Position numbers and translations under genes: made by a program. From Actinostola sp. cb2023 (Eukaryota > Cnidaria > Anthozoa > Actiniaria > Actinostolidae), in contig JAUJYZ010000967.1 of the NCBI GenBank assembly GCA_033675265.1, forward strand, positions 658,710 to 722,709: a stretch of 64,000 bases of DNA, written 5' to 3'. Positions 1 to 64,000 of the stretch are shown here, piece by piece. How positions within the stretch are numbered: position 1 is the first letter of the stretch; each line of letters begins with the position of its first letter. The notes beneath the pieces are model-generated. The model was not told the DNA's origin. It worked only from the letters and a program-made list of their open reading frames with translations, and ran no database searches.

Positions 1-610
1 AAATGCACCAGGTAAAAAGATAACTTCATTTCTAACGTGCGGTATTGCAGAAACATTATGCAAATGAAGGACATTGATACAACTACGTTCGTCGTTTTCT
101 AATAAATTGACTGAGCTTGCATAATGTTTCCGCAATGCCGCGCCTCACTCAACTTCATTCAATACCAATTCAAAGTTAAAACCCCATTTCTGGAGTACAC
201 TTTGGAACATTTTGACCAGTTTTTCGCCATTACTTTGTAAAAAATTCGTTAGCGATGACTTTCAGTTTTCAGTTGTGGCAGCCATCGTGAAAAGCAGCTG
301 CGCCTTGAAGGAAATTATGATTTGGATGGATGATTGTGACGACGGTGATGATGATAATTGTGGGAGTGGTGGTGTAAGTAAAGGATGAAATTGGCTTCGG
401 TGGTGGTTAGCGTCACATTCGTTGAAATTCATACTCTTCACGATGATGATAATGATGATAACTGATGATGATGATGATGACGATAACTGATGATGATGAT
501 GATAATTAATGATAATAACTGATGATGATGATGACGATAACTGATGATGATGACGATAACTGATGATGATGATGATGATGATGATGCTGACAACTTCTTT
601 AATTTTCCAG
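1..610. other. Intron or upstream sequence with hairpin and GAT microsatellite
   Basis: No supported coding sequence. About 33-143 forms an imperfect hairpin (GCAGAAACATTATGCAA against TTGCATAATGTTTCCGC). Its loop shares a stretch (GTCAATTTATTAGAAAACGA in reverse complement) with 9100-9125, so it is a dispersed element. Positions 440-590 are an impure GAT/GATAACT microsatellite. The poly-His and poly-Ser reading frames here are artefacts of that microsatellite. A polypyrimidine tract and CAG at 601-610 give the acceptor of the next exon. Confidence 0.6.
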
Positions 611-3434
611 CGCGATGAGGAACTAGCCAGACTTCGTCCAGCAAACACGTGTTCCTCAATATGGACACAAACATATGACACTGATTTAGACATGTACGAC
701 TCTGCGTGGGAAGACGGCGAGGGACATTCAACGAACAGTGATAACAACGACGACAGTTTCAACAGCGGGAGATCAAGCATAAAACGAAGTAGTGTTAAGA
801 TTTTTAGCCATGGCGCAGATTATTCTCACATACAAAGTAGAGTTGACACGCGCGTGACTAGATCACCCAGAAATCAGAAGAATCACGACGAGAAGTATTA
901 CCTTGGGGTGTGGCAGAACCGAGGTGGACGCCCCACTGATGCTGAGATAACAAAACTGCGAGCACAGTTGGCAGAGGTTCGTTAAATGAAGAGCGCTTTT
1001 TATTTTGCTTGCTTCCTTGCTTCCTTGCTTCCTTGCTTCCTTGCTTCTTTGCTTCCAGCATAACAACGTAATTGCATTTAATATAAATCGTGTTAATTAC
1101 AGAAAGATAAAGAAATCGAGAAACTAAAGAAAGAAAAAGGGAGCAAGAACGTTAACTCTGTCGTGGTTAATCAACCACTGAATACTTCACCCGGTACCAC
1201 GATAACGGTAAGTTACAATCAAATGAATAGAGTTACCAAAACCTGACTGGATTGGGGCATGCACAACACGGGGTATGAGGCACAACTAGGTAACGTTAGG
1301 GTGACGAGGACAGAATTCATGACAAATGACGCAATTGTGAATAGTTCTGAAATAACCACCACCCCCACCCCCACCCCCACCCCCTCTTTTTTTCTGTTTA
1401 AGAAGATATTTATTTCAACATCGCGTAATATCCGCCAAAAGCGCCAAAAACCATCCCTTTTGGACAGTTTGAATTTCGATTTTCGCTTTGGATTAACACT
1501 CTAATTTTATTTTAACCAAGCACAAACTATTAAAAACAAAGTAAATTGTCTGCCTAAAGCTGTTTTAGCGTTGTACAAAGCCATTTTCCTGCTTTTTGTT
1601 TAAAATTTGAGCTATTCAGGGGAAAACATGTTAGCCCATGTGGACAGTTTTCAAATCAAATTTTCACTTTGGATTAACACTCTAATTTCTTTTACCGCAA
1701 ATACCTTGAACTCTTTACTTACACAACCTCCACATTGGTTTTTTTAGTTCACAAACTGTTTTTTTTATTTTGTTATTCATGTTATTCAATGTTACAAATT
1801 TCAGCTTTAATTTCAACCTCACATTTAGCACAAACTGTATTGTACTAAAACCTTGTTTTCCTCAGATAATCCACGAGGATGCGGATAGTCCAAATACGCA
1901 CGAGAAACAGTGCCAAACAGAAGACACTGTCCTTTCCTACAAACAACCAAACAACAAACCCAACGTCGTTGTTGTCAAGTCTTCTTCATCAACAAACACA
2001 ACCTCAACAAGAAAGGTTTCAAAGGGAAGAAAACCGGCAAGCACTGAGCCAAAAGATAAAGTAATTGTTATAAAGGCAAAGGACGAAAGCGAGCAGCAAA
2101 AGAAACTAAAAGAAGATGAAAGACTTTTGAAATCAAGTGCAGAATGGTTGTTTGGAAAACCTGAGGAGAATCCAGAAGAGAGGACACCTGAAAGAAAAGA
2201 AGATGAGAAGTATAAGAAAGATGAGGAAAGGACGGTCACTGTTGGCACAAAGCCTGATAAACAAGAGGTTTCCAAGGCGACAACTGTCGTCATCATCTCA
2301 CCTGAAAAAGAAAAGGTAACTGAAAAGGAAAACGAAAAGGTGAAAGATGAGGATGACAAAAAAAATAATGTCATCTATGTAACACAAGAACTTCGTGACG
2401 AGAAAGAAAAGGAGAATGACAAAAAGGAAAAAGAAACAGAAGAAGAGAAATATAAAGAGGAAAAGCAGCGCAAGGAAGAAGAAAGAAGGAAAAAACAGCT
2501 TGAAAAAGAAGAACAAGAGAAAGAAGAAAGAACAAGGCAGGAGAAACAGGAAGAAGAGAAAAGACAGGAAGAAGAGAAACAGAGGCATGAAAAACGAAAA
2601 AGTCGATTTAGCTTTTTCGGAAGAAAAGATGATTCGTCGCCGATTGTTAAATCTCGTGAACAAGGAGACAACGAACTGCCATCAAAAGGAAATGATTCGC
2701 TCACACAAGCAAAACCTGAATCACCGAAGAACGACAAGCAAGAAAAACAAGAAAAACCTGAATCACCGAAAACCGACAAACAAGATCAACCAGATAAAAC
2801 TAAACCAGCAAAGGATGATAGGGGCCGAAATAAGGTTGAGTTATCTGATGACGAGAGAAGTAACCGGATAAGACCTCCACAAAATACACCAGCTAGCGTT
2901 GACATAACGCCACCCAAAGATGATGAAAAGGAGGACAGAAAACCAACCAACGAAGAGGCACCAAAACACGAGGACAAAGCCAATAATGACAACACAAGTA
3001 AAGCAAATGAACCTGACAAATCGGATGATGACTTGCAAAATATACATGTAGATGAAGAGCAAGACGACGACGAGGGAACCGATGATGGAAAAGATGAAAA
3101 CGGCGATGATGACGATGAAGATGATGATGACAATGATGGCATCAAAGGCACAAATGGAAAACCTCGACGAAGAGCCAAGAAACGAATTGGTGGAAAACTG
3201 AACTGGAAAGCAGAATCTAAAGTCGATACTTCGAATGCTTTTACCAGAAGACCGAGTAAAAAGATTAAAACTTACAAAGTGGATTACTCTCATGTCAGGT
3301 CAACGCTGTCCTATGGAGGGAGCTCGAAAAGGAACGACGCAAATGACAAAAAGAATGAGAGTACTGACAATGAAAGGAAAAAAAGAACAAAAGTCAGTAG
3401 AACAAGATGGAATCCTAGTGACAACAGAACATAG
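611..3434 (+). CDS. 3' exons of a highly charged coiled-coil protein (possibly cytoskeleton/microtubule-associated)
   Basis: Three exons fit together in phase 0: 611-976 (after TTTTCCAG, donor GAG|GTTCGT), 1103-1207 (after AATTACAG, donor ACG|GTAAGT) and 1866-3434 (after TTTCCTCAG, stop TAG). They give about 122 + 35 + 522 residues; the 5' exons lie before the window. The exon 1/2 junction joins a heptad-like helix (ITKLRAQLAE + KDKEIEKLKKEK). Exon 3 has a long Lys/Glu coiled-coil stretch near 2380-2620, Pro/Lys/Asp-rich disorder, and an Asp/Glu run at about 3050-3140. Two short related motifs, ADYSHIQSRVDT in exon 1 and VDYSHVRSTLSYGG near the C-terminus, each follow a basic VKI/KKIK segment. 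The C-terminal stretch WKAESKVDTSN...KKIKTYKVDYSHV recalls the tubulin-binding repeats of tau/MAP proteins, but the PGGG signature is absent. That link is a weak inference; no enzyme domain is visible. The exon-1 donor is non-consensus after GT. Confidence 0.7.
1009..1058. repeat. CTTGCTTC microsatellite
   Basis: About six tandem copies of an 8-bp TTGCTTCC unit lie in the intron between the first two exons of the charged-protein gene. Confidence 0.85.
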
Positions 3435-3805
3435 AATACTTTCCGTTAGCTCTATTTATTCGGGAAGCAAAGCGTCCGCCATTTTGAAGAAACTAGCGAT
3501 GCATTCGTACAGACTCAACCCCTTCTGGGATTCCATGGTTTTATTATGGCCGATAGGGACTTTGGCCCGCGCGTTTATTTCGTAACATGTTCCAGTCCCC
3601 TCGCAGTCAATAGAACACGCCCTTCCTTATATATATATATGTATAAATAATAATAATACTATGTACACTTAATACCATCATAGAGGTAGACATCCATGCA
3701 TGAGATTTTGCCAATTTTATCTTTTTTAACGTTTTAAAGGTTTGTCAGTTGAACTGAAAGGAAGTCTATATTTTATCGGCAATTTTGAAATACATTTCAA
3801 TATTC

Positions 3806-3811
3806 AATAAA
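3806..3811 (+). terminator. Poly(A) signal of the charged-protein gene
   Basis: AATAAA lies about 370 bp after the stop at 3434 and is followed by a T-rich stretch. No other plus-strand gene ends nearby. The 3' UTR from 3435 holds a short TA repeat and no recognised element. Confidence 0.55.
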
Positions 3812-3829
3812 AGAGCTCTCTTTTCATTC

Positions 3830-5440
3830 CATAAATCTACAATTTTTTATTGGTAGACAAAACTAGTATTTAGTGCTATAAAGCCGGTTTGCTTGCTTGA
3901 ATCAGGAGTGAGCCGATTGTGTCTCTGGCCTATCTGTGATGGATTCTAGGATATATACCAAGCTAGGCTTGTAGATAATGCAACCGGTGTAATATTTTGC
4001 CTGTAGGTCAGAGTGGCAAAATACAATTTTAAAAAACTACAAAAAAAGGTGGAAATGCTGCCTGCCGCACACGAGTAGTTCCGTGATTACCCATAATACA
4101 TCTCGCTCGTGCGTTCGAAAAGAAAAGAGTTCCTACTGATAGTCCAATTCAAATGGCCATTGCTCGGCGAGTTAAGGAAGAGAGGGAACAATTCACGAAT
4201 ATATATCAAGAAGAGAGAAGTTTGCTGAGAAAGTAGCGTTTTGTTTCACAATGATGTTATGTAATTTTGAAAGAACTCGATCTCCAACATTCTTTGACGT
4301 ACAATCCTTGGCATAGCTTACGTTGTGTAATTGCGACCAGTGAGCGAGCCCCAGCGAGCGAACTGGGAGCAACACTAATCTTTGGTTGGGCTTCCTGTGT
4401 ATTCAGATGCCAGCTCGATTCTCGATTTGTGTTTTTCAGTGGGTGGAGAAAGATTTTTTTCACGTGACTTTTGCCCTGACGTCATATATCGTACGTTCCC
4501 GTCGTTCATTTGGGCATTTGTGACTCGCGATCTCGTGTTCAGAGTGGATTCGAAGCCTTTTTGCTCGTACTTTATATCCGATTCTTCGATGGAATTATGT
4601 AAAGATCTTCATTTATTGTTGACGATCGCTTTAGTTAGCAACCTATCGAGGGGAAGGCAATGTTATTTTATTAGTCTTTCAGCTCTGTTGTGTGCTAAGT
4701 CGCTGCACTGATTGTCACTGTGGACCGCAACATATAAAGTGGACACCGTATAAATGCTAGCTCTTGGAAACCAAGTCATCCCAGATGCAGAGACATTGTC
4801 ACTGAATTATCTGCCTAACAGCTCGTTCGTTTTATATCGTGCCGCCAACCGTACCAAACTTTATTCTAAATTCAAGATATAGGTGTTCATAAGAGACCGT
4901 TCATATTAAAGTGTAGCAAAATGAATACATGAAAATCGATAAAGTACGTACATTGATAAAGAAAAAAAGTGTATGTTGATTTTTATTGATTGATACTAAT
5001 GTCTTTCTTCAGTGATAATAATTGCCGTCGGAGCGAAGCGTAGATGGCTTATAAATTCTATGTCAATAGATTTCTAAACACGGGCTTGCAATAACTAGCC
5101 TCCTATGTAACATGACAGCGGCAATCACATCTCTGTAAAAATCAACCAATCAGAATGGACCGTTCCCACGGCTGAAATGGACAAGAAACGATCGCGAAAT
5201 CAAAACATTTTTACGTACATGGAGGATTGTCAATTTGTCTTGGTTTTCGAATTCGGAGGTCGCAATTTTTGACCTATGGTTAGCCTAGTTTTATTAATAG
5301 AACCATCTCCAAATTCGTTGAATGTCCAGATTTCTTGACGTACAATCCTTGGCTTTCTTCAAAAAATGACATTGGAAAAGATTCTGAGCAGCTGCAACAT
5401 CTAGTAGGGCCAAAAATTAGGAAAAAAAGTTTTCTCCGAT
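3830..5440. other. Non-coding sequence with fragments of a dispersed repeat
   Basis: No supported gene. The stretch TTGACGTACAATCCTTGG occurs near 4296 and 5335 in related contexts, suggesting two copies of a dispersed repeat. A TTGGGCTTCCTGTG motif at about 4384 matches the ends of other inverted-repeat elements in the window. Reading frames of 60-109 codons here have no protein character that I recognise. Confidence 0.4.
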
Positions 5441-5441
5441 A

Positions 5442-5640
5442 TATACAAGCATCAAGAGTTCCAGACTTCCGGTACGCGCGCAATGCATTGTGAGATTATT
5501 ACAAAGAAAAAGTGAGCACCAAGTGAGCAAAAACATAGCTTGGGCTCCCTGTGTCTAGAATTGGTGCTCACTTTTCCTTTGTAATAATCTCACAATGCAT
5601 TGCGTGCGTACCGGAAGTATGGAACTCTTGATGCTTGTAT
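5442..5640. mobile_element. Foldback (MITE-like) element
   Basis: An almost perfect inverted repeat. The left arm starts ATACAAGCATCAAGAGTTCC and the right arm ends GGAACTCTTGATGCTTGTAT, with arms of about 90 bp and a short centre holding CTTGGGCTCCCTGTG. No coding sequence. Known biology: such structures are typical of non-autonomous DNA transposons. Confidence 0.75.
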
Positions 5641-6329
5641 ACTGTATTGAAATTGCTACGTTGTGTATCTGGATGGATGGGTTACCTGTGGTCAGGGTTG
5701 TAAGTAATATTTCAAATCCGAGTGAGGTTTTGAAATGGCTTCTCATACTATTCTAAATATTCATGTGCCAGAGAATTATATGAAGAGAAATAATTAAATT
5801 TAAGACAATACACAAAGTTCCGAATTGTTTAGGCGAGAATTCCACACAGTGGATCGGAATTTTTAAATATTTTCCGGCAATGAATTCAGTATTCAATTCG
5901 GCTCTCACATGGTTCAGTGCGAGCGATAAGCATGACCGAAGCGCTAGGTTCTAAGCAAAAGAAACGGAGGTTTAAAGAACCTCAAACATGGAAGAAACAA
6001 AAATGGTATAGTCGGCCAGTCAATTCCTAAAACTACACAATACAAGACTCGATGGGGTGTACGTATATTTGAGAATTGGAGGAGTCAAAGGAATAAATAA
6101 TAAGCTCCCAGAATGCGAAGTTAATCAAATTTATCCAAGAGTTAACCGACAAAGATGGAGCTGCATACGTGGAAAAGACGATGTATCAAATAATTTGTTG
6201 TTTGAAGAGATACTTAGAGACGAATGGAAGAGCTGACTTAAATCCACTGGATACCAAAGACGTTGTGTAAGTATTTACATATGTAGTTTGCTTAATTGTT
6301 TCTTTTGCCAAGATTAAATTACATGTCGA

Positions 6330-6800
6330 ATATAATATTTACTCTCATACTACATTAAATATTCATGATACATTGAGCAATGAGCGATGTTCTTCGAGGT
6401 CACATACATTGAAACTGGGGGAAGAACAGATTTTTAAATTATGCAAGTGGTGATTGAAGATTGAAGCATAGGGAAATTGTGGGGTAAGACAATATAGAAG
6501 GTTTATAATTCATTTGCATATCGTATTTAGAACTAATTATCATATCGTATTTAGAACTAATTATCATCAGTTCTAAATACGATATGATAATTAGTTCTAA
6601 ATACGATATGCAAATGAGTTCTAAACCTTCTATATTGTCTTACCCCACAATTTCCCTATGCTTCAATGCCCTCACCACTTGCATAATTTAAAAATCTGTT
6701 CTTTCCCCAGTTTCAATGTATGAACATGTGACCTCGAAGAACATCGCTCATTGGTCAATGTCTCATGAATATTTAATGAAGTATGAGAAATATAATGTAC
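6330..6800. mobile_element. Large palindromic foldback element
   Basis: Arms of over 200 bp are nearly perfectly complementary. CATTGAGCAATGAGCGATGT on the left matches ACATCGCTCATTGGTCAATG on the right. The centre has a duplicated ATATCGTATTTAGAACTAAT block. No transposase; non-autonomous element. The motif TTGGGCTGCCTGTGG lies just outside at about 6807-6821. Confidence 0.8.
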
Positions 6801-7665
6801 AGATATTGGGCTGCCTGTGGTTCATCAAGTCAAGGAGAACACGGATATTCAATTGATTGCTCTATCTGTTACAGCTCAGTTGTTGCAACTAGTGATTCAT
6901 GTCTGTTGGTAAGCTCTAGTTTACTCTCTATTTTAGCTAAATGGATCGAGTGCAGACACTTTAATCGCTTCTGTTTAGCTATCATCATGTTATAAATATA
7001 AAGGAAATTATGTTGGTGTCGACTAGGCACCATTACGGACCTTTAGCATCGAGGACGGAATAGACGACGACGTCAGAAACAATAGCGCTAATTACAACAG
7101 TTCAATAACTTCTTAATGTTTGAAATGTGCTAAACGACAACGTGAAATGCCTATATGTTTGACGATGCAAAGAGAACGAGAACGTCAGTTCGTTATTTGT
7201 GCAGATAGTTGTTTTCAGTCAACCGGATTTAATGAAAATTTAGTGAAAACACGGAAAAACAAACGATTATGAAAAGAATAGACAACAAAACACTTGTAAC
7301 CGGATGTACGTATGTAGTTATGATAAATGTGAATTGAAGTTAACCAAAACTTCTGATACGTGAAAACACTTTATTCGAACTTAGTCGTCCTCAACGTCGT
7401 CGTCGTAAGGTTCCTATTATCAAGCGAAATGCCGAGTTGAAAGTCAGTGTCATCAATTATTAAAGAGTATAACAGTAAATTAGCATAGCACTAAGTAAAT
7501 AGTTTGGCCCTTAGGGATTCAGATTGTACAGTAGGTCTTCTTTCTCTAATTAAGAGCATTTCGTAGAGTCAAATTTACTCTTGCACTTTTTAAAGATGTT
7601 TTAAAAAGTTATTATTAATGTCTCTACAAGTCATGATCCATCCTATTCTTGGAGTGCACGTTACG
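6801..7665. other. No recognised feature
   Basis: I see no gene, RNA or clear repeat here beyond the TTGGGCTGCCTGTGG motif at its left edge. Confidence 0.4.
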
Positions 7666-7667
7666 TC

Positions 7668-7744
7668 ATAGCCGCCATGTTGGATGGCAATCACAAAGCA
7701 TTCCTCATTAGCTTCTCTTGTTGGTTCATCCAACATGGCGGCTG
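7668..7744. repeat. Small inverted repeat
   Basis: GCCGCCATGTTGGATG is matched in reverse by CATCCAACATGGCGGC around a loop of about 45 bp. Probably a short MITE. Confidence 0.6.
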
Positions 7745-7875
7745 CATCGTTGTTATTTATTTGTCAAGGGATTTTCGGTCACGTGGTTGCACACCAAGAA
7801 TTCAGAGTTAGAGCGATTTTGTATAACTCGCTTTTATATGGTTTATTAGTTGTGAACGAGCACAGTACGCATGAT

Positions 7876-7962
7876 TCACGTGGTTGTTCGTGATTTTGAA
7901 CAACCAAAAGGATATTTGATTCTAATGATCCCAATGTAGTTGGTAGTTCAAAATCACGAACA
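7876..7962. repeat. Small inverted repeat
   Basis: GTTCGTGATTTTGAAC on the left pairs with GTTCAAAATCACGAAC on the right, with a spacer of about 55 bp. No coding content. Confidence 0.6.
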
Positions 7963-8110
7963 TGCAATCACTTCAATCACGCAATCGCACTGCTCATTAT
8001 TCTTTTGTTAATCCAGAGATTAGCTATGCTATCGAGTGTGTAAGTAAGTAAGTCCGTAAGTAAGTGGTCCTAATCTTCGGATAGTGTTCGGAACTAGTCA
8101 GGTGATCGAA

Positions 8111-8346
8111 ATACTCCAGTTTCGAGTTGTTTACGCACCTTGACAAAAGACGCATTTGCTCAGCCTTAGCCTCAATTCAGCGTAAATTATTCACAAATAC
8201 CAACGAGAATGTGAAAAATGTTGACATAGGACAATATAATCATTTTTTAATTCCACGGGTTATTCTCTGGATTGAGGCTAAGGCTGAGCAAATGCGTCTT
8301 TTGTCAAGAAGTACAGCAGTGTCTAAACAACTCGAAACTGGAGTAT
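8111..8346. mobile_element. Foldback element
   Basis: The ends ATACTCCAGTTTCGAGTTGT and its complement near 8325-8346, plus the inner block GCATTTGCTCAGCCTTAGCC and its complement, form a hairpin with a loop of about 90 bp. The end sequence recurs at 13317-13338, marking a family. Confidence 0.75.
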
Positions 8347-8576
8347 TCAGCCACTATTTAGTTAGTACTGTTTTACGATTTTATGCGACTGATTCTCTGT
8401 AAAATAACTGAAATCGCCTGATTTTCTGTTTGGTAAAAGTACTTTATACCAAAGTAACAAAACGAGTAATTGGTGTCTGCAGGTCTACCTGAAAAGTCCG
8501 TCAGACATTACCATGACTTTACGGTATATCTTTCATAACTTTACTGTGAAAACGATAACCATTTTTGAGTGTACTT

Positions 8577-9038
8577 AAAGTGCTCCTAACCCCCTTTACA
8601 ATTGTATTAAAAATCGAATGTTCATGAACTGATCAGCTATAGGGTTAAGTGTTTTTTCATTTGAACTTCGCATTTAGGAGTTATAGTTGTTTGAAATCTC
8701 GATATTTTAATTCGATGACGTCACCCCGGGCTTTTTACCTAACTTATTTCATTGTTTTCAGTAGATCTCTTCCCCGATATGGGGGAAAATTTTATATGAA
8801 ATCATTTATATAGTTTGTAAAAAAATTTACAAGTTCAAAAATGTTAATAATTTGCACAAGGGCGTTTTTGTATAATAAATGAAGCCCGGGGTGACGTCAT
8901 CGAATTAAAATATCGAGATTTCAAACAACTATAACTCCTAAATGCGAAGCTCAAATGAAAAAACACTTAACCCTATAGCTGATCAGTTCATGAACATTCG
9001 ATTTTTAATACAATTGTAAAGGGGGTTAGGAGCACTTT
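8577..9038. mobile_element. Large palindromic foldback element
   Basis: Arms of about 170 bp are almost perfectly complementary, from AAAGTGCTCCTAACCCCCTT to AAGGGGGTTAGGAGCACTTT, and include CCCGGGGTGACGTCATCGAA. The centre is AT-rich. A diverged half-copy occurs near 17690-17800. Confidence 0.85.
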
Positions 9039-10035
9039 AACTGTGGGGTTTTCACAGTCATACTAGAAGGATCATGGACAACAGTTACGCAAGCTAGTCA
9101 GTCAATTTATTAGAAAACGACGAACGAAGTTGTGTCATTTTCCTTAAAACACCGGTCATTAATTATTCATGTTTTTAAAAAAATTTATTTATAAGAAATA
9201 AGATATTTTTCATTCACGTCTGCTCTGGCTGACTGTACTCGCGTGACCTCTCTTATAATACCAGATTTCTGAAAGGACAAGTGAGGTCTAAAAATGAACG
9301 ATTTTCAAGGCAAAGTATATTAAATAGTAAACTCGAAAATGCAAATTTTACAGCGAATTACTAATCTCTATGTGCGGATTTCCATTTCAAACTTCCTGGT
9401 GGCCGCCATGTTGTGACTGTGTGACGTCACAACGTCAATACTCTTAGCAAATGTATACTAACGTCTCTGCAAAAGATTTTTGTAAAATAAAGCATTGCTG
9501 TGTGCCAGAACACACTATTTTTTTTCGTTCATCAGATTCTTTCGTACAAAGATGGTTCTCCAACGATGCCCAACAGAGTTGAGAAAGGCACGATAAAGCA
9601 ATCAGATACTTTTCATTTCTTATATCTAAGAATGAGTGAGTGTCGGTATGTATGGGCTTCGGTGAAGTGTTGCCACGGCTCATTATTGCTGGCCACGCCG
9701 TGCTGAAGGGTCCCAGTAAGGACGAAACAGCTGTCTACGGCTGCTTTCTAGTTGCGAGCGTTTCTCATGTCAGGTCTAACTAGCCGTTGTGCTATGTGTT
9801 ATTGTTGCTAGTTTAGCTAGTTGATATATGTTGCCCAGAAAGTCGTACACGGTCTTTCCTTACTGTTCTACTATCAGTACCCGGGCACTATACTGACTAC
9901 TCACATCTACCACCGTCAGATACCAACTTTATAATTTCAAAATTTAATGCCCGTTTCGACTGCATGCCGTTCACTATTGCTTTTTTAATGGATTAAAAAG
10001 TTTCCAAAATTTCTGCGAAAAAGGGTGACGAATGT
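9039..10035. other. No recognised gene
   Basis: About 9100-9125 matches in reverse the loop of the hairpin at the start of the window. Otherwise I see no coding sequence, RNA or tandem array. Confidence 0.4.
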
Positions 10036-10039
10036 GATG

Positions 10040-10490
10040 GCAATGACGACGAACTGGGAAGACGACGACGATGCCGGACGATAATTAGCCATTACCAAGA
10101 CGAGCAGGGGACTGGGACCAAGTCCGTAAAACTAAATCAATAAGAAACTAGCTGAGAGAGCAGATCAAACTTAGCTAGTCTGGAAAGTTTGGTGAACTTC
10201 GGCTTAATATTAACGATGCTAGAGGACATCAAAGATGTCTATTTCCCCATACAAACTCTGTAAATTTTTGACGTTGTCCAGCCAAACCATACACATTCAC
10301 TGTACAATTTTGGCTGGACAACACAATTTCAAATCACATCACACTTTGCACAGATACTAATTTCAACATGCTGTTTCATGTCATAAATTTAATTTCGTAA
10401 TTGCATTAATTCTAATAAACTCGTTCCCAGTCCCCTGCTCGTTTAGGTAATGTCTAATTCGGGTCGGATGGCGATGGTTCTTTTTATGGC
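10040..10490. mobile_element. Diverged inverted-repeat element
   Basis: The left arm has GACGAGCAGGGGACTGGGA (about 10099) and the right arm TCCCAGTCCCCTGCTCG (about 10426). Flanking arm sequence is also related, and a nested inverted GTCCAGCCAAA pair lies in the centre. No open reading frame of interest. Confidence 0.6.
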
Positions 10491-10690
10491 GATATTTTGA
10501 AGATTGTAATTTATTTATCCTCGTGATTTTAAAGGGAATTTCTCCTCTACCTTGTAGGGGAAATGTTTGTTACAACACGAACTGTTCCTTTTCAAAATTT
10601 TATTGAATACTTTATCGCAAACCGGCAGAAAGAGAAGTAAGTGACTATCAACAATCGATGGATCAGTTTTCTTCGTAATTACTCACTGCA

Positions 10691-10732
10691 AACTGTTTAT
10701 ACCGTCTGTATTTCCAAAGGAAAAGGACGATG

Positions 10733-10735
<3 letters not shown>
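10691..10735 (+). repeat. Short dispersed element abutting a microsatellite (copy 1)
   Basis: AAACTGTTTAT...GTCTGTATTTCC then AAAGGAAAAGGACGATGGAT runs directly into the TATC array. The same core occurs on the minus strand at about 45598-45641, again directly beside a tandem array. This resembles microsatellite-initiating mobile elements described in invertebrates; that assignment is an inference. Confidence 0.6.
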
Positions 10736-11740
<1,005 letters not shown>

Positions 11741-11857
11741 TAATAGCTGATATCGAAGTTACACTCCAATGACTCTGAACAACGGTTTCAAGTCGAGGCT
11801 ATCGGGGCAGAACAATAACTTCAGAGTCATTGGAGTGTAACTTCGATATCAACTATT
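11741..11857. repeat. Inverted repeat with short loop
   Basis: GATATCGAAGTTACACTCCA and its complement TGGAGTGTAACTTCGATATC flank a loop of about 45 bp. It is followed by a run of about 22 C at 11881-11902. Confidence 0.7.
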
Positions 11858-12563
11858 GCCTCGCTTAACCGACCCCCAACCCCCCCCCCCCCCCCCCCCC
11901 CTTCCCCACTTTAATTTTTGTGATTCATCGTTTTCAAAAATACCACTCAGTAATTCCTTTAAAACATCGCACAAAAACGACTAGCCAATTTCTTCCAATT
12001 TTACCAAAATAACCCTCCAGTACCACATTTAGCCACATTTTTTTGTCAACTCTATCCCGAGAAATAATTTTTTGAAGTTCGACAAGTCGGCTAAAAATCT
12101 GCCGTGCATGGCCATCCGCAGGAGTTTGCTTTGCGGTTACCTGGGTTACCTGTGGGCTCATTGTTCTTATTGTTCTTGATATATGTTTTCAAATGCGCAT
12201 GCATTATATTTCGTCCAATCAGCATCGAGCCTCAAATGGCTGCGACCAGAGCCTTCTCGGGATAGGACCGAAACCGAGGAGCTCTGGGAACGAGAATGGA
12301 TTTAGACTTTCTTTTGAACTAAATCCTTGGTAATTTAGGGCTTGGGAAATATAAATGGTATTAATGTAATCTTTTTTCGGGCATAGTGGTTTATTTAGGC
12401 CCAATGAAAGATATTTATGCCCGAGCGCAGCCGAAAAAGGATCATAATGTTATAATTAAACACTTTGCACGCCTCATTGCAAATAGTTGCATGCACCTAA
12501 TGAGATGACAGTATAATTCCCTTGTATCGCTATTATCTGATGATGTATCATGCACAAATCATA

Positions 12564-12827
12564 TACACCTATTTCAAATAACGTTGTCGCGTTCAAAGCA
12601 ACAAGTGTCAAGCCAAGACCGAAGTGCATGCTGGTCTTGTGTTGGCAAATTATTCAAATCAGACCTATTTTCTATGGAACGAAGTGTGATATGCAAACAA
12701 GCACGTGAAAATGTTCACATTTTCAATTGTGATTTAAATAATTGCCAACACAAAACCAGCATTCACTTCGGTCTTGGCTTGACGCTTGTTGCTTTGAACG
12801 CGACAACGTTATTTGAAATAGGTGTAT
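12564..12827. mobile_element. Foldback element
   Basis: TACACCTATTTCAAATAACG and its complement at 12808-12827 mark the ends. The arms are over 90 bp and include TGTCAAGCCAAGACCGAAGT. A fragment of the same end (ACACCTATTTCAAAAAACG) recurs at 13189. Confidence 0.8.
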
Positions 12828-13800
12828 CAACACCGAACGCATGGTCGCAAGCAGCGAAAGATCAGAAAACAGTAGAGAAAAAGCACTTGAGAAGCAACAA
12901 AATGAAGACGAAATTCATTTTGCATGTACAACAAACGTTGTGGACGGTATGGCCTTCGAAAAGCTGGCAAACACGTCTGGATTCAAACAGAATCGTTTGA
13001 ACTCACGGTTCGATGCGCAGAGTATAGAATCTAGATATTTCTAGCTTTAATACGTACTATGAAACTCTGGTCAAGTAATTTGTAAGTAATCATGAATGAA
13101 ATTGATATTTAAAACCGTCATTTTCTTAACAATATACTTTAGAACTTTAAATATTTTTCTAGAAGTATTCTCGGGAACCCAGGGGTATACACCTATTTCA
13201 AAAAACGTTGGCATCTGAAATCTGAATCTGAAATCTGAATTTGTGACCTAAAAACACTCGTAGCCACATTATATGCCAACGCAGGTCTTTGCCTAAAGGT
13301 CGTGGCATATTCCAGTAATACTCCAGTTTCGAGTTGTTTACACACCGCTGTACTCAGGAGGGAGGGGATGACTCCATTGTTCAACACTGAAACACTCACA
13401 CCTACCAGTGTGACGTCACGGCTCGCTTGAACGAATTTCAATATCTGGTCTTCTTGATGCCGACTATAAAATGCTCAATATTCTGTTCATATTTACATTG
13501 TACAGTCTATATGTATATTATTTTATCTTCTAGAGGTATTATTGTGTAAGAATATTAATACCGAGATAAAAGTAATGCAAGGATTAAGTGTTTTTTTCGG
13601 AGTTTTAGTCTTGACGGTTATCAAAATGGAGATCGAAATCTTTCGACCGGGTAAAGGTCTCGGCTTTCTAGAGAAGCTAAATTAAGCAATGGTTACTTCA
13701 AAAAAGGATGTTCTACTTAGAAGGTAATAATCATGGACTGTGTTGAATATGGTGGATGTACATGCTCTGGATCTTCGTATCAATCCCTCCAAAGTTGTTG
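12828..13800. other. No intact gene; fragments of foldback families
   Basis: 13189-13345 joins the end of the 12564-12827 family to the end of the 8111-8346 family (ACTCCAGTTTCGAGTTGTTT). No protein that I recognise. Confidence 0.45.
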
Positions 13801-13823
13801 TGTACAAAATTAAGCTAAGGTAA

Positions 13824-14111
13824 ATTTACACAAGGCATGCAACTTCGAGCCGTCCGAACGTTACCTCGGTCCATATTCTCGTCAAAATTCACCATTTTTT
13901 CAAGGCTTTCAAACATCGGGCTTGGAATACAATCCGTAAACTGGCATCTCAATTCCAAATAGAGGATCAAGCATCGTCCGAACATAGACACAACTTGGTG
14001 TATCAAGCTACATGTCCTTACTGTCCCGATACGTACGTTGGTGAAACAGCTAGGAGATTACAAACAAGAATAAACGAACACAGTATTAAAGACAAAAATC
14101 CGCCCTTCTAA
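13824..14111 (+). pseudogene. GIY-YIG endonuclease fragment of a Penelope-like retroelement
   Basis: The open stretch from 13824 to the TAA at 14109 encodes about 95 residues. It ends CPYCPDTYVGETARRLQTRI then NEH. The CxxC, Y-V-G, R..R and H pattern fits the GIY-YIG nuclease with preceding zinc-like cysteines that Penelope-like elements carry C-terminal to their reverse transcriptase. The upstream part (KAFKHRAWNTIRKLASQFQ) has the expected basic character, but no reverse transcriptase is present. The frame is cut a few bases before a hairpin element at 14117. A dead 3' fragment is most likely. Confidence 0.6.
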
Positions 14112-14116
14112 AGGCC

Positions 14117-14188
14117 TTGTTACACGGTGAAACTTTTTCGTGAAACTGTTTCGTGAAACGGTGCGAGACAGTTTCACCGTGTAACATG
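14117..14188. repeat. Short hairpin element
   Basis: TTGTTACACGGTGAAAC and its near complement GTTTCACCGTGTAACA enclose repeated TCGTGAAAC. It abuts the broken end of the Penelope-like fragment and may have caused the break. Confidence 0.65.
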
Positions 14189-16010
14189 TTTTCTGAAACT
14201 CGTTGTAAAATTCTGATCACCAGCCTCCCTCGATATAATTATTTCTAGTGCAATACCCTTTATCGAAGCCGGTCAGGCGCGCGAAAATTGATAAAACATG
14301 GCGCAAGACGATGGAACAAGACGTGCTCTTGCCGTTTTATTGAGGATGACGAAACTGAACCAGTTATAGCAATTAAACTATTTTTGCAATTTAATGTAGG
14401 AAGCGGTCTTATTTAGACCCCTCAAATTCCGTAACAAAACAGCGTACAAATGTGAACTAGCTGAAACAGTAGCGAGTTGGTTGTGGTACTGGTCTTTATT
14501 GGAAGCTCTTGGATTTGAGTTACATCGGTTAACAGTTGTGTTCTAGGTTGAATTCGTAGTCATATTGACTGCGCGCTTCTTTTATAATGATTTCATTGTC
14601 ACACGCTAATAGGTCACGTGTCAGAATGAATGCATAATCTAGGCGTATTTGTCTTAGGATTAGATTTGATTCTACTGTTTGATAAAGAGATTATTCAATG
14701 TTATTTTGATTGCTAGTAAGAGTATCTGACAATTGGATAATAATAGAATACTGAAATATGGATATACTTCGATAGTTATCAAACTGTATGAGTTTGAAGA
14801 CTCAGATCTTGTAACTGATTAAGTTGGTAAACATATACGTGGCACCGCAGTTTGTACTCTACTGCGCAAGGTCTTAGGTCAAGTAATTATTCTTTAGAAT
14901 TGCTAAAGTACGTTAGCTGTATTTGTTCAGCTTGTTGACTGAGTAAACTTGGATTGGTCAGATGACATAAGACTTAGTTCGTTTGTACAGGAAATGTACA
15001 AAGATTCAGTTCGCGTAGCGTTACTATGGTAACTCTTTAGATAAAATATATCTTGAGATATTATGATTCTCAAGCGTTCCTAGCTTCACGATACATCCCC
15101 GTCGTCACATTCGAGCTCCGCGAGACAAGAGTTGGGATATATAACAAAAAGATCGACAGTACTCTGTTTTCAATGCTAAAACGATGACATGCTAATTTAT
15201 GCTAATTTGTTTTGGAATTGAAAGTAAATAGTGTATTCCCTGCACCAAAAATGTTGAAAATATCGAAAATTGAAAGTTGAATATAGAAATTAATCCCTAC
15301 ACCGTAATATTGTAAGAAGTTTACAATACTGAAAAATTATACCTGAGAAAAATTTTAAAATACCTCTGAGAACTTCTTAACGTTGAAGCCAAAATAAATC
15401 TGGAAAATTGAATAAACGTTAGAACCATTCTTAGAAGTGTACAAGAATAAATATGAATAAATAAGCTGTCTAAACTACCTACAGCTGTCTAAATTGACTA
15501 TTGTCAAAGTTCGTTTTGGATGAATCTGGTCTGTACATCGTTGTGTGGCTTCGATGCTTGGAAATTCTTCAGGCTTGCAAATCTGTCTTGGAAGATCTTG
15601 CAGCTTGACTTTAGTTTTAGTTTTCTTGTCGTTGTCGGACATCGTTGTCTGTTGTCGTTGTCTTTGTGGTTATGGAGGCAATTTACCATAATCTAGGCAT
15701 TGTTCTATGATATGTAGAATATCATTATCTTGAAATCTTGATTCTTGAGGATGATGAGTTTGTCGTATATCAACTGAATCCAAGAACTTTCTTGTTGGGG
15801 ATCGTTGAGCTATAGTCTCGGGACAAACAAATGCGTCATGTTGAATAGAAGCATGAAGTCAATGTATCAGCTTTGCTTTGAAAACATTCAATGGTACGTT
15901 GTACACAACAAAAATGTACAAGAAGAGCTGTTTTTGTGTCAATACAAAGCTGAGTATTACGTGACAAACATACAATAACGTGGTCTTTGTTGATATGTAG
16001 TTATTTATAA
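14189..16010. other. No recognised feature
   Basis: AT-rich sequence with no reading frame longer than about 60 codons that looks coding, and no tandem or inverted repeats that I could identify. Confidence 0.4.
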
Positions 16011-16011
16011 A

Positions 16012-16017
16012 TTTATT
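16012..16017 (-). terminator. Poly(A) signal after the orphan reading frame
   Basis: AATAAA on the minus strand starts about 15 bases after the stop of the 422-codon frame. The 3' UTR would be very short. Confidence 0.45.
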
Positions 16018-16030
16018 GCGTTTTAAAAAT

Positions 16031-17299
16031 CTATAATTCTATTCCTGGGTCGAACGGAAATCGCAAATTCATTGATATAACTGGTTCTGAATCAGAGCGT
16101 AATGGTATATCAAAAGTGTTAATCGTTTTAACGGTATCTCTAGATATAGCATGTTGGTCAGTTATCCAATTTGATAAACGCTTAGTAATTAACTTCTTTA
16201 TCCAATGAAAACATGAATTCTTAAGATCTATAACATCTTTGTAATATTCTAGACATTCTGTGTCTTCTCTCTTTGTCGTTTCTTCAATGTTATGGTCAGA
16301 AAGCAAACTTTTCATTAACAGTAAAACAAACAAAAATAGGTCATATACGCGATTCGTCACTGACCATGTTTGTTTACATACAAACAAATTATAAACTGGA
16401 CAAGTTACTGAAAAATCCTTAATTGCACTTTTGTCATCTTCTATGACCTTATTGTCATTAATATAAACGTCCTCTTCTTCTGCGGGAATGCGTTTTTCTT
16501 CATTATCATTATTCTCAAGTGAATTTTTCAAAAGCAAATCTTGTTCGTTATAAAATTGTTTAGTTAAGTATTGCTCTGTCCTAGTTGTGTAATCAAGTGG
16601 TTGATATACAAAGGACTTCATGTTTAAATGATTACTACACAAACCATCTTTGCCTAAATCTTTAGGTCTGATATCTGGTTTCTTGTCTAATAGTTGATCA
16701 TTAAACTTATCTTGCACATAAAATGAGAAGTAATCTTCTATTTTAGCAAAAGCTAATCGCATGTATCTACTAAAATCGTGACCAATGGTCTTAAAGCGAT
16801 TAAAAACTGTAGTATACATTTCGCGCGGATTAGTGAACTCGTGGATTTTCACGGCTAAATCGAAACAGCAATGAAAAATAAACTGACATATTATGGTAAC
16901 TATCGTAGTAAAACTAAGTGAACAAACCTTATAGAAGATAGAATCGTGATTGTTCATTTTCGAAGATTCTAAGCGGTCTAAACGTGGTATATCACTAGTA
17001 ATTAGTTTTGCAGAATGAACAAAAGTATTTGTGTAAGGAGCGGTATCCTTTCGTTGTGTCATTATACCAGGCGTATTGTTCTCTGCTAACTGATAGTCCA
17101 AATTATCGGAAGTTATTTTCTTAATAATGTTTTCGGAAATATCTGGAAATGAAGTTGTGGTAAGTGTGGTCGACGGAAGATCAATTTCATTAAGTGTAGG
17201 AAATGAAAGTCCAGTAACTTCAAGGTGATCAAACACAGTTGGTTGCTTTGTGGACACAAGTGGTGTAACAAAAGAAGCAATTTCCGACTTGTCAATCAC
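16031..17299 (-). CDS. Orphan open reading frame, probable terminal exon, unknown function
   Basis: 422 codons are open in AT-rich DNA, which is unlikely by chance. The frame stays open upstream to a TGA near 17375. The codon at the nominal start is GTG, so the true start is either an internal ATG or an upstream exon (AG acceptors lie near 17345-17360). The product is polar and acidic, with a hydrophobic, Cys-containing segment at about residues 128-155 (SFTTIVTIICQFIFHCC) and a second at about 316-332 (LFLFVLLLMKSLL), so two membrane segments are possible. The C-terminus is NLRFPFDPGIEL. I do not recognise a family. It stops immediately before a minus-strand poly(A) signal and sits beside a dispersed repeat (17371-18010), so a mobile-element or captured gene is possible. 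Confidence 0.45.
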   Translation of the reverse strand: MIDKSEIASFVTPLVSTKQPTVFDHLEVTGLSFPTLNEIDLPSTTLTTTSFPDISENIIKKITSDNLDYQLAENNTPGIMTQRKDTAPYTNTFVHSAKLITSDIPRLDRLESSKMNNHDSIFYKVCSLSFTTIVTIICQFIFHCCFDLAVKIHEFTNPREMYTTVFNRFKTIGHDFSRYMRLAFAKIEDYFSFYVQDKFNDQLLDKKPDIRPKDLGKDGLCSNHLNMKSFVYQPLDYTTRTEQYLTKQFYNEQDLLLKNSLENNDNEEKRIPAEEEDVYINDNKVIEDDKSAIKDFSVTCPVYNLFVCKQTWSVTNRVYDLFLFVLLLMKSLLSDHNIEETTKREDTECLEYYKDVIDLKNSCFHWIKKLITKRLSNWITDQHAISRDTVKTINTFDIPLRSDSEPVISMNLRFPFDPGIEL

Positions 17300-17370
17300 A
17301 GCAAAGTTTTCATAATTAGTTTTAACACTTATTTTGGGTTTAAGGATGTTTGCTGTCTTTGGACAAATAC

Positions 17371-18010
17371 AAATTCAGTACTGTTTTACAGCTGGTATTT
17401 CAAAAATATCCCTTCAACTTCTTGGGAAAACATCCTGTCCTTGTGCACTTGTCGAAACTTTAGACATACATAAATGACAACGCGTGGGACAGCAGCATAC
17501 GTTTGCACTTTAAATTCTAAATAATTTACTTGGGAGAGCGGTGTTGTTCATGTAATCATTCCAAAAGCTGGGTTTTGCCATAACGTATTTATATTTTTCC
17601 AAGCAGCACTCCTTTCTCAAATAGAAAAACAAAATTATATCAATTCATGTATATCAATTGTAGAAAACTTTTTGCAGATTAAAAAAATGTCAATAATTTG
17701 CACAATGGCGCTTCTGAATAATAAATTAAACCCACTCTGACGTCACCGAATTAGCATATCACGATTTCAATCCTTGCGAAGCTCAAATCACAAAATACTG
17801 AACCATTCCACTCTTCACTTCATATGTAATCGATTTTCAAAAGAAACAATTTCGTGTCATATACACTTTAATATCTACATGACTAATATCTGTTTCACGG
17901 GTTAAGTGCCATCACTCTACGGCTGCACAATAGATTTACCAAATAATCAGACAATGATTGTTTGGAATTGGAGTGAAAAGAAAGCGGAATTTCAGCTGTT
18001 GGTAAATTAA
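17371..18010 (+). mobile_element. Dispersed repeat copy A, interrupted by another element
   Basis: 17371-17560 and 17921-18010 match 35357-35610 and 35626-35715 at about 90% by eye (shared TACAGCTGGTATTTCAAAAA and AGTGAAAAGAAAGCGGAATT). Here the two halves are separated by about 360 bp that resemble half of the 8577-9038 foldback family (GACGTCACCGAATTAGCATA). Nested insertion is the simplest reading. Confidence 0.65.
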
Positions 18011-18113
18011 AAATGAGTACTGAATGAGTATTTTCAGAACGCAAACGTAGCTACAAACAGCAGCGCAGCACAAGGAACACTCGTTGTCCGTGATTGGCTA
18101 TTGTAGCGCGTCT

Positions 18114-18809
18114 AACCACAGGCAGCCCAACCATTGCTTTCTAGGCTACTAAATAGTCAAGTCAAATGATATTTGCGTCTTTTTTTGATGGGGTTCCTGT
18201 GGTAGAGCACGCGCGCGCGATACGTATTATGTTGGGTTCCCTGTGTATATAGAAATGTACTGATGATGTTGGGATCCCTTTTTTGTCAATATGACGTGAA
18301 AATTCAATTTTTCTTCGAATAACTAAACTTTACCGTATTCTCTAAACACTTTATAAGTGTCAGTCGTCTAACTTCACCGTACGCTGAGAAACTTTATTTT
18401 TGACATTTTGCGCCTCATGGACCGATGTGCGCCGCAGTTCAGTGGTGCACTTTTCCGTGAAACATTCGGATTTTTACTTCGAGAGGACATCGGCAAGCGC
18501 TCGACAAATCTGAATTGTGCTCTTTTCGGCAAGTTTTAATATTTATATTTTCACTAAACATAAGTCAAAACATCTACAATATACTTTATTTGTTTCCTGT
18601 TTTGACTTTTATAAAAGTATTTGTATTGATTTTTGATTTTTGTCGATTAAAATGCTTCAAAATCGAGGCATTATAATAATAATAATAATAATAATACTTT
18701 ATTCATTAATATTAATACTTCAATATCAATCAGGCATTGTGTTTCATAAATGCTGAATAGTCTCAATATTTAGTATTAGTATTTACCAAATCAGTGGATA
18801 ACAGTTTGG

Positions 18810-18849
<40 letters not shown>

Positions 18850-21034
18850 TTATAACCCATCGATAAATTTTCGCGCGTGCCCATTGGTTAAAACGGATCA
18901 CGTGGTACGATTTCACTGGAAGGATGTCAGGTAATATCCCCCAGTTTTGAGATGATATCCCCCACTTTGGAGAAAAATGAAATTATCTGAACTTTTTAAA
19001 GACTGGTAATGTATTTTTAATAGGTAAATTAGCTTGTATAACATACATGTGGTGTACTTGTTCCTTTTTGGGGATTTTAACGTCCATACGACAGGTATTT
19101 GAGGTATTTTTATAATTTTTCGATCCTTGAACTACGAACAAACGTCAAAATCGGCGCCCAAAAAGTCACTCAAATAAAACCCAAAATATCAAGAAAACGA
19201 CTCAAAAAGCTTCAAGAACTATCAAACTTTTATTTTCGAATACTTTTTTAGAAGTTTACACATGAAAAGATCTCAAACGGAACGGATATTTGAACTCGAT
19301 GAAACTTGTTTTCATCCGTCATTTTGTTTTGGTTTCTTTACATTGTAGTCGACGTAGAAAATTCATCGAAGGGTTATAAAATAAATAAACCCCTTTCTGG
19401 CTTACAGGTATATCGGCTGATAGCCTTGGCTTAGAGATGGTCCTCAAAATATCACAGTTGCCCTCGAAGCTTCGCTTCTCGGCCAACTGTTCATTTTTCG
19501 GACCATCTCTCAGCCGCGGACATTATCAGCCGATATACCAGTTTCGCCAGAAGGGGTTTATTTACTAAAACTATTCACTGTTTTGGGACGAGTTTCAAAA
19601 TGGCGTCTCGTTTCGCTACAGTCTCCGAATTTATTTGTTTAATAAAGTGTCATTTTTTATCCAACTGATTTGATAAATATACTAAAAGGACTCGCGGCTC
19701 GGTAAATATCCACCATACTCACCTCCACTTCGGGGAATAATTGTTCACTACACAAGACATTTTTGCTATCAGTGCTAGGGTTGACAAAATGACAAACAAA
19801 CGTATTTATTTCAACAAAGCAGTCAAAACAAGTTTCACTAAGCTTTTCACACACGGTCTTTCAGATGTGGTTTTATTCACTATTTTGCTTCGAGTAATAC
19901 TATGAATAATACGAAAACAGTTCTACTATTATGCATGTCAACACAATCTCGTTGAACGAATAACAACAGAAACCGTTGAAAAAGCATGTTACACGGTAAC
20001 TCAGGGAAACGTATTTATTACTCAGTTTCTCTGAAGTCTAGTAAGTTGCTAGTATGTGTCAAACTTAAGACATAGTACTAACCGACGAGCACGCGCCTGT
20101 TTCCTACATACCCAGGGTAAACTAGCTGAAGTCTTGCAAAATGGCGGTACATGTCAAAGAGAAGTTGATGAAACAAAACATTATATTTTCGGTGTAAACG
20201 TATGGATTCTATTCCTTATTCATGGTAAGTTTAGAAGTTTACAATTCATGTTAACTATATTAAGTAACCTTAGAAGGAATTGGACGGTTTTAAAGTAGTC
20301 CTTTTTCATTTTGAATGGTGGAGAATTATATGTTGGGCTCGACACGCGAAAGTTTTGTAAAGCAACTTAACTAAAAGTATTTTTGTCAAGGTTTTTACGT
20401 ATACTTACTCTAACTGTTCTCTAAGTAAAAGCACTTGCCTATACTAGGGCAGAAGGGCTGCTTACTAATCCTCAGCAAATTAGTTTTCATAAATTATGAC
20501 TGAGCTATTTGACTTGTGTAGTTTTGTCAGTGATCAAATACACTTCAACACTCTCAACTGACTGATGGTACATCTCTATTTAAAACATTTTGACTATCTC
20601 ATCAGAAAGTGTTTGACGTAATTTTGTACTTTCTTACAGTTGTTCTTACTGAAAACACAAGGGAACGACAACACAGCATAAACCATCTGAAGCAAAAATA
20701 TAGACGAACTCAATTCACTGGCATCGAAGGAGTCATCGGAATGGCGATGCATGACTCGTGAAGCTGCCGTGAACTAAAATATTAACTGTTCTTCACCACT
20801 ACTGAACTGCGGCGCACATCAGGCCATGATACGTCATCAGTTTCACACCTTCACTATGTACATTACTGCGGGCGCTTCTTGCGGGACGCGCACAGGGATC
20901 CCAACATAATATATTTTTATGCATAGCGCGCGCGCGCTCTACCACAGCAAACCCATCAAAAAAAAGACGCAAATATCATTTTATTTGATTATTTAGTAGC
21001 CTCAAAAGCAATGGTTGGGCTGCCTATGGTAAGG
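18114..21034. mobile_element. 2.9-kb element with inverted ends
   Basis: The left end CCACAGGCAGCCCAACCATT and the right end AATGGTTGGGCTGCCTATGG are inverted copies. The arms share about 120 bp, including AATGATATTTGCGTC and a run of alternating GC, and a further inner pair GATGTGCGCCGCAGTTCAGT (18423) and its complement (20807). The interior has no transposase that I recognise, a TAA microsatellite (18673-18700) and a nested foldback at 19380-19566. Non-autonomous DNA element, superfamily unknown. Confidence 0.55.
19380..19566. repeat. Nested foldback
   Basis: AAACCCCTTTCTGGCTTACAGGT pairs imperfectly with the block before AGAAGGGGTTTATTTA. Inner arms share GGTATATCGGCTGATA and AGAGATGGTCC with their complements. 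Confidence 0.7.
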
Positions 21035-22690
21035 ACGAAACATGTTCTCTTTATATAACGACTTTGTTGTACGTAAAGAATTAATACTAAAGGTTTAGAA
21101 CCAATCAATATGACAAGAATTTCAAAATCTTTTGAAGTCCAAATAAGGAGAGTTTCAACGATATTATTATATCTGTTTTAAAATATGATCGATAATTTCG
21201 ATAATAAATTGTCCATTGAAGCTGCACACCTGCATATTATTTCTTCTCAATATGGCGCACGCGGCATTCATAAGTCGCTGGACGCACACAAACCATTTCT
21301 ACCAAAGGTTTAACGGTCTTTGAGACTGGGTGCAGTGAGTTGATGTACATATATCAACCTTTAAATTGTCATGATGATCTTACCGTAATCGGGTAGAGAA
21401 ATGACAATTATTTCAGCACACTTTTGGCAAGAAATGATAAAATTATCGCTTAGTAAGCAAAAACAAAACTATACAACCAAAGCTAGTCAAGACTTCATTT
21501 GTGGAAAGTACAAACGTCTAAATTAGATCACTTAATCAGTAACTCTAGATTTGTGAATTGTCGCTTCGTAGTGAAAATAGAAAACCGCTTTTGGATCTGA
21601 ATGTGATCAGTAAAAAAGACAATGTTATTAGTGCCGGTAGAGCCGGAAATGATACCACGGAAATGATACCACGATTTCTTTGCCAGTTTATAGCGACTTT
21701 GCATACGATTTTACATCTTACGCAGGTGATCAGTTTAGTCAAACTCCGACTGATCGAGAAACTTCAAAGACGTCGATATAGGAGATACTCAGTCATGGCA
21801 GAGAATACAGGCAACAACACTACGATTCTGCAGTGTTTCTTTGTGAGTCCTTTCACTTGGCATTCATCTTTCTCCAACAATGCTACTAAAGCCTCCTCCA
21901 TCGCAACATGAAAAAATCGGAGATACCGTTTTTTAGATCAACTATTGCTGAGCCACCTTGCAAATTTTCAGTGAAATCCATCGAAACCCTAGCGACATTA
22001 AGCATTTGAAAGACGTGCATTTAGCGCTGAAAATAGTTCCGAGAAAAGACGCAATTACTGTTTTGGAAGATCAAGCCACACCATGTTTATCCAACACCTA
22101 GCGTAATTGAATCTGTCAACCACTTGTTAAGATATCTGGTCAGTATTCAGCAAAGGTCTACAGGTCATATGCAAATGACAAAATATCGCAGTAAATTTAT
22201 TGTGTTCTGGCTTGTTCGAGTATTACGGGTGCCGGGGCATGTTTTAGTGTGTGTATTTGTATGGTTTTCTTCTCTGTTTGGGAACGGTTTCTTTGAAGAC
22301 GAAGTCGACGATCTTTTTCTTGGATGAGAAAAAAAGATTTACATTTTCTTGAGGATGTGTATTTGCTTTTACATGTAAAAAGTTCAAAAGTGTATCGTTG
22401 TTTAAAAAAAATATTATGTATAGTTGTTGTATCATTCGCCGCGTGGTTATGAGTATCACGTACTGATGCGCTTCGACTGACGTCACAATCCAACCAATTA
22501 CTGTTGACATATCGTTTCCTGTAGCAAATTAGTCACGATTTTGGTTATCTTCATTTTCTCTGCTTGATTCGTTAAAATTTGTAATTTCTTTTAAAGAAAG
22601 TCATAGAAAAAGGGAAGCTTATTCAAAATCTTTAAAAATCCGATTTTGGAAATTTTTGCTAAAAAAACATATCCTGATACCTTAATGGGG
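21035..22690. other. No firm gene; possible upstream exon of the GPCR
   Basis: An ATG at about 21795 opens MAENTGNNTT and a donor-like TTT|GTGAGT follows at 21841. Asn-rich glycosylatable starts are common in GPCR N-termini, and the GPCR remnant begins at 22696 without one. No convincing acceptor connects them, so this stays speculative. Nothing else recognised. Confidence 0.25.
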
Positions 22691-22695
22691 TGAGC

Positions 22696-23629
22696 ATGCC
22701 GTTCACCATCCTGCTGATCGCTTTCATGATTATTATTATTGTCAAGAACCCTTCGCTTCGCCAGAAAGAGAGAGTGATGGCTTTACTGTATCTCTCAGTG
22801 ACTGACCTTTTCACTGGTTTAATCTCGCAACCATTGTTCATAGCCAAGGAAATATCACACCTGAACAACACTGAAGCAGATTGTGCTGTCGAAGATACTT
22901 TTGACTTCATATTTTGGATACTCTCTTATGCATCCTCCTATCACCTAGTGGTTGTTGCTTACGATAGACATGTCGCCATTAACCAACCGTACCAGTACTA
23001 CACGCGCATCACGGTCCGTCGACTTACCTACACCTCTATCTTCTTGTGGACTCTAACTATCGTGTATAATGGTCTATCATGATTACTTAAACCAAGCACA
23101 TCCTTATAAGACATTTTTAGACATCGCAGACTCCGCTGCAATTACGATCCAATTAGTATCCATGATCTATTTGTACTGTAGGATCTTTTTCACCTTGCGA
23201 CGGACTAAACTCAAAATAAAACAAGAGCAAGCTCGTTTGAGTCATCTACAGATTGCTGCTCAAAACAACCAAGTGAGGCAAAAGGAAAAGTCTGTGTTTA
23301 CAGCTGTTATTATTTGGGGCGCTTTTTTAATTTGTTATATACCACCGTGTGTGGTCGCATTAACAGCAATGGCTGTGGGTTCTGATATACGAGGCCCGTT
23401 ATTTTTCATCTTCGTTCCAATTGCTGAAACATGCGTACTGTTGAACTCTTTACTGAATCCTATAATATTTTGCATAAGAACATCTGAACTGAAAATAGAG
23501 TGTCGAAAGTTGTTAGGATTAGCTATAGAAAACGGTGACCTTGTGGCTGTTAATAGACAAGTAGAAAATAACATGGAACTGCAAGAGTTAGCATTTCCTG
23601 CCCCGAATCAGCCGATTGAAAACTGTTGA
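22696..23629 (+). pseudogene. Rhodopsin-family (class A) GPCR with a frameshift
   Basis: Two overlapping frames (22696-23082 and 23069-23629) make one seven-helix receptor. TM1 ends IIIIVKNPSLR, TM2 has LYLSVTDLFTGL, TM3 is followed by DRHVAI (DRY-like) and TM4 is FLWTLTIVY. The second frame continues with extracellular loop 2, TM5, a basic third loop, TM6 (ICYIPPCVVAL) and TM7 (LLNSLLNPIIF, like NPxxY), then a cytoplasmic tail. The +1 shift falls between TM4 and loop 2 near 23070-23080. The in-frame start is the ATG at 22696; it leaves almost no extracellular N-terminus, so the 5' end may also be missing. Intron-poor receptors of this kind form large families in cnidarians. A sequencing error at the shift, or an unrecognised intron, cannot be excluded. 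Confidence 0.75.
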
Positions 23630-23982
23630 GTTGTACAATGATTCAGATTACAACAGAGCATATTCCACAGATCGAAGGCTGCCAAGAGCACTGAAACCAA
23701 AAGGCCAATGATGATAATGACGACAATAAAGTACCTATATAGCGCAGAGAACAAAAGTCTCGTATTGTCATGAATTGTACCAGTTATTTAAAGTGCTACT
23801 TGGACAAAAATCAGTCAAAATTTAAAATGAGCTGTAATTTTGCTGTAGCAATTTTGTTGGGTGTAGAATGCGAAAAGTAGCATGTAAGTAGCGCGCACAC
23901 TTCACTCGCTAAAATTGTATTCAAAAACACAACAGAATCCTCAAATGTCTTGCCATAAATTCATAGTTTCTATATAATAAAG

Positions 23983-24160
23983 CAAATAGAACAGCTTCAT
24001 CTGTGCTCCGTTCAGTTATAAAGCACTTAGGAAGTAACGATAGGAAGTAACGATAGCACTCGAGAAGTGAGGAGAATTTCTCCCTACACTTCTCTCGTGC
24101 TATCGTCACTTCCTGCGTGCTTTATAACTGAACGGAGCACAGATGAAGCTGTTCTATTTG
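23983..24160. mobile_element. Foldback element
   Basis: AAATAGAACAGCTTCATCTG and its complement flank arms of about 85 bp that include TCCGTTCAGTTATAAAGCAC. The centre is a short GAGAAGTGAGG loop. Confidence 0.8.
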
Positions 24161-24177
24161 TTAAATAAAGCATATAT

Positions 24178-24378
24178 ATGGGGCGGGCGATTTTATATTT
24201 CACGCCCACTTCAAGATGGTGAATCGTCTTCGTATTTTCTTCGAGTTCACATAGAGTAATTCTTGGCAATTTCTTTGTTGGCTAAACTGCAATTACAATA
24301 AATGTTGAAGGTTATACATATTTGGCGGAGAAATCGTGTCAAACAAGCCGTAATTGTATGTATTTATTGTCTGATGAA
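24178..24378 (-). repeat. Dispersed repeat, inverted relative to a copy at 34632-34862
   Basis: Shared blocks in opposite orientation are ATCTTGAAGTGGGCGT, ATATAAAATCGCCCG, TATAACCTTCAACATTTAT and CAGACAATAAATACATACAA. No coding function supported. Confidence 0.65.
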
Positions 24379-24412
24379 GTTGGAGCTTATTTTCATTCAC
24401 TTTAATACTGCA

Positions 24413-24660
24413 TGGCTATCTAACGGATTGCTTCCCTCAAAACACTTTAAAGAAGATCCAGCTTTATGTGAAAGTTTCTACTCATCGATCACAGCGGTAA
24501 AACGCTTGCTTTTTCGTGGGCGTAAAATGCGAAGTGAGCTCACACTTTACGCCCACTAAAAAGCAAGCGTTTTACCGCAGTGATCGATGAGTAGAAACTT
24601 TCACATCAAGCTGGATCTTTTTTAAAGTGTTTTAAGGGGAACAATCCGTTAGATAGCCAG
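24413..24660. mobile_element. Foldback element
   Basis: GGCTATCTAACGGATTG to its complement, with arms of over 110 bp including GCGGTAAAACGCTTGCTTTT and TCATCGATCACAG. The centre is GCGAAGTGAGCTCACACTTT. Non-autonomous. Confidence 0.85.
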
Positions 24661-24723
24661 TAAGTAAATGAAATGCAGTGGCTATTCGTACGGTAACCGT
24701 ACGCCGACTCTGATTTTGTTATT

Positions 24724-25378
24724 CGTACCGTTGAGTCGAACTGTGCTCGAACTGTTCCTCTTTTTAATAGACTTAAATGGCTTCCGTTTTATGAAGAGGC
24801 CAAGATAAATAGACATTGTATTTTGTTTAAGAGAGTGTACGGCAATTTGCCTGAATATATGGACGACATATTACAGTGCGACTACACTAACCAAGGCCAA
24901 CCAAACAAATTTTGAATCAAATTTTCTAATCACATTTATAACGCTGAATAACAGAATGATGTCGAATTCTACAATTTAAACTGTTTCTTGTTCACTCTTG
25001 ATCATATACATACACATTTAAAGTAAAATATATGCTTTTAAAGCGAAAATTTGAAAATTTGTGCAGATTCTATTGTATAAATACTCAATTGTAATTGGAT
25101 AATTTGTATGAAAATTTGTTTGGGTGGCCTTGGTTGGTGTAGTCACACTGTAATTAGAAATAGTGATATCCATAAACGTAGTACTCGCTATAACGAAATC
25201 AACTTTATATGTCCAAAGTATAAGTTAGAAACAGAAGCTGGGAGATCATTTACAGTTACTAGTATTAAAGAATGGAACTCCTTACCTATAGATGTTAGAA
25301 AATTGTCAACCGTTAAGTCTTTTAAATCGTTTCTTATTAAAAAGGCGTTAGAAGATCAGTCCCAGCTAGATCATTTTT
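24724..25378 (+). pseudogene. 3' end of a LINE reverse transcriptase ORF, split by a MITE
   Basis: 24724-24870 encodes ARTVPLFNRLKWLPFYEEAK and then ILFKRVYGNLPEYMDDIL. 25157-25378 encodes RNSDIHKRSTRYNEINF through EAGRSFTVTSIKEWNSLP to VKSFKSFLIKKAL and a TAA. Both match the C-terminal region after the polymerase domain of CR1/L2-type LINEs, where W-NSLP and VK-FK are typical. The catalytic YxDD motif is not present, so only the tail survives. A MITE of about 285 bp separates the two parts. Confidence 0.7.
24871..25157. mobile_element. MITE inserted in the LINE remnant
   Basis: Terminal inverted repeats of about 45 bp: TTACAGTGCGACTACAC then CTAACCAAGGCCAACCAAAC on the left, and the complement ending GGTGTAGTCACACTGTAA on the right. 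The AT-rich interior has no coding sequence. Confidence 0.75.
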
Positions 25379-25379
25379 A

Positions 25380-26260
25380 ATATTTGTATTTATTTATATA
25401 TATCTTTTTATTATATATTCAGATTGTCATTGTAAATGTTAGATTCCAGGCCATTTAATCTAGTAATTTGATTCTAATTTAAGTATTTAGTATTAGGTCA
25501 GGCGGTGCTCGACACGGACCACGTGGTCCGGAACATCCAATGAGAACGCTCGATTGCCTAGCCGTGTTTTGAAGATTTTTGTGAACTTTATTTTCCAAGT
25601 GTGTGATTTATTTCGTCTATTAGAAAATTATTTTGAATATCTACACAAAACTTTTATATACAATGTGAAGGTGGATATGTGAACTACGCCTGGATGGATT
25701 CTCAAGAGCAGGTAAGGTATATTAGTACCTAAACTGTGTCCAGTTAGTATTGTGTCTTTTCATTTTTCGTTCGTCAAACATTGAATATAAGTAGTAACGC
25801 ACGAAGTGAATCCTACAGCGATCAAAGTAAGAATCCTTCATTTTTTTAGCACAGATACATTCTATAGATAATAAACTTGAAGAAAAAGTGAAGGGGCCCC
25901 AAAGGGCCTCTTCGTTTTAAAGGAGAAAATCGGCCTTGAAGTTCACGAATTTCACGAATATTGAGTATTTGAAGTGACACTTCACACGTCACTATTCATA
26001 GCAACATATAGTTTTATTACTGCGTATCTTGAAGTATTCTAGCATTATATCAGCCTGTGGATGTTTGTTACTTTAAAACTATAAATATATATACTTTTCT
26101 CACTAGGTATGAGTTCTGAAAAGTCAGCCAAGACTCGGCAAGAGCGCAGTCAAGTAAGAGCTGAGAGACTGCATCTACTTGAGTACTTCTGTATATACAG
26201 AGAAGGAATATGATAAATTCAGCTTTTGTTTTTACATGAATATTCTCATTGTACATGTAA
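25380..26260. other. LINE 3' flank and unannotated sequence
   Basis: The AT-rich 25380-25500 could be the LINE 3' UTR. After that I see no gene or repeat. Confidence 0.35.
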
Positions 26261-26261
26261 T

Positions 26262-26526
26262 AGAGTGATTCTAATAAACCTGGGCACTACTAATTATTAG
26301 TTGTCAGTGTTTATTAGATGCAAAGGAACAAAAGAAAACAAAAGAATGAGTGTCTAATAGTGTGTATTGGTGTAGTTTTAGTAGAGTGATTGCAATAAAC
26401 CTGTGAAACAGTCAGTAGACTAGACACTGGTAGACTTTATTTCCATTGTTTTCTTTTGTGTTTATTAAACTATTACACACCAGCATCTAATTTTTATTTC
26501 ACGGGTTTGTTGCAATCACTCTAAAT
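26262..26526. repeat. Diverged inverted-repeat element
   Basis: AGAGTGATT(C/G)(T/C)AATAAACCT occurs at 26263 and 26383, and AGGTTTATTGxAATCACTCT-like sequence in reverse at about 26503-26522. Inner GAAAACAAAAGAA has a complementary partner at 26446. A composite of two or more related ends. Confidence 0.5.
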
Positions 26527-27243
26527 AACCCAGGTTAATTATTGGAATCACTAATAAAAATATATATTTGGTACCACTGATTTATCAGGTTGTACATGTA
26601 AATGCTCCTGTGAATAAAAAGCCACTACAATGGGAAACCAGTTACTTATGTAATACTTGATCATGAACCCCTGGCTAGGGGGATAAAAAATTCCCCACAC
26701 TAAAATAAAGCATCATGCAGTATTCATTTCTATTGTACACTAGTCTTATTGTACAGCTGTAATATTTAATATTATTTCATACTACTACAGATGATAATGA
26801 TAATACATTATTATATTTTTTAGCAAATTCAGTTTGACGCACGGTACAGTCATCTGACTACTTTTAAAACATTCTTAACATCCATTGCACATTGCATTCC
26901 TCTTTGATTGGCTTCCTCGACAATCACTTTGGCCTGGTGCAGTCCAATTCCCTTGATTGATGTTACCCACCTCCCTGATGTTACATGGTATACAAACACT
27001 ACATAGCTTGTGTACATGTAATTAATAATTCTTAGAGACTTGTTTTAATAATATCTGTATTGTTGATAAGGCCCGCTATTACCAGTTTGTATTGTACCTG
27101 TGTAAATAAAAATAAAACAAATAATGAATGGTAAATGAATATAAACTAAATCTTACCATACTAGTACATACATTGGGAACCATACATCAGTATAACCATT
27201 TGTATATTTTATATACAATTAGGTTTCTTTAGGACACACATTT

Positions 27244-27274
<31 letters not shown>

Positions 27275-27600
27275 CAAACTGAATCAATAGTTGTGAGTTT
27301 TACTATCACAATGTAAATCAGTACGTGGACCAAGTACGTACTGATAGTCCAGTATACATACAATTGGAACTACATGAAAGCTTTACGATCGATTCCAACA
27401 CTACAATACACGTCGATAATTTATATGAGTTGCTCGTAATATTTGGCAGCCTGTCAAACACTACTATGGGCTGAATGTTGTTTGACTTCAGAAGTTCAAT
27501 ATAACTCATAAATAGGTCAACATATAAACTAGAGAGAAAGCTAAGAAGTATGTTATATAAAGGAGAAGAATAAGCTTTATACATCAAAACTTCACGAGTC
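26527..27600. other. No recognised gene
   Basis: Contains an ATT microsatellite at 27244-27274. No convincing coding sequence on either strand. Confidence 0.4.
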
Positions 27601-27737
27601 TACGCCTACCACAGGGGTGTTTAGACAATCACCTAATACGCCTCTGATACAGTTTATATACTGTCACATTTTAAGCCAATAAACTAGTCGGGAAGCATTT
27701 TATATTTTTCTTACTATACTACTTACTGCAACATTTT

Positions 27738-28985
27738 AGGCCGTTAACTAACGGCCTAAAATGTCACAGTATATACAACACTGATCACCGAAAGAGAAAT
27801 AAGCCGTTAACTAACGGCCTAAAATGTCACAGTATATAACATTGATCACGGTAACTAAAATGTCACAGTATATACAACACTGATCACCGAAAGAGAAATA
27901 AGCCGTTAACTAACGGCCTAAAATGTCACAGTATATGTACAACAATCATCACCGAACGAGAAATAAGCCGTTAACTAACGGCCTAAAATGTCACAGTATA
28001 TACAACACTGATCACCGAAAGAGAAATAAGCCGTTAACTAACGGCCTAAAATGTCACAGTATATGTACAACAATCATCACCGAACGAGAAATAAGCCGTT
28101 AACTAACGGCCTAAAATGTCACAGTATATAACATTGATCACCGAACGAGAAATAAGCCGTTAACTAACGGCCTAAAATGTCACAGTATATAACAATGATC
28201 ACCGAACGAGAAATAAGCCGTTAACTAACGGCCTAAAATGTCACAGTATATGTACAACAATCATCACCGAACGAGAAATAAGCCGTTAACTAACGGCCTA
28301 AAATGTCACAGTATATAACATTGATCCCGGTAAAGGTAAAATTAGGCCGTTAACTAACGGCCTAAAATGTCACAGTATATAACAATGATCACGGGTAAGG
28401 TAAAATTAGGCCGTTAACTAACGGCCTAAAATGTCACAGTATATAACACTGATCACGGTAAGGTAAAATAAGCCGTTAACTAACGGCCTAAAATGTCACA
28501 GTATATAACATTGATCACGGGTAAGGTAAAATTAGGCCGTTAACTAACGGCCTAAAATGTCACAGTATATAACACTGATCACCGAAAGAGAAATAAGCCG
28601 TTAACTAACGGCCTAAAATCTCACAGTATATAACATTGATCACGGTAAGGTAAAATTAGGCCGTTAACTAACGGCCTAAAATCTCACAGTATATAACATT
28701 GATCCCGGGTAAGGTAAAATTAAGCCGTTAACTAACGGCCTAAAATCTCACAGTATATAACATTGATCACGGTAAGGTAAAATTAGGCCGTTAACTAACG
28801 GCCTAAAATCTCACAGTATATAACATTGATCCCGGTAAGGTAAAATTAGGCCGTTAACTAACGGCCTAAAATCTCACAGTATATAACATTGATCACGGTA
28901 AGGTAAAATAAGCCGTTAACTAACGGCCTAAAATCTCACAGTATATGTACAACAATCATCACCGAACGAGAAATAAGCCGTTATC
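27738..28985 (+). repeat. Palindromic minisatellite, left array
   Basis: About 19 units of 55-66 bp, each with the perfect 18-bp palindrome GGCCGTTAACTAACGGCC (or AGCC at its left edge), then TAAAATGTCACAGTATATAA and one of two spacers: CATCACCGAACGAGAAATA or GATCACGGTAAGGTAAAATT. One unit near 27850 has lost the palindrome. The array ends in a truncated unit at 28980. Confidence 0.95.
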
Positions 28986-29223
28986 AAAATTCCGATTCAG
29001 TTTTTGATTTCAAACCGTCGTGAAGACAGGAGCTCACGGAGGTACTTCAAGCTCAATTATAGTGACTATGAACACTCTCGAAGATCAAGAAGTTAACTCA
29101 GAATAAGTGGTATACCGTCTTGTGGTCATGAACTAATCACCACGAACTGTCTATGAATATTTGCTTTACGGTCTTGTGTTCAATTATCTTAATTTTAGTG
29201 ATTTGATTCCGTGTCTGAATAAA

Positions 29224-29293
29224 GTTCGTTCGTTCGTTCGTTCGTTCGTTCGTTCGTTCATTCATTCATTCATTCATTTATTCATTCATTCGT
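29224..29293. repeat. TTCG/TTCA microsatellite
   Basis: Tandem GTTC then ATTC units. Confidence 0.9.
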
Positions 29294-29309
29294 CAATAAC
29301 TAATATATT

Positions 29310-29475
29310 GGGACAGGAAAGTGTCCGTTGTTCATATTATCCGTTGTCCGTATTAAACGGGTATATATTTTATAGACATTTGTATGAGTTTCGGCCGGGA
29401 CAGAACAACATGTCCGTAATAATCGGGTATCGATATCCGTATTGACCGGGTGTCCGTTATGCCGAATTCCACTGA
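29310..29475. repeat. Remnant of a pogo-like MITE
   Basis: Repeated GTCCGTTxTT / GTCCGTATT blocks end in TGCCGAATTCCACTGA, resembling the GG(T/A)TCCACTGTA end of pogo/Tigger-type MITEs. Degenerate. Confidence 0.4.
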
Positions 29476-29509
29476 ATGCTCGATGTATGTGAGTACGGTC
29501 AAAAATGTC

Positions 29510-29600
29510 ACACTATATACAACGAACAATCATCACCAAACGAGAAATAAGCCGTTAACAAACGGCCTAAAATGTCACTTGCCGAACGGGAAATAAGCCA
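29510..29600 (+). repeat. Isolated unit of the palindromic minisatellite
   Basis: GTCACACTATATACAACGAA, AATCATCACCAAACGAGAAA and GCCGTTAACAAACGGCC match the left array, but with a broken palindrome. Confidence 0.8.
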
Positions 29601-29652
29601 CTGTTCATCCAGCCAGAAGTATTGCCAGAAAACGTTTTCCCTGGAGAGAGAA

Positions 29653-29744
29653 TACAGTTGAACCTCCGTTTGCGACCACTCTCGTAAGCGACCACAAAGT
29701 TTGAGATTTTGGGTGGTCGCTTAATTACGCGAGGTTCTACTGTA
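29653..29744. mobile_element. Pogo-like MITE (92 bp)
   Basis: Ends TACAGTTGAACCTC and GAGGTTCTACTGTA are imperfect inverted repeats bounded by TA. The inner GCGACCAC pair is also inverted. Known: Tc1/mariner-pogo MITEs have CAGT(T/C)GAACCTC-like ends and TA target sites. Confidence 0.7.
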
Positions 29745-29904
29745 TTTCCAAACCAAAAAAAGTTACTGAATGTTTTTGATTTATTATTTTATAAAATAAA
29801 ACAATTCCCAGGAACAAAATTATTTTCTATTCACGTAACCTAATATATATTCTGTATATTTTTATGGGATAATAGTTCAATTAATTAACTTTTTATTTTT
29901 CCCA

Positions 29905-29991
29905 GGAACCTCAGTTATTGTTCCATATAATACGCGAACCTCATCTGAGTACTGGTAGAAAAGTTATATCATATATTAGAACGCTGTATAG
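29905..29991 (+). CDS. Possible isolated exon
   Basis: Bounded by a strong acceptor (TTTTTATTTTTCCCAG) and a donor (TATAG|GTATGT). Open as EPQLLFHIIREPHLSTGRKV and nine further residues (ISYIRTLYR). No partner exon found and no family recognised. Confidence 0.25.
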
Positions 29992-30347
29992 GTATGTATT
30001 TTGCTTTTCCACCATAAAATATCATTTTTATTTTGATAAAAACATCCGCTTTGCCGTAACAGCCAGCGTATGCACTTATGATATTAGCGATTTCAAAAGG
30101 AATAGTATTCACTTATTCCTTAAATTGGGTCTATTTCAGTTACAAATCCATGGAAAGGGAATAAATTTTCCATTCTTAAATATATAGGGTCAGGGTTTCG
30201 ATATCTCGGCGGCAACGCTTTCCGTGACGGAACTAAAAGCGGATGCGAGGGAGATTAGAGACGTCGCGGCGCATGTAGAAACATCGTATTGAAAAGTTTG
30301 ACAAAGCCTCTGGAACCAGGGTAACCAAATTAATTCAAAATCAATAA

Positions 30348-31012
30348 TCAATAATATTTAATTAAATTTAACATGGTCCATCGTTGCATAGGCGAAAAAA
30401 ACGCCGCCATTACTTCTTGTCGTCTTGCCTCTGGTTGTGAGAAAGTAATGAAAAAAAAATTGTTCACGGTTGTTGTTGCGACTGGTGGTGACGGTGGTGG
30501 TGGTGGTGGTGCCGACAATTGTGTTAGGCTGGGTTGTTCCGGACATTGGGCCCTGTAATGGCCCCTTTTCCCACACCTATGGCAATGGACTAAAAGAAAA
30601 ATAAAGTTAATTGGTATCCACCAAGAGACCCTTTGTTTCCTCTATGTATTATAAAAATTAAGCCGGTTAAAGTAAAGCTTTCAGAATTATGTCCAAAGAA
30701 GATGTGATTTAATACTTGACCCAACCTCAGAATTCGACTTCCGTTAAATGTCTCTATTCTATTTGAATGACCCCACCATAGGTGTCAGTATAGGAAAACA
30801 ATTGATTACTTACAACGTCGTGGCAGCAACTGGCGCAGGTCCCGCAGTCTGGGTAGCCTTCGTCTCTGTTGAGTCTGTTCGGTTGTCCTAATTTGTCGAC
30901 GTCTGGTTGACCCTATTGAAGATGAAAATTGAAATTAATTTCCACATGTTTCCAAGGATTTTAACTTACCTTCGAACGATCCTCTCCCATAAAAAACACA
31001 ATATCTGCACAT
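30348..31012 (-). CDS. Small spliced gene with a CCHC zinc knuckle
   Basis: Three exons: 30970-31012 (donor AAG|GTAAGT), 30814-30912 (acceptor TTCAATAG, donor GTT|GTAAGT) and 30348-30589 (acceptor TTTTTCTTTTAG). In one continuous frame they give about 127 residues: a short N-terminus, a strongly basic segment (QQRRRLPRLRDLRQLLPRR), then CHRCGKRGHYRAQCP, a textbook CX2CX4HX4C zinc knuckle that binds single-stranded nucleic acid, followed by a polyproline run. The same exons also allow a phase-0 frame from ATG 31020 ending soon after the second junction; it has its own Cys cluster (PDCGTCASCCH) but loses the knuckle. It lies inside the 27.6-33.7 kb block, so it may be a gag-like or accessory gene of that element. 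Confidence 0.45.
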
Positions 31013-32029
31013 GATTCCATGCTGAACGTATCGAATTCAATTTTAACTATTTTTATTTTAACAATTTTCGCTAACTTCACGAATTTATCACTATTTATAT
31101 ATATTCAAATCTGTAAGAAAAAGTGGAAAATAAAAAGTTGAGTTGCAATTGAGTTGAGTTTTTGGACTCGAGATAATGACTTCCTCACACTACGAAGTAG
31201 ATGTTCAGAAGAGACTGTAACACAGTAGGGATTGTGTTTTGTATTCAGTTGATGCAACATGATTCCTCTTTCTGTGATTGGTCAGAACGAAGGTGCGAAA
31301 AGTAGCAATGAAACTTACGAGTCTACGTGTACTCGTAATTTAAGACTGTTGCAAAGAATGAGTTAATTGCTCACTTACGATTATCGTAAGTGACCACTTA
31401 AGTGCTGCCGGTTTATATACGGGTGTTGCACAAACGCTTTGCGCCCATTTCTTGTGTGTGAAGTGTAGAAGTGCAGAAGTCGTCCGTAAATTCACGGGAG
31501 CCCTAGAGGTCCAGTAAAACTAAGTGCGTCATGAAAAACTGATTTTACTTTCAGTTTGAAATTTCCTACAATATTTTTAATTTATAAACATATCATAGCC
31601 GGCCTTGTATTGTAAGTGCGTTTATTTGGGTGTTTCTTGGTGCTACAGTCTGCCGGCATTGTATTCTTGGTTAGGTTTCTTTGTATGCAGGGTATTGTTT
31701 TGGTTCAAGTTCATTCTTCTCGTTCTTTGTGTTCATTGCAACACCAAGAAACCTCCGTTTATTTGGACTAATTTGGATATATATTTTCAGAAAAAAGCAT
31801 TGTGCTATCTAGCGCTATTTTGAGCATGCATGTATGCCTTAGGCCGACGAGTGAGCAGTTCATCTCAGAGCAATTAGATATTAGTTGGGAGGACAATGTG
31901 CCACAACAACCAAAGAAAACTAAATGCATGGAAGATAAAATTACACAAGTGAGAGCAGGCGACACCACAATCATAAGTAATCTGTACGAACAACAGTTAA
32001 CGGCTTATTTTACCTTAACCGGGATCAAT
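31013..32029. other. Unassigned sequence; possible coding fragment at 31802-32044
   Basis: The frame 31802-32044 (plus) encodes charged sequence such as SEQFISEQLDISWEDNVPQQ, but it runs into the palindromic array and has no recognised homologue. Nothing else is supported. Confidence 0.25.
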
Positions 32030-32940
32030 GTTACTGTACTGTGACATTTTAGGCCGTTAGTTAACGGCCTAATTTTACCTTACCTTATACTGTGAGATTT
32101 TAGGCCGTTAGTTAACGGCCTAATTTTACGTTACCGGGATCAAAGTTATATACTGTGACATTTTAGGCCGTTAGTTAACGGCCTAATTTTACGTTACCTT
32201 ATACTGTGACATTTTAGGCCGTTAGTTAACGGCCTAATTTTACGTTACCGGGATCAATGTTATATACTGTGAGATTTTAGGCCGTTAGTTAACGGCCTAA
32301 TTTTACGTTACCGGGATCAATGTTATATACTGTGACATTTTAGGCCGTTAGTTAACGGCCTAATTTTACGTTACCGGGATCAATGTTATATACTGTGACA
32401 TTTTAGGCCGTTAGTTAACGGCTTATTTCTCGTTCGGTGATCAGTGTTGTATATACTGTGACATTTTAGGCCGTTAGTTAACGGCTTATTTCTCTTTCGG
32501 TGATCAGTGTTGTATATACTGTGACATTTTAGGCCGTTAGTTAACGGCCTATTTCTCGTTCGGTGATCAGTGTTGTATCTACTGTGACATTTTAGGCCGT
32601 TAGTTAACGGCCTATTTCTCGTTCGGTGATCAGTGTTGTATCTACTGTGACATTTTAGGCCGTTAGTTAACGGCCTATTTCTCTTTCGGTGATCAGTGTT
32701 GTATCTACTGTGACATTTTAGGCCGTTAGTTAACGGCCTATTTCTCGTTCGGTGATCAGTGTTATATCTACTGTGACATTTTAGGCCGTTAGTTAACGGC
32801 CTATTTCTCGTTCGGTGATCAGTGCTCTATCTACTGTGACATTTTAGGCCGTTAGTTAACGGCCTATTTCTCGTTCGGTGAAAAATGTTATGTACTGTGA
32901 CATTTTAGGCCGTTAGTTAACGGCCTAAAATGTTGCAGTA
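32030..32940 (-). repeat. Palindromic minisatellite, right array (inverted copy)
   Basis: About 15 units of 52-66 bp carry the same palindrome as the left array (read here GGCCGTTAGTTAACGGCC) in reversed orientation. Two spacer types recur, ATTTTACGTTACCGGGATCA at the inner side and ATTTCTCGTTCGGTGATCAG at the outer side. The order of spacer types mirrors the left array. Confidence 0.95.
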
Positions 32941-33063
32941 AGTAGTCTAGTGAGATAAATATATAAAATGCTTTTTTTTCCAAATCAATTTACTAACACA
33001 TACTGATTTAACGGCTTAAAATCTCACAGTATATACACTGTAATATCAACATATTATGTCATT

Positions 33064-33745
33064 ATATTAAGTCCCCTACCACAGGTAGCCCAAGCGCAGC
33101 ATTTGTATAAGAGAATGTATGGGAATTATTCAATGGTGTATTTTCAGCGTAAATATTGAATAAATGTTACTGTAACTTACTATGTGTCTTGAAGTAGTTC
33201 CTGCCAATGTCTGGAGCGAGTTTCAGAATTTTTCGGATTTTTTTCCCTCCCCTTACACAGAAGATGACAAGGTTGGAATCGAAGCCCGAAAATCGCCTTC
33301 AAACGGCTTTTCTGTACCCACTTGTTCTCGCCACGCATAAAAATGGCGATTTTGGAGTGGATTTTCTTGGCCTCAAGGGAGCTCATGGCTCAGGAAAAGC
33401 AACTGGCTCGATTCAATAAGCACAGCTACATTGCTAGGTTATCCGTTGACAGCCCTGCAAAGGCAGATTGCGATGGGATTCGAATTTCTTCGAGAAAATC
33501 GACCTGAATTAGAGCCGTTTGAAGGCGATTTTCGGGCTTCGATTCCAACCTTGTCATCTTCTGTGTAAGGGGAGGGAAAAAAATCCGAAAAATTCTGACT
33601 CGCTCCAGACATTGGCAGGAACTACTTCAAGACACATAGTAAGTTACAGTAACATTTATTCAATATTTACGCTGAAAATCCACCATTGAATAATTCCCAT
33701 ACATTCTCTTATACAAATGCTGCGCTTGGGCTACCTGTGCGCCTA
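33064..33745. mobile_element. Foldback element with CACAGGTAGCCCAAG ends
   Basis: Arms of about 240 bp are almost perfectly complementary, from CCACAGGTAGCCCAAGCGCA to GCGCTTGGGCTACCTGTG, and include CGAAGCCCGAAAATCGCC. The centre of about 180 bp has a short frame without recognisable protein. The ends match the 18114-21034 element (CACAGGnAGCCCAA). Confidence 0.85.
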
Positions 33746-33989
33746 CGGGAAGTTCAACTCACCGTGAAGATAACTGCTCCTTTGTGTATCCAGCAATACC
33801 CATTTACTGACGCAGATTTTCCAGAAAGAGTGGATATGTGTATATCGGAGGTTGTGTGTCGAATATATAGAAGAAGACCGCTATAAACCCATTGAATCAC
33901 AGAGTCACTTAGTTGTTTACACTTCGACGTCCAAATGCAAATGAGTAAAAATTTCAATTTGTCCCATCGTGCTTTGCGCTCCGTGTCCA

Positions 33990-34240
33990 ACACCGCCTGG
34001 TATTAGGTTTAAATATGCTCAGATTGTAATTTTATTATATATATATATTATATTATATTTCTTATTCTTATGCAATGTAATTTTTGTATTTTAGATTGAT
34101 GTTCAACTTTTTATAATTATATTTATAGATTTATAGATTTATTTAGTTTAGGTTAGAGGGCCACAAGTTTATCAGTCTGAGACTGTTTAGTGTCACCCTC
34201 ATAAAATAAAGTCTTTTGATTTGATTTGATTTGATTATTT
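33990..34240 (+). mobile_element. LINE 3' tail with GATTT repeat
   Basis: AGGGCCACAAGTTTATC, GTGTCACCCTCATAAAATAAA and a terminal tandem TGATT run are typical of the 3' UTR and tail of CR1/L2-type LINEs. No coding part is attached. Confidence 0.55.
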
Positions 34241-34631
34241 CTATGATTTTATGAAAAGTTGAAGAAACGTATTGAATCCAAACTATCCTATCTTTGTTAA
34301 GACGTACAAAGCGATTCAGAAAAGCTTTCAGAATTTCGATGCCAAGTTTTGGTTTATAATCACGCTGGGCACAGTAGAAGACTGAATAATTTAATTCTGG
34401 CGTGACACATCAGACTGCCGTACGCCGAATCTCATTTGTTATTCGCAAGAGTCGAATTTTTCCACGATAAAGCGTGTTTTATCTTATGCCGCTGTCTTGA
34501 TGTTTAGTTGTCTTACAATACTTACCGCTTTTATGACTTCGCATTGGCATTTAAAATTCTACTCGCGTACGCATACGGTAGCCGAGCAAATGAGAGTCGA
34601 AAATAAAGCTCCAAGTTATCACAATGGATCG

Positions 34632-34862
34632 TTTTATTTCAGACAATAAATACATACAATTGCGGATTGTTTGCGACGATTTCTCCTCCAAATATATATA
34701 ACCTTCAACATTTATCGGAAAAAAACAAAGAAAATGACAAGAATACTGAACTCTATGTGCAAATAATACGATTCACCGGAAGTTGAGCTGCTCATATTAG
34801 TAGATTCCAGGCCATCTCGGAAATATCCGCCATCTTGAAGTGGGCGTAAAATATAAAATCGC
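34632..34862 (+). repeat. Dispersed repeat copy (partner of 24178-24378)
   Basis: Matches the reverse complement of 24178-24378 through several blocks, including TATAACCTTCAACATTTAT and CCATCTTGAAGTGGGCGTAA. Confidence 0.65.
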
Positions 34863-34866
34863 CCGG

Positions 34867-34935
34867 GGCGGCCGTGTTGTATCGGTAGATATAGATCCGA
34901 GCCTTCGGTCGGCCTTCATACAACACGGCCGCTCA
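34867..34935. repeat. Short hairpin
   Basis: CGGCCGTGTTGTAT and TACAACACGGCCG flank a loop with GAGCCTTCGGTCGGC. Confidence 0.7.
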
Positions 34936-35350
34936 TATTATACCTAGTACTTATATTATTCACCAACCATTTAATATCAGAATCCTACTGGAAATCAGAG
35001 GTGACACGCAGCTGCTCAGAACAGAAAATCATTTACAAGCTAAAGTATGACGTAGGCCGTCTGTTGAAAGAAGTGTATAATAATAGAAATAATAATAATG
35101 CTCGGATACTACGCAAATCAAGCATTATTCCAGGGCTTTATTTGCGCTCTTCACAAACATGTGCGATCTTTTCGGGAGCTTATTCCACAGAAGCTGCCAA
35201 CAGCACTGAAACGAATGATGACAACTGAAAGTACTTATCAAGCGCAGATAACACAAGTCTCTGCGCGTTTAAAATCTGCGGTTTTTTTATTTTTTTATTT
35301 TTTTATAATCTTAAGAGATTATATCGAATATGTATCAAGCACAAACCCAA
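34936..35350. other. No intact gene
   Basis: 35165-35265 shares scattered blocks (TTCCACAG, GAAGCTGCCAA, CAGCACTGAAAC, AGCGCAGA) with 23660-23760 downstream of the GPCR, probably a dispersed repeat. Confidence 0.4.
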
Positions 35351-35356
35351 ACTACT

Positions 35357-35715
35357 CAGTACTGTTTTACAGCTGGTATTTCAAAAATATCCCTTCAAAT
35401 TCTTGGGAAAACATCCTGTCCTTGTATACGTGTCGAAACTTCAGGCATACATAAATGACAACTCGTGGGACAGCAGCATACGTCTGCACTTTAAATTCTA
35501 AGAAGAAGAAGAAGAAGAATACTTTATTTGCACTTTACATAATGTTACAAGTAAATATTAATAAATTTACTTGGAGGAACTGCGGTGTTGTTCATGTAAT
35601 CCTTCCAAAAAGTTCGAGCGATTACGGCTGCACAATAGATTTACCAAACAATCACACACTCATTGTTTGGAATTGGAGTGAAAAGAAAGCGGAATTTCAG
35701 CTGTTGGTAAATTAA
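35357..35715 (+). mobile_element. Dispersed repeat copy B
   Basis: Uninterrupted partner of 17371-18010. It holds a short GAA run at 35501-35519. Confidence 0.65.
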
Positions 35716-35954
35716 GATTTCGTGATGGCAAATAATGAGTACTGAATCATTGTAAATGTGCTTAGAACGAGAAAACACGACGCGACGTGAAAGGACGGCG
35801 CACGCGCTGACGAATAACTGTGAAAACGACAGTTGGCGTCCTCAACGTCATGAAGAGGATGTGAAAACAAGTGAAATGGCGTCATGAACTTGACGTCGCG
35901 ACGTTGTCACGGTAGTCAAGCAATGACCTGCATGCAAATGTGATATGCGTTCAA

Positions 35955-36218
35955 GTGCGGACACACGGTGCAACATTGCGCGCAACATTGCTGGCAATTT
36001 TGTTGCAACGTGTGTCCACCTCTGCAACATGTTGCGCGCAATTGACTAGCGCGCGCTGCTAATGCGACGTAATTTGTTGCTCGTAATGTTGCAGAAGTAG
36101 GACTCGATTCTACTTTTGCAACATTGCGCGCAACATGTTGCAGAGGTGGACACACGCTGCAACATTACGTGTTGCGAGCAATGTTGCGCGCAATGTTGCA
36201 CCGTGTGTCCGGCCCTTA
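35955..36218. mobile_element. MITE with GGACACACGGTGCAAC ends
   Basis: Inverted ends GGACACACGGTGCAACATTG and its complement. The interior repeats GCAACATTGCGCGCAACA motifs in both orientations. No coding sequence. Confidence 0.75.
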
Positions 36219-36535
36219 AATGTCTCTAATATCGATCGTCTGTTGTCCATATTCTAAGGGACAATATACCAACGCCTTAAATCTCTCTAATATCGATCGT
36301 CTGTTGTCCATATTCTAAGGGACAATATACCAACGCCTTAAAATCTCTCTAATATCGATCGTCTGTTGTCCATATTCTAAGGGACAATATACCAACGCCT
36401 TAAATCTCTCTAATATCGATCGTCTGTTGTCCATATTCTAAGGGACAATATACCAACGCCTTAAATCTCTCTAATATCGATCGTCTGTTGTCCATATTCT
36501 AAGGGACAATATACCAACGCCTTAAATGTCTCTCT
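36219..36535. repeat. 61-bp minisatellite, five units
   Basis: Units contain CTCTAATATCGATCGTCTGT and AAGGGACAATATACCAACGC. Spacing is 61-62 bp and identity is near 100%. Confidence 0.95.
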
Positions 36536-36579
36536 ATAGCGCCCACCCTCGGCGACTATAGTTACAATTCACCTTACTG

Positions 36580-36990
36580 GAGAAGCCTATTCCTTATTTG
36601 GTAACCCTATTCCTTATTTGGTAACCCTATTCCTTACATGGTAACCATATTCCTTACTTGGTAACCAAATTCCTTATATGGTAACCCTATTCCTTATTTG
36701 GTAACCCTATTCCTTATTTGGTAACCCTATTCCTTATTTGGTAACCCTATTCCTTATTTGGTAACCCTATTCCTTATTTGGTAACCCTATTCCTTATTTG
36801 GTAACTCTATTCCTTATTTGGTAACCCTATTCCTTATATGGCAACCCTATTCCTTATTTGGTAACCCTATTCCTTATTTGGTAACCCTATTCCTTATATG
36901 GTAGCCCTATTCCTTATTTGGTAACTCTATTCCTTATTTGGTAACCCTATTCCTTATATGGCAACCCTATTCCTTATTTGGTAACGACAT
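36580..36990. repeat. 20-bp minisatellite, about 20 units
   Basis: Unit CCTATTCCTTATTTGGTAAC with scattered substitutions (ATATG, GCAAC, GTAGC). Confidence 0.95.
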
Positions 36991-37547
36991 TCCATATTGA
37001 ATAATTTTGAATAATTATTTGACACTGAAATTATGTAAGAGTTTAATTAATTCAAAGTGTCTCTGGGCTGAAAAGTTTTCCAGAGTCAAGAAACATCACA
37101 TCGGCACTGAAATCCTGGACTTTCCAATTCATCTTTTTCCTGAAATGAATTAAAATCAAGAACACTTGCTTTGAAATCAAATCTACTGATGTGTTTTTTG
37201 TTTGTTTTGTTTTTTAATATAACGGCTTTTATTAATGAAATGTTCACTTTACAATTTACAACTTGTAACTAACTGAGGTGTTAGCTACTGGTAGAAAAAC
37301 GATTTGAAGGAAACTAATATATAGAAACCAATCAAAGCAAGGCTTGGACCAGGCTGGCAATTACAGGACTGGCTCATTTTGGAAGTAATAGTTTAATAAT
37401 CAGTTTTATAGCGCATTTTCCATATGACAAGATGATGAAATGCGCTTTACAAGACAATAAATAAAATACAAATCTCATAAACAGTATAAAAGTATAATTA
37501 TCTTAAAATATTATATTATACGATATGCAAACTGATAGTAAGACTGA
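36991..37547. other. Probable ODC 3' UTR and dispersed repeat
   Basis: 37390-37470 (GTTTTATAGCGCATTTTCCA, ATGCGCTTTACAAGACAATA) looks like a common dispersed invertebrate repeat. No coding sequence. Confidence 0.35.
37228..37233 (-). terminator. Candidate poly(A) signal for ODC
   Basis: AATAAA on the minus strand, about 480 bp after the ODC stop. The nearest such signal that I see. Confidence 0.35.
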
Positions 37548-37699
37548 TACACTCATTTCGATAAAGTTAGTCACCCGAAAAGCTTCGAAGGTGAGACCAA
37601 GAAGGACCATGGGTACATACATTTTAACCAACCCAGGATCCTCATCGGTCTCACCTTCGAAGCTTTACGGATGACTAACTTTATCGAAATGAGTGTATA
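37548..37699. repeat. Foldback just after the ODC stop
   Basis: TACACTCATTTCGATAAAGT and its complement, with arms of about 50 bp including AAGCTTCGAAGGTGAGACC. It would form a strong hairpin in the ODC 3' UTR. Confidence 0.75.
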
Positions 37700-37716
37700 C
37701 AGCCATGCAACCGTAC

Positions 37717-40700
37717 CTACCATGTTTCCAGTGTTATGTGGTAATACTTGTATCTCTCAGCACTAAAACCATTAAAATTACTGGATGTTGCACTTGTGTA
37801 GGCGCCAAAATTGTCAAAGTACAACCAGTCACCAACAGACAACTACAAGAAATTAATATTGAGATTGTTGCTTTCAGAGCACGACAATTGTCGATTGTCA
37901 TGCATGAAGAAATGGTACTCATACATTAGCATGGCATCCGTCTCATGTACCCATAATGACCATCTACTGCACGTAACCCTGAAGAAACTACTCACTGTAT
38001 GTAGTAACTTACCTTTGGTAGCCGACTGTCCCGATTTACAAAGTCATTTCCATCGCAACTGTGGCCACAGATGCTTGATGGGTAATTGGCTTCTGATGAT
38101 TTGTTTATTGTTAGCGGTTTGAATTTGACATCGGGATTATAGAACACTTCCAAGAAAGAACCGTACACCCCGTCATCGATGTAATACATGAAACCCTGTG
38201 TAACAAAGAGAAACAACTTGAGATGGAGGAGCCCACACAACACACTGGTAATATCATCCATCTCAACTCACATTGTCAGGGTCATCCTCGTTACTACTCA
38301 CATCGTCAGGGTCATCCTCGTTACTACTCACATTGTCAGGGTCATCCTCGTTACTACTCACATCGTCAGGGTCATCCTCATTACTACTCACATTGTCAGG
38401 GTCATCCTCGTTACTACTCACATTGTCAGGGTCATCCTCGTTACTACTCACATTGTCAGGGTCATCCTCGTTACTACTCACATTGTCAGGGTCATCCTCG
38501 TTACTACTCACATCGTCAGGGTCATCCTCGTTACTACTCACATCGTCAGGGTCATCCTCGTTACTACTCACATTGTCAGGGTCATCCTCGTTACTACTCA
38601 CATCGTCAGGGTCATCCTCGTTACTACTCACATCGTCAGGGTCATCGTTGTTACTACTCACATTGTCAGGGTCATCGTTGTTACTACTCACATCGTCAGG
38701 GTCATCCTCGTTACTACTCACATCGTCAGGGTCATCGTTGTTACTACTCACATTGTCAGGGTCATCCTCGTTACTACTCACATTGTCAGGGTAATCCTCG
38801 TTACTACTCACATTGTCAGGGTCATCCTCGTTACTACTCACATCGTCAGGGTCATCCTCGTTACTACTCACATCGTCAGGGTCATCGTTGTTACTACTCA
38901 CATTGTCAGGGTCATCCTTGTTACTACTCACATTGTCAGGGTCATCCTCGTTACTACTCACATTGTCAGGGTCATCCTCGTTACTACTCACATGGTCAGG
39001 GTCATCCTCGTTACTACTCACATCGTCAGGGTCATCCTCGTTACTACTCACATCGTCAGGGTCATCCTCGTTACTGCTCACATCGTCAGGGTCATCCTCG
39101 TTACTACTCACATTGTCAGGGTCATCCTCGTTACTACTCACATTGTCAGGGTCATCCTCGTTACTACTTACATCGTCAGGGTCATCGTTGTTACTACTCA
39201 CATTGTCAGGGTCATCCTCGTTACTACTCACATCGTCAGGGTCATCCTCGTTACTACTCACATCGTCAGGGTCATCCTCGTTACTACTCACATTGTCAGG
39301 GTCATCCTCGTTACTACTCACATTGTCAGGGTCATCCTCGTTACTACTCACATCGTCAGGGTCATCGTTGTTACTACTCACATTGTCAGGGTCATCCTCG
39401 TTACTACTCACATTGTCAGGGTCATCCTCGTTACTACTCACATTGTCAGGGTCATCCTCGTTACTACTCACATTGTCAGGGTCATCCTTGTTACTACTCA
39501 CATTGTCAGGGTCATCCTCGTTACTACTCACATTGTCAGGGTCATCGTTGTTACTACTCACATTGTCAGGGTCAGCCTCGTTACTACTCACATTGTCAGG
39601 GTCATCCTCGTTACTACTCACATTGTCAGGGTCATCCTCGTTACTACTCACATCGTCAGGGTCATCCTCGTTACTACTCACATTGTCAGGGTCATCCTCG
39701 TTACTACTCACATTGTCAGGGTCATCCTCGTTACTACTCACATCGTCAGGGTCATCCTCGTTACTACTCACATCCTCAGGGTCATCCTCGTTACTACTCA
39801 CATTGTCAGGGTCATCCTCGTTACTACTCACATTGTCAGGGTCATCGTTGTTACTACTCACATTGTCAGGGTCATCCTCGTTACTACTCACATCCTCAGG
39901 GTCATCCTCGTTACTACTCACATTGTCAGGGTCATCCTCGTTACTACTCACATCCTCAGGGTCATCCTCGTTACTACTCACATTGTCAGGGTCATCCTCG
40001 TTACTACTCACATTGTCAGGGTCATCCTCGTTACTACTCACATTGTCAGGGTCATCCTCGTTACTACTCACATTGTCAGGGTCATCCTCGTTACTACTCA
40101 CATTGTCAGGGTCATCCTCGTAACTACTCACATCGTCAGGGTCATCCTCGTTACTACTCACATCGTCAGGATCATCCTCGTTACTACTCACATCGTCAGG
40201 GTCATCCTCGTTACTACTCACATTGTCAGGGTCATCCTCGTTACTACTCACATTGTCAGGGTCATCCTCGTTACTACTCACATTGTCAGGGTCATCCTCG
40301 TAACTACTCACATTGTCAGGGTCATCCTCGTAACTACTCATATTGTCAGGGTCATCCTTGTTACTACTCACATTGTCAGGGTCATCCTCGTTACTACTCA
40401 CATTGTCAGGGTCATCCTCGTAACTACTCACATTGTCAGGGTCATCCTCGTAACTACTCATATTGTCAGGGTCATCCTTGTTACTACTCACATTGTCAGG
40501 GTCATCCTCGTTACTACTCACATTGTCAGGGTCATCCTCGTTACTACTCACATTGTCAGGGTCATCCTCGTTACTACTCACATTGTCAGGGTCATCCTCG
40601 TTACTACTCACATTGTCAGGGTCATCCTCGTTACTACTCACATTGTCAGGGTCATCCTCGTTACTACTCACATTGTCAGAGTCATCGTTTGTTACTACTC

Positions 40701-43700
40701 ACATTGTCAGGGTCATCCTTGTTACTACTCACATTGTCAGGGTCATCCTCGTTACTACTCACATTGTCAGGGTCATCCTCGTTACTACTCACATTGTCAG
40801 GGTCATCCTCGTTACTACTCACATTGTCAGGGTCATCCTCGTTACTACTCACATTGTCAGGGTCATCGTTGTTACTACTCACATCGTCAGGGTCATCCTC
40901 GTTACTACTCACATCGTCAGGGTCATCCTCGTTACTACTCACATCGTCAGGGTCATCGTTGTTACTACTCACATTGTCAGGGTCATCCTCGTTACTACTC
41001 ACATTGTCAGGGTAATCCTCGTTACTACTCACATTGTCAGGGTCATCCTCGTTACTACTCACATCGTCAGGGTCATCCTCGTTACTACTCACATCGTCAG
41101 GGTCATCGTTGTTACTACTCACATTGTCAGGGTCATCCTTGTTACTACTCACATTGTCAGGGTCATCCTCGTTACTACTCACATTGTCAGGGTCATCCTC
41201 GTTACTACTCACATTGTCAGGGTCATCCTCGTTACTACTCACATCGTCAGGGTCATCCTCGTTACTACTCACATCGTCAGGGTCATCCTCGTTACTACTC
41301 ACATCGTCAGGGTCATCCTCGTTACTACTCACATTGTCAGGGTCATCCTCGTTACTACTCACATTGTCAGGGTCATCCTCGTTACTACTCACATCGTCAG
41401 GGTCATCGTTGTTACTACTCACATTGTCAGGGTCATCCTCGTTACTACTCACATTGTCAGGGTCATCCTCGTAACTACTCACATTGTCAGGGTCATCCTC
41501 GTTACTACTCACATCGTCAGGATCATCCTCGTTACTACTCACATCGTCAGGGTCATCCTCGTTACTATTCACATTGTCAGGGTCATCCTCGTTACTACTC
41601 ACATTGTCAGGGTCATCCTCGTTACTACTCACATTGTCAGGGTCATCCTCGTTACTACTCACATTGTCAGGGTCATCCTCGTAACTACTCACATTGTCAG
41701 GGTCATCCTCGTAACTACTCATATTGTCAGGGTCATCCTTGTTACTACTCACATTGTCAGGGTCATCCTCGTTACTACTCACATTGTCAGGGTCATCCTC
41801 GTAACTACTCACATTGTCAGGGTCATCCTCGTAACTACTCATATTGTCAGGGTCATCCTTGTTACTACTCACATTGTCAGGGTCATCCTCGTTACTACTC
41901 ACATTGTCAGGGTCATCCTCGTTACTACTCACATTGTCAGGGTCATCCTCGTTACTACTCACATTGTCAGGGTCATCCTCGTTACTACTCACATTGTCAG
42001 GGTCATCCTCGTTACTACTCACATTGTCAGGGTCATCCTCGTTACTACTCACATTGTCAGAGTCATCGTTGTTACTACTCACATTGTCAGGGTCATCCTC
42101 GTTACTACTCACATTGTCAGGGTCATCCTCGTTACTACTCACATTGTCAGGGTCATCCTCGTTACTACTCACATCGTCAGGGTCATCCTCGTTACTACTC
42201 ACATTGTCAGGGTTATCCTGGTTACTACTCACATCGTCAGGGTCATCCTCGTTACTACTCACATCGTCAGGGTCATCGTTGTTACTACTCACATTGTCAG
42301 GGTCATCCTCGTTACTACTCACATTGTCAGGGTCATCCTCGTTACTACTCACATTGTCAGGGTCATCCTCATTACTACTCACATTGTCAGGGTCATCCTC
42401 GTTACTACTCACATTGTCAGGGTCATCCTCGTTACTACTCACATTGTCAGGGTCATCGTTGTTACTACTCACATCGTCAGGGTCATCCTCGTTACTACTC
42501 ACATCGTCAGGGTCATCCTCGTTACTACTCACATTGTCAGGGTCATCCTCGTTACTACTCACATCGTCAGGGTCATCCTCGTTACTACTCACATCGTCAG
42601 GGTCATCCTCGTTACTACTCACATCGTCAGGGTCATTCTCGTTACTACTCACATTGTCAGGGTCATCCTCTGTAAATCTCATTGGAGGGTTTTCCACACC
42701 GTGAATTTGTTTCTTGGTTATTTCTTTCACTGCGATGACATTTGTCACTATCGTGAACGGTGAACATGCAAAATAGTTTCCTGGTTCAGCGATGATCTTG
42801 ACTCCAGTAGAGACAGGAAAGTGTTGCTCAAGACTGTGGTTGATCACGTGACACATCTACAAAATAACAACATGATTGGTCAACCTGTGGTGACGGTGGA
42901 AACGTTTGAATTCACACACCTTCTCGAAAAAAGCATTTTGCGATTGTTTTCCAGGGAACCCTCCACCAATGTCCAGAATACTGAAGGAGAACCCCAATTT
43001 CTCCTGTAAAAGAAAACTCATTACAGCTAGTTTATGTAAAGTCGGGGGCGGTTGCATTTGTCTATATGTAGCCGACTTACCGCTTGGTCAAATATGTGTC
43101 TGGAAGATTGAATAGATTTTACAAAGGCCATCTCATTAAAGCAGTAGCTACCGACATGGAAACTGAAACGAATTGTAGATGTCTTTGTTACTCTGTCAAG
43201 TATTTGTAGTGCTGAAACTCCAACAGTTTCACAACTCAATAACTGAAAAGTTCATTCTTGTCACATTTGCTAACGAGTACCTTACGCCAATAACATTCAG
43301 TCCCAGATCCTTGGCCACAGCAAGGATGTCGCTGCAATCTTCAACAGCAGCCCCGAATTTAAACCCATTCTAGAAGATAGAAAACATAAAATGACGCGTG
43401 CGTATAGGACATGATAACATTACGTCGTTTGTGTCGCGTGTTTTCAACTGAAGAAGTCGGTACTGTGGACAATAGAGGCGTTTTTGTACGAGTGGGAAAG
43501 TTACGGTACTGTGCTGCGTCGTATTGAAAGAGTGTGATTGGATGAGATGCATCTGCACTCTTTTTGATTGGTTCATAAAGGAAGCCACTTGAATGCCACG
43601 GTACTGTAAGTAATATACTTACTACGTCATACAAAGCTCCACCTTTAAAGGTAGGACGAAAGCGTATCAGCAACCTGCAATTATAAGATGTTCTTATAAG

Positions 43701-45769
43701 GCTTTGAGGAAATCTGGAGTCAAAGAAAACTTGAGGAAATGTAGGAAAAGTAAACAAAGCAGAGCTTTCATGTCAGACACTAAAGCAAGCAGGAAAATTA
43801 AAGAGCACTGTTTTTGTACATACTCAGCGTTGGGGTACAGTTCTTTGATCTTAAACAACTCTTCTTTGCTATCAAATGTCATCATAGAAACTCCTCGTTT
43901 GGCTGCAAACCTAAACAATAACCATAAAAATGTGTTCACAGGTATGACGCAGAGTATTTCATGGTATTGTAATATTCCACTATTACCTGATATAAGAAGG
44001 CTTTTTACAAGGATGTGCATAGATGATGTCGCTTGGTTTGGATCCAACACTAAGAGCTAATTCTATTTCTGACTGGCAAAACGTAAGCATAAAATGGCAA
44101 AATCAACGTCGGGCTTATACATAGTTGACCATGAGAAACTTGGTGCTATTTTAAACTTATTATTCTGAAGCACAAGGAGTCACATGCAGCATGGTCCACA
44201 CGCAACCTCTAGTTCTGTTATCCCTCAACCTCGTTGCCTACCGGTCAACAGACAACAGGTAACCCACTGAGACAGGAAATTATAACCATTCACTGATACA
44301 TACCTTACTGGCACAATCAAACCCAGTTCCCAACAGGTATAGTTGACGGACAAGTACTGGGTCTGGATTAACTTTGACAGCTGAAAGCGACAAAGTGATG
44401 TTATACTGACTTGATAAGCGTGCAACGTGTAAAGGTTCAGTGCTCGAGACCAAATGTTTAAAGTATTTTCTGGTGAGAAACGTTCTTAATGTATTAACAA
44501 AAATGTGATAATTTCAAGAAAAATTCTTACCAAAGAAAGAGCGAATTCTGGGAAGAAGCTCACACCACTAAAGATGAAAAATGTTCTTATTGTGGTACTA
44601 ATCAAAACATAGTAATTGATTGCAAACACTAAAACAGTGAAAGAGTACTAAATAGCACCAATGAAACAATGGAACCGTTTTAGTGTTTGCACTCTAATAG
44701 AGAATGGTTTTGAAACCCAGCAAACATCATTGTTCTACGTCGTATTTTTGTGATTGTTTGTCAACCTTCGGTGACACTGCAATGAAGCAAAGCATTTTTT
44801 GGTATCACGATGAAAAGTTCCTAGAAGTACCTGGAAGTATTACTGATAGTAGTGTAGTCATAATTAATTGTGTTGGTTCTAGTATTATCTTTCTGTATAT
44901 ATATGTTCTTGCTGTGGTACTATAACTAGAAGTAGTACCGGTAGTAGTCTAGTCATAATTGTGCTGGTTCTAGTAGTACCCTTCTGTATATAGTGATATG
45001 TTCTTGCTGTGGTACTATAACCAGAAGTAGTACTGGTAGTAGTCTAGTCATAATTGTGCTGGTTCTAGTAGTACCCTTCTGTATATAGTGATATGTTCTT
45101 GTTGTGCTACTATAAACATAGGTAGTACTGGTAGTAGTCTAGTCATAATTGTGCTGGTTCTAGTAGTACCCTTCTGTATATAGTGATATGTTCTTGTTGT
45201 GCTACTATAACCATAGGTAGTACTGGTAGTAGTCTAGTCATAATTGTGCTGGTTCTAGTAGTACCTTTCTGTATATAGTGATATGTTCTTGTTGTGGTAC
45301 TATAACCATAGGTAGTACTGCATGGTAGTAGTGAAGTCATAATTGTGTTGGTTCTAATATTACCTTTCTGTATATAGTGATATGTTCTTGTTGTGGTACT
45401 ATAACCATAAGTAGTACTGGTAGTAGTCTAGTCATAATTGTGTTGGTTCTAGTATTACCTTTCTGTATATAGTGATATGTTCTTGTTGTGGTACTATAAC
45501 GAGAAGTAGTACTGGTAGTAGTGTAGTCATAATTGTGTTGGTTCTAGTATTACCTTTCTGTATATAGTGATAGTTCTCTCCATATTCATCATATAAAATC
45601 CATCGTCCTTTTCCTTTGAAAATACAGACCATAACAGTTTCTAGCGACGATGACATTATTGGAAACACTTGACATGCATGATGTTCATTTACCTCTCTTT
45701 CAGTGTTTGTGATGACATAATCCATCAGGTTTTCAAATGGAACATTTTCTTTAGTGACAATAAGTTTTC
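37717..45769 (-). CDS. ODC1-like: Ornithine decarboxylase (PLP-dependent, fold III), 5' end beyond window
   Basis: ODC makes putrescine from ornithine, the first step of polyamine synthesis, as a cytosolic dimer. Twelve coding exons, all with compatible phases: 45769-45693, 44567-44531, 44380-44304, 44072-43987, 43910-43824, 43674-43623, 43369-43281, 43162-43081, 43003-42920, 42856-42653, 38195-38013 and 37842-37717 (stop TAG). Visible active-site elements: FFAVKVNPDP (PLP lysine), GTGFDCASKSE, IIYAHPCK, MMTFDSKEEL (antizyme-binding region), SFHVGS, LDIGGGFPG, AEPG, DDGVYGSF, SCDGND (catalytic Cys) and FGAYT. The Arg of EPGRY, which normally holds PLP phosphate, is Asn (EPGNYF). The C-terminus stops at YYHITLETW, so there is no vertebrate-type PEST tail. 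The FYV-DLG segment before WCELLPR was not found. The donor of exon 43369-43281 is weak (AAG|GTACTC), but it restores the expected GVSFHVGS. Confidence 0.9.
38264..42670 (-). repeat. 30-bp splice-donor minisatellite in ODC, 146 full units
   Basis: Counting 30-bp periods gives 80 units (38281-40680), one 31-bp unit (40681-40711) and 65 units (40712-42661), with partial units at both ends. On the ODC strand each unit reads GTGAGTAGTAACGAG followed by GATGACCCTGACAAT, so it carries the exon end and its 5' splice site (AAT or GAT, then GTGAGT). The partial unit nearest the exon is coding (TEDDPDN). All units upstream of 40690 are in the ODC frame and would encode VSSNEDDPDN. A 1-bp insertion near 40689 shifts the frame and creates a stop at 40682-40684. 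Variants: a few units have GTAAGT (39171), GTGAGC (39066) or GTGAAT, and four lose the GT (ATGAGT near 40340, 40460, 41720 and 41840). The acceptor is at 38196-38198 (TTTCTCTTTGTTACACAG). The long frames on the plus strand are by-products. Confidence 0.95.
42647..42652 (-). other. First 5' splice site of the donor array
   Basis: GACAAT|GTGAGT directly after the exon encoding ...MRFTEDDPDN, phase 0. Joining it to the acceptor at 38196-38198 gives EDDPDN-GFMYYIDDGVYGSF, which aligns without gap to the ODC family around FMYYVNDGVYGSF. Confidence 0.7.
44621..44690. repeat. Short inverted repeat in an ODC intron
   Basis: TGCAAACACTAAAAC and GTTTTAGTGTTTGCA flank about 40 bp. Small MITE. Confidence 0.7.
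44831..45592. repeat. 95-bp minisatellite in an ODC intron, about 8 units
   Basis: Period 95 bp (one unit 99, one 91). Units share GGTTCTAGTAGTACCCTTCT, TATATAGTGATATGTTCTTG and AGTACTGGTAGTAGTCTAGT. On the minus strand it runs directly out of the short dispersed element at 45598-45641. Confidence 0.92.
45598..45641 (-). repeat. Short dispersed element abutting a minisatellite (copy 2)
   Basis: Minus-strand AAACTGTTATG, GTCTGTATTTTC and AAAGGAAAAGGACGATGGAT, as at 10691-10735. The tandem array follows on the same side in both copies. Confidence 0.6.
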
Positions 45770-45778
45770 CTGAAAGAG
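45770..45778 (-). other. 3' splice site next to the acceptor array
   Basis: CTCTTTCAG precedes GAAAACTTATTGTCACTAAA. The exon then encodes KLIVTKENVPFENLMDYVIT and NTERE, fitting the N-terminal region of ODC before the FYV-DLG strand, and ends at GAG|GTAAAT (45693). The exon needs one base from the previous exon, which lies beyond the window. Confidence 0.6.
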
Positions 45779-48700
45779 TTTCAGACAGTGGGTCCTGCGT
45801 TTTCCTTGAAGAGTTTGAGAGAGTGGGTGGTGAGCAGTTTACTGAAAGAGCTTGAGATAGTGTGTGGGTCGTGAGGTTTCTTGTAAGAATTTGAGATAGT
45901 GGGTCGTCAGTTTCCCTGATAGAGTTTGAGATATAGTGGGTCGTGACTTTTCCTTGAAGAATTTGAGAGAGTGGGTCATGCGTTTTCCTGAAAGAGTTTG
46001 AGAGAGGGGGTCGTGAGTTTTCCTGTAAGAGTTTGAGATAGTGGGTCGTGAGTTTTCCTGTAAGAGTTTGAGATAGTGGGTCATGCGTTTTCCTGAAAGA
46101 GTTTGAGATAGTGGGTCATGCGTTTTCCTGAAAGAGTTTGAGATAGTGGGTCGTGAGTTTTCCTGTAAGAGTTTGAGAGAGTGGGTTGTGAGTTTTTCTG
46201 TAAGAGTTTGAGATAGTGGGTCGTGAGTTTTCCTGTAAGAGTTTGATATAGTGGGTCGTGAGTTTTCCTGAAAGAGTTTGAGAGAGGGGGTCGTGAGTTT
46301 TCCTGTAAGAGTTTGAGATAGTGGGTCGTGAGTTTTCCTGTAAGAGTTTGAGATAGTGGGTCGTGAGATTTCCTGTAAGAGTTTGAGATAGTGGGTCGTG
46401 AGTTTTCCTGTAAGAGTTTGAGATAGGGGGTCGTGAGTTTTCCTGTAAGAGTTTGAGATAGTGGGTCGTGAGTTTTCCTGTAAAAGTTTGAGATAGTGGG
46501 TCGTGAGTTTTCCTGAAAGAGTTTGAGATAGTGTGTCGTGAGTTTTCCTGTAAGAGTTTGAGATAGTGGGTCATTCGTTTTCCTGTAAGAGTTTGAGATA
46601 GTGGGTCGTGAGTTTTCCTGTAAGAGTTTGAGATAGTGGGTCGTGAGTTTTCCTGTAAGTGTTTGAGATAGTGGATCTTGAGTTTTCCTGTAAGAGTTTG
46701 AGATAGTGGGTCGTGAGTTTTCCTGTAAGAGTTTGAGATAGTGGGTCGTGAGTTTTCCTGTAAGAGTTTGAGATTGTGGGTCGTGAGTTTTCCTGTAAGA
46801 GTTTGAGATATTGGGTCATTCTTTTTCCTGTAAGAGTTTGAGATAGTGGGTCGTGAGTTTTCCTATAAGAGTTTGAGATAGTGGGTCGTGAGTTTTCCCA
46901 TAAGAGTTTGAGATAGTGGGTCGTGAGTTTTCCTGTAAGAGTTTGAGATAGTGGGTCGTGAGTTTTCCTGTAAGAGTTTGAGATAGTTGGTCGTGAGTTT
47001 TCCTGAAACAGCTTGAGAGAGTGGGTCGTGAGTTTTCCTGTAAGAGTTTGAGAGAGTGGGTCGTGAGTTTTCCTGTAAGAGTTTGAGATAGTGGGTCGTG
47101 AGTTTTCCTGTAAGTGTTTGAGATAGTGGGTCGTGAATTTTCCTGTAAGAGTTTGAGATAGTGGGTCGTGAGTTTTCCTGTTAGAGTTTGAGATAGTGGG
47201 TCGTGAGATTTCCGGAAAGATTTTGAGAGAGTGGGTCGTGAGTTTTCCTGTAAGAGTTTGAGAGAGTGGGTCGTGAGTTTTTCTGTAAGAGTTTGAGATA
47301 GTGTGTCGTGAGTTTTCCTGTAAGAGTTTGAGATAGTGGGTCATTCGTTTTCCTGAAAGAGTTTGAGATAGTGGATCGTGAGTTTTCCTGTAAGAGTTTG
47401 AGATAGTGGGTCGTGAGTTTTCCTGTAAGAGTTTGAGATAGTGGGTCATGCGTTTTCCTGAAAGAGTTTGAGATAGTGGGTGGTGAGTTTTCCTGTAAGA
47501 GTTTGAGATAGTGGGTCGTGAGTTTTCCTGTAAGAGTTTGAGATAGTGGGTCGTGAGTTTTCCTGTAAGTGTTTGAGATAGTGGGTCGTGAGTTTTCCTG
47601 TAAGAGTTTGAGATAGTGGGTCGTGAGTTTTCCTGTAAGAGTTTGAGATAGTGGGTCGTGAGTTTTCCTGTAAGTGTTTGAGACAGTGGGTCGTGAGTTT
47701 TCCTGTAAGAGTTTGAGATAGTGGGTCGTGAGTTTTCCTGTAAGAGTTTGAGATAGTGGGTCGTGAGTTTTCCTGAAAGATTTTGAGAGAGTGGATCGTG
47801 AGTTTTCCTGTAAGAGTTTGAGAGAGTGGGTCGTGAGTTTTCCTGTAAGAGTTTGAGATAGTGGGTCGTGAGTTTTCCTATAAGAGTTTGAGATAGTGGG
47901 TCGTCAGTTTTCCTGTAAGAGTTTGAGATAGTGGGTCGTGAGTTTTCCTGTAAGAGTTTGAGATAGTGGGTCGTGAGTTTTCCTGAAACAGCTTGAGAGA
48001 GTGCGTCGTGAGTTTTCCTGTAAGAGTTTGAGAGAGTGGGTCGTGAGTTTTCCTGTAAGAGTTTGAGATAGTGGGTCGTGAGTTTTCCTGTAAGTGTTTG
48101 AGATAGTGGGTCGTGAATTTTCCTGTAAGAATTTGAGATAGTGGGTCGTGAGTTTTCCTGTTAGAGTTTGAGATAGTGGGTCGTGAGATTTCCTGAAAGA
48201 TTTTGAGAGAGTGGGTCGTGAGTTTTCCTGTAAGAGTTTGAGAGAGTGGGCCGTGAGTTTTTCTGTAAGAGTTTGAGATAGTGGGTCGTGAGTTTTCCTG
48301 TAAGAGTTTGATATAGTGGGTCGTGAGTTTTCCTGAAAGAGTTTGAGAGAGGGCGTCGTGAGTTTTCCTGTAAGAGTTTGAGATAGTGGGTCGTGAGTTT
48401 TCCTGTAAGAGTTTGAGATAGTGGGTCGTGAGTTTTCCTGTAGGAGTTTGAGATAGTGGGTCGTGAGTTTTCCTGTAAGAGTTTGAGATAGGAGGTCGTG
48501 AGTTTTCCTGTAAGAGTTTGAGATAGTGGGTCGTGAGTTTTCCTGTAAGAGTTTGAGATAGTGGGTCGTGAGTTTTCCTGAAAGAGTTTGAGATAGTGTG
48601 TCGTGAGTTTTCCTGTAAGAGTTTGAGATAATGGGTCATTCGTTTTCGTGTAAGAGTTTGAGATAGTGGGTCGTGAGTTTTCCTGTAAGAGTTTGAGATA

Positions 48701-51700
48701 GTGGGTCGTGAGTTTTCCTGTAAGTGTTTGAGATAGTGGATCTTGAGTTTTCCTGTAAGAGTTTGAGATAGTGGGTCGTGAGTGAGTTTTCCTGTAAGAG
48801 TTTGAGATAGTGGGTCATTCGTTTTCCTGAAAGAGTTTGAGATACTGGATCGTGAGTATTCCTGTAAGAGTTTGAGATAGTGGGTCGTGAGTTTTCCTGT
48901 AAGAGTTTGAGATAGTGGGTCATGCGTTTTCCTGAAAGAGTTTGAGATAGTGGGTGGTGAGTTTTCCTGTAAGAGTTTGAGATAGTGGGTCGTGAGTTTT
49001 CCTGTAAGAGTTTGAGATAGTGGGTCGTGAGTTTTCCTGTAAGTGTTTGAGATAGTGAATCGTGAGTTTTCCTGTAAGAGTTTGAGATAGTGGGTCGTGA
49101 GTTTTCCTGTAAGAGTTTGAGATAGTGGGTCATGCGTTTTCCTGAAAGAGTTTGAGATAGTGGGTTATGAGTTTTCCTGTAAGAGTTTGAGATAGTGGGT
49201 CATGCGTTTACCTGAAAGAGTTTGAGATAGTGGGTCGTATGTTTTCCTGTAAGAGTTTGAGATAGTGGGTCATGCGTTTTCCTGAAAGAGTTTGAGATAG
49301 TGGGTCATGCGTTTTCCTGAAAGAGTTTGAGATAGTGGATCGTGAGTTTTCCTGTAAGAGTTTGAGATAGTGGGTCGTGAGTTTTCCTGAAAGAGTTTGA
49401 GATAGTGGGTCATGCGTTTTCCTGAAAGAGTTTGAGACAGTGGGTCGTGAGTTGTTTTCCTGTAAGAGTTTGAGATAGTGGGTCATTCGTTTTCCTGTAA
49501 GAGTTTGAGATAGTGGGTCGTGAGTTTTCCTGTAAGAGTTTGAGATAGTGGGTCGTGAGTTTTCCTGTAAGTGTTTGAGATAGTGGATCTTGAGTTTTCC
49601 TGTAAGAGTTTGAGATAGTGGGTCGTGAGTTTTCCTGTAAGAGTTTGAGATAGTGGGTCGTGAGTTTTCCTGTAAGAGTTTGAGATTGTGGGTCGTGAGT
49701 TTTCCTGTAAGAGTTTGAGATATTGGGTCATTCTTTTTCCTGTAAGAGTTTGAGATAGTGGGTCGTGAGTTTTCCTATAAGAGTTTGAGATAGTGGGTCG
49801 TGAGTTTTCCCATAAGAGTTTGAGATAGTGGGTCGTGAGTTTTCCTGTAAGAGTTTGAGATAGTGGGTCGTGAGTTTTCCTGTAAGAGTTTGAGATAGTT
49901 GGTCGTGAGTTTTCCTGAAACAGCTTGAGAGAGTGGGTCGTGAGTTTTCCTGTAAGAGTTTGAGAGAGTGGGTCGTGAGTTTTCCTGTAAGAGTTTGAGA
50001 TAGTGGGTCGTGAGTTTTCCTGTAAGTGTTTGAGATAGTGGGTCGTGAATTTTCCTGTAAGAGTTTGAGATAGTGGGTCGTGAGTTTTCCTGTTAGAGTT
50101 TGAGATAGTGGGTCGTGAGATTTCGATTTTGAAATTTTGAAAGAGTTTGAGAGTGGGTCGTGAGTTTTCCTGTAAGAGTTTGAGAGAGTGGGTCGTGAGT
50201 TTTTCTGTAAGAGTTTGAGATAGTGTGTCGTGAGTTTTCCTGTAAGAGTTTGAGATAGTGGGTCATTCGTTTTCCTGAAAGAGTTTGAGATAGTGGATCG
50301 TGAGTTTTCCTGTAAGAGTTTGAGATAGTGGGTCGTGAGTTTTCCTGTAAGAGTTTGAGATAGTGGGTCATGCGTTTTCCTGAAAGAGTTTGAGATAGTG
50401 GGTGGTGAGTTTTCCTGTAAGAGTTTGAGATAGTGGGTCGTGAGTTTTCCTGTAAGAGTTTGAGATAGTGGGTCGTGAGTTTTCCTGTAAGTGTTTGAGA
50501 TAGTGGGTCGTGAGTTTTCCTGTAAGAGTTTGAGATAGTGGGTCGTGAGTTTTCCTGTAAGAGTTTGAGATAGTGGGTCGTGAGTTTTCCTGTAAGTGTT
50601 TGAGACAGTGGGTCGTGAGTTTTCCTGTAAGAGTTTGAGATAGTGGGTCGTGAGTTTTCCTGTAAGAGTTTGAGATAGTGGGTCGTGAGTTTTCCTGAAA
50701 GATTTTGAGAGAGTGGATCGTGAGTTTTCCTGTAAGAGTTTGAGAGAGTGGGTCGTGAGTTTTCCTGTAAGAGTTTGAGATAGTGGGTCGTGAGTTTTCC
50801 TATAAGAGTTTGAGATAGTGGGTCGTCAGTTTTCCTGTAAGAGTTTGAGATAGTGGGTCGTGAGTTTTCCTGTAAGAGTTTGAGATAGTGGGTCGTGAGT
50901 TTTCCTGAAACAGTTTGAGAGAGTGCGTCGTGAGTTTTCCTGTAAGAGTTTGAGAGAGTGGGTCGTGAGTTTTCCTGTAAGAGTTTGAGATAGTGGGTCG
51001 TGAGTTTTCCTGTAAGTGTTTGAGATAGTGGGTCGTGAGTTTTCCTGTAAGAGTTTGAGATAGTGGGTCGTGAGTTTTCCTGTAAGAGTTTGAGATAGTG
51101 GGTCGTGAGTTTTCCTGAAAGAGTTTGAGATAGTGTGTCGTGAGTTTTCCTGTAAGAGTTTGAGATAATGGGTCATTCGTTTTCGTGTAAGAGTTTGAGA
51201 TAGTGGGTCGTGAGTTTTCCTGTAAGAGTTTGAGATAGTGGGTCGTGAGTTTTCCTGTAAGTGTTTGAGATAGTGGATCTTGAGTTTTCCTGTAAGAGTT
51301 TGAGATAGTGGGTCGTGAGTTTTCCTGTAAGAGTTTGAGATAGTGGGTCATTCGTTTTCCTGAAAGAGTTTGAGATACTGGATCGTGAGTATTCCTGTAA
51401 GAGTTTTTGAGATAGTGGGTCGTGAGTTTTCCTGTAAGAGTTTGAGATAGTGGGTCATGCGTTTTCCTGAAAGAGTTTGAGATAGTGGGTGGTGAGTTTT
51501 CCTGTAAGAGTTTGAGATAGTGGGTCGTGAGTTTTCCTGTAAGAGTTTGAGATAGTGGGTCGTGAGTTTTCCTGTAAGTGTTTTGAGATAGTGAATCGTG
51601 AGTTTTCCTGTAAGAGTTTGAGATAGTGGGTCGTGAGTTTTCCTGTAAGAGTTTGAGATAGTGGGTCATGCGTTTTCCTGAAAGAGTTTGAGATAGTGGG

Positions 51701-54700
51701 TTATGAGTTTTCCTGTAAGAGTTTGAGATAGTGGGTCATGCGTTTACCTGAAAGAGTTTGAGATAGTGGGTCGTATGTTTTCCTGTAAGAGTTTGAGATA
51801 GTGGGTCATGCGTTTTCCTGAAAGAGTTTGAGATAGTGGGTCATGCGTTTTCCTGAAAGAGTTTGAGATAGTGGATCGTGAGTTTTCCTGTAAGAGTTTG
51901 AGATAGTGGGTCGTGAGTTTTCCTGAAAGAGTTTGAGATAGTGGGTCATGCGTTTTCCTGAAAGAGTTTGAGACAGTGGGTCGTGAGTTGTTTTCCTGTA
52001 AGAGTTTGAGATAGTGGGTCATTCGTTTTCCTGTAAGAGTTTGAGATAGTGGGTCGTGAGTTTTCCTGTAAGAGTTTGAGATAGTGGGTCGTGAGTTTTC
52101 CTGTAAGTGTTTGAGATAGTGGATCTTGAGTTTTCCTGTAAGAGTTTGAGATAGTGGGTCGTGAGTTTTCCTGTAAGAGTTTGAGATAGTGGGTCGTGAG
52201 TTTTCCTGTAAGAGTTTGAGATTGTGGGTCGTGAGTTTTCCTGTAAGAGTTTGAGATATTGGGTCATTCTTTTTCCTGTAAGAGTTTGAGATAGTGGGTC
52301 GTGAGTTTTCCTATAAGAGTTTGAGATAGTGGGTCGTGAGTTTTCCCATAAGAGTTTGAGATAGTGGGTCGTGAGTTTTCCTGTAAGAGTTTGAGATAGT
52401 GGGTCGTGAGTTTTCCTGTAAGAGTTTGAGATAGTGTTGGTCGTGAGTTTTCCTGAAAGAGTTTGAGAGAGTGGGTCGTGAGTTTTCCTGTAAGAGTTTG
52501 AGAGAGTGGGTCGTGAGTTTTCCTGTAAGAGTTTGAGATAGTGGGTCGTGAGTTTTCCTGTAAGAGTTTGAGATAGTGGGTCGTGAATTTTCCTGTAAGA
52601 GTTTGAGATAGTGGGTCGTGGTCGTGAGTTTTCCTGTTCCTGTAAGAGTTTGAGATAGTGGGTCGTGAGATTTCCGGAAAGATTTTGAGAGAGTGGGTCG
52701 TGAGTTTTCCTGTAAGAGTTTGAGAGAGTGGGTCGTGAGTTTTTCTGTAAGAGTTTGAGATAGTGTGTCGTGAGTTTTCCTGTAAGAGTTTGAGATAGTG
52801 GGTCATTCGTTTTCCTGAAAGAGTTTGAGATAGTGGATCGTGAGTTTTCCTGTAAGAGTTTGAGATAGTGGGTCGTGAGTTTTCCTGTAAGAGTTTGAGA
52901 TAGTGGGTCATGCGTTTTCCTGAAAGAGTTTGAGATAGTGGGTGGTGAGTTTTCCTGTAAGAGTTTGAGATAGTGGGTCGTGAGTTTTCCTGTAAGAGTT
53001 TGAGATAGTGGGTCGTGAGTTTTCCTGTAAGAGTTTGAGATAGTGGGTCGTGAGTTTTCCTGTAAGAGTTTGAGATAGTGGGTCGTGAGTTTTCCTGTAA
53101 GAGTTTGAGATAGTGGGTCGTGAGTTTTCCTGTAAGAGTTTGAGATAGTGGGTCGTGAGTTTTCCTGTAAGAGTTTGAGATAGTGGGTCGTGAGTTTTCC
53201 TGTAAGAGTTTGAGATAGTGGGTCGTGAGTTTTCCTGTAAGAGTTTGAGATAGTGGGTCGTGAGTTTTCCTGAAAGATTTTGAGAGAGTGGATCGTGAGT
53301 TTTCCTGTAAGAGTTTGAGAGAGTGGGTCGTGAGTTTTCCTGTAAGAGTTTGAGATAGTGGGTCGTGAGTTTTCCTATAAGAGTTTGAGATAGTGGGTCG
53401 TCAGTTTTCCTGTAAGAGTTTGAGATAGTGGGTCGTGAGTTTTCCTGTAAGAGTTTGAGATAGTGGGTCGTGAGTTTTCCTGAAACAGCTTGAGAGAGTG
53501 CGTCGTGAGTTTTCCTGTAAGAGTTTGAGAGAGTGGGTCGTGAGTTTTCCTGTAAGAGTTTGAGATAGTGGGTCGTGAGTTTTCCTGTAAGTGTTTGAGA
53601 TAGTGGGTCGTGAATTTTCCTGTAAGAATTTGAGATAGTGGGTCGTGAGTTTTCCTGTTAGAGTTTGAGATAGTGGGTCGTGAGTTTTCCTGAAAGATTT
53701 TGAGAGAGTGGGTCGTGAGTTTTCCTGTAAGAGTTTGAGAGAGTGGGCCGTGAGTTTTTCTGTAAGAGTTTGAGATAGTGGGTCGTGAGTTTTCCTGTAA
53801 GAGTTTGATATAGTGGGTCGTGAGTTTTCCTGAAAGAGTTTGAGAGAGGGCGTCGTGAGTTTTCCTGTAAGAGTTTGAGATAGTGGGTCGTGAGTTTTCC
53901 TGTAAGAGTTTGAGATAGTGGGTCGTGAGTTTTCCTGTAGGAGTTTGAGATAGTGGGTCGTGAGTTTTCCTGTAAGAGTTTGAGATAGGAGGTCGTGAGT
54001 TTTCCTGTAAGAGTTTGAGATAGTGGGTCGTGAGTTTTCCTGTAAGAGTTTGAGATAGTGGGTCGTGAGTTTTCCTGTAAGAGTTTGAGATAGTGGGTCG
54101 TGAGTTTTCCTGTAAGAGTTTGAGATAGTGGGTCGTGAGTTTTCCTGTAAGAGTTTGAGATAGTGGGTCGTGAGTTTTCCTGTAAGAGTTTGAGATAGTG
54201 GGTCGTGAGTTTTCCTGTAAGTGTTTGAGACAGTGGGGTGAGTTTTCCTGTAAGAGTTTGAGATAGTGGGTCGTGAGTTTTCCTGTAAGAGTTTGAGATA
54301 GTGGGTCGTGAGTTTTCCTGAAAGATTTTTTGAGAGAGTGGATCGTGAGTTTTCCTGTAAGAGTTTGAGAGAGTGGGTCGTGAGTTTTCCTGTAAGAGTT
54401 TGAGATAGTGGGTCGTGAGTTTTCCTATAAGAGTTTGAGATAGTGGGTCGTCAGTTTTCCTGTAAGAGTTTGAGATAGTGGGTCGTGAGTTTTCCTGTAA
54501 GAGTTTGAGATAGTGGGTCGTGAGTTTTCCTGAAACAGCTTGAGAGAGTGCGTCGTGAGTTTTCCTGTAAGAGTTTGAGAGAGTGGGTCGTGAGTTTTCC
54601 TGTAAGAGTTTGAGATAGTGGGTCGTGAGTTTTCCTGTAAGTGTTTGAGATAGTGGGTCGTGAATTTTCCTGTAAGAATTTGAGATAGTGGGTCGTGAGT

Positions 54701-57700
54701 TTTCCTGTTAGAGTTTGAGATAGTGGGTCGTGAGATTTCCTGAAAGATTTTGAGAGAGTGGGTCGTGAGTTTTCCTGTAAGAGTTTGAGAGAGTGGGCCG
54801 TGAGTTTTTCTGTAAGAGTTTGAGATAGTGGGTCGTGAGTTTTCCTGTAAGAGTTTGATATAGTGGGTCGTGAGTTTTCCTGAAAGAGTTTGAGAGAGGG
54901 CGTCGTGAGTTTTCCTGTAAGAGTTTGAGATAGTGGGTCGTGAGTTTTCCTGTAAGAGTTTGAGATAGTGGGTCGTGAGTTTTCCTGTAGGAGTTTGAGA
55001 TAGTGGGTCGTGAGTTTTCCTGTAAGAGTTTGAGATAGGAGGTCGTGAGTTTTCCTGTAAGAGTTTGAGATAGTGGGTCGTGAGTTTTCCTGTAAGAGTT
55101 TGAGATAGTGGGTCGTGAGTTTTCCTGAAAGAGTTTGAGATAGTGGGTCGTGAGTTTTCCTGTAAGAGTTTGAGATAATGGGTCATTCGTTTTCGTGTAA
55201 GAGTTTGAGATAGTGGGTCGTGAGTTTTCCTGTAAGAGTTTGAGATAGTGGGTCGTGAGTTTTCCTGTAAGTGTTTGAGATAGTGGATCTTGAGTTTTCC
55301 TGTAAGAGTTTGAGATAGTGGGTCGTGAGTTTTCCTGTAAGAGTTTGAGATAGTGGGTCATTCGTTTTCCTGAAAGAGTTTGAGATACTGGATCGTGAGT
55401 ATTCCTGTAAGAGTTTGAGATAGTGGGTCGTGAGTTTTCCTGTAAGAGTTTGAGATAGTGGGTCATGCGTTTTCCTGAAAGAGTTTGAGATAGTGGGTGG
55501 TGAGTTTTCCTGTAAGAGTTTGAGATAGTGGGTCGTGAGTTTTCCTGTAAGAGTTTGAGATAGTGGGTCGTGAGTTTTCCTGTAAGTGTTTGAGATAGTG
55601 AATCGTGAGTTTTCCTGTAAGAGTTTGAGATAGTGGGTCGTGAGTTTTCCTGTAAGAGTTTGAGATAGTGGGTCATGCGTTTTCCTGAAAGAGTTTGAGA
55701 TAGTGGGTTATGAGTTTTCCTGTAAGAGTTTGAGATAGTGGGTCATGCGTTTTACCTGAAAGAGTTTGAGATAGTGGGTCGTGAGTTTTCCTGTAAGAGT
55801 TTGAGATAGTGGGTCATGCGTTTTCCTGAAAGAGTTTGAGATAGTGGGTTATGAGTTTTCCTGTAAGAGTTTGAGATAGTGGGTCATGCGTTTTACCTGA
55901 AAGAGTTTGAGATAGTGGGTCGTAGTTTTCCTGTAAGAGTTTGAGATAGTGGGTCATGCGTTTTCCTGTAAGAGTTTGAGATAGTGGGTCGTGAGTTTTC
56001 CTGTAAGAGTTTGAGATAGTGGGTCATGCGTTTTCCTGAAAGAGTTTGAGATAGTGGGTTATGAGTTTTCCTGTAAGAGTTTGAGATAGTGGGTCATGCG
56101 TTTTCCTGAAAGAGTTTGAGATAGTGGGTCGTATGTTTTCCTGTAAGAGTTTGAGATAGTGGGTCGTGAGTTTTCCTGTAAGAGTTTGAGATAGTGGGTC
56201 ATGCGTTTTCCTGAAAGAGTTTGAGATAGTGGGTTATGAGTTTTCCTGTAAGAGTTTGAGATAGTGGGTCATGCGTTTACCTGAAAGAGTTTGAGATAGT
56301 GGGTCGTATGTTTTCCTGTAAGAGTTTGAGATAGTGGGTCATGCGTTTTCCTGAAAGAGTTTGAGATAGTGGGTCATGCGTTTTCCTGAAAGAGTTTGAG
56401 ATAGTGGATCGTGAGTTTTCCTGTAAGAGTTTGAGATAGTGGGTCGTGAGTTTTCCTGAAAGAGTTTGAGATAGTGGGTCATGCGTTTTCCTGAAAGAGT
56501 TTGAGACAGTGGGTCGTGAGTTGTTTTCCTGTAAGAGTTTGAGATAGTGGGTCATTCGTTTTCCTGTAAGAGTTTGAGATAGTGGGTCGTGAGTTTTCCT
56601 GTAAGAGTTTGAGATAGTGGGTCGTGAGTTTTCCTGTAAGAGTTTGAGATAGTGGATCTTGAGTTTTCCTGTAAGAGTTTGAGATAGTGGGTCGTGAGTT
56701 TTCCTGTAAGAGTTTGAGATAGTGGGTCGTGAGTTTTCCTGTAAGAGTTTGAGATTGTGGGTCGTGAGTTTTCCTGTAAGAGTTTGAGATATTGGGTCAT
56801 TCTTTTTCCTGTAAGAGTTTGAGATAGTGGGTCGTGAGTTTTCCTATAAGAGTTTGAGATAGTGGGTCGTGAGTTTTCCCATAAGAGTTTGAGATAGTGG
56901 GTCGTGAGTTTTCCTGTAAGAGTTTGAGATAGTGGGTCGTGAGTTTTCCTGTAAGAGTTTGAGATAGTGGGTCGTGAGTTTTCCTGAAACAGCTTGAGAG
57001 AGTGGGTCGTGAGTTTTCCTGTAAGAGTTTGAGAGAGTGGGTCGTGAGTTTTCCTGTAAGAGTTTGAGATAGTGGGTCGTGAGTTTTCCTGTAAGAGTTT
57101 GAGATAGTGGGTCGTGAATTTTCCTGTAAGAGTTTGAGATAGTGGGTCGTGAGTTTTTTCCTGTTAGAGTTTGAGATAGTGGGTCGTGAGTTTTCCTGAA
57201 AGATTTTGAGAGAGTGGGTCGTGAGTTTTCCTGTAAGAGTTTGAGAGAGTGGGTCGTGAGTTTTTCTGTAAGAGTTTGAGATAGTGGGTCGTGAGTTTTC
57301 CTGTAAGAGTTTGAGATAGTGGGTCATTCGTTTTCCTGAAAGAGTTTGAGATATGTGGATCGTGAGTTTTCCTGTAAGAGTTTGAGATAGTGGGTCGTGA
57401 GTTTTCCTGTAAGAGTTTGAGATAGTGGGTCATGCGTTTTCCTGAAAGAGTTTGAGATAGTGGGTGGTGAGTTTTCCTGTAAGAGTTTGAGATAGTGGGT
57501 CGTGAGTTTTCCTGTAAGAGTTTGAGATAGTGGGTCGTGAGTTTTCCTGTAAGAGTTTGAGATAGTGGGTCGTGAGTTTTCCTGTAAGAGTTTGAGATAG
57601 TGGGTCGTGAGTTTTCCTGTAAGAGTTTGAGATAGTGGGTCGTGAGTTTTCCTGTAAGTGTTTGAGACAGTGGGTCGTGAGTTTTCCTGTAAGAGTTTGA

Positions 57701-60700
57701 GATAGTGGGTCGTGAGTTTTCCTGTAAGAGTTTGAGATAGTGGGTCGTGAGTTTTCCTGAAAGATTTTGAGAGAGTGGATCGTGAGTTTTCCTGTAAGAG
57801 TTTGAGAGAGTGGGTCGTGAGTTTTCCTGTAAGAGTTTGAGATAGTGGGTCGTGAGTTTTCCTATAAGAGTTTGAGATAGTGGGTCGTCAGTTTTCCTGT
57901 AAGAGTTTGAGATAGTGGGTCGTGAGTTTTCCTGTAAGAGTTTGAGATAGTGGGTCGTGAGTTTTCCTGAAACAGCTTGAGAGAGTGCGTCGTGAGTTTT
58001 CCTGTAAGAGTTTGAGAGAGTGGGTCGTGAGTTTTCCTGTAAGAGTTTGAGATAGTGGGTCGTGAGTTTTCCTGTAAGAGTTTGAGATAGTGGGTCGTGA
58101 ATTTTCCTGTAAGAATTTGAGATAGTGGGTCGTGAGTTTTCCTGTTAGAGTTTGAGATAGTGGGTCGTGAGATTTCCTGAAAGATTTTGAGAGAGTGGGT
58201 CGTGAGTTTTCCTGTAAGAGTTTGAGAGAGTGGGTCGTGAGTTTTTCTGTAAGAGTTTGAGATAGTGGGTCGTGAGTTTTCCTGTAAGAGTTTGATATAG
58301 TGGGTCGTGAGTTTTCCTGAAAGAGTTTGAGAGAGGGCGTCGTGAGTTTTCCTGTAAGAGTTTGAGATAGTGGGTCGTGAGTTTTCCTGTAAGAGTTTGA
58401 GATAGTGGGTCGTGAGTTTTCCTGTAGGAGTTTGAGATAGTGGGTCGTGAGTTTTCCTGTAAGAGTTTGAGATAGGAGGTCGTGAGTTTTCCTGTAAGAG
58501 TTTGAGATAGTGGGTCGTGAGTTTTCCTGTAAGAGTTTGAGATAGTGGGTCGTGAGTTTTCCTGAAAGAGTTTGAGATAGTGGGTCGTGAGTTTTCCTGT
58601 AAGAGTTTGAGATAGTGGGTCATTCGTTTTCGTGTAAGAGTTTGAGATAGTGGGTCGTGAGTTTTCCTGTAAGAGTTTGAGATAGTGGGTCGTGAGTTTT
58701 CCTGTAAGTGTTTGAGATAGTGGATCGTGAGTTTTCCTGTAAGAGTTTGAGATAGTGGGTCGTGAGTTTTCCTGTAAGAGTTTGAGATAGTGGGTCATTC
58801 GTTTTCCTGAAAGAGTTTGAGATACTGGATCGTGAGTTTTCCTGTAAGAGTTGAGATAGTGGGTCGTGAGTTTTCCTGTAAGAGTTTGAGATAGTGGGTC
58901 ATGCGTTTTCCTGAAAGAGTTTGAGATAGTGGGTGGTGTGAGTTTTCCTGTAAGAGTTTGAGATAGTGGGTCGTGAGTTTTCCTGTAAGAGTTTGAGATA
59001 GTGGGTCGTGAGTTTTCCTGTAAGAGTTTGAGATAGTGAATCGTGAGTTTTCCTGTAAGAGTTTGAGATAGTGGGTCGTGAGTTTTCCTGTAAGAGTTTG
59101 AGATAGTGGGTCATGCGTTTTCCTGAAAGAGTTTGAGATAGTGGGTTATGAGTTTTCCTGTAAGAGTTTGAGATAGTGGGTCATGCGTTTACCTGAAAGA
59201 GTTTGAGATAGTGGGTCGTATGTTTTCCTGTAAGAGTTTGAGATAGTGGGTCATGCGTTTTCCTGAAAGAGTTTGAGATAGTGGGTCATGCGTTTTCCTG
59301 AAAGAGTTTGAGATAGTGGATCGTGAGTTTTCCTGTAAGAGTTTGAGATAGTGGGTCGTGAGTTTTCCTGAAAGAGTTTGAGATAGTGGGTCATGCGTTT
59401 TCCTGAAAGAGTTTGAGACAGTGGGTCGTGAGTTGTTTTCCTGTAAGAGTTTGAGATAGTGGGTCATGCGTTTTCCTGAAAGAGTTTGAGATAGTGGGTC
59501 ATGCGTTTTCCTGAAAGAGTTTGAGATAGTGGGTCATGCGTTTTCCTGTAAGAGTTTGAGATAGTGGGTCATGCGTTTACCTGAAAGAGTTTGAGATAGT
59601 GGGTCGTGAGTTTTCCTGTAAGAGTTTGAGATAGTGGGTCATTCGTTTTCCTGTAAGAGTTTGAGATAGTGGGTCGTGAGTTTTCCTGTAAGAGTTTGAG
59701 ATAGTGGGTCGTGAGTTTTCCTGTAAGAGTTTGAGATAGTGGGTCGTGAGTTTTCCTGTAAGAGTTTGAGATAGTGGGTCGTGAGTTTTCCTGTAAGAGT
59801 TTGAGATAGTGGGTCATTCGTTTTCCTGTAAGAGTTTGAGATAGTGGGTCTTGAGTTTTCCTGTAAGAGTTTGAGATAGTGGGTCGTGAGTTGTCCTGAA
59901 AGAGTTTGAGATAGTGTGTCGTGAGTTTTCCTGTAAGAGTTTGAGATAGTGGGTCATTCGTTTTCCTGAAAGAGTTTGAGATAGTGGATCGTGAGTTTTC
60001 CTGTAAGAGTTTGAGATAGTGGGTCGTGAGTTTTCCTGTAAGAGTTTGAGATAGTGGGTCATGCGTTTTCCTGAAAGAGTTTGAGATAGTGGGTGGTGAG
60101 TTTTCCTGTAAGAGTTTGAGAGAGGGGGTCGTGAGTTTTCCTGTAAGAGTTTGAGATAGTGGGTCCTGAGTTTTCCTGAAAGAGTTTGAGATAGTGGGTC
60201 ATGAGTTTTACTGAAGGAGTTTGAGATAGTGGATCATGAGTTTTACTGAAGGAGTTTGAGATAGTGGGTCGTGAGTTTTACTGAAAGAGTTTGAGATAGT
60301 GGGTCATGAATTTTACTGAAGGAGTTTGAGATAGTGGGTCGTGAGTTTTCCTGTAAGAGTTTGACATAGTGGGTCATGAGTTTTACTGAAGGAGTTTGAG
60401 ATAGTGGGTCGTTAGTTTTCCTGAAAGAGTTTGAGAGAGTGGGTCGTGAGTTTTCCTATAAGAGTTTGAGAGAGTGGGTCGTGAGTTTTACTGTAAAAGT
60501 TTGAGATAGTGGATCGTGGGTTTTCCTGAAAGAGTTTGAGATAGTGGGTCGTGAGTTTTCCTGTAAGAGTTTGAGAGAGTGGGTCGTGAGTTTTCCTGTA
60601 AGAGTTTGAGATAGTGGGTCATGCGTTTTCCTGAAAGAGTTTGAGATAGTGGATCGTGAGTTTTCCTGTAAGAGTTTGAGATAGTGGGTCGTGAGTTTTC

Positions 60701-63700
60701 CTGAAAGAGTTTGAGATAGTGGGTCATGCGTTTTCCTGAAAGAGTTTGAGACAGTGGGTCGTGAGTTGTTTTCCTGTAAGAGTTTGAGATAGTGGGTCAT
60801 GCGTTTTCCTGAAAGAGTTTGAGACAGTGGGGCGTGAGTTGTTTTCCTGTAAGAGTTTGAGATAGTGGGTCATGCGTTTTCCTGAAAGAGTTTGAGATAG
60901 TGGGTCATGCGTTTTCCTGAAAGAGTTTGAGATAGTGGGTCGTATGTTTTCCTGTAAGAGTTTGAGATAGTGGGTCATGCGTTTTCCTGAAAGAATTTGA
61001 GATAGTGGGTCATGCGTTTTCCTGAAAGAGTTTGAGATAGTGGGTCGTGAGTTTTCCTGTAAGAGTTTGAGATAGTGGGTTGTGAGTTTTCCTGAAAGAG
61101 TTTGAGATAGTGGGTCATGCGTTTTCCTGAAAGAGTTTGAGATAGTGGGTCATGCGTTTTCCTGTAAGAGTTTGAGATAGTGGGTCATGCGTTTACCTGA
61201 AAGAGTTTGAGATAGTGGGTCGTGAGTTTTCCTGTAAGAGTTTGAGATAGTGGGTCATTCGTTTTCCTGTAAGAGTTTGAGATAGTGGGTCGTGAGTTTT
61301 CCTGTAAGAGTTTGAGATAGTGGGTCGTGAGTTTTCCTGTAAGAGTTTGAGATAGTGGGTCGTGAGTTTTCCTGTAAGAGTTTGAGATAGTGGGTCGTGA
61401 GTTTTCCTGTAAGAGTTTGAGATAGTGGGTCATTCGTTTTCCTGTAAGAGTTTGAGATAGTGGGTCTTGAGTTTTCCTGTAAGAGTTTGAGATAGTGGGT
61501 CGTGAGTTGTCCTGAAAGAGTTTGAGATAGTGTGTCGTGAGTTTTCCTGTAAGAGTTTGAGATAGTGGGTCATTCGTTTTCCTGAAAGAGTTTGAGATAG
61601 TGGATCGTGAGTTTTCCTGTAAGAGTTTGAGATAGTGGGTCGTGAATTTTCCTGTAAGAGTTTGAGATAGTGGGTCATGCGTTTTCCTGAAAGAGTTTGA
61701 GATAGTGGGTGGTGAGTTTTCCTGTAAGAGTTTGAGAGAGGGGGTCGTGAGTTTTCCTGTAAGAGTTTGAGATAGTGGGTCCTGAGTTTTCCTGAAAGAG
61801 TTTGAGATAGTGGGTCATGAGTTTTTACTGAAAGAGTTTGAGATAGTGGGATCATGAGTTTTACTGAAGGAGTTTGAGATAGTGGGTCGTGAGTTTTACT
61901 GAAAGAGTTTGAGATAGTGGGTCATGAATTTTACTGAAGGAGTTTGAGATAGTGGGTCGTGAGTTTTCCTGTAAGAGTTTGAGATAGTGGGTCATGAGTT
62001 TTACTGAAGGAGTTTGAGATAGTGGGTCGTTAGTTTTCCTGAAAGAGTTTGAGAGAGTGGGTCGTGAGTTTTCCTATAAGAGTTTGAGAGAGTGGGTCGT
62101 GAGTTTTCCTGTAAAAGTTTGAGATAGTGGATCGTGGGTTTTCCTGAAAGAGTTTGAGATAGTGGGTCGTGAGTTTTCCTGTAAGAGTTTGAGAGAGTGG
62201 GTCGTGAGTTTTCCTGTAAGAGTTTGAGATAGTGGGTCATGCGTTTTTCTGAAAGAGTTTGAGATAGTGGGTCGTGAGTTTTCCTGTAAGAGTTTGAGAT
62301 AGTGGGTCATGCGTTTTCCTGAAAGAGTTTGAGATAGTGGGTCGTGAGTTTTCCTGTAAGAGTTTGAGATAGTGGGTCATGCGTTTTCCTGAAAGAGTTT
62401 GAGATAGTGGGTCATGCGTTTTCCTGAAAGAGTTTGAGATAGTGGGTCGTGAGTTTTCCTGTAAGAGTTTGAGATAGTGGGTCGTGAGTTTTCCTGAAAG
62501 AGTTTGAGATAGTGGGTCATGCGTTTTCCTGAAAGAGTTTGAGACAGTGGGTCGTGAGTTTTCCTGTAAGAGTTTGAGATAGTGGGTCATGCGTTTTCCT
62601 GAAAGAGTTTGAGATAGTGGGTCGTGAGTTGTTTTCCTGTAAGAGTTTGAGATAGTGGGTCATGCGTTTTCCTGAAAGAGTTTGAGATAGTGGGTCATGC
62701 GTTTTCCTGTAAGAGTTTGAGATAGTGGGTCATGCGTTTTACCTGAAAGAGTTTGAGATAGTGGGTCGTGAGTTTTCCTGTAAGAGTTTGAGATAGTGGG
62801 TCATTCGTTTTCCTGTAAGAGTTTGAGATAGTGGGTCGTGAGTTTTCCTGTAAGAGTTTGAGATAGTGGGTCGTGAGTTTTCCTGTAAGAGTTTGAGATA
62901 GTGGGTCGTGAGTTTTCCTGTAAGAGTTTGAGATAGTGGGTCGTGAGTTTTCCTGTAAGAGTTTGAGATAGTGGGTCATTCGTTTTCCTGTAAGAGTTTG
63001 AGATAGTGGGTCTTGAGTTTTCCTGTAAGAGTTTGAGATAGTGGGTCGTGAGTTGTCCTGAAAGAGTTTGAGATAGTGTGTCGTGAGTTTTCCTGTAAGA
63101 GTTTGAGATAGTGGGTCATTCGTTTTCCTGAAAGAGTTTGAGATAGTGGATCGTGAGTTTTCCTGTAAGAGTTTGAGATAGTGGGTCGTGAATTTTCCTG
63201 TAAGAGTTTGAGATAGTGGGTCATGCGTTTTCCTGAAAGAGTTTGAGATAGTGGGTGGTGAGTTTTCCTGTAAGAGTTTGAGAGAGGGGGTCGTGAGTTT
63301 TCCTGTAAGAGTTTGAGATAGTGGGTCCTGAGTTTTCCTGAAAGAGTTTGAGATAGTGGGTCATGAGTTTTACTGAAGGAGTTTGAGATAGTGGATCATG
63401 AGTTTTACTGAAGGAGTTTGAGATAGTGGGTCGTGAGTTTTACTGAAAGAGTTTGAGATAGTGGGTCATGAATTTTACTGAAGGAGTTTGAGATAGTGGG
63501 TCGTGAGTTTTCCTGTAAGAGTTTGACATAGTGGATCATGAGTTTTACTGAAGGAGTTTGAGATAGTGGGTCGTTAGTTTTCCTGAAAGAGTTTGAGAGA
63601 GTGGGTCGTGAGTTTTCCTATAAGAGTTTGAGAGAGTGGGGTCGTGAGTTTTCCTGTAAAAGTTTGAGATAGTGGATCGTGGGTTTTCCTGAAAGAGTTT

Positions 63701-64000
63701 GAGATAGTGTGTCGTGAGTTTTCCTGTAAGAGTTTGAGAGAGTGGGTCGTGAGTTTTCCTGTAAGAGTTTGAGATAGTGGGTCATGCGTTTTCCTGAAAG
63801 AGTTTGAGATAGTGGGTCGTGAGTTTTCCTGTAAGAGTTTGAGATAGTGGGTCATGCGTTTACCTGAAATAGTTTGAGATAGTGGGTCGTATGTTTTCCT
63901 GTAAGAGTTTGAGATAGTGGGTCATGCGTTTTCCTGAAAGAGTTTGAGATAGTGGGTCATGCGTTTTCCTGAAAGAGTTTGAGATAGTGGATCGTGAGTT
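45770..64000 (-). repeat. 35-bp splice-acceptor minisatellite, over 18 kb, continuing past the window
   Basis: About 520 units of 35 bp. On the ODC strand each contains CTATCTCAAACTCTTACAG or CTCTTTCAG followed by GAAAACTCAC (or GAAAACGCAT). The most upstream ODC exon found starts at exactly this junction: AACTCTTTCAG|GAAAACTTATTG at 45769/45770. The array is thus a multiplied copy of the acceptor plus the first exon bases. The unit is not a multiple of 3, and the consensus has no stop on this strand, giving open frames that cycle through THYLKLLQENSRP, TISNSYRKTHDP and LSQTLTGKL. Two unit flavours (CTGTAAGAG and CTGAAAGAG on the plus strand) alternate. Higher-order copies recur, for example the block at 49208-49731 is repeated at 51744-52267 and 56277-56800. 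A third flavour with GAGTTTTACTGAAGGAG appears near 60200, 61850 and 63370. Confidence 0.95.

Follow-up and report, generated by a model that had tools for sequence, protein, structure and literature searches.

What a long run of near-identical 5′ splice donors is doing at the end of a coding exon, and how it came to be there, are the questions raised by a 64,000-nucleotide stretch of contig C1386 (the window; C1386:658710–722709) from Actinostola sp. cb2023, a deep-sea vent anemone according to the available text of its genome paper (PMC10803348). The host is a minus-strand ODC-like gene whose 13 exons, when joined, give 413 stop-free codons. Of the coding exons recognised in the window, exon a (45693–45769) comes first and is followed by exons b (45554–45613), c (44567–44531), d (44380–44304), e (44072–43987), f (43910–43824), g (43674–43623), h (43369–43281), i (43162–43081), j (43003–42920) and k (42653–42856), all on the minus strand. 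Exon k terminates at the first donor of the run, AAT/GTGAGT (slashes mark exon–intron boundaries), exon l (38013–38195) begins behind the acceptor ttacacag/GGTTTC, and exon m (37717–37842) includes the stop codon. The open 413-codon splice agrees with the original prediction of a phase-0 junction between an exon end at 42653 and an acceptor before 38195.

The window protein contains both ODC Pfam domains, the PLP-binding PF02784 (E = 1.4e-70) and the sheet domain PF00278 (E = 2.7e-19), and it matches human ODC with E = 1.7e-99. At two active-site positions, human EPGRYY is replaced by EPGNYF and human LYDHAH by FYNPDV, and the proteins P0001–P0005 carry N or T at the first position and N at the second. 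The changed residues are R277 and D332 in human ODC numbering. As these active-site residues are not matched, the gene was named ODC-like instead of ODC; the two positions are encoded in exons k and l, and this ODC-like clade may have an altered substrate or have lost activity. Among the 120 matches listed, none was identical to the window protein (P0002 stood at 87% in the local alignment and 97% in the multiple alignment), so the window's own gene appears to be unannotated.

The minisatellite behind exon k occupies 38264–42670 (minus strand) and was parsed by script into 146 full 30-bp units, of 21 distinct types, and a 26-nt terminal piece; TRF called a 30-bp period at 38266–42670 with 146.8 copies and 95% matches. 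The unit, GAGGATGACCCTGACAAT/GTGAGTAGTAAC, consists of 18 nt of exon end and 12 nt of intron start, and every unit straddles the exon-k/intron boundary. As donor hexamer, 140 of the 147 units have GTGAGT and four ATGAGT, with GTAAGT, GTGAGC and GTGAAT occurring once each, and 142 of 147 units hold a usable donor (pattern NAT/GT[GA]AG[TC]). Both the figure of about 146 tandem donors and the near-universal GTGAGT that had been claimed were thus recovered. The 67th unit (40660–40690, minus strand) is 31 bp long because of one extra A within a homopolymer, which destroys the frame for donors from there onward; the unit 46 units upstream, at 42041–42070, is identical apart from missing this A. When each of the 142 donors was joined to exon l in silico, 63 products were stop-free and 79 contained a stop, and this, with the 31-bp 67th unit, shows that the frame is indeed kept for the first 66 units, as predicted.

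Predicted pairing with the 5′ end of U1 was −5.2 kcal/mol for 139 of the 147 donors, including the first, so that position alone distinguishes the first donor from later ones. Ten of the other 11 donors of the gene pair better with U1 (−5.3 to −10.3) and one pairs worse (−5.1). Splicing from the first donor would remove 4,457 nt and from the terminal donor 76 nt, and the introns of the gene, leaving aside the array-bearing introns b and k, measure 63–253 nt. Recursive splicing within the array was considered and looks unlikely, as the unit has neither AG/GT nor a pyrimidine tract.

Seven ODC-like genes were found in the assembly, namely C1386 (window), C1538a, C1538b, C773, C767, C718a and C718b; C1315 carries a further, more distant ODC. 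Array length at exon k is unstable across the seven copies, with one donor in five of them, two units in C1538a and 147 in the window. The exon-k end GACCCTGACAAT/GTGAGT is common to all six other paralogues, in keeping with the claim that the first unit marks the true exon end. Directly behind exon k, five of the six continue from GTGAGT into TGAGATGG, which in C767, one of the five, reads TAAGATGG; in the window, TGAGATGG comes next to the terminal GTGAGT (38266–38271, minus strand). By this paralogue comparison, the last donor (38271) is the ancestral intron start, with the array occupying the space between the old exon end and the old intron start. The corresponding intron measures 71–82 nt in four of the five single-donor paralogues and 373 nt in C773.

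The 30-bp repeat resolves into 24 nt of the old boundary and a 6-nt filler, AGTAAC, which is present in C1538a and the window and absent from the single-donor genes. A single founding duplication, shared through descent or conversion, is therefore the simplest reading. The array would have started as a short tandem duplication over the exon-k/intron boundary, in which the 24 nt and the filler gave two donors, and may then have grown to 147 units by unequal exchange or replication slippage, plus block duplications. Along the array, unit types follow an irregular order. A shared run of at least 12 units occurs at a single lag, 46 units, and is 16 units long, a pattern as in block duplication. 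The paralogue series of 1, 2 and 147 units is observed; the order and mechanism of unit copying are inferred.

Downstream of the gene, the window and C1538 are collinear over seven blocks totalling 11,663 aligned bp at 98.9% identity (blocks of at least 400 bp and at least 95% identity), with large insertions between them. Over exons c–k the window and C1538b are 98.4% identical, and over the stretch between the terminal donor and exon m 94.5%. For C1538a against C1538b the same two intervals give 95.4% and 99.6%, which likely reflects a recent gene-conversion tract on the C1538 haplotype in the second interval. As the identities of the flank and of exons c–k are close to the heterozygosity of 0.9% given in the available text of the genome paper (PMC10803348), the window and single-donor C1538b probably represent the two haplotypes of one locus. 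A recent segmental duplication would be the alternative to two haplotypes, of which the haplotype reading is the likely one.

The 30-bp array is one of three boundary arrays in the window gene, the others being a 95-bp donor array of 8 units and a 35-bp acceptor array of 519. The 95-bp array (44835–45577, minus strand) places 7.8 copies of 24 nt of exon and 71 nt of intron across the exon-b donor, with GGTA at seven of its eight donor sites and GATA at one. The 35-bp array (45763–64000, minus strand) places 519.1 copies (TRF) of 28 nt of intron and 7 nt of exon across the exon-a acceptor, and 461 acceptor-like [CT]AG/GAAA sites lie inside it upstream of exon a. It extends to the end of the contig (C1386, 722,709 bases), so its copy number is at least 519. 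The 35-bp array is the acceptor counterpart of the 30-bp donor array, and longer.

Apart from a tetranucleotide array within an intron of C767, a TRF survey of the seven genes for arrays of at least 60 bp gave four minisatellite families, all four lying across an exon–intron boundary. The 35-bp exon-a acceptor family has 519 copies in the window, 36.2 and a separate 8.2 in C1538a, and 24.1 in C1538b; the exon-b donor family (89–98 bp) has 7.8 in the window, 6.8 in C1538b, 13.6 in C1538a, 2.8 in C773 and 2.6 in C718b; a 96-bp exon-e donor family occurs in C773 only (18 copies, C773:54578–56286); and the 30-bp exon-k donor family has 147 copies in the window and 2.3 in C1538a. The distant ODC on C1315 showed no TRF array inside its exon span. 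Since the 35-, 95- and 96-bp arrays also differ in copy number between paralogues, the family as a whole reads, from sequence comparison, as general instability and not as a device at a single site. When seeds of the four unit lengths were simulated, the probability that all would strike a boundary by chance was 0.029. A special mechanism targeting repeats to splice sites is not compelling at a chance level of about 0.03, the gene being compact and the chance of boundary overlap correspondingly high. As a separate observation, the bases ahead of exon a in C1538a, just before C1538:129258, are AA, not AG (tctttcaa/GAAAAC); the gene's own exon-a acceptor looks lost, and acceptors of the 35-bp array just upstream might substitute for it.

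The view that no described system has this layout was not borne out. Minisatellites over exon–intron boundaries, termed 'mirages', have been described for the Adh3, globin and TnC genes of amphioxus, with similar repeats in PGBD5, and in the accessible parts of these reports they share the layout found here (PMC3087553, PMC3902484). In the amphioxus cases (Adh3, BflGb6, BflGb9, TnC), as in Actinostola, a tandem unit spans the boundary (there of either a 5′ or a 3′ splice site), splice signals survive in many copies (here 142 of 147), and copy number differs, there between haplotypes, with 6 and 3 for BflGb6, and here between gene copies, of which C1538b and the window are probably allelic. Somatic instability has also been reported for the Adh3 mirage. 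The differences are that the Actinostola array lies in another phylum, in a cnidarian, that its gene carries 147 and at least 519 copies, three arrays and a phase-0 30-bp unit, and that regular splicing was tested in amphioxus by RT-PCR, according to the same accessible parts, and is a prediction for Actinostola. With exon and intron sequence in the unit, kept splice signals and length instability, the array can be classed as a mirage, the exon-k junction of its unit being placed by protein homology and six paralogues.

Boundary tandem repeats of about 30 bp with recent expansion in young paralogues, where the exon–intron border may shift, are likewise described in the available text on human segmentally duplicated genes; those repeats differ in averaging about 4 copies and in having known transcripts (PMC2812944). 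A search of open-licence literature for boundary-spanning minisatellites in sea anemones or other cnidarians found none. Tandem alternative 5′ splice sites reportedly comprise few donors, and the intronic VNTR of ABCA7 is said not to be built of donors. What these two share with the present array, as far as the accessible text goes, is a link between splicing and multiplicity, of donors in the former (PMC2423196) and of repeats in the latter (PMC5954066). New here are the cnidarian case, the extreme copy number, the three boundary arrays in one gene and the paralogue series of 1, 2 and 147 donors. Boundary minisatellites are thereby carried from lancelets to a cnidarian, and the paralogues, as a graded series for the growth of intron borders, offer a natural experiment on donor choice, in which the exon context stays the same and the near-identical donors number 1, 2 or 147. 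The acceptor side adds 24 versus at least 519 35-bp units, probably as alleles within one animal. The set bears on how such arrays persist in coding genes.

For the peptide, the sequence differences between units look neutral, and no clear constraint on the donor is seen. Of 18 substitution kinds, 14 are nonsynonymous and 4 synonymous, with about 4 synonymous kinds expected by hand arithmetic from the 11 transitions and 7 transversions. Variation occurs at 4 of the 6 donor positions and at 11 of the other 24 (Fisher p = 0.65). Substituted cells number 7 of 876 in the donor and 110 of 3,504 in the rest, 70 of the 110 sitting at positions 1 and 16, and the lower count in the donor leaves room for a weak donor constraint. 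Only 1 of the 90 possible substitutions in the unit creates a stop, so a frame open over 66 units requires no selection and is uninformative in this respect; selection for the open frame is supported neither by this count nor by the mix of synonymous and nonsynonymous changes.

We therefore favour, as probably correct, a passive, expansion-prone minisatellite of the mirage type with no visible selected function, spliced mostly from the first donor with some leakage. Most transcripts would join donor 42653 to 38195, so that the whole array leaves as intron and the protein is unchanged, while some would leak to later donors. Regular use of the first donor is predicted by analogy with the amphioxus RT-PCR results. 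A point against it is that the short introns of this gene could favour the 76-nt intron formed by the terminal donor. First-donor splicing with leakage is placed ahead of an isoform ladder, and the ladder ahead of a null allele.

In the ladder, many donors would be used, as noise or in a tuned manner, adding up to about 65 copies of VSSNEDDPDN to an acidic loop before the GFMYY strand. The equal U1 pairing of 139 donors and the 63 in-frame, stop-free products speak for it, as do human boundary repeats, for which 66% of intron modifications also have repeat-keeping transcripts in the accessible part of that study (PMC2812944). In P0004, the deposited model of C1538a, the second donor is used and one VSSNEDDPDN is retained at residues 317–326, and the AlphaFold model has coil at 317–325 with mean pLDDT of 50 for residues 311–320, 80 for residues 321–330 and 73 overall; on this model, insertions there could be tolerated. 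P0004 derives, though, from an annotation by homology and de novo prediction, and the term RNA-seq occurs nowhere in the available text of the genome paper (PMC10803348). A repeat-rich product was sought by querying proteins with exon k followed by 65 units; this search, which reaches only proteins of similar length, matched just P0001–P0004, P0004 with its single unit. Moreover, 79 of the 142 donors lead to a stop, the variation within the array is neutral in its substitution mix and without clear constraint at donor positions, and the 35- and 95-bp units of the other two arrays do not keep the frame; the 96-bp unit of C773 is divisible by 3, yet has stops in all three frames. On balance, a ladder is unlikely, if the best placed of the alternatives.

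Should the terminal donor (38271) win by intron definition, a 4.6-kb exon would retain the array, and the frame break would make the window allele null or weak. The resulting 76-nt intron resembles that of most single-donor paralogues, and, between identical donors in vitro, the intron-proximal one is often preferred. The window coding sequence is nevertheless open, with dN/dS below 1 for the first-donor splice (0.32–0.52 against the five paralogues other than C767, though the 0.52 is against its closest copy), and amphioxus mirages splice regularly as far as the accessible text goes (PMC3087553). A null allele is accordingly a poor prospect.

We give still less credence to an assembler having created or inflated the copy number. 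The genome was assembled from PacBio reads with DBG2OLC and polished, per the available text (PMC10803348), the 35-bp array stops at a contig end and the frame-breaking base lies within a homopolymer. Against this, 4.4 kb fits inside the 20-kb insert size stated in the same text (PMC10803348), and unit types follow an irregular order, with a long shared run at a single lag. A two-unit version with the AGTAAC filler also exists in C1538a. Least probable of all is a length-tunable splicing element, in which donor number and choice set the count of acidic VSSNEDDPDN insertions (each with an S-x-x-E casein-kinase-2-like site) in the ODC-like loop, or the amount of U1 and transcript trapped by the intron, and haplotypes with 1, 2 or 147 donors would differ in protein length or output.

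Other repeats lie elsewhere in the window. Two 63-bp arrays (27855–28983 and 32086–32927), about 3 kb apart, have a common sequence in opposite orientation, and their units contain the imperfect palindrome GCCGTTAGTTAACGGC. Immediately 3′ of the ODC-like gene, adjoining 61-bp and 20-bp arrays occupy 36214–36985, and related repeats are also found 3′ of its kin on C1538 and C773.
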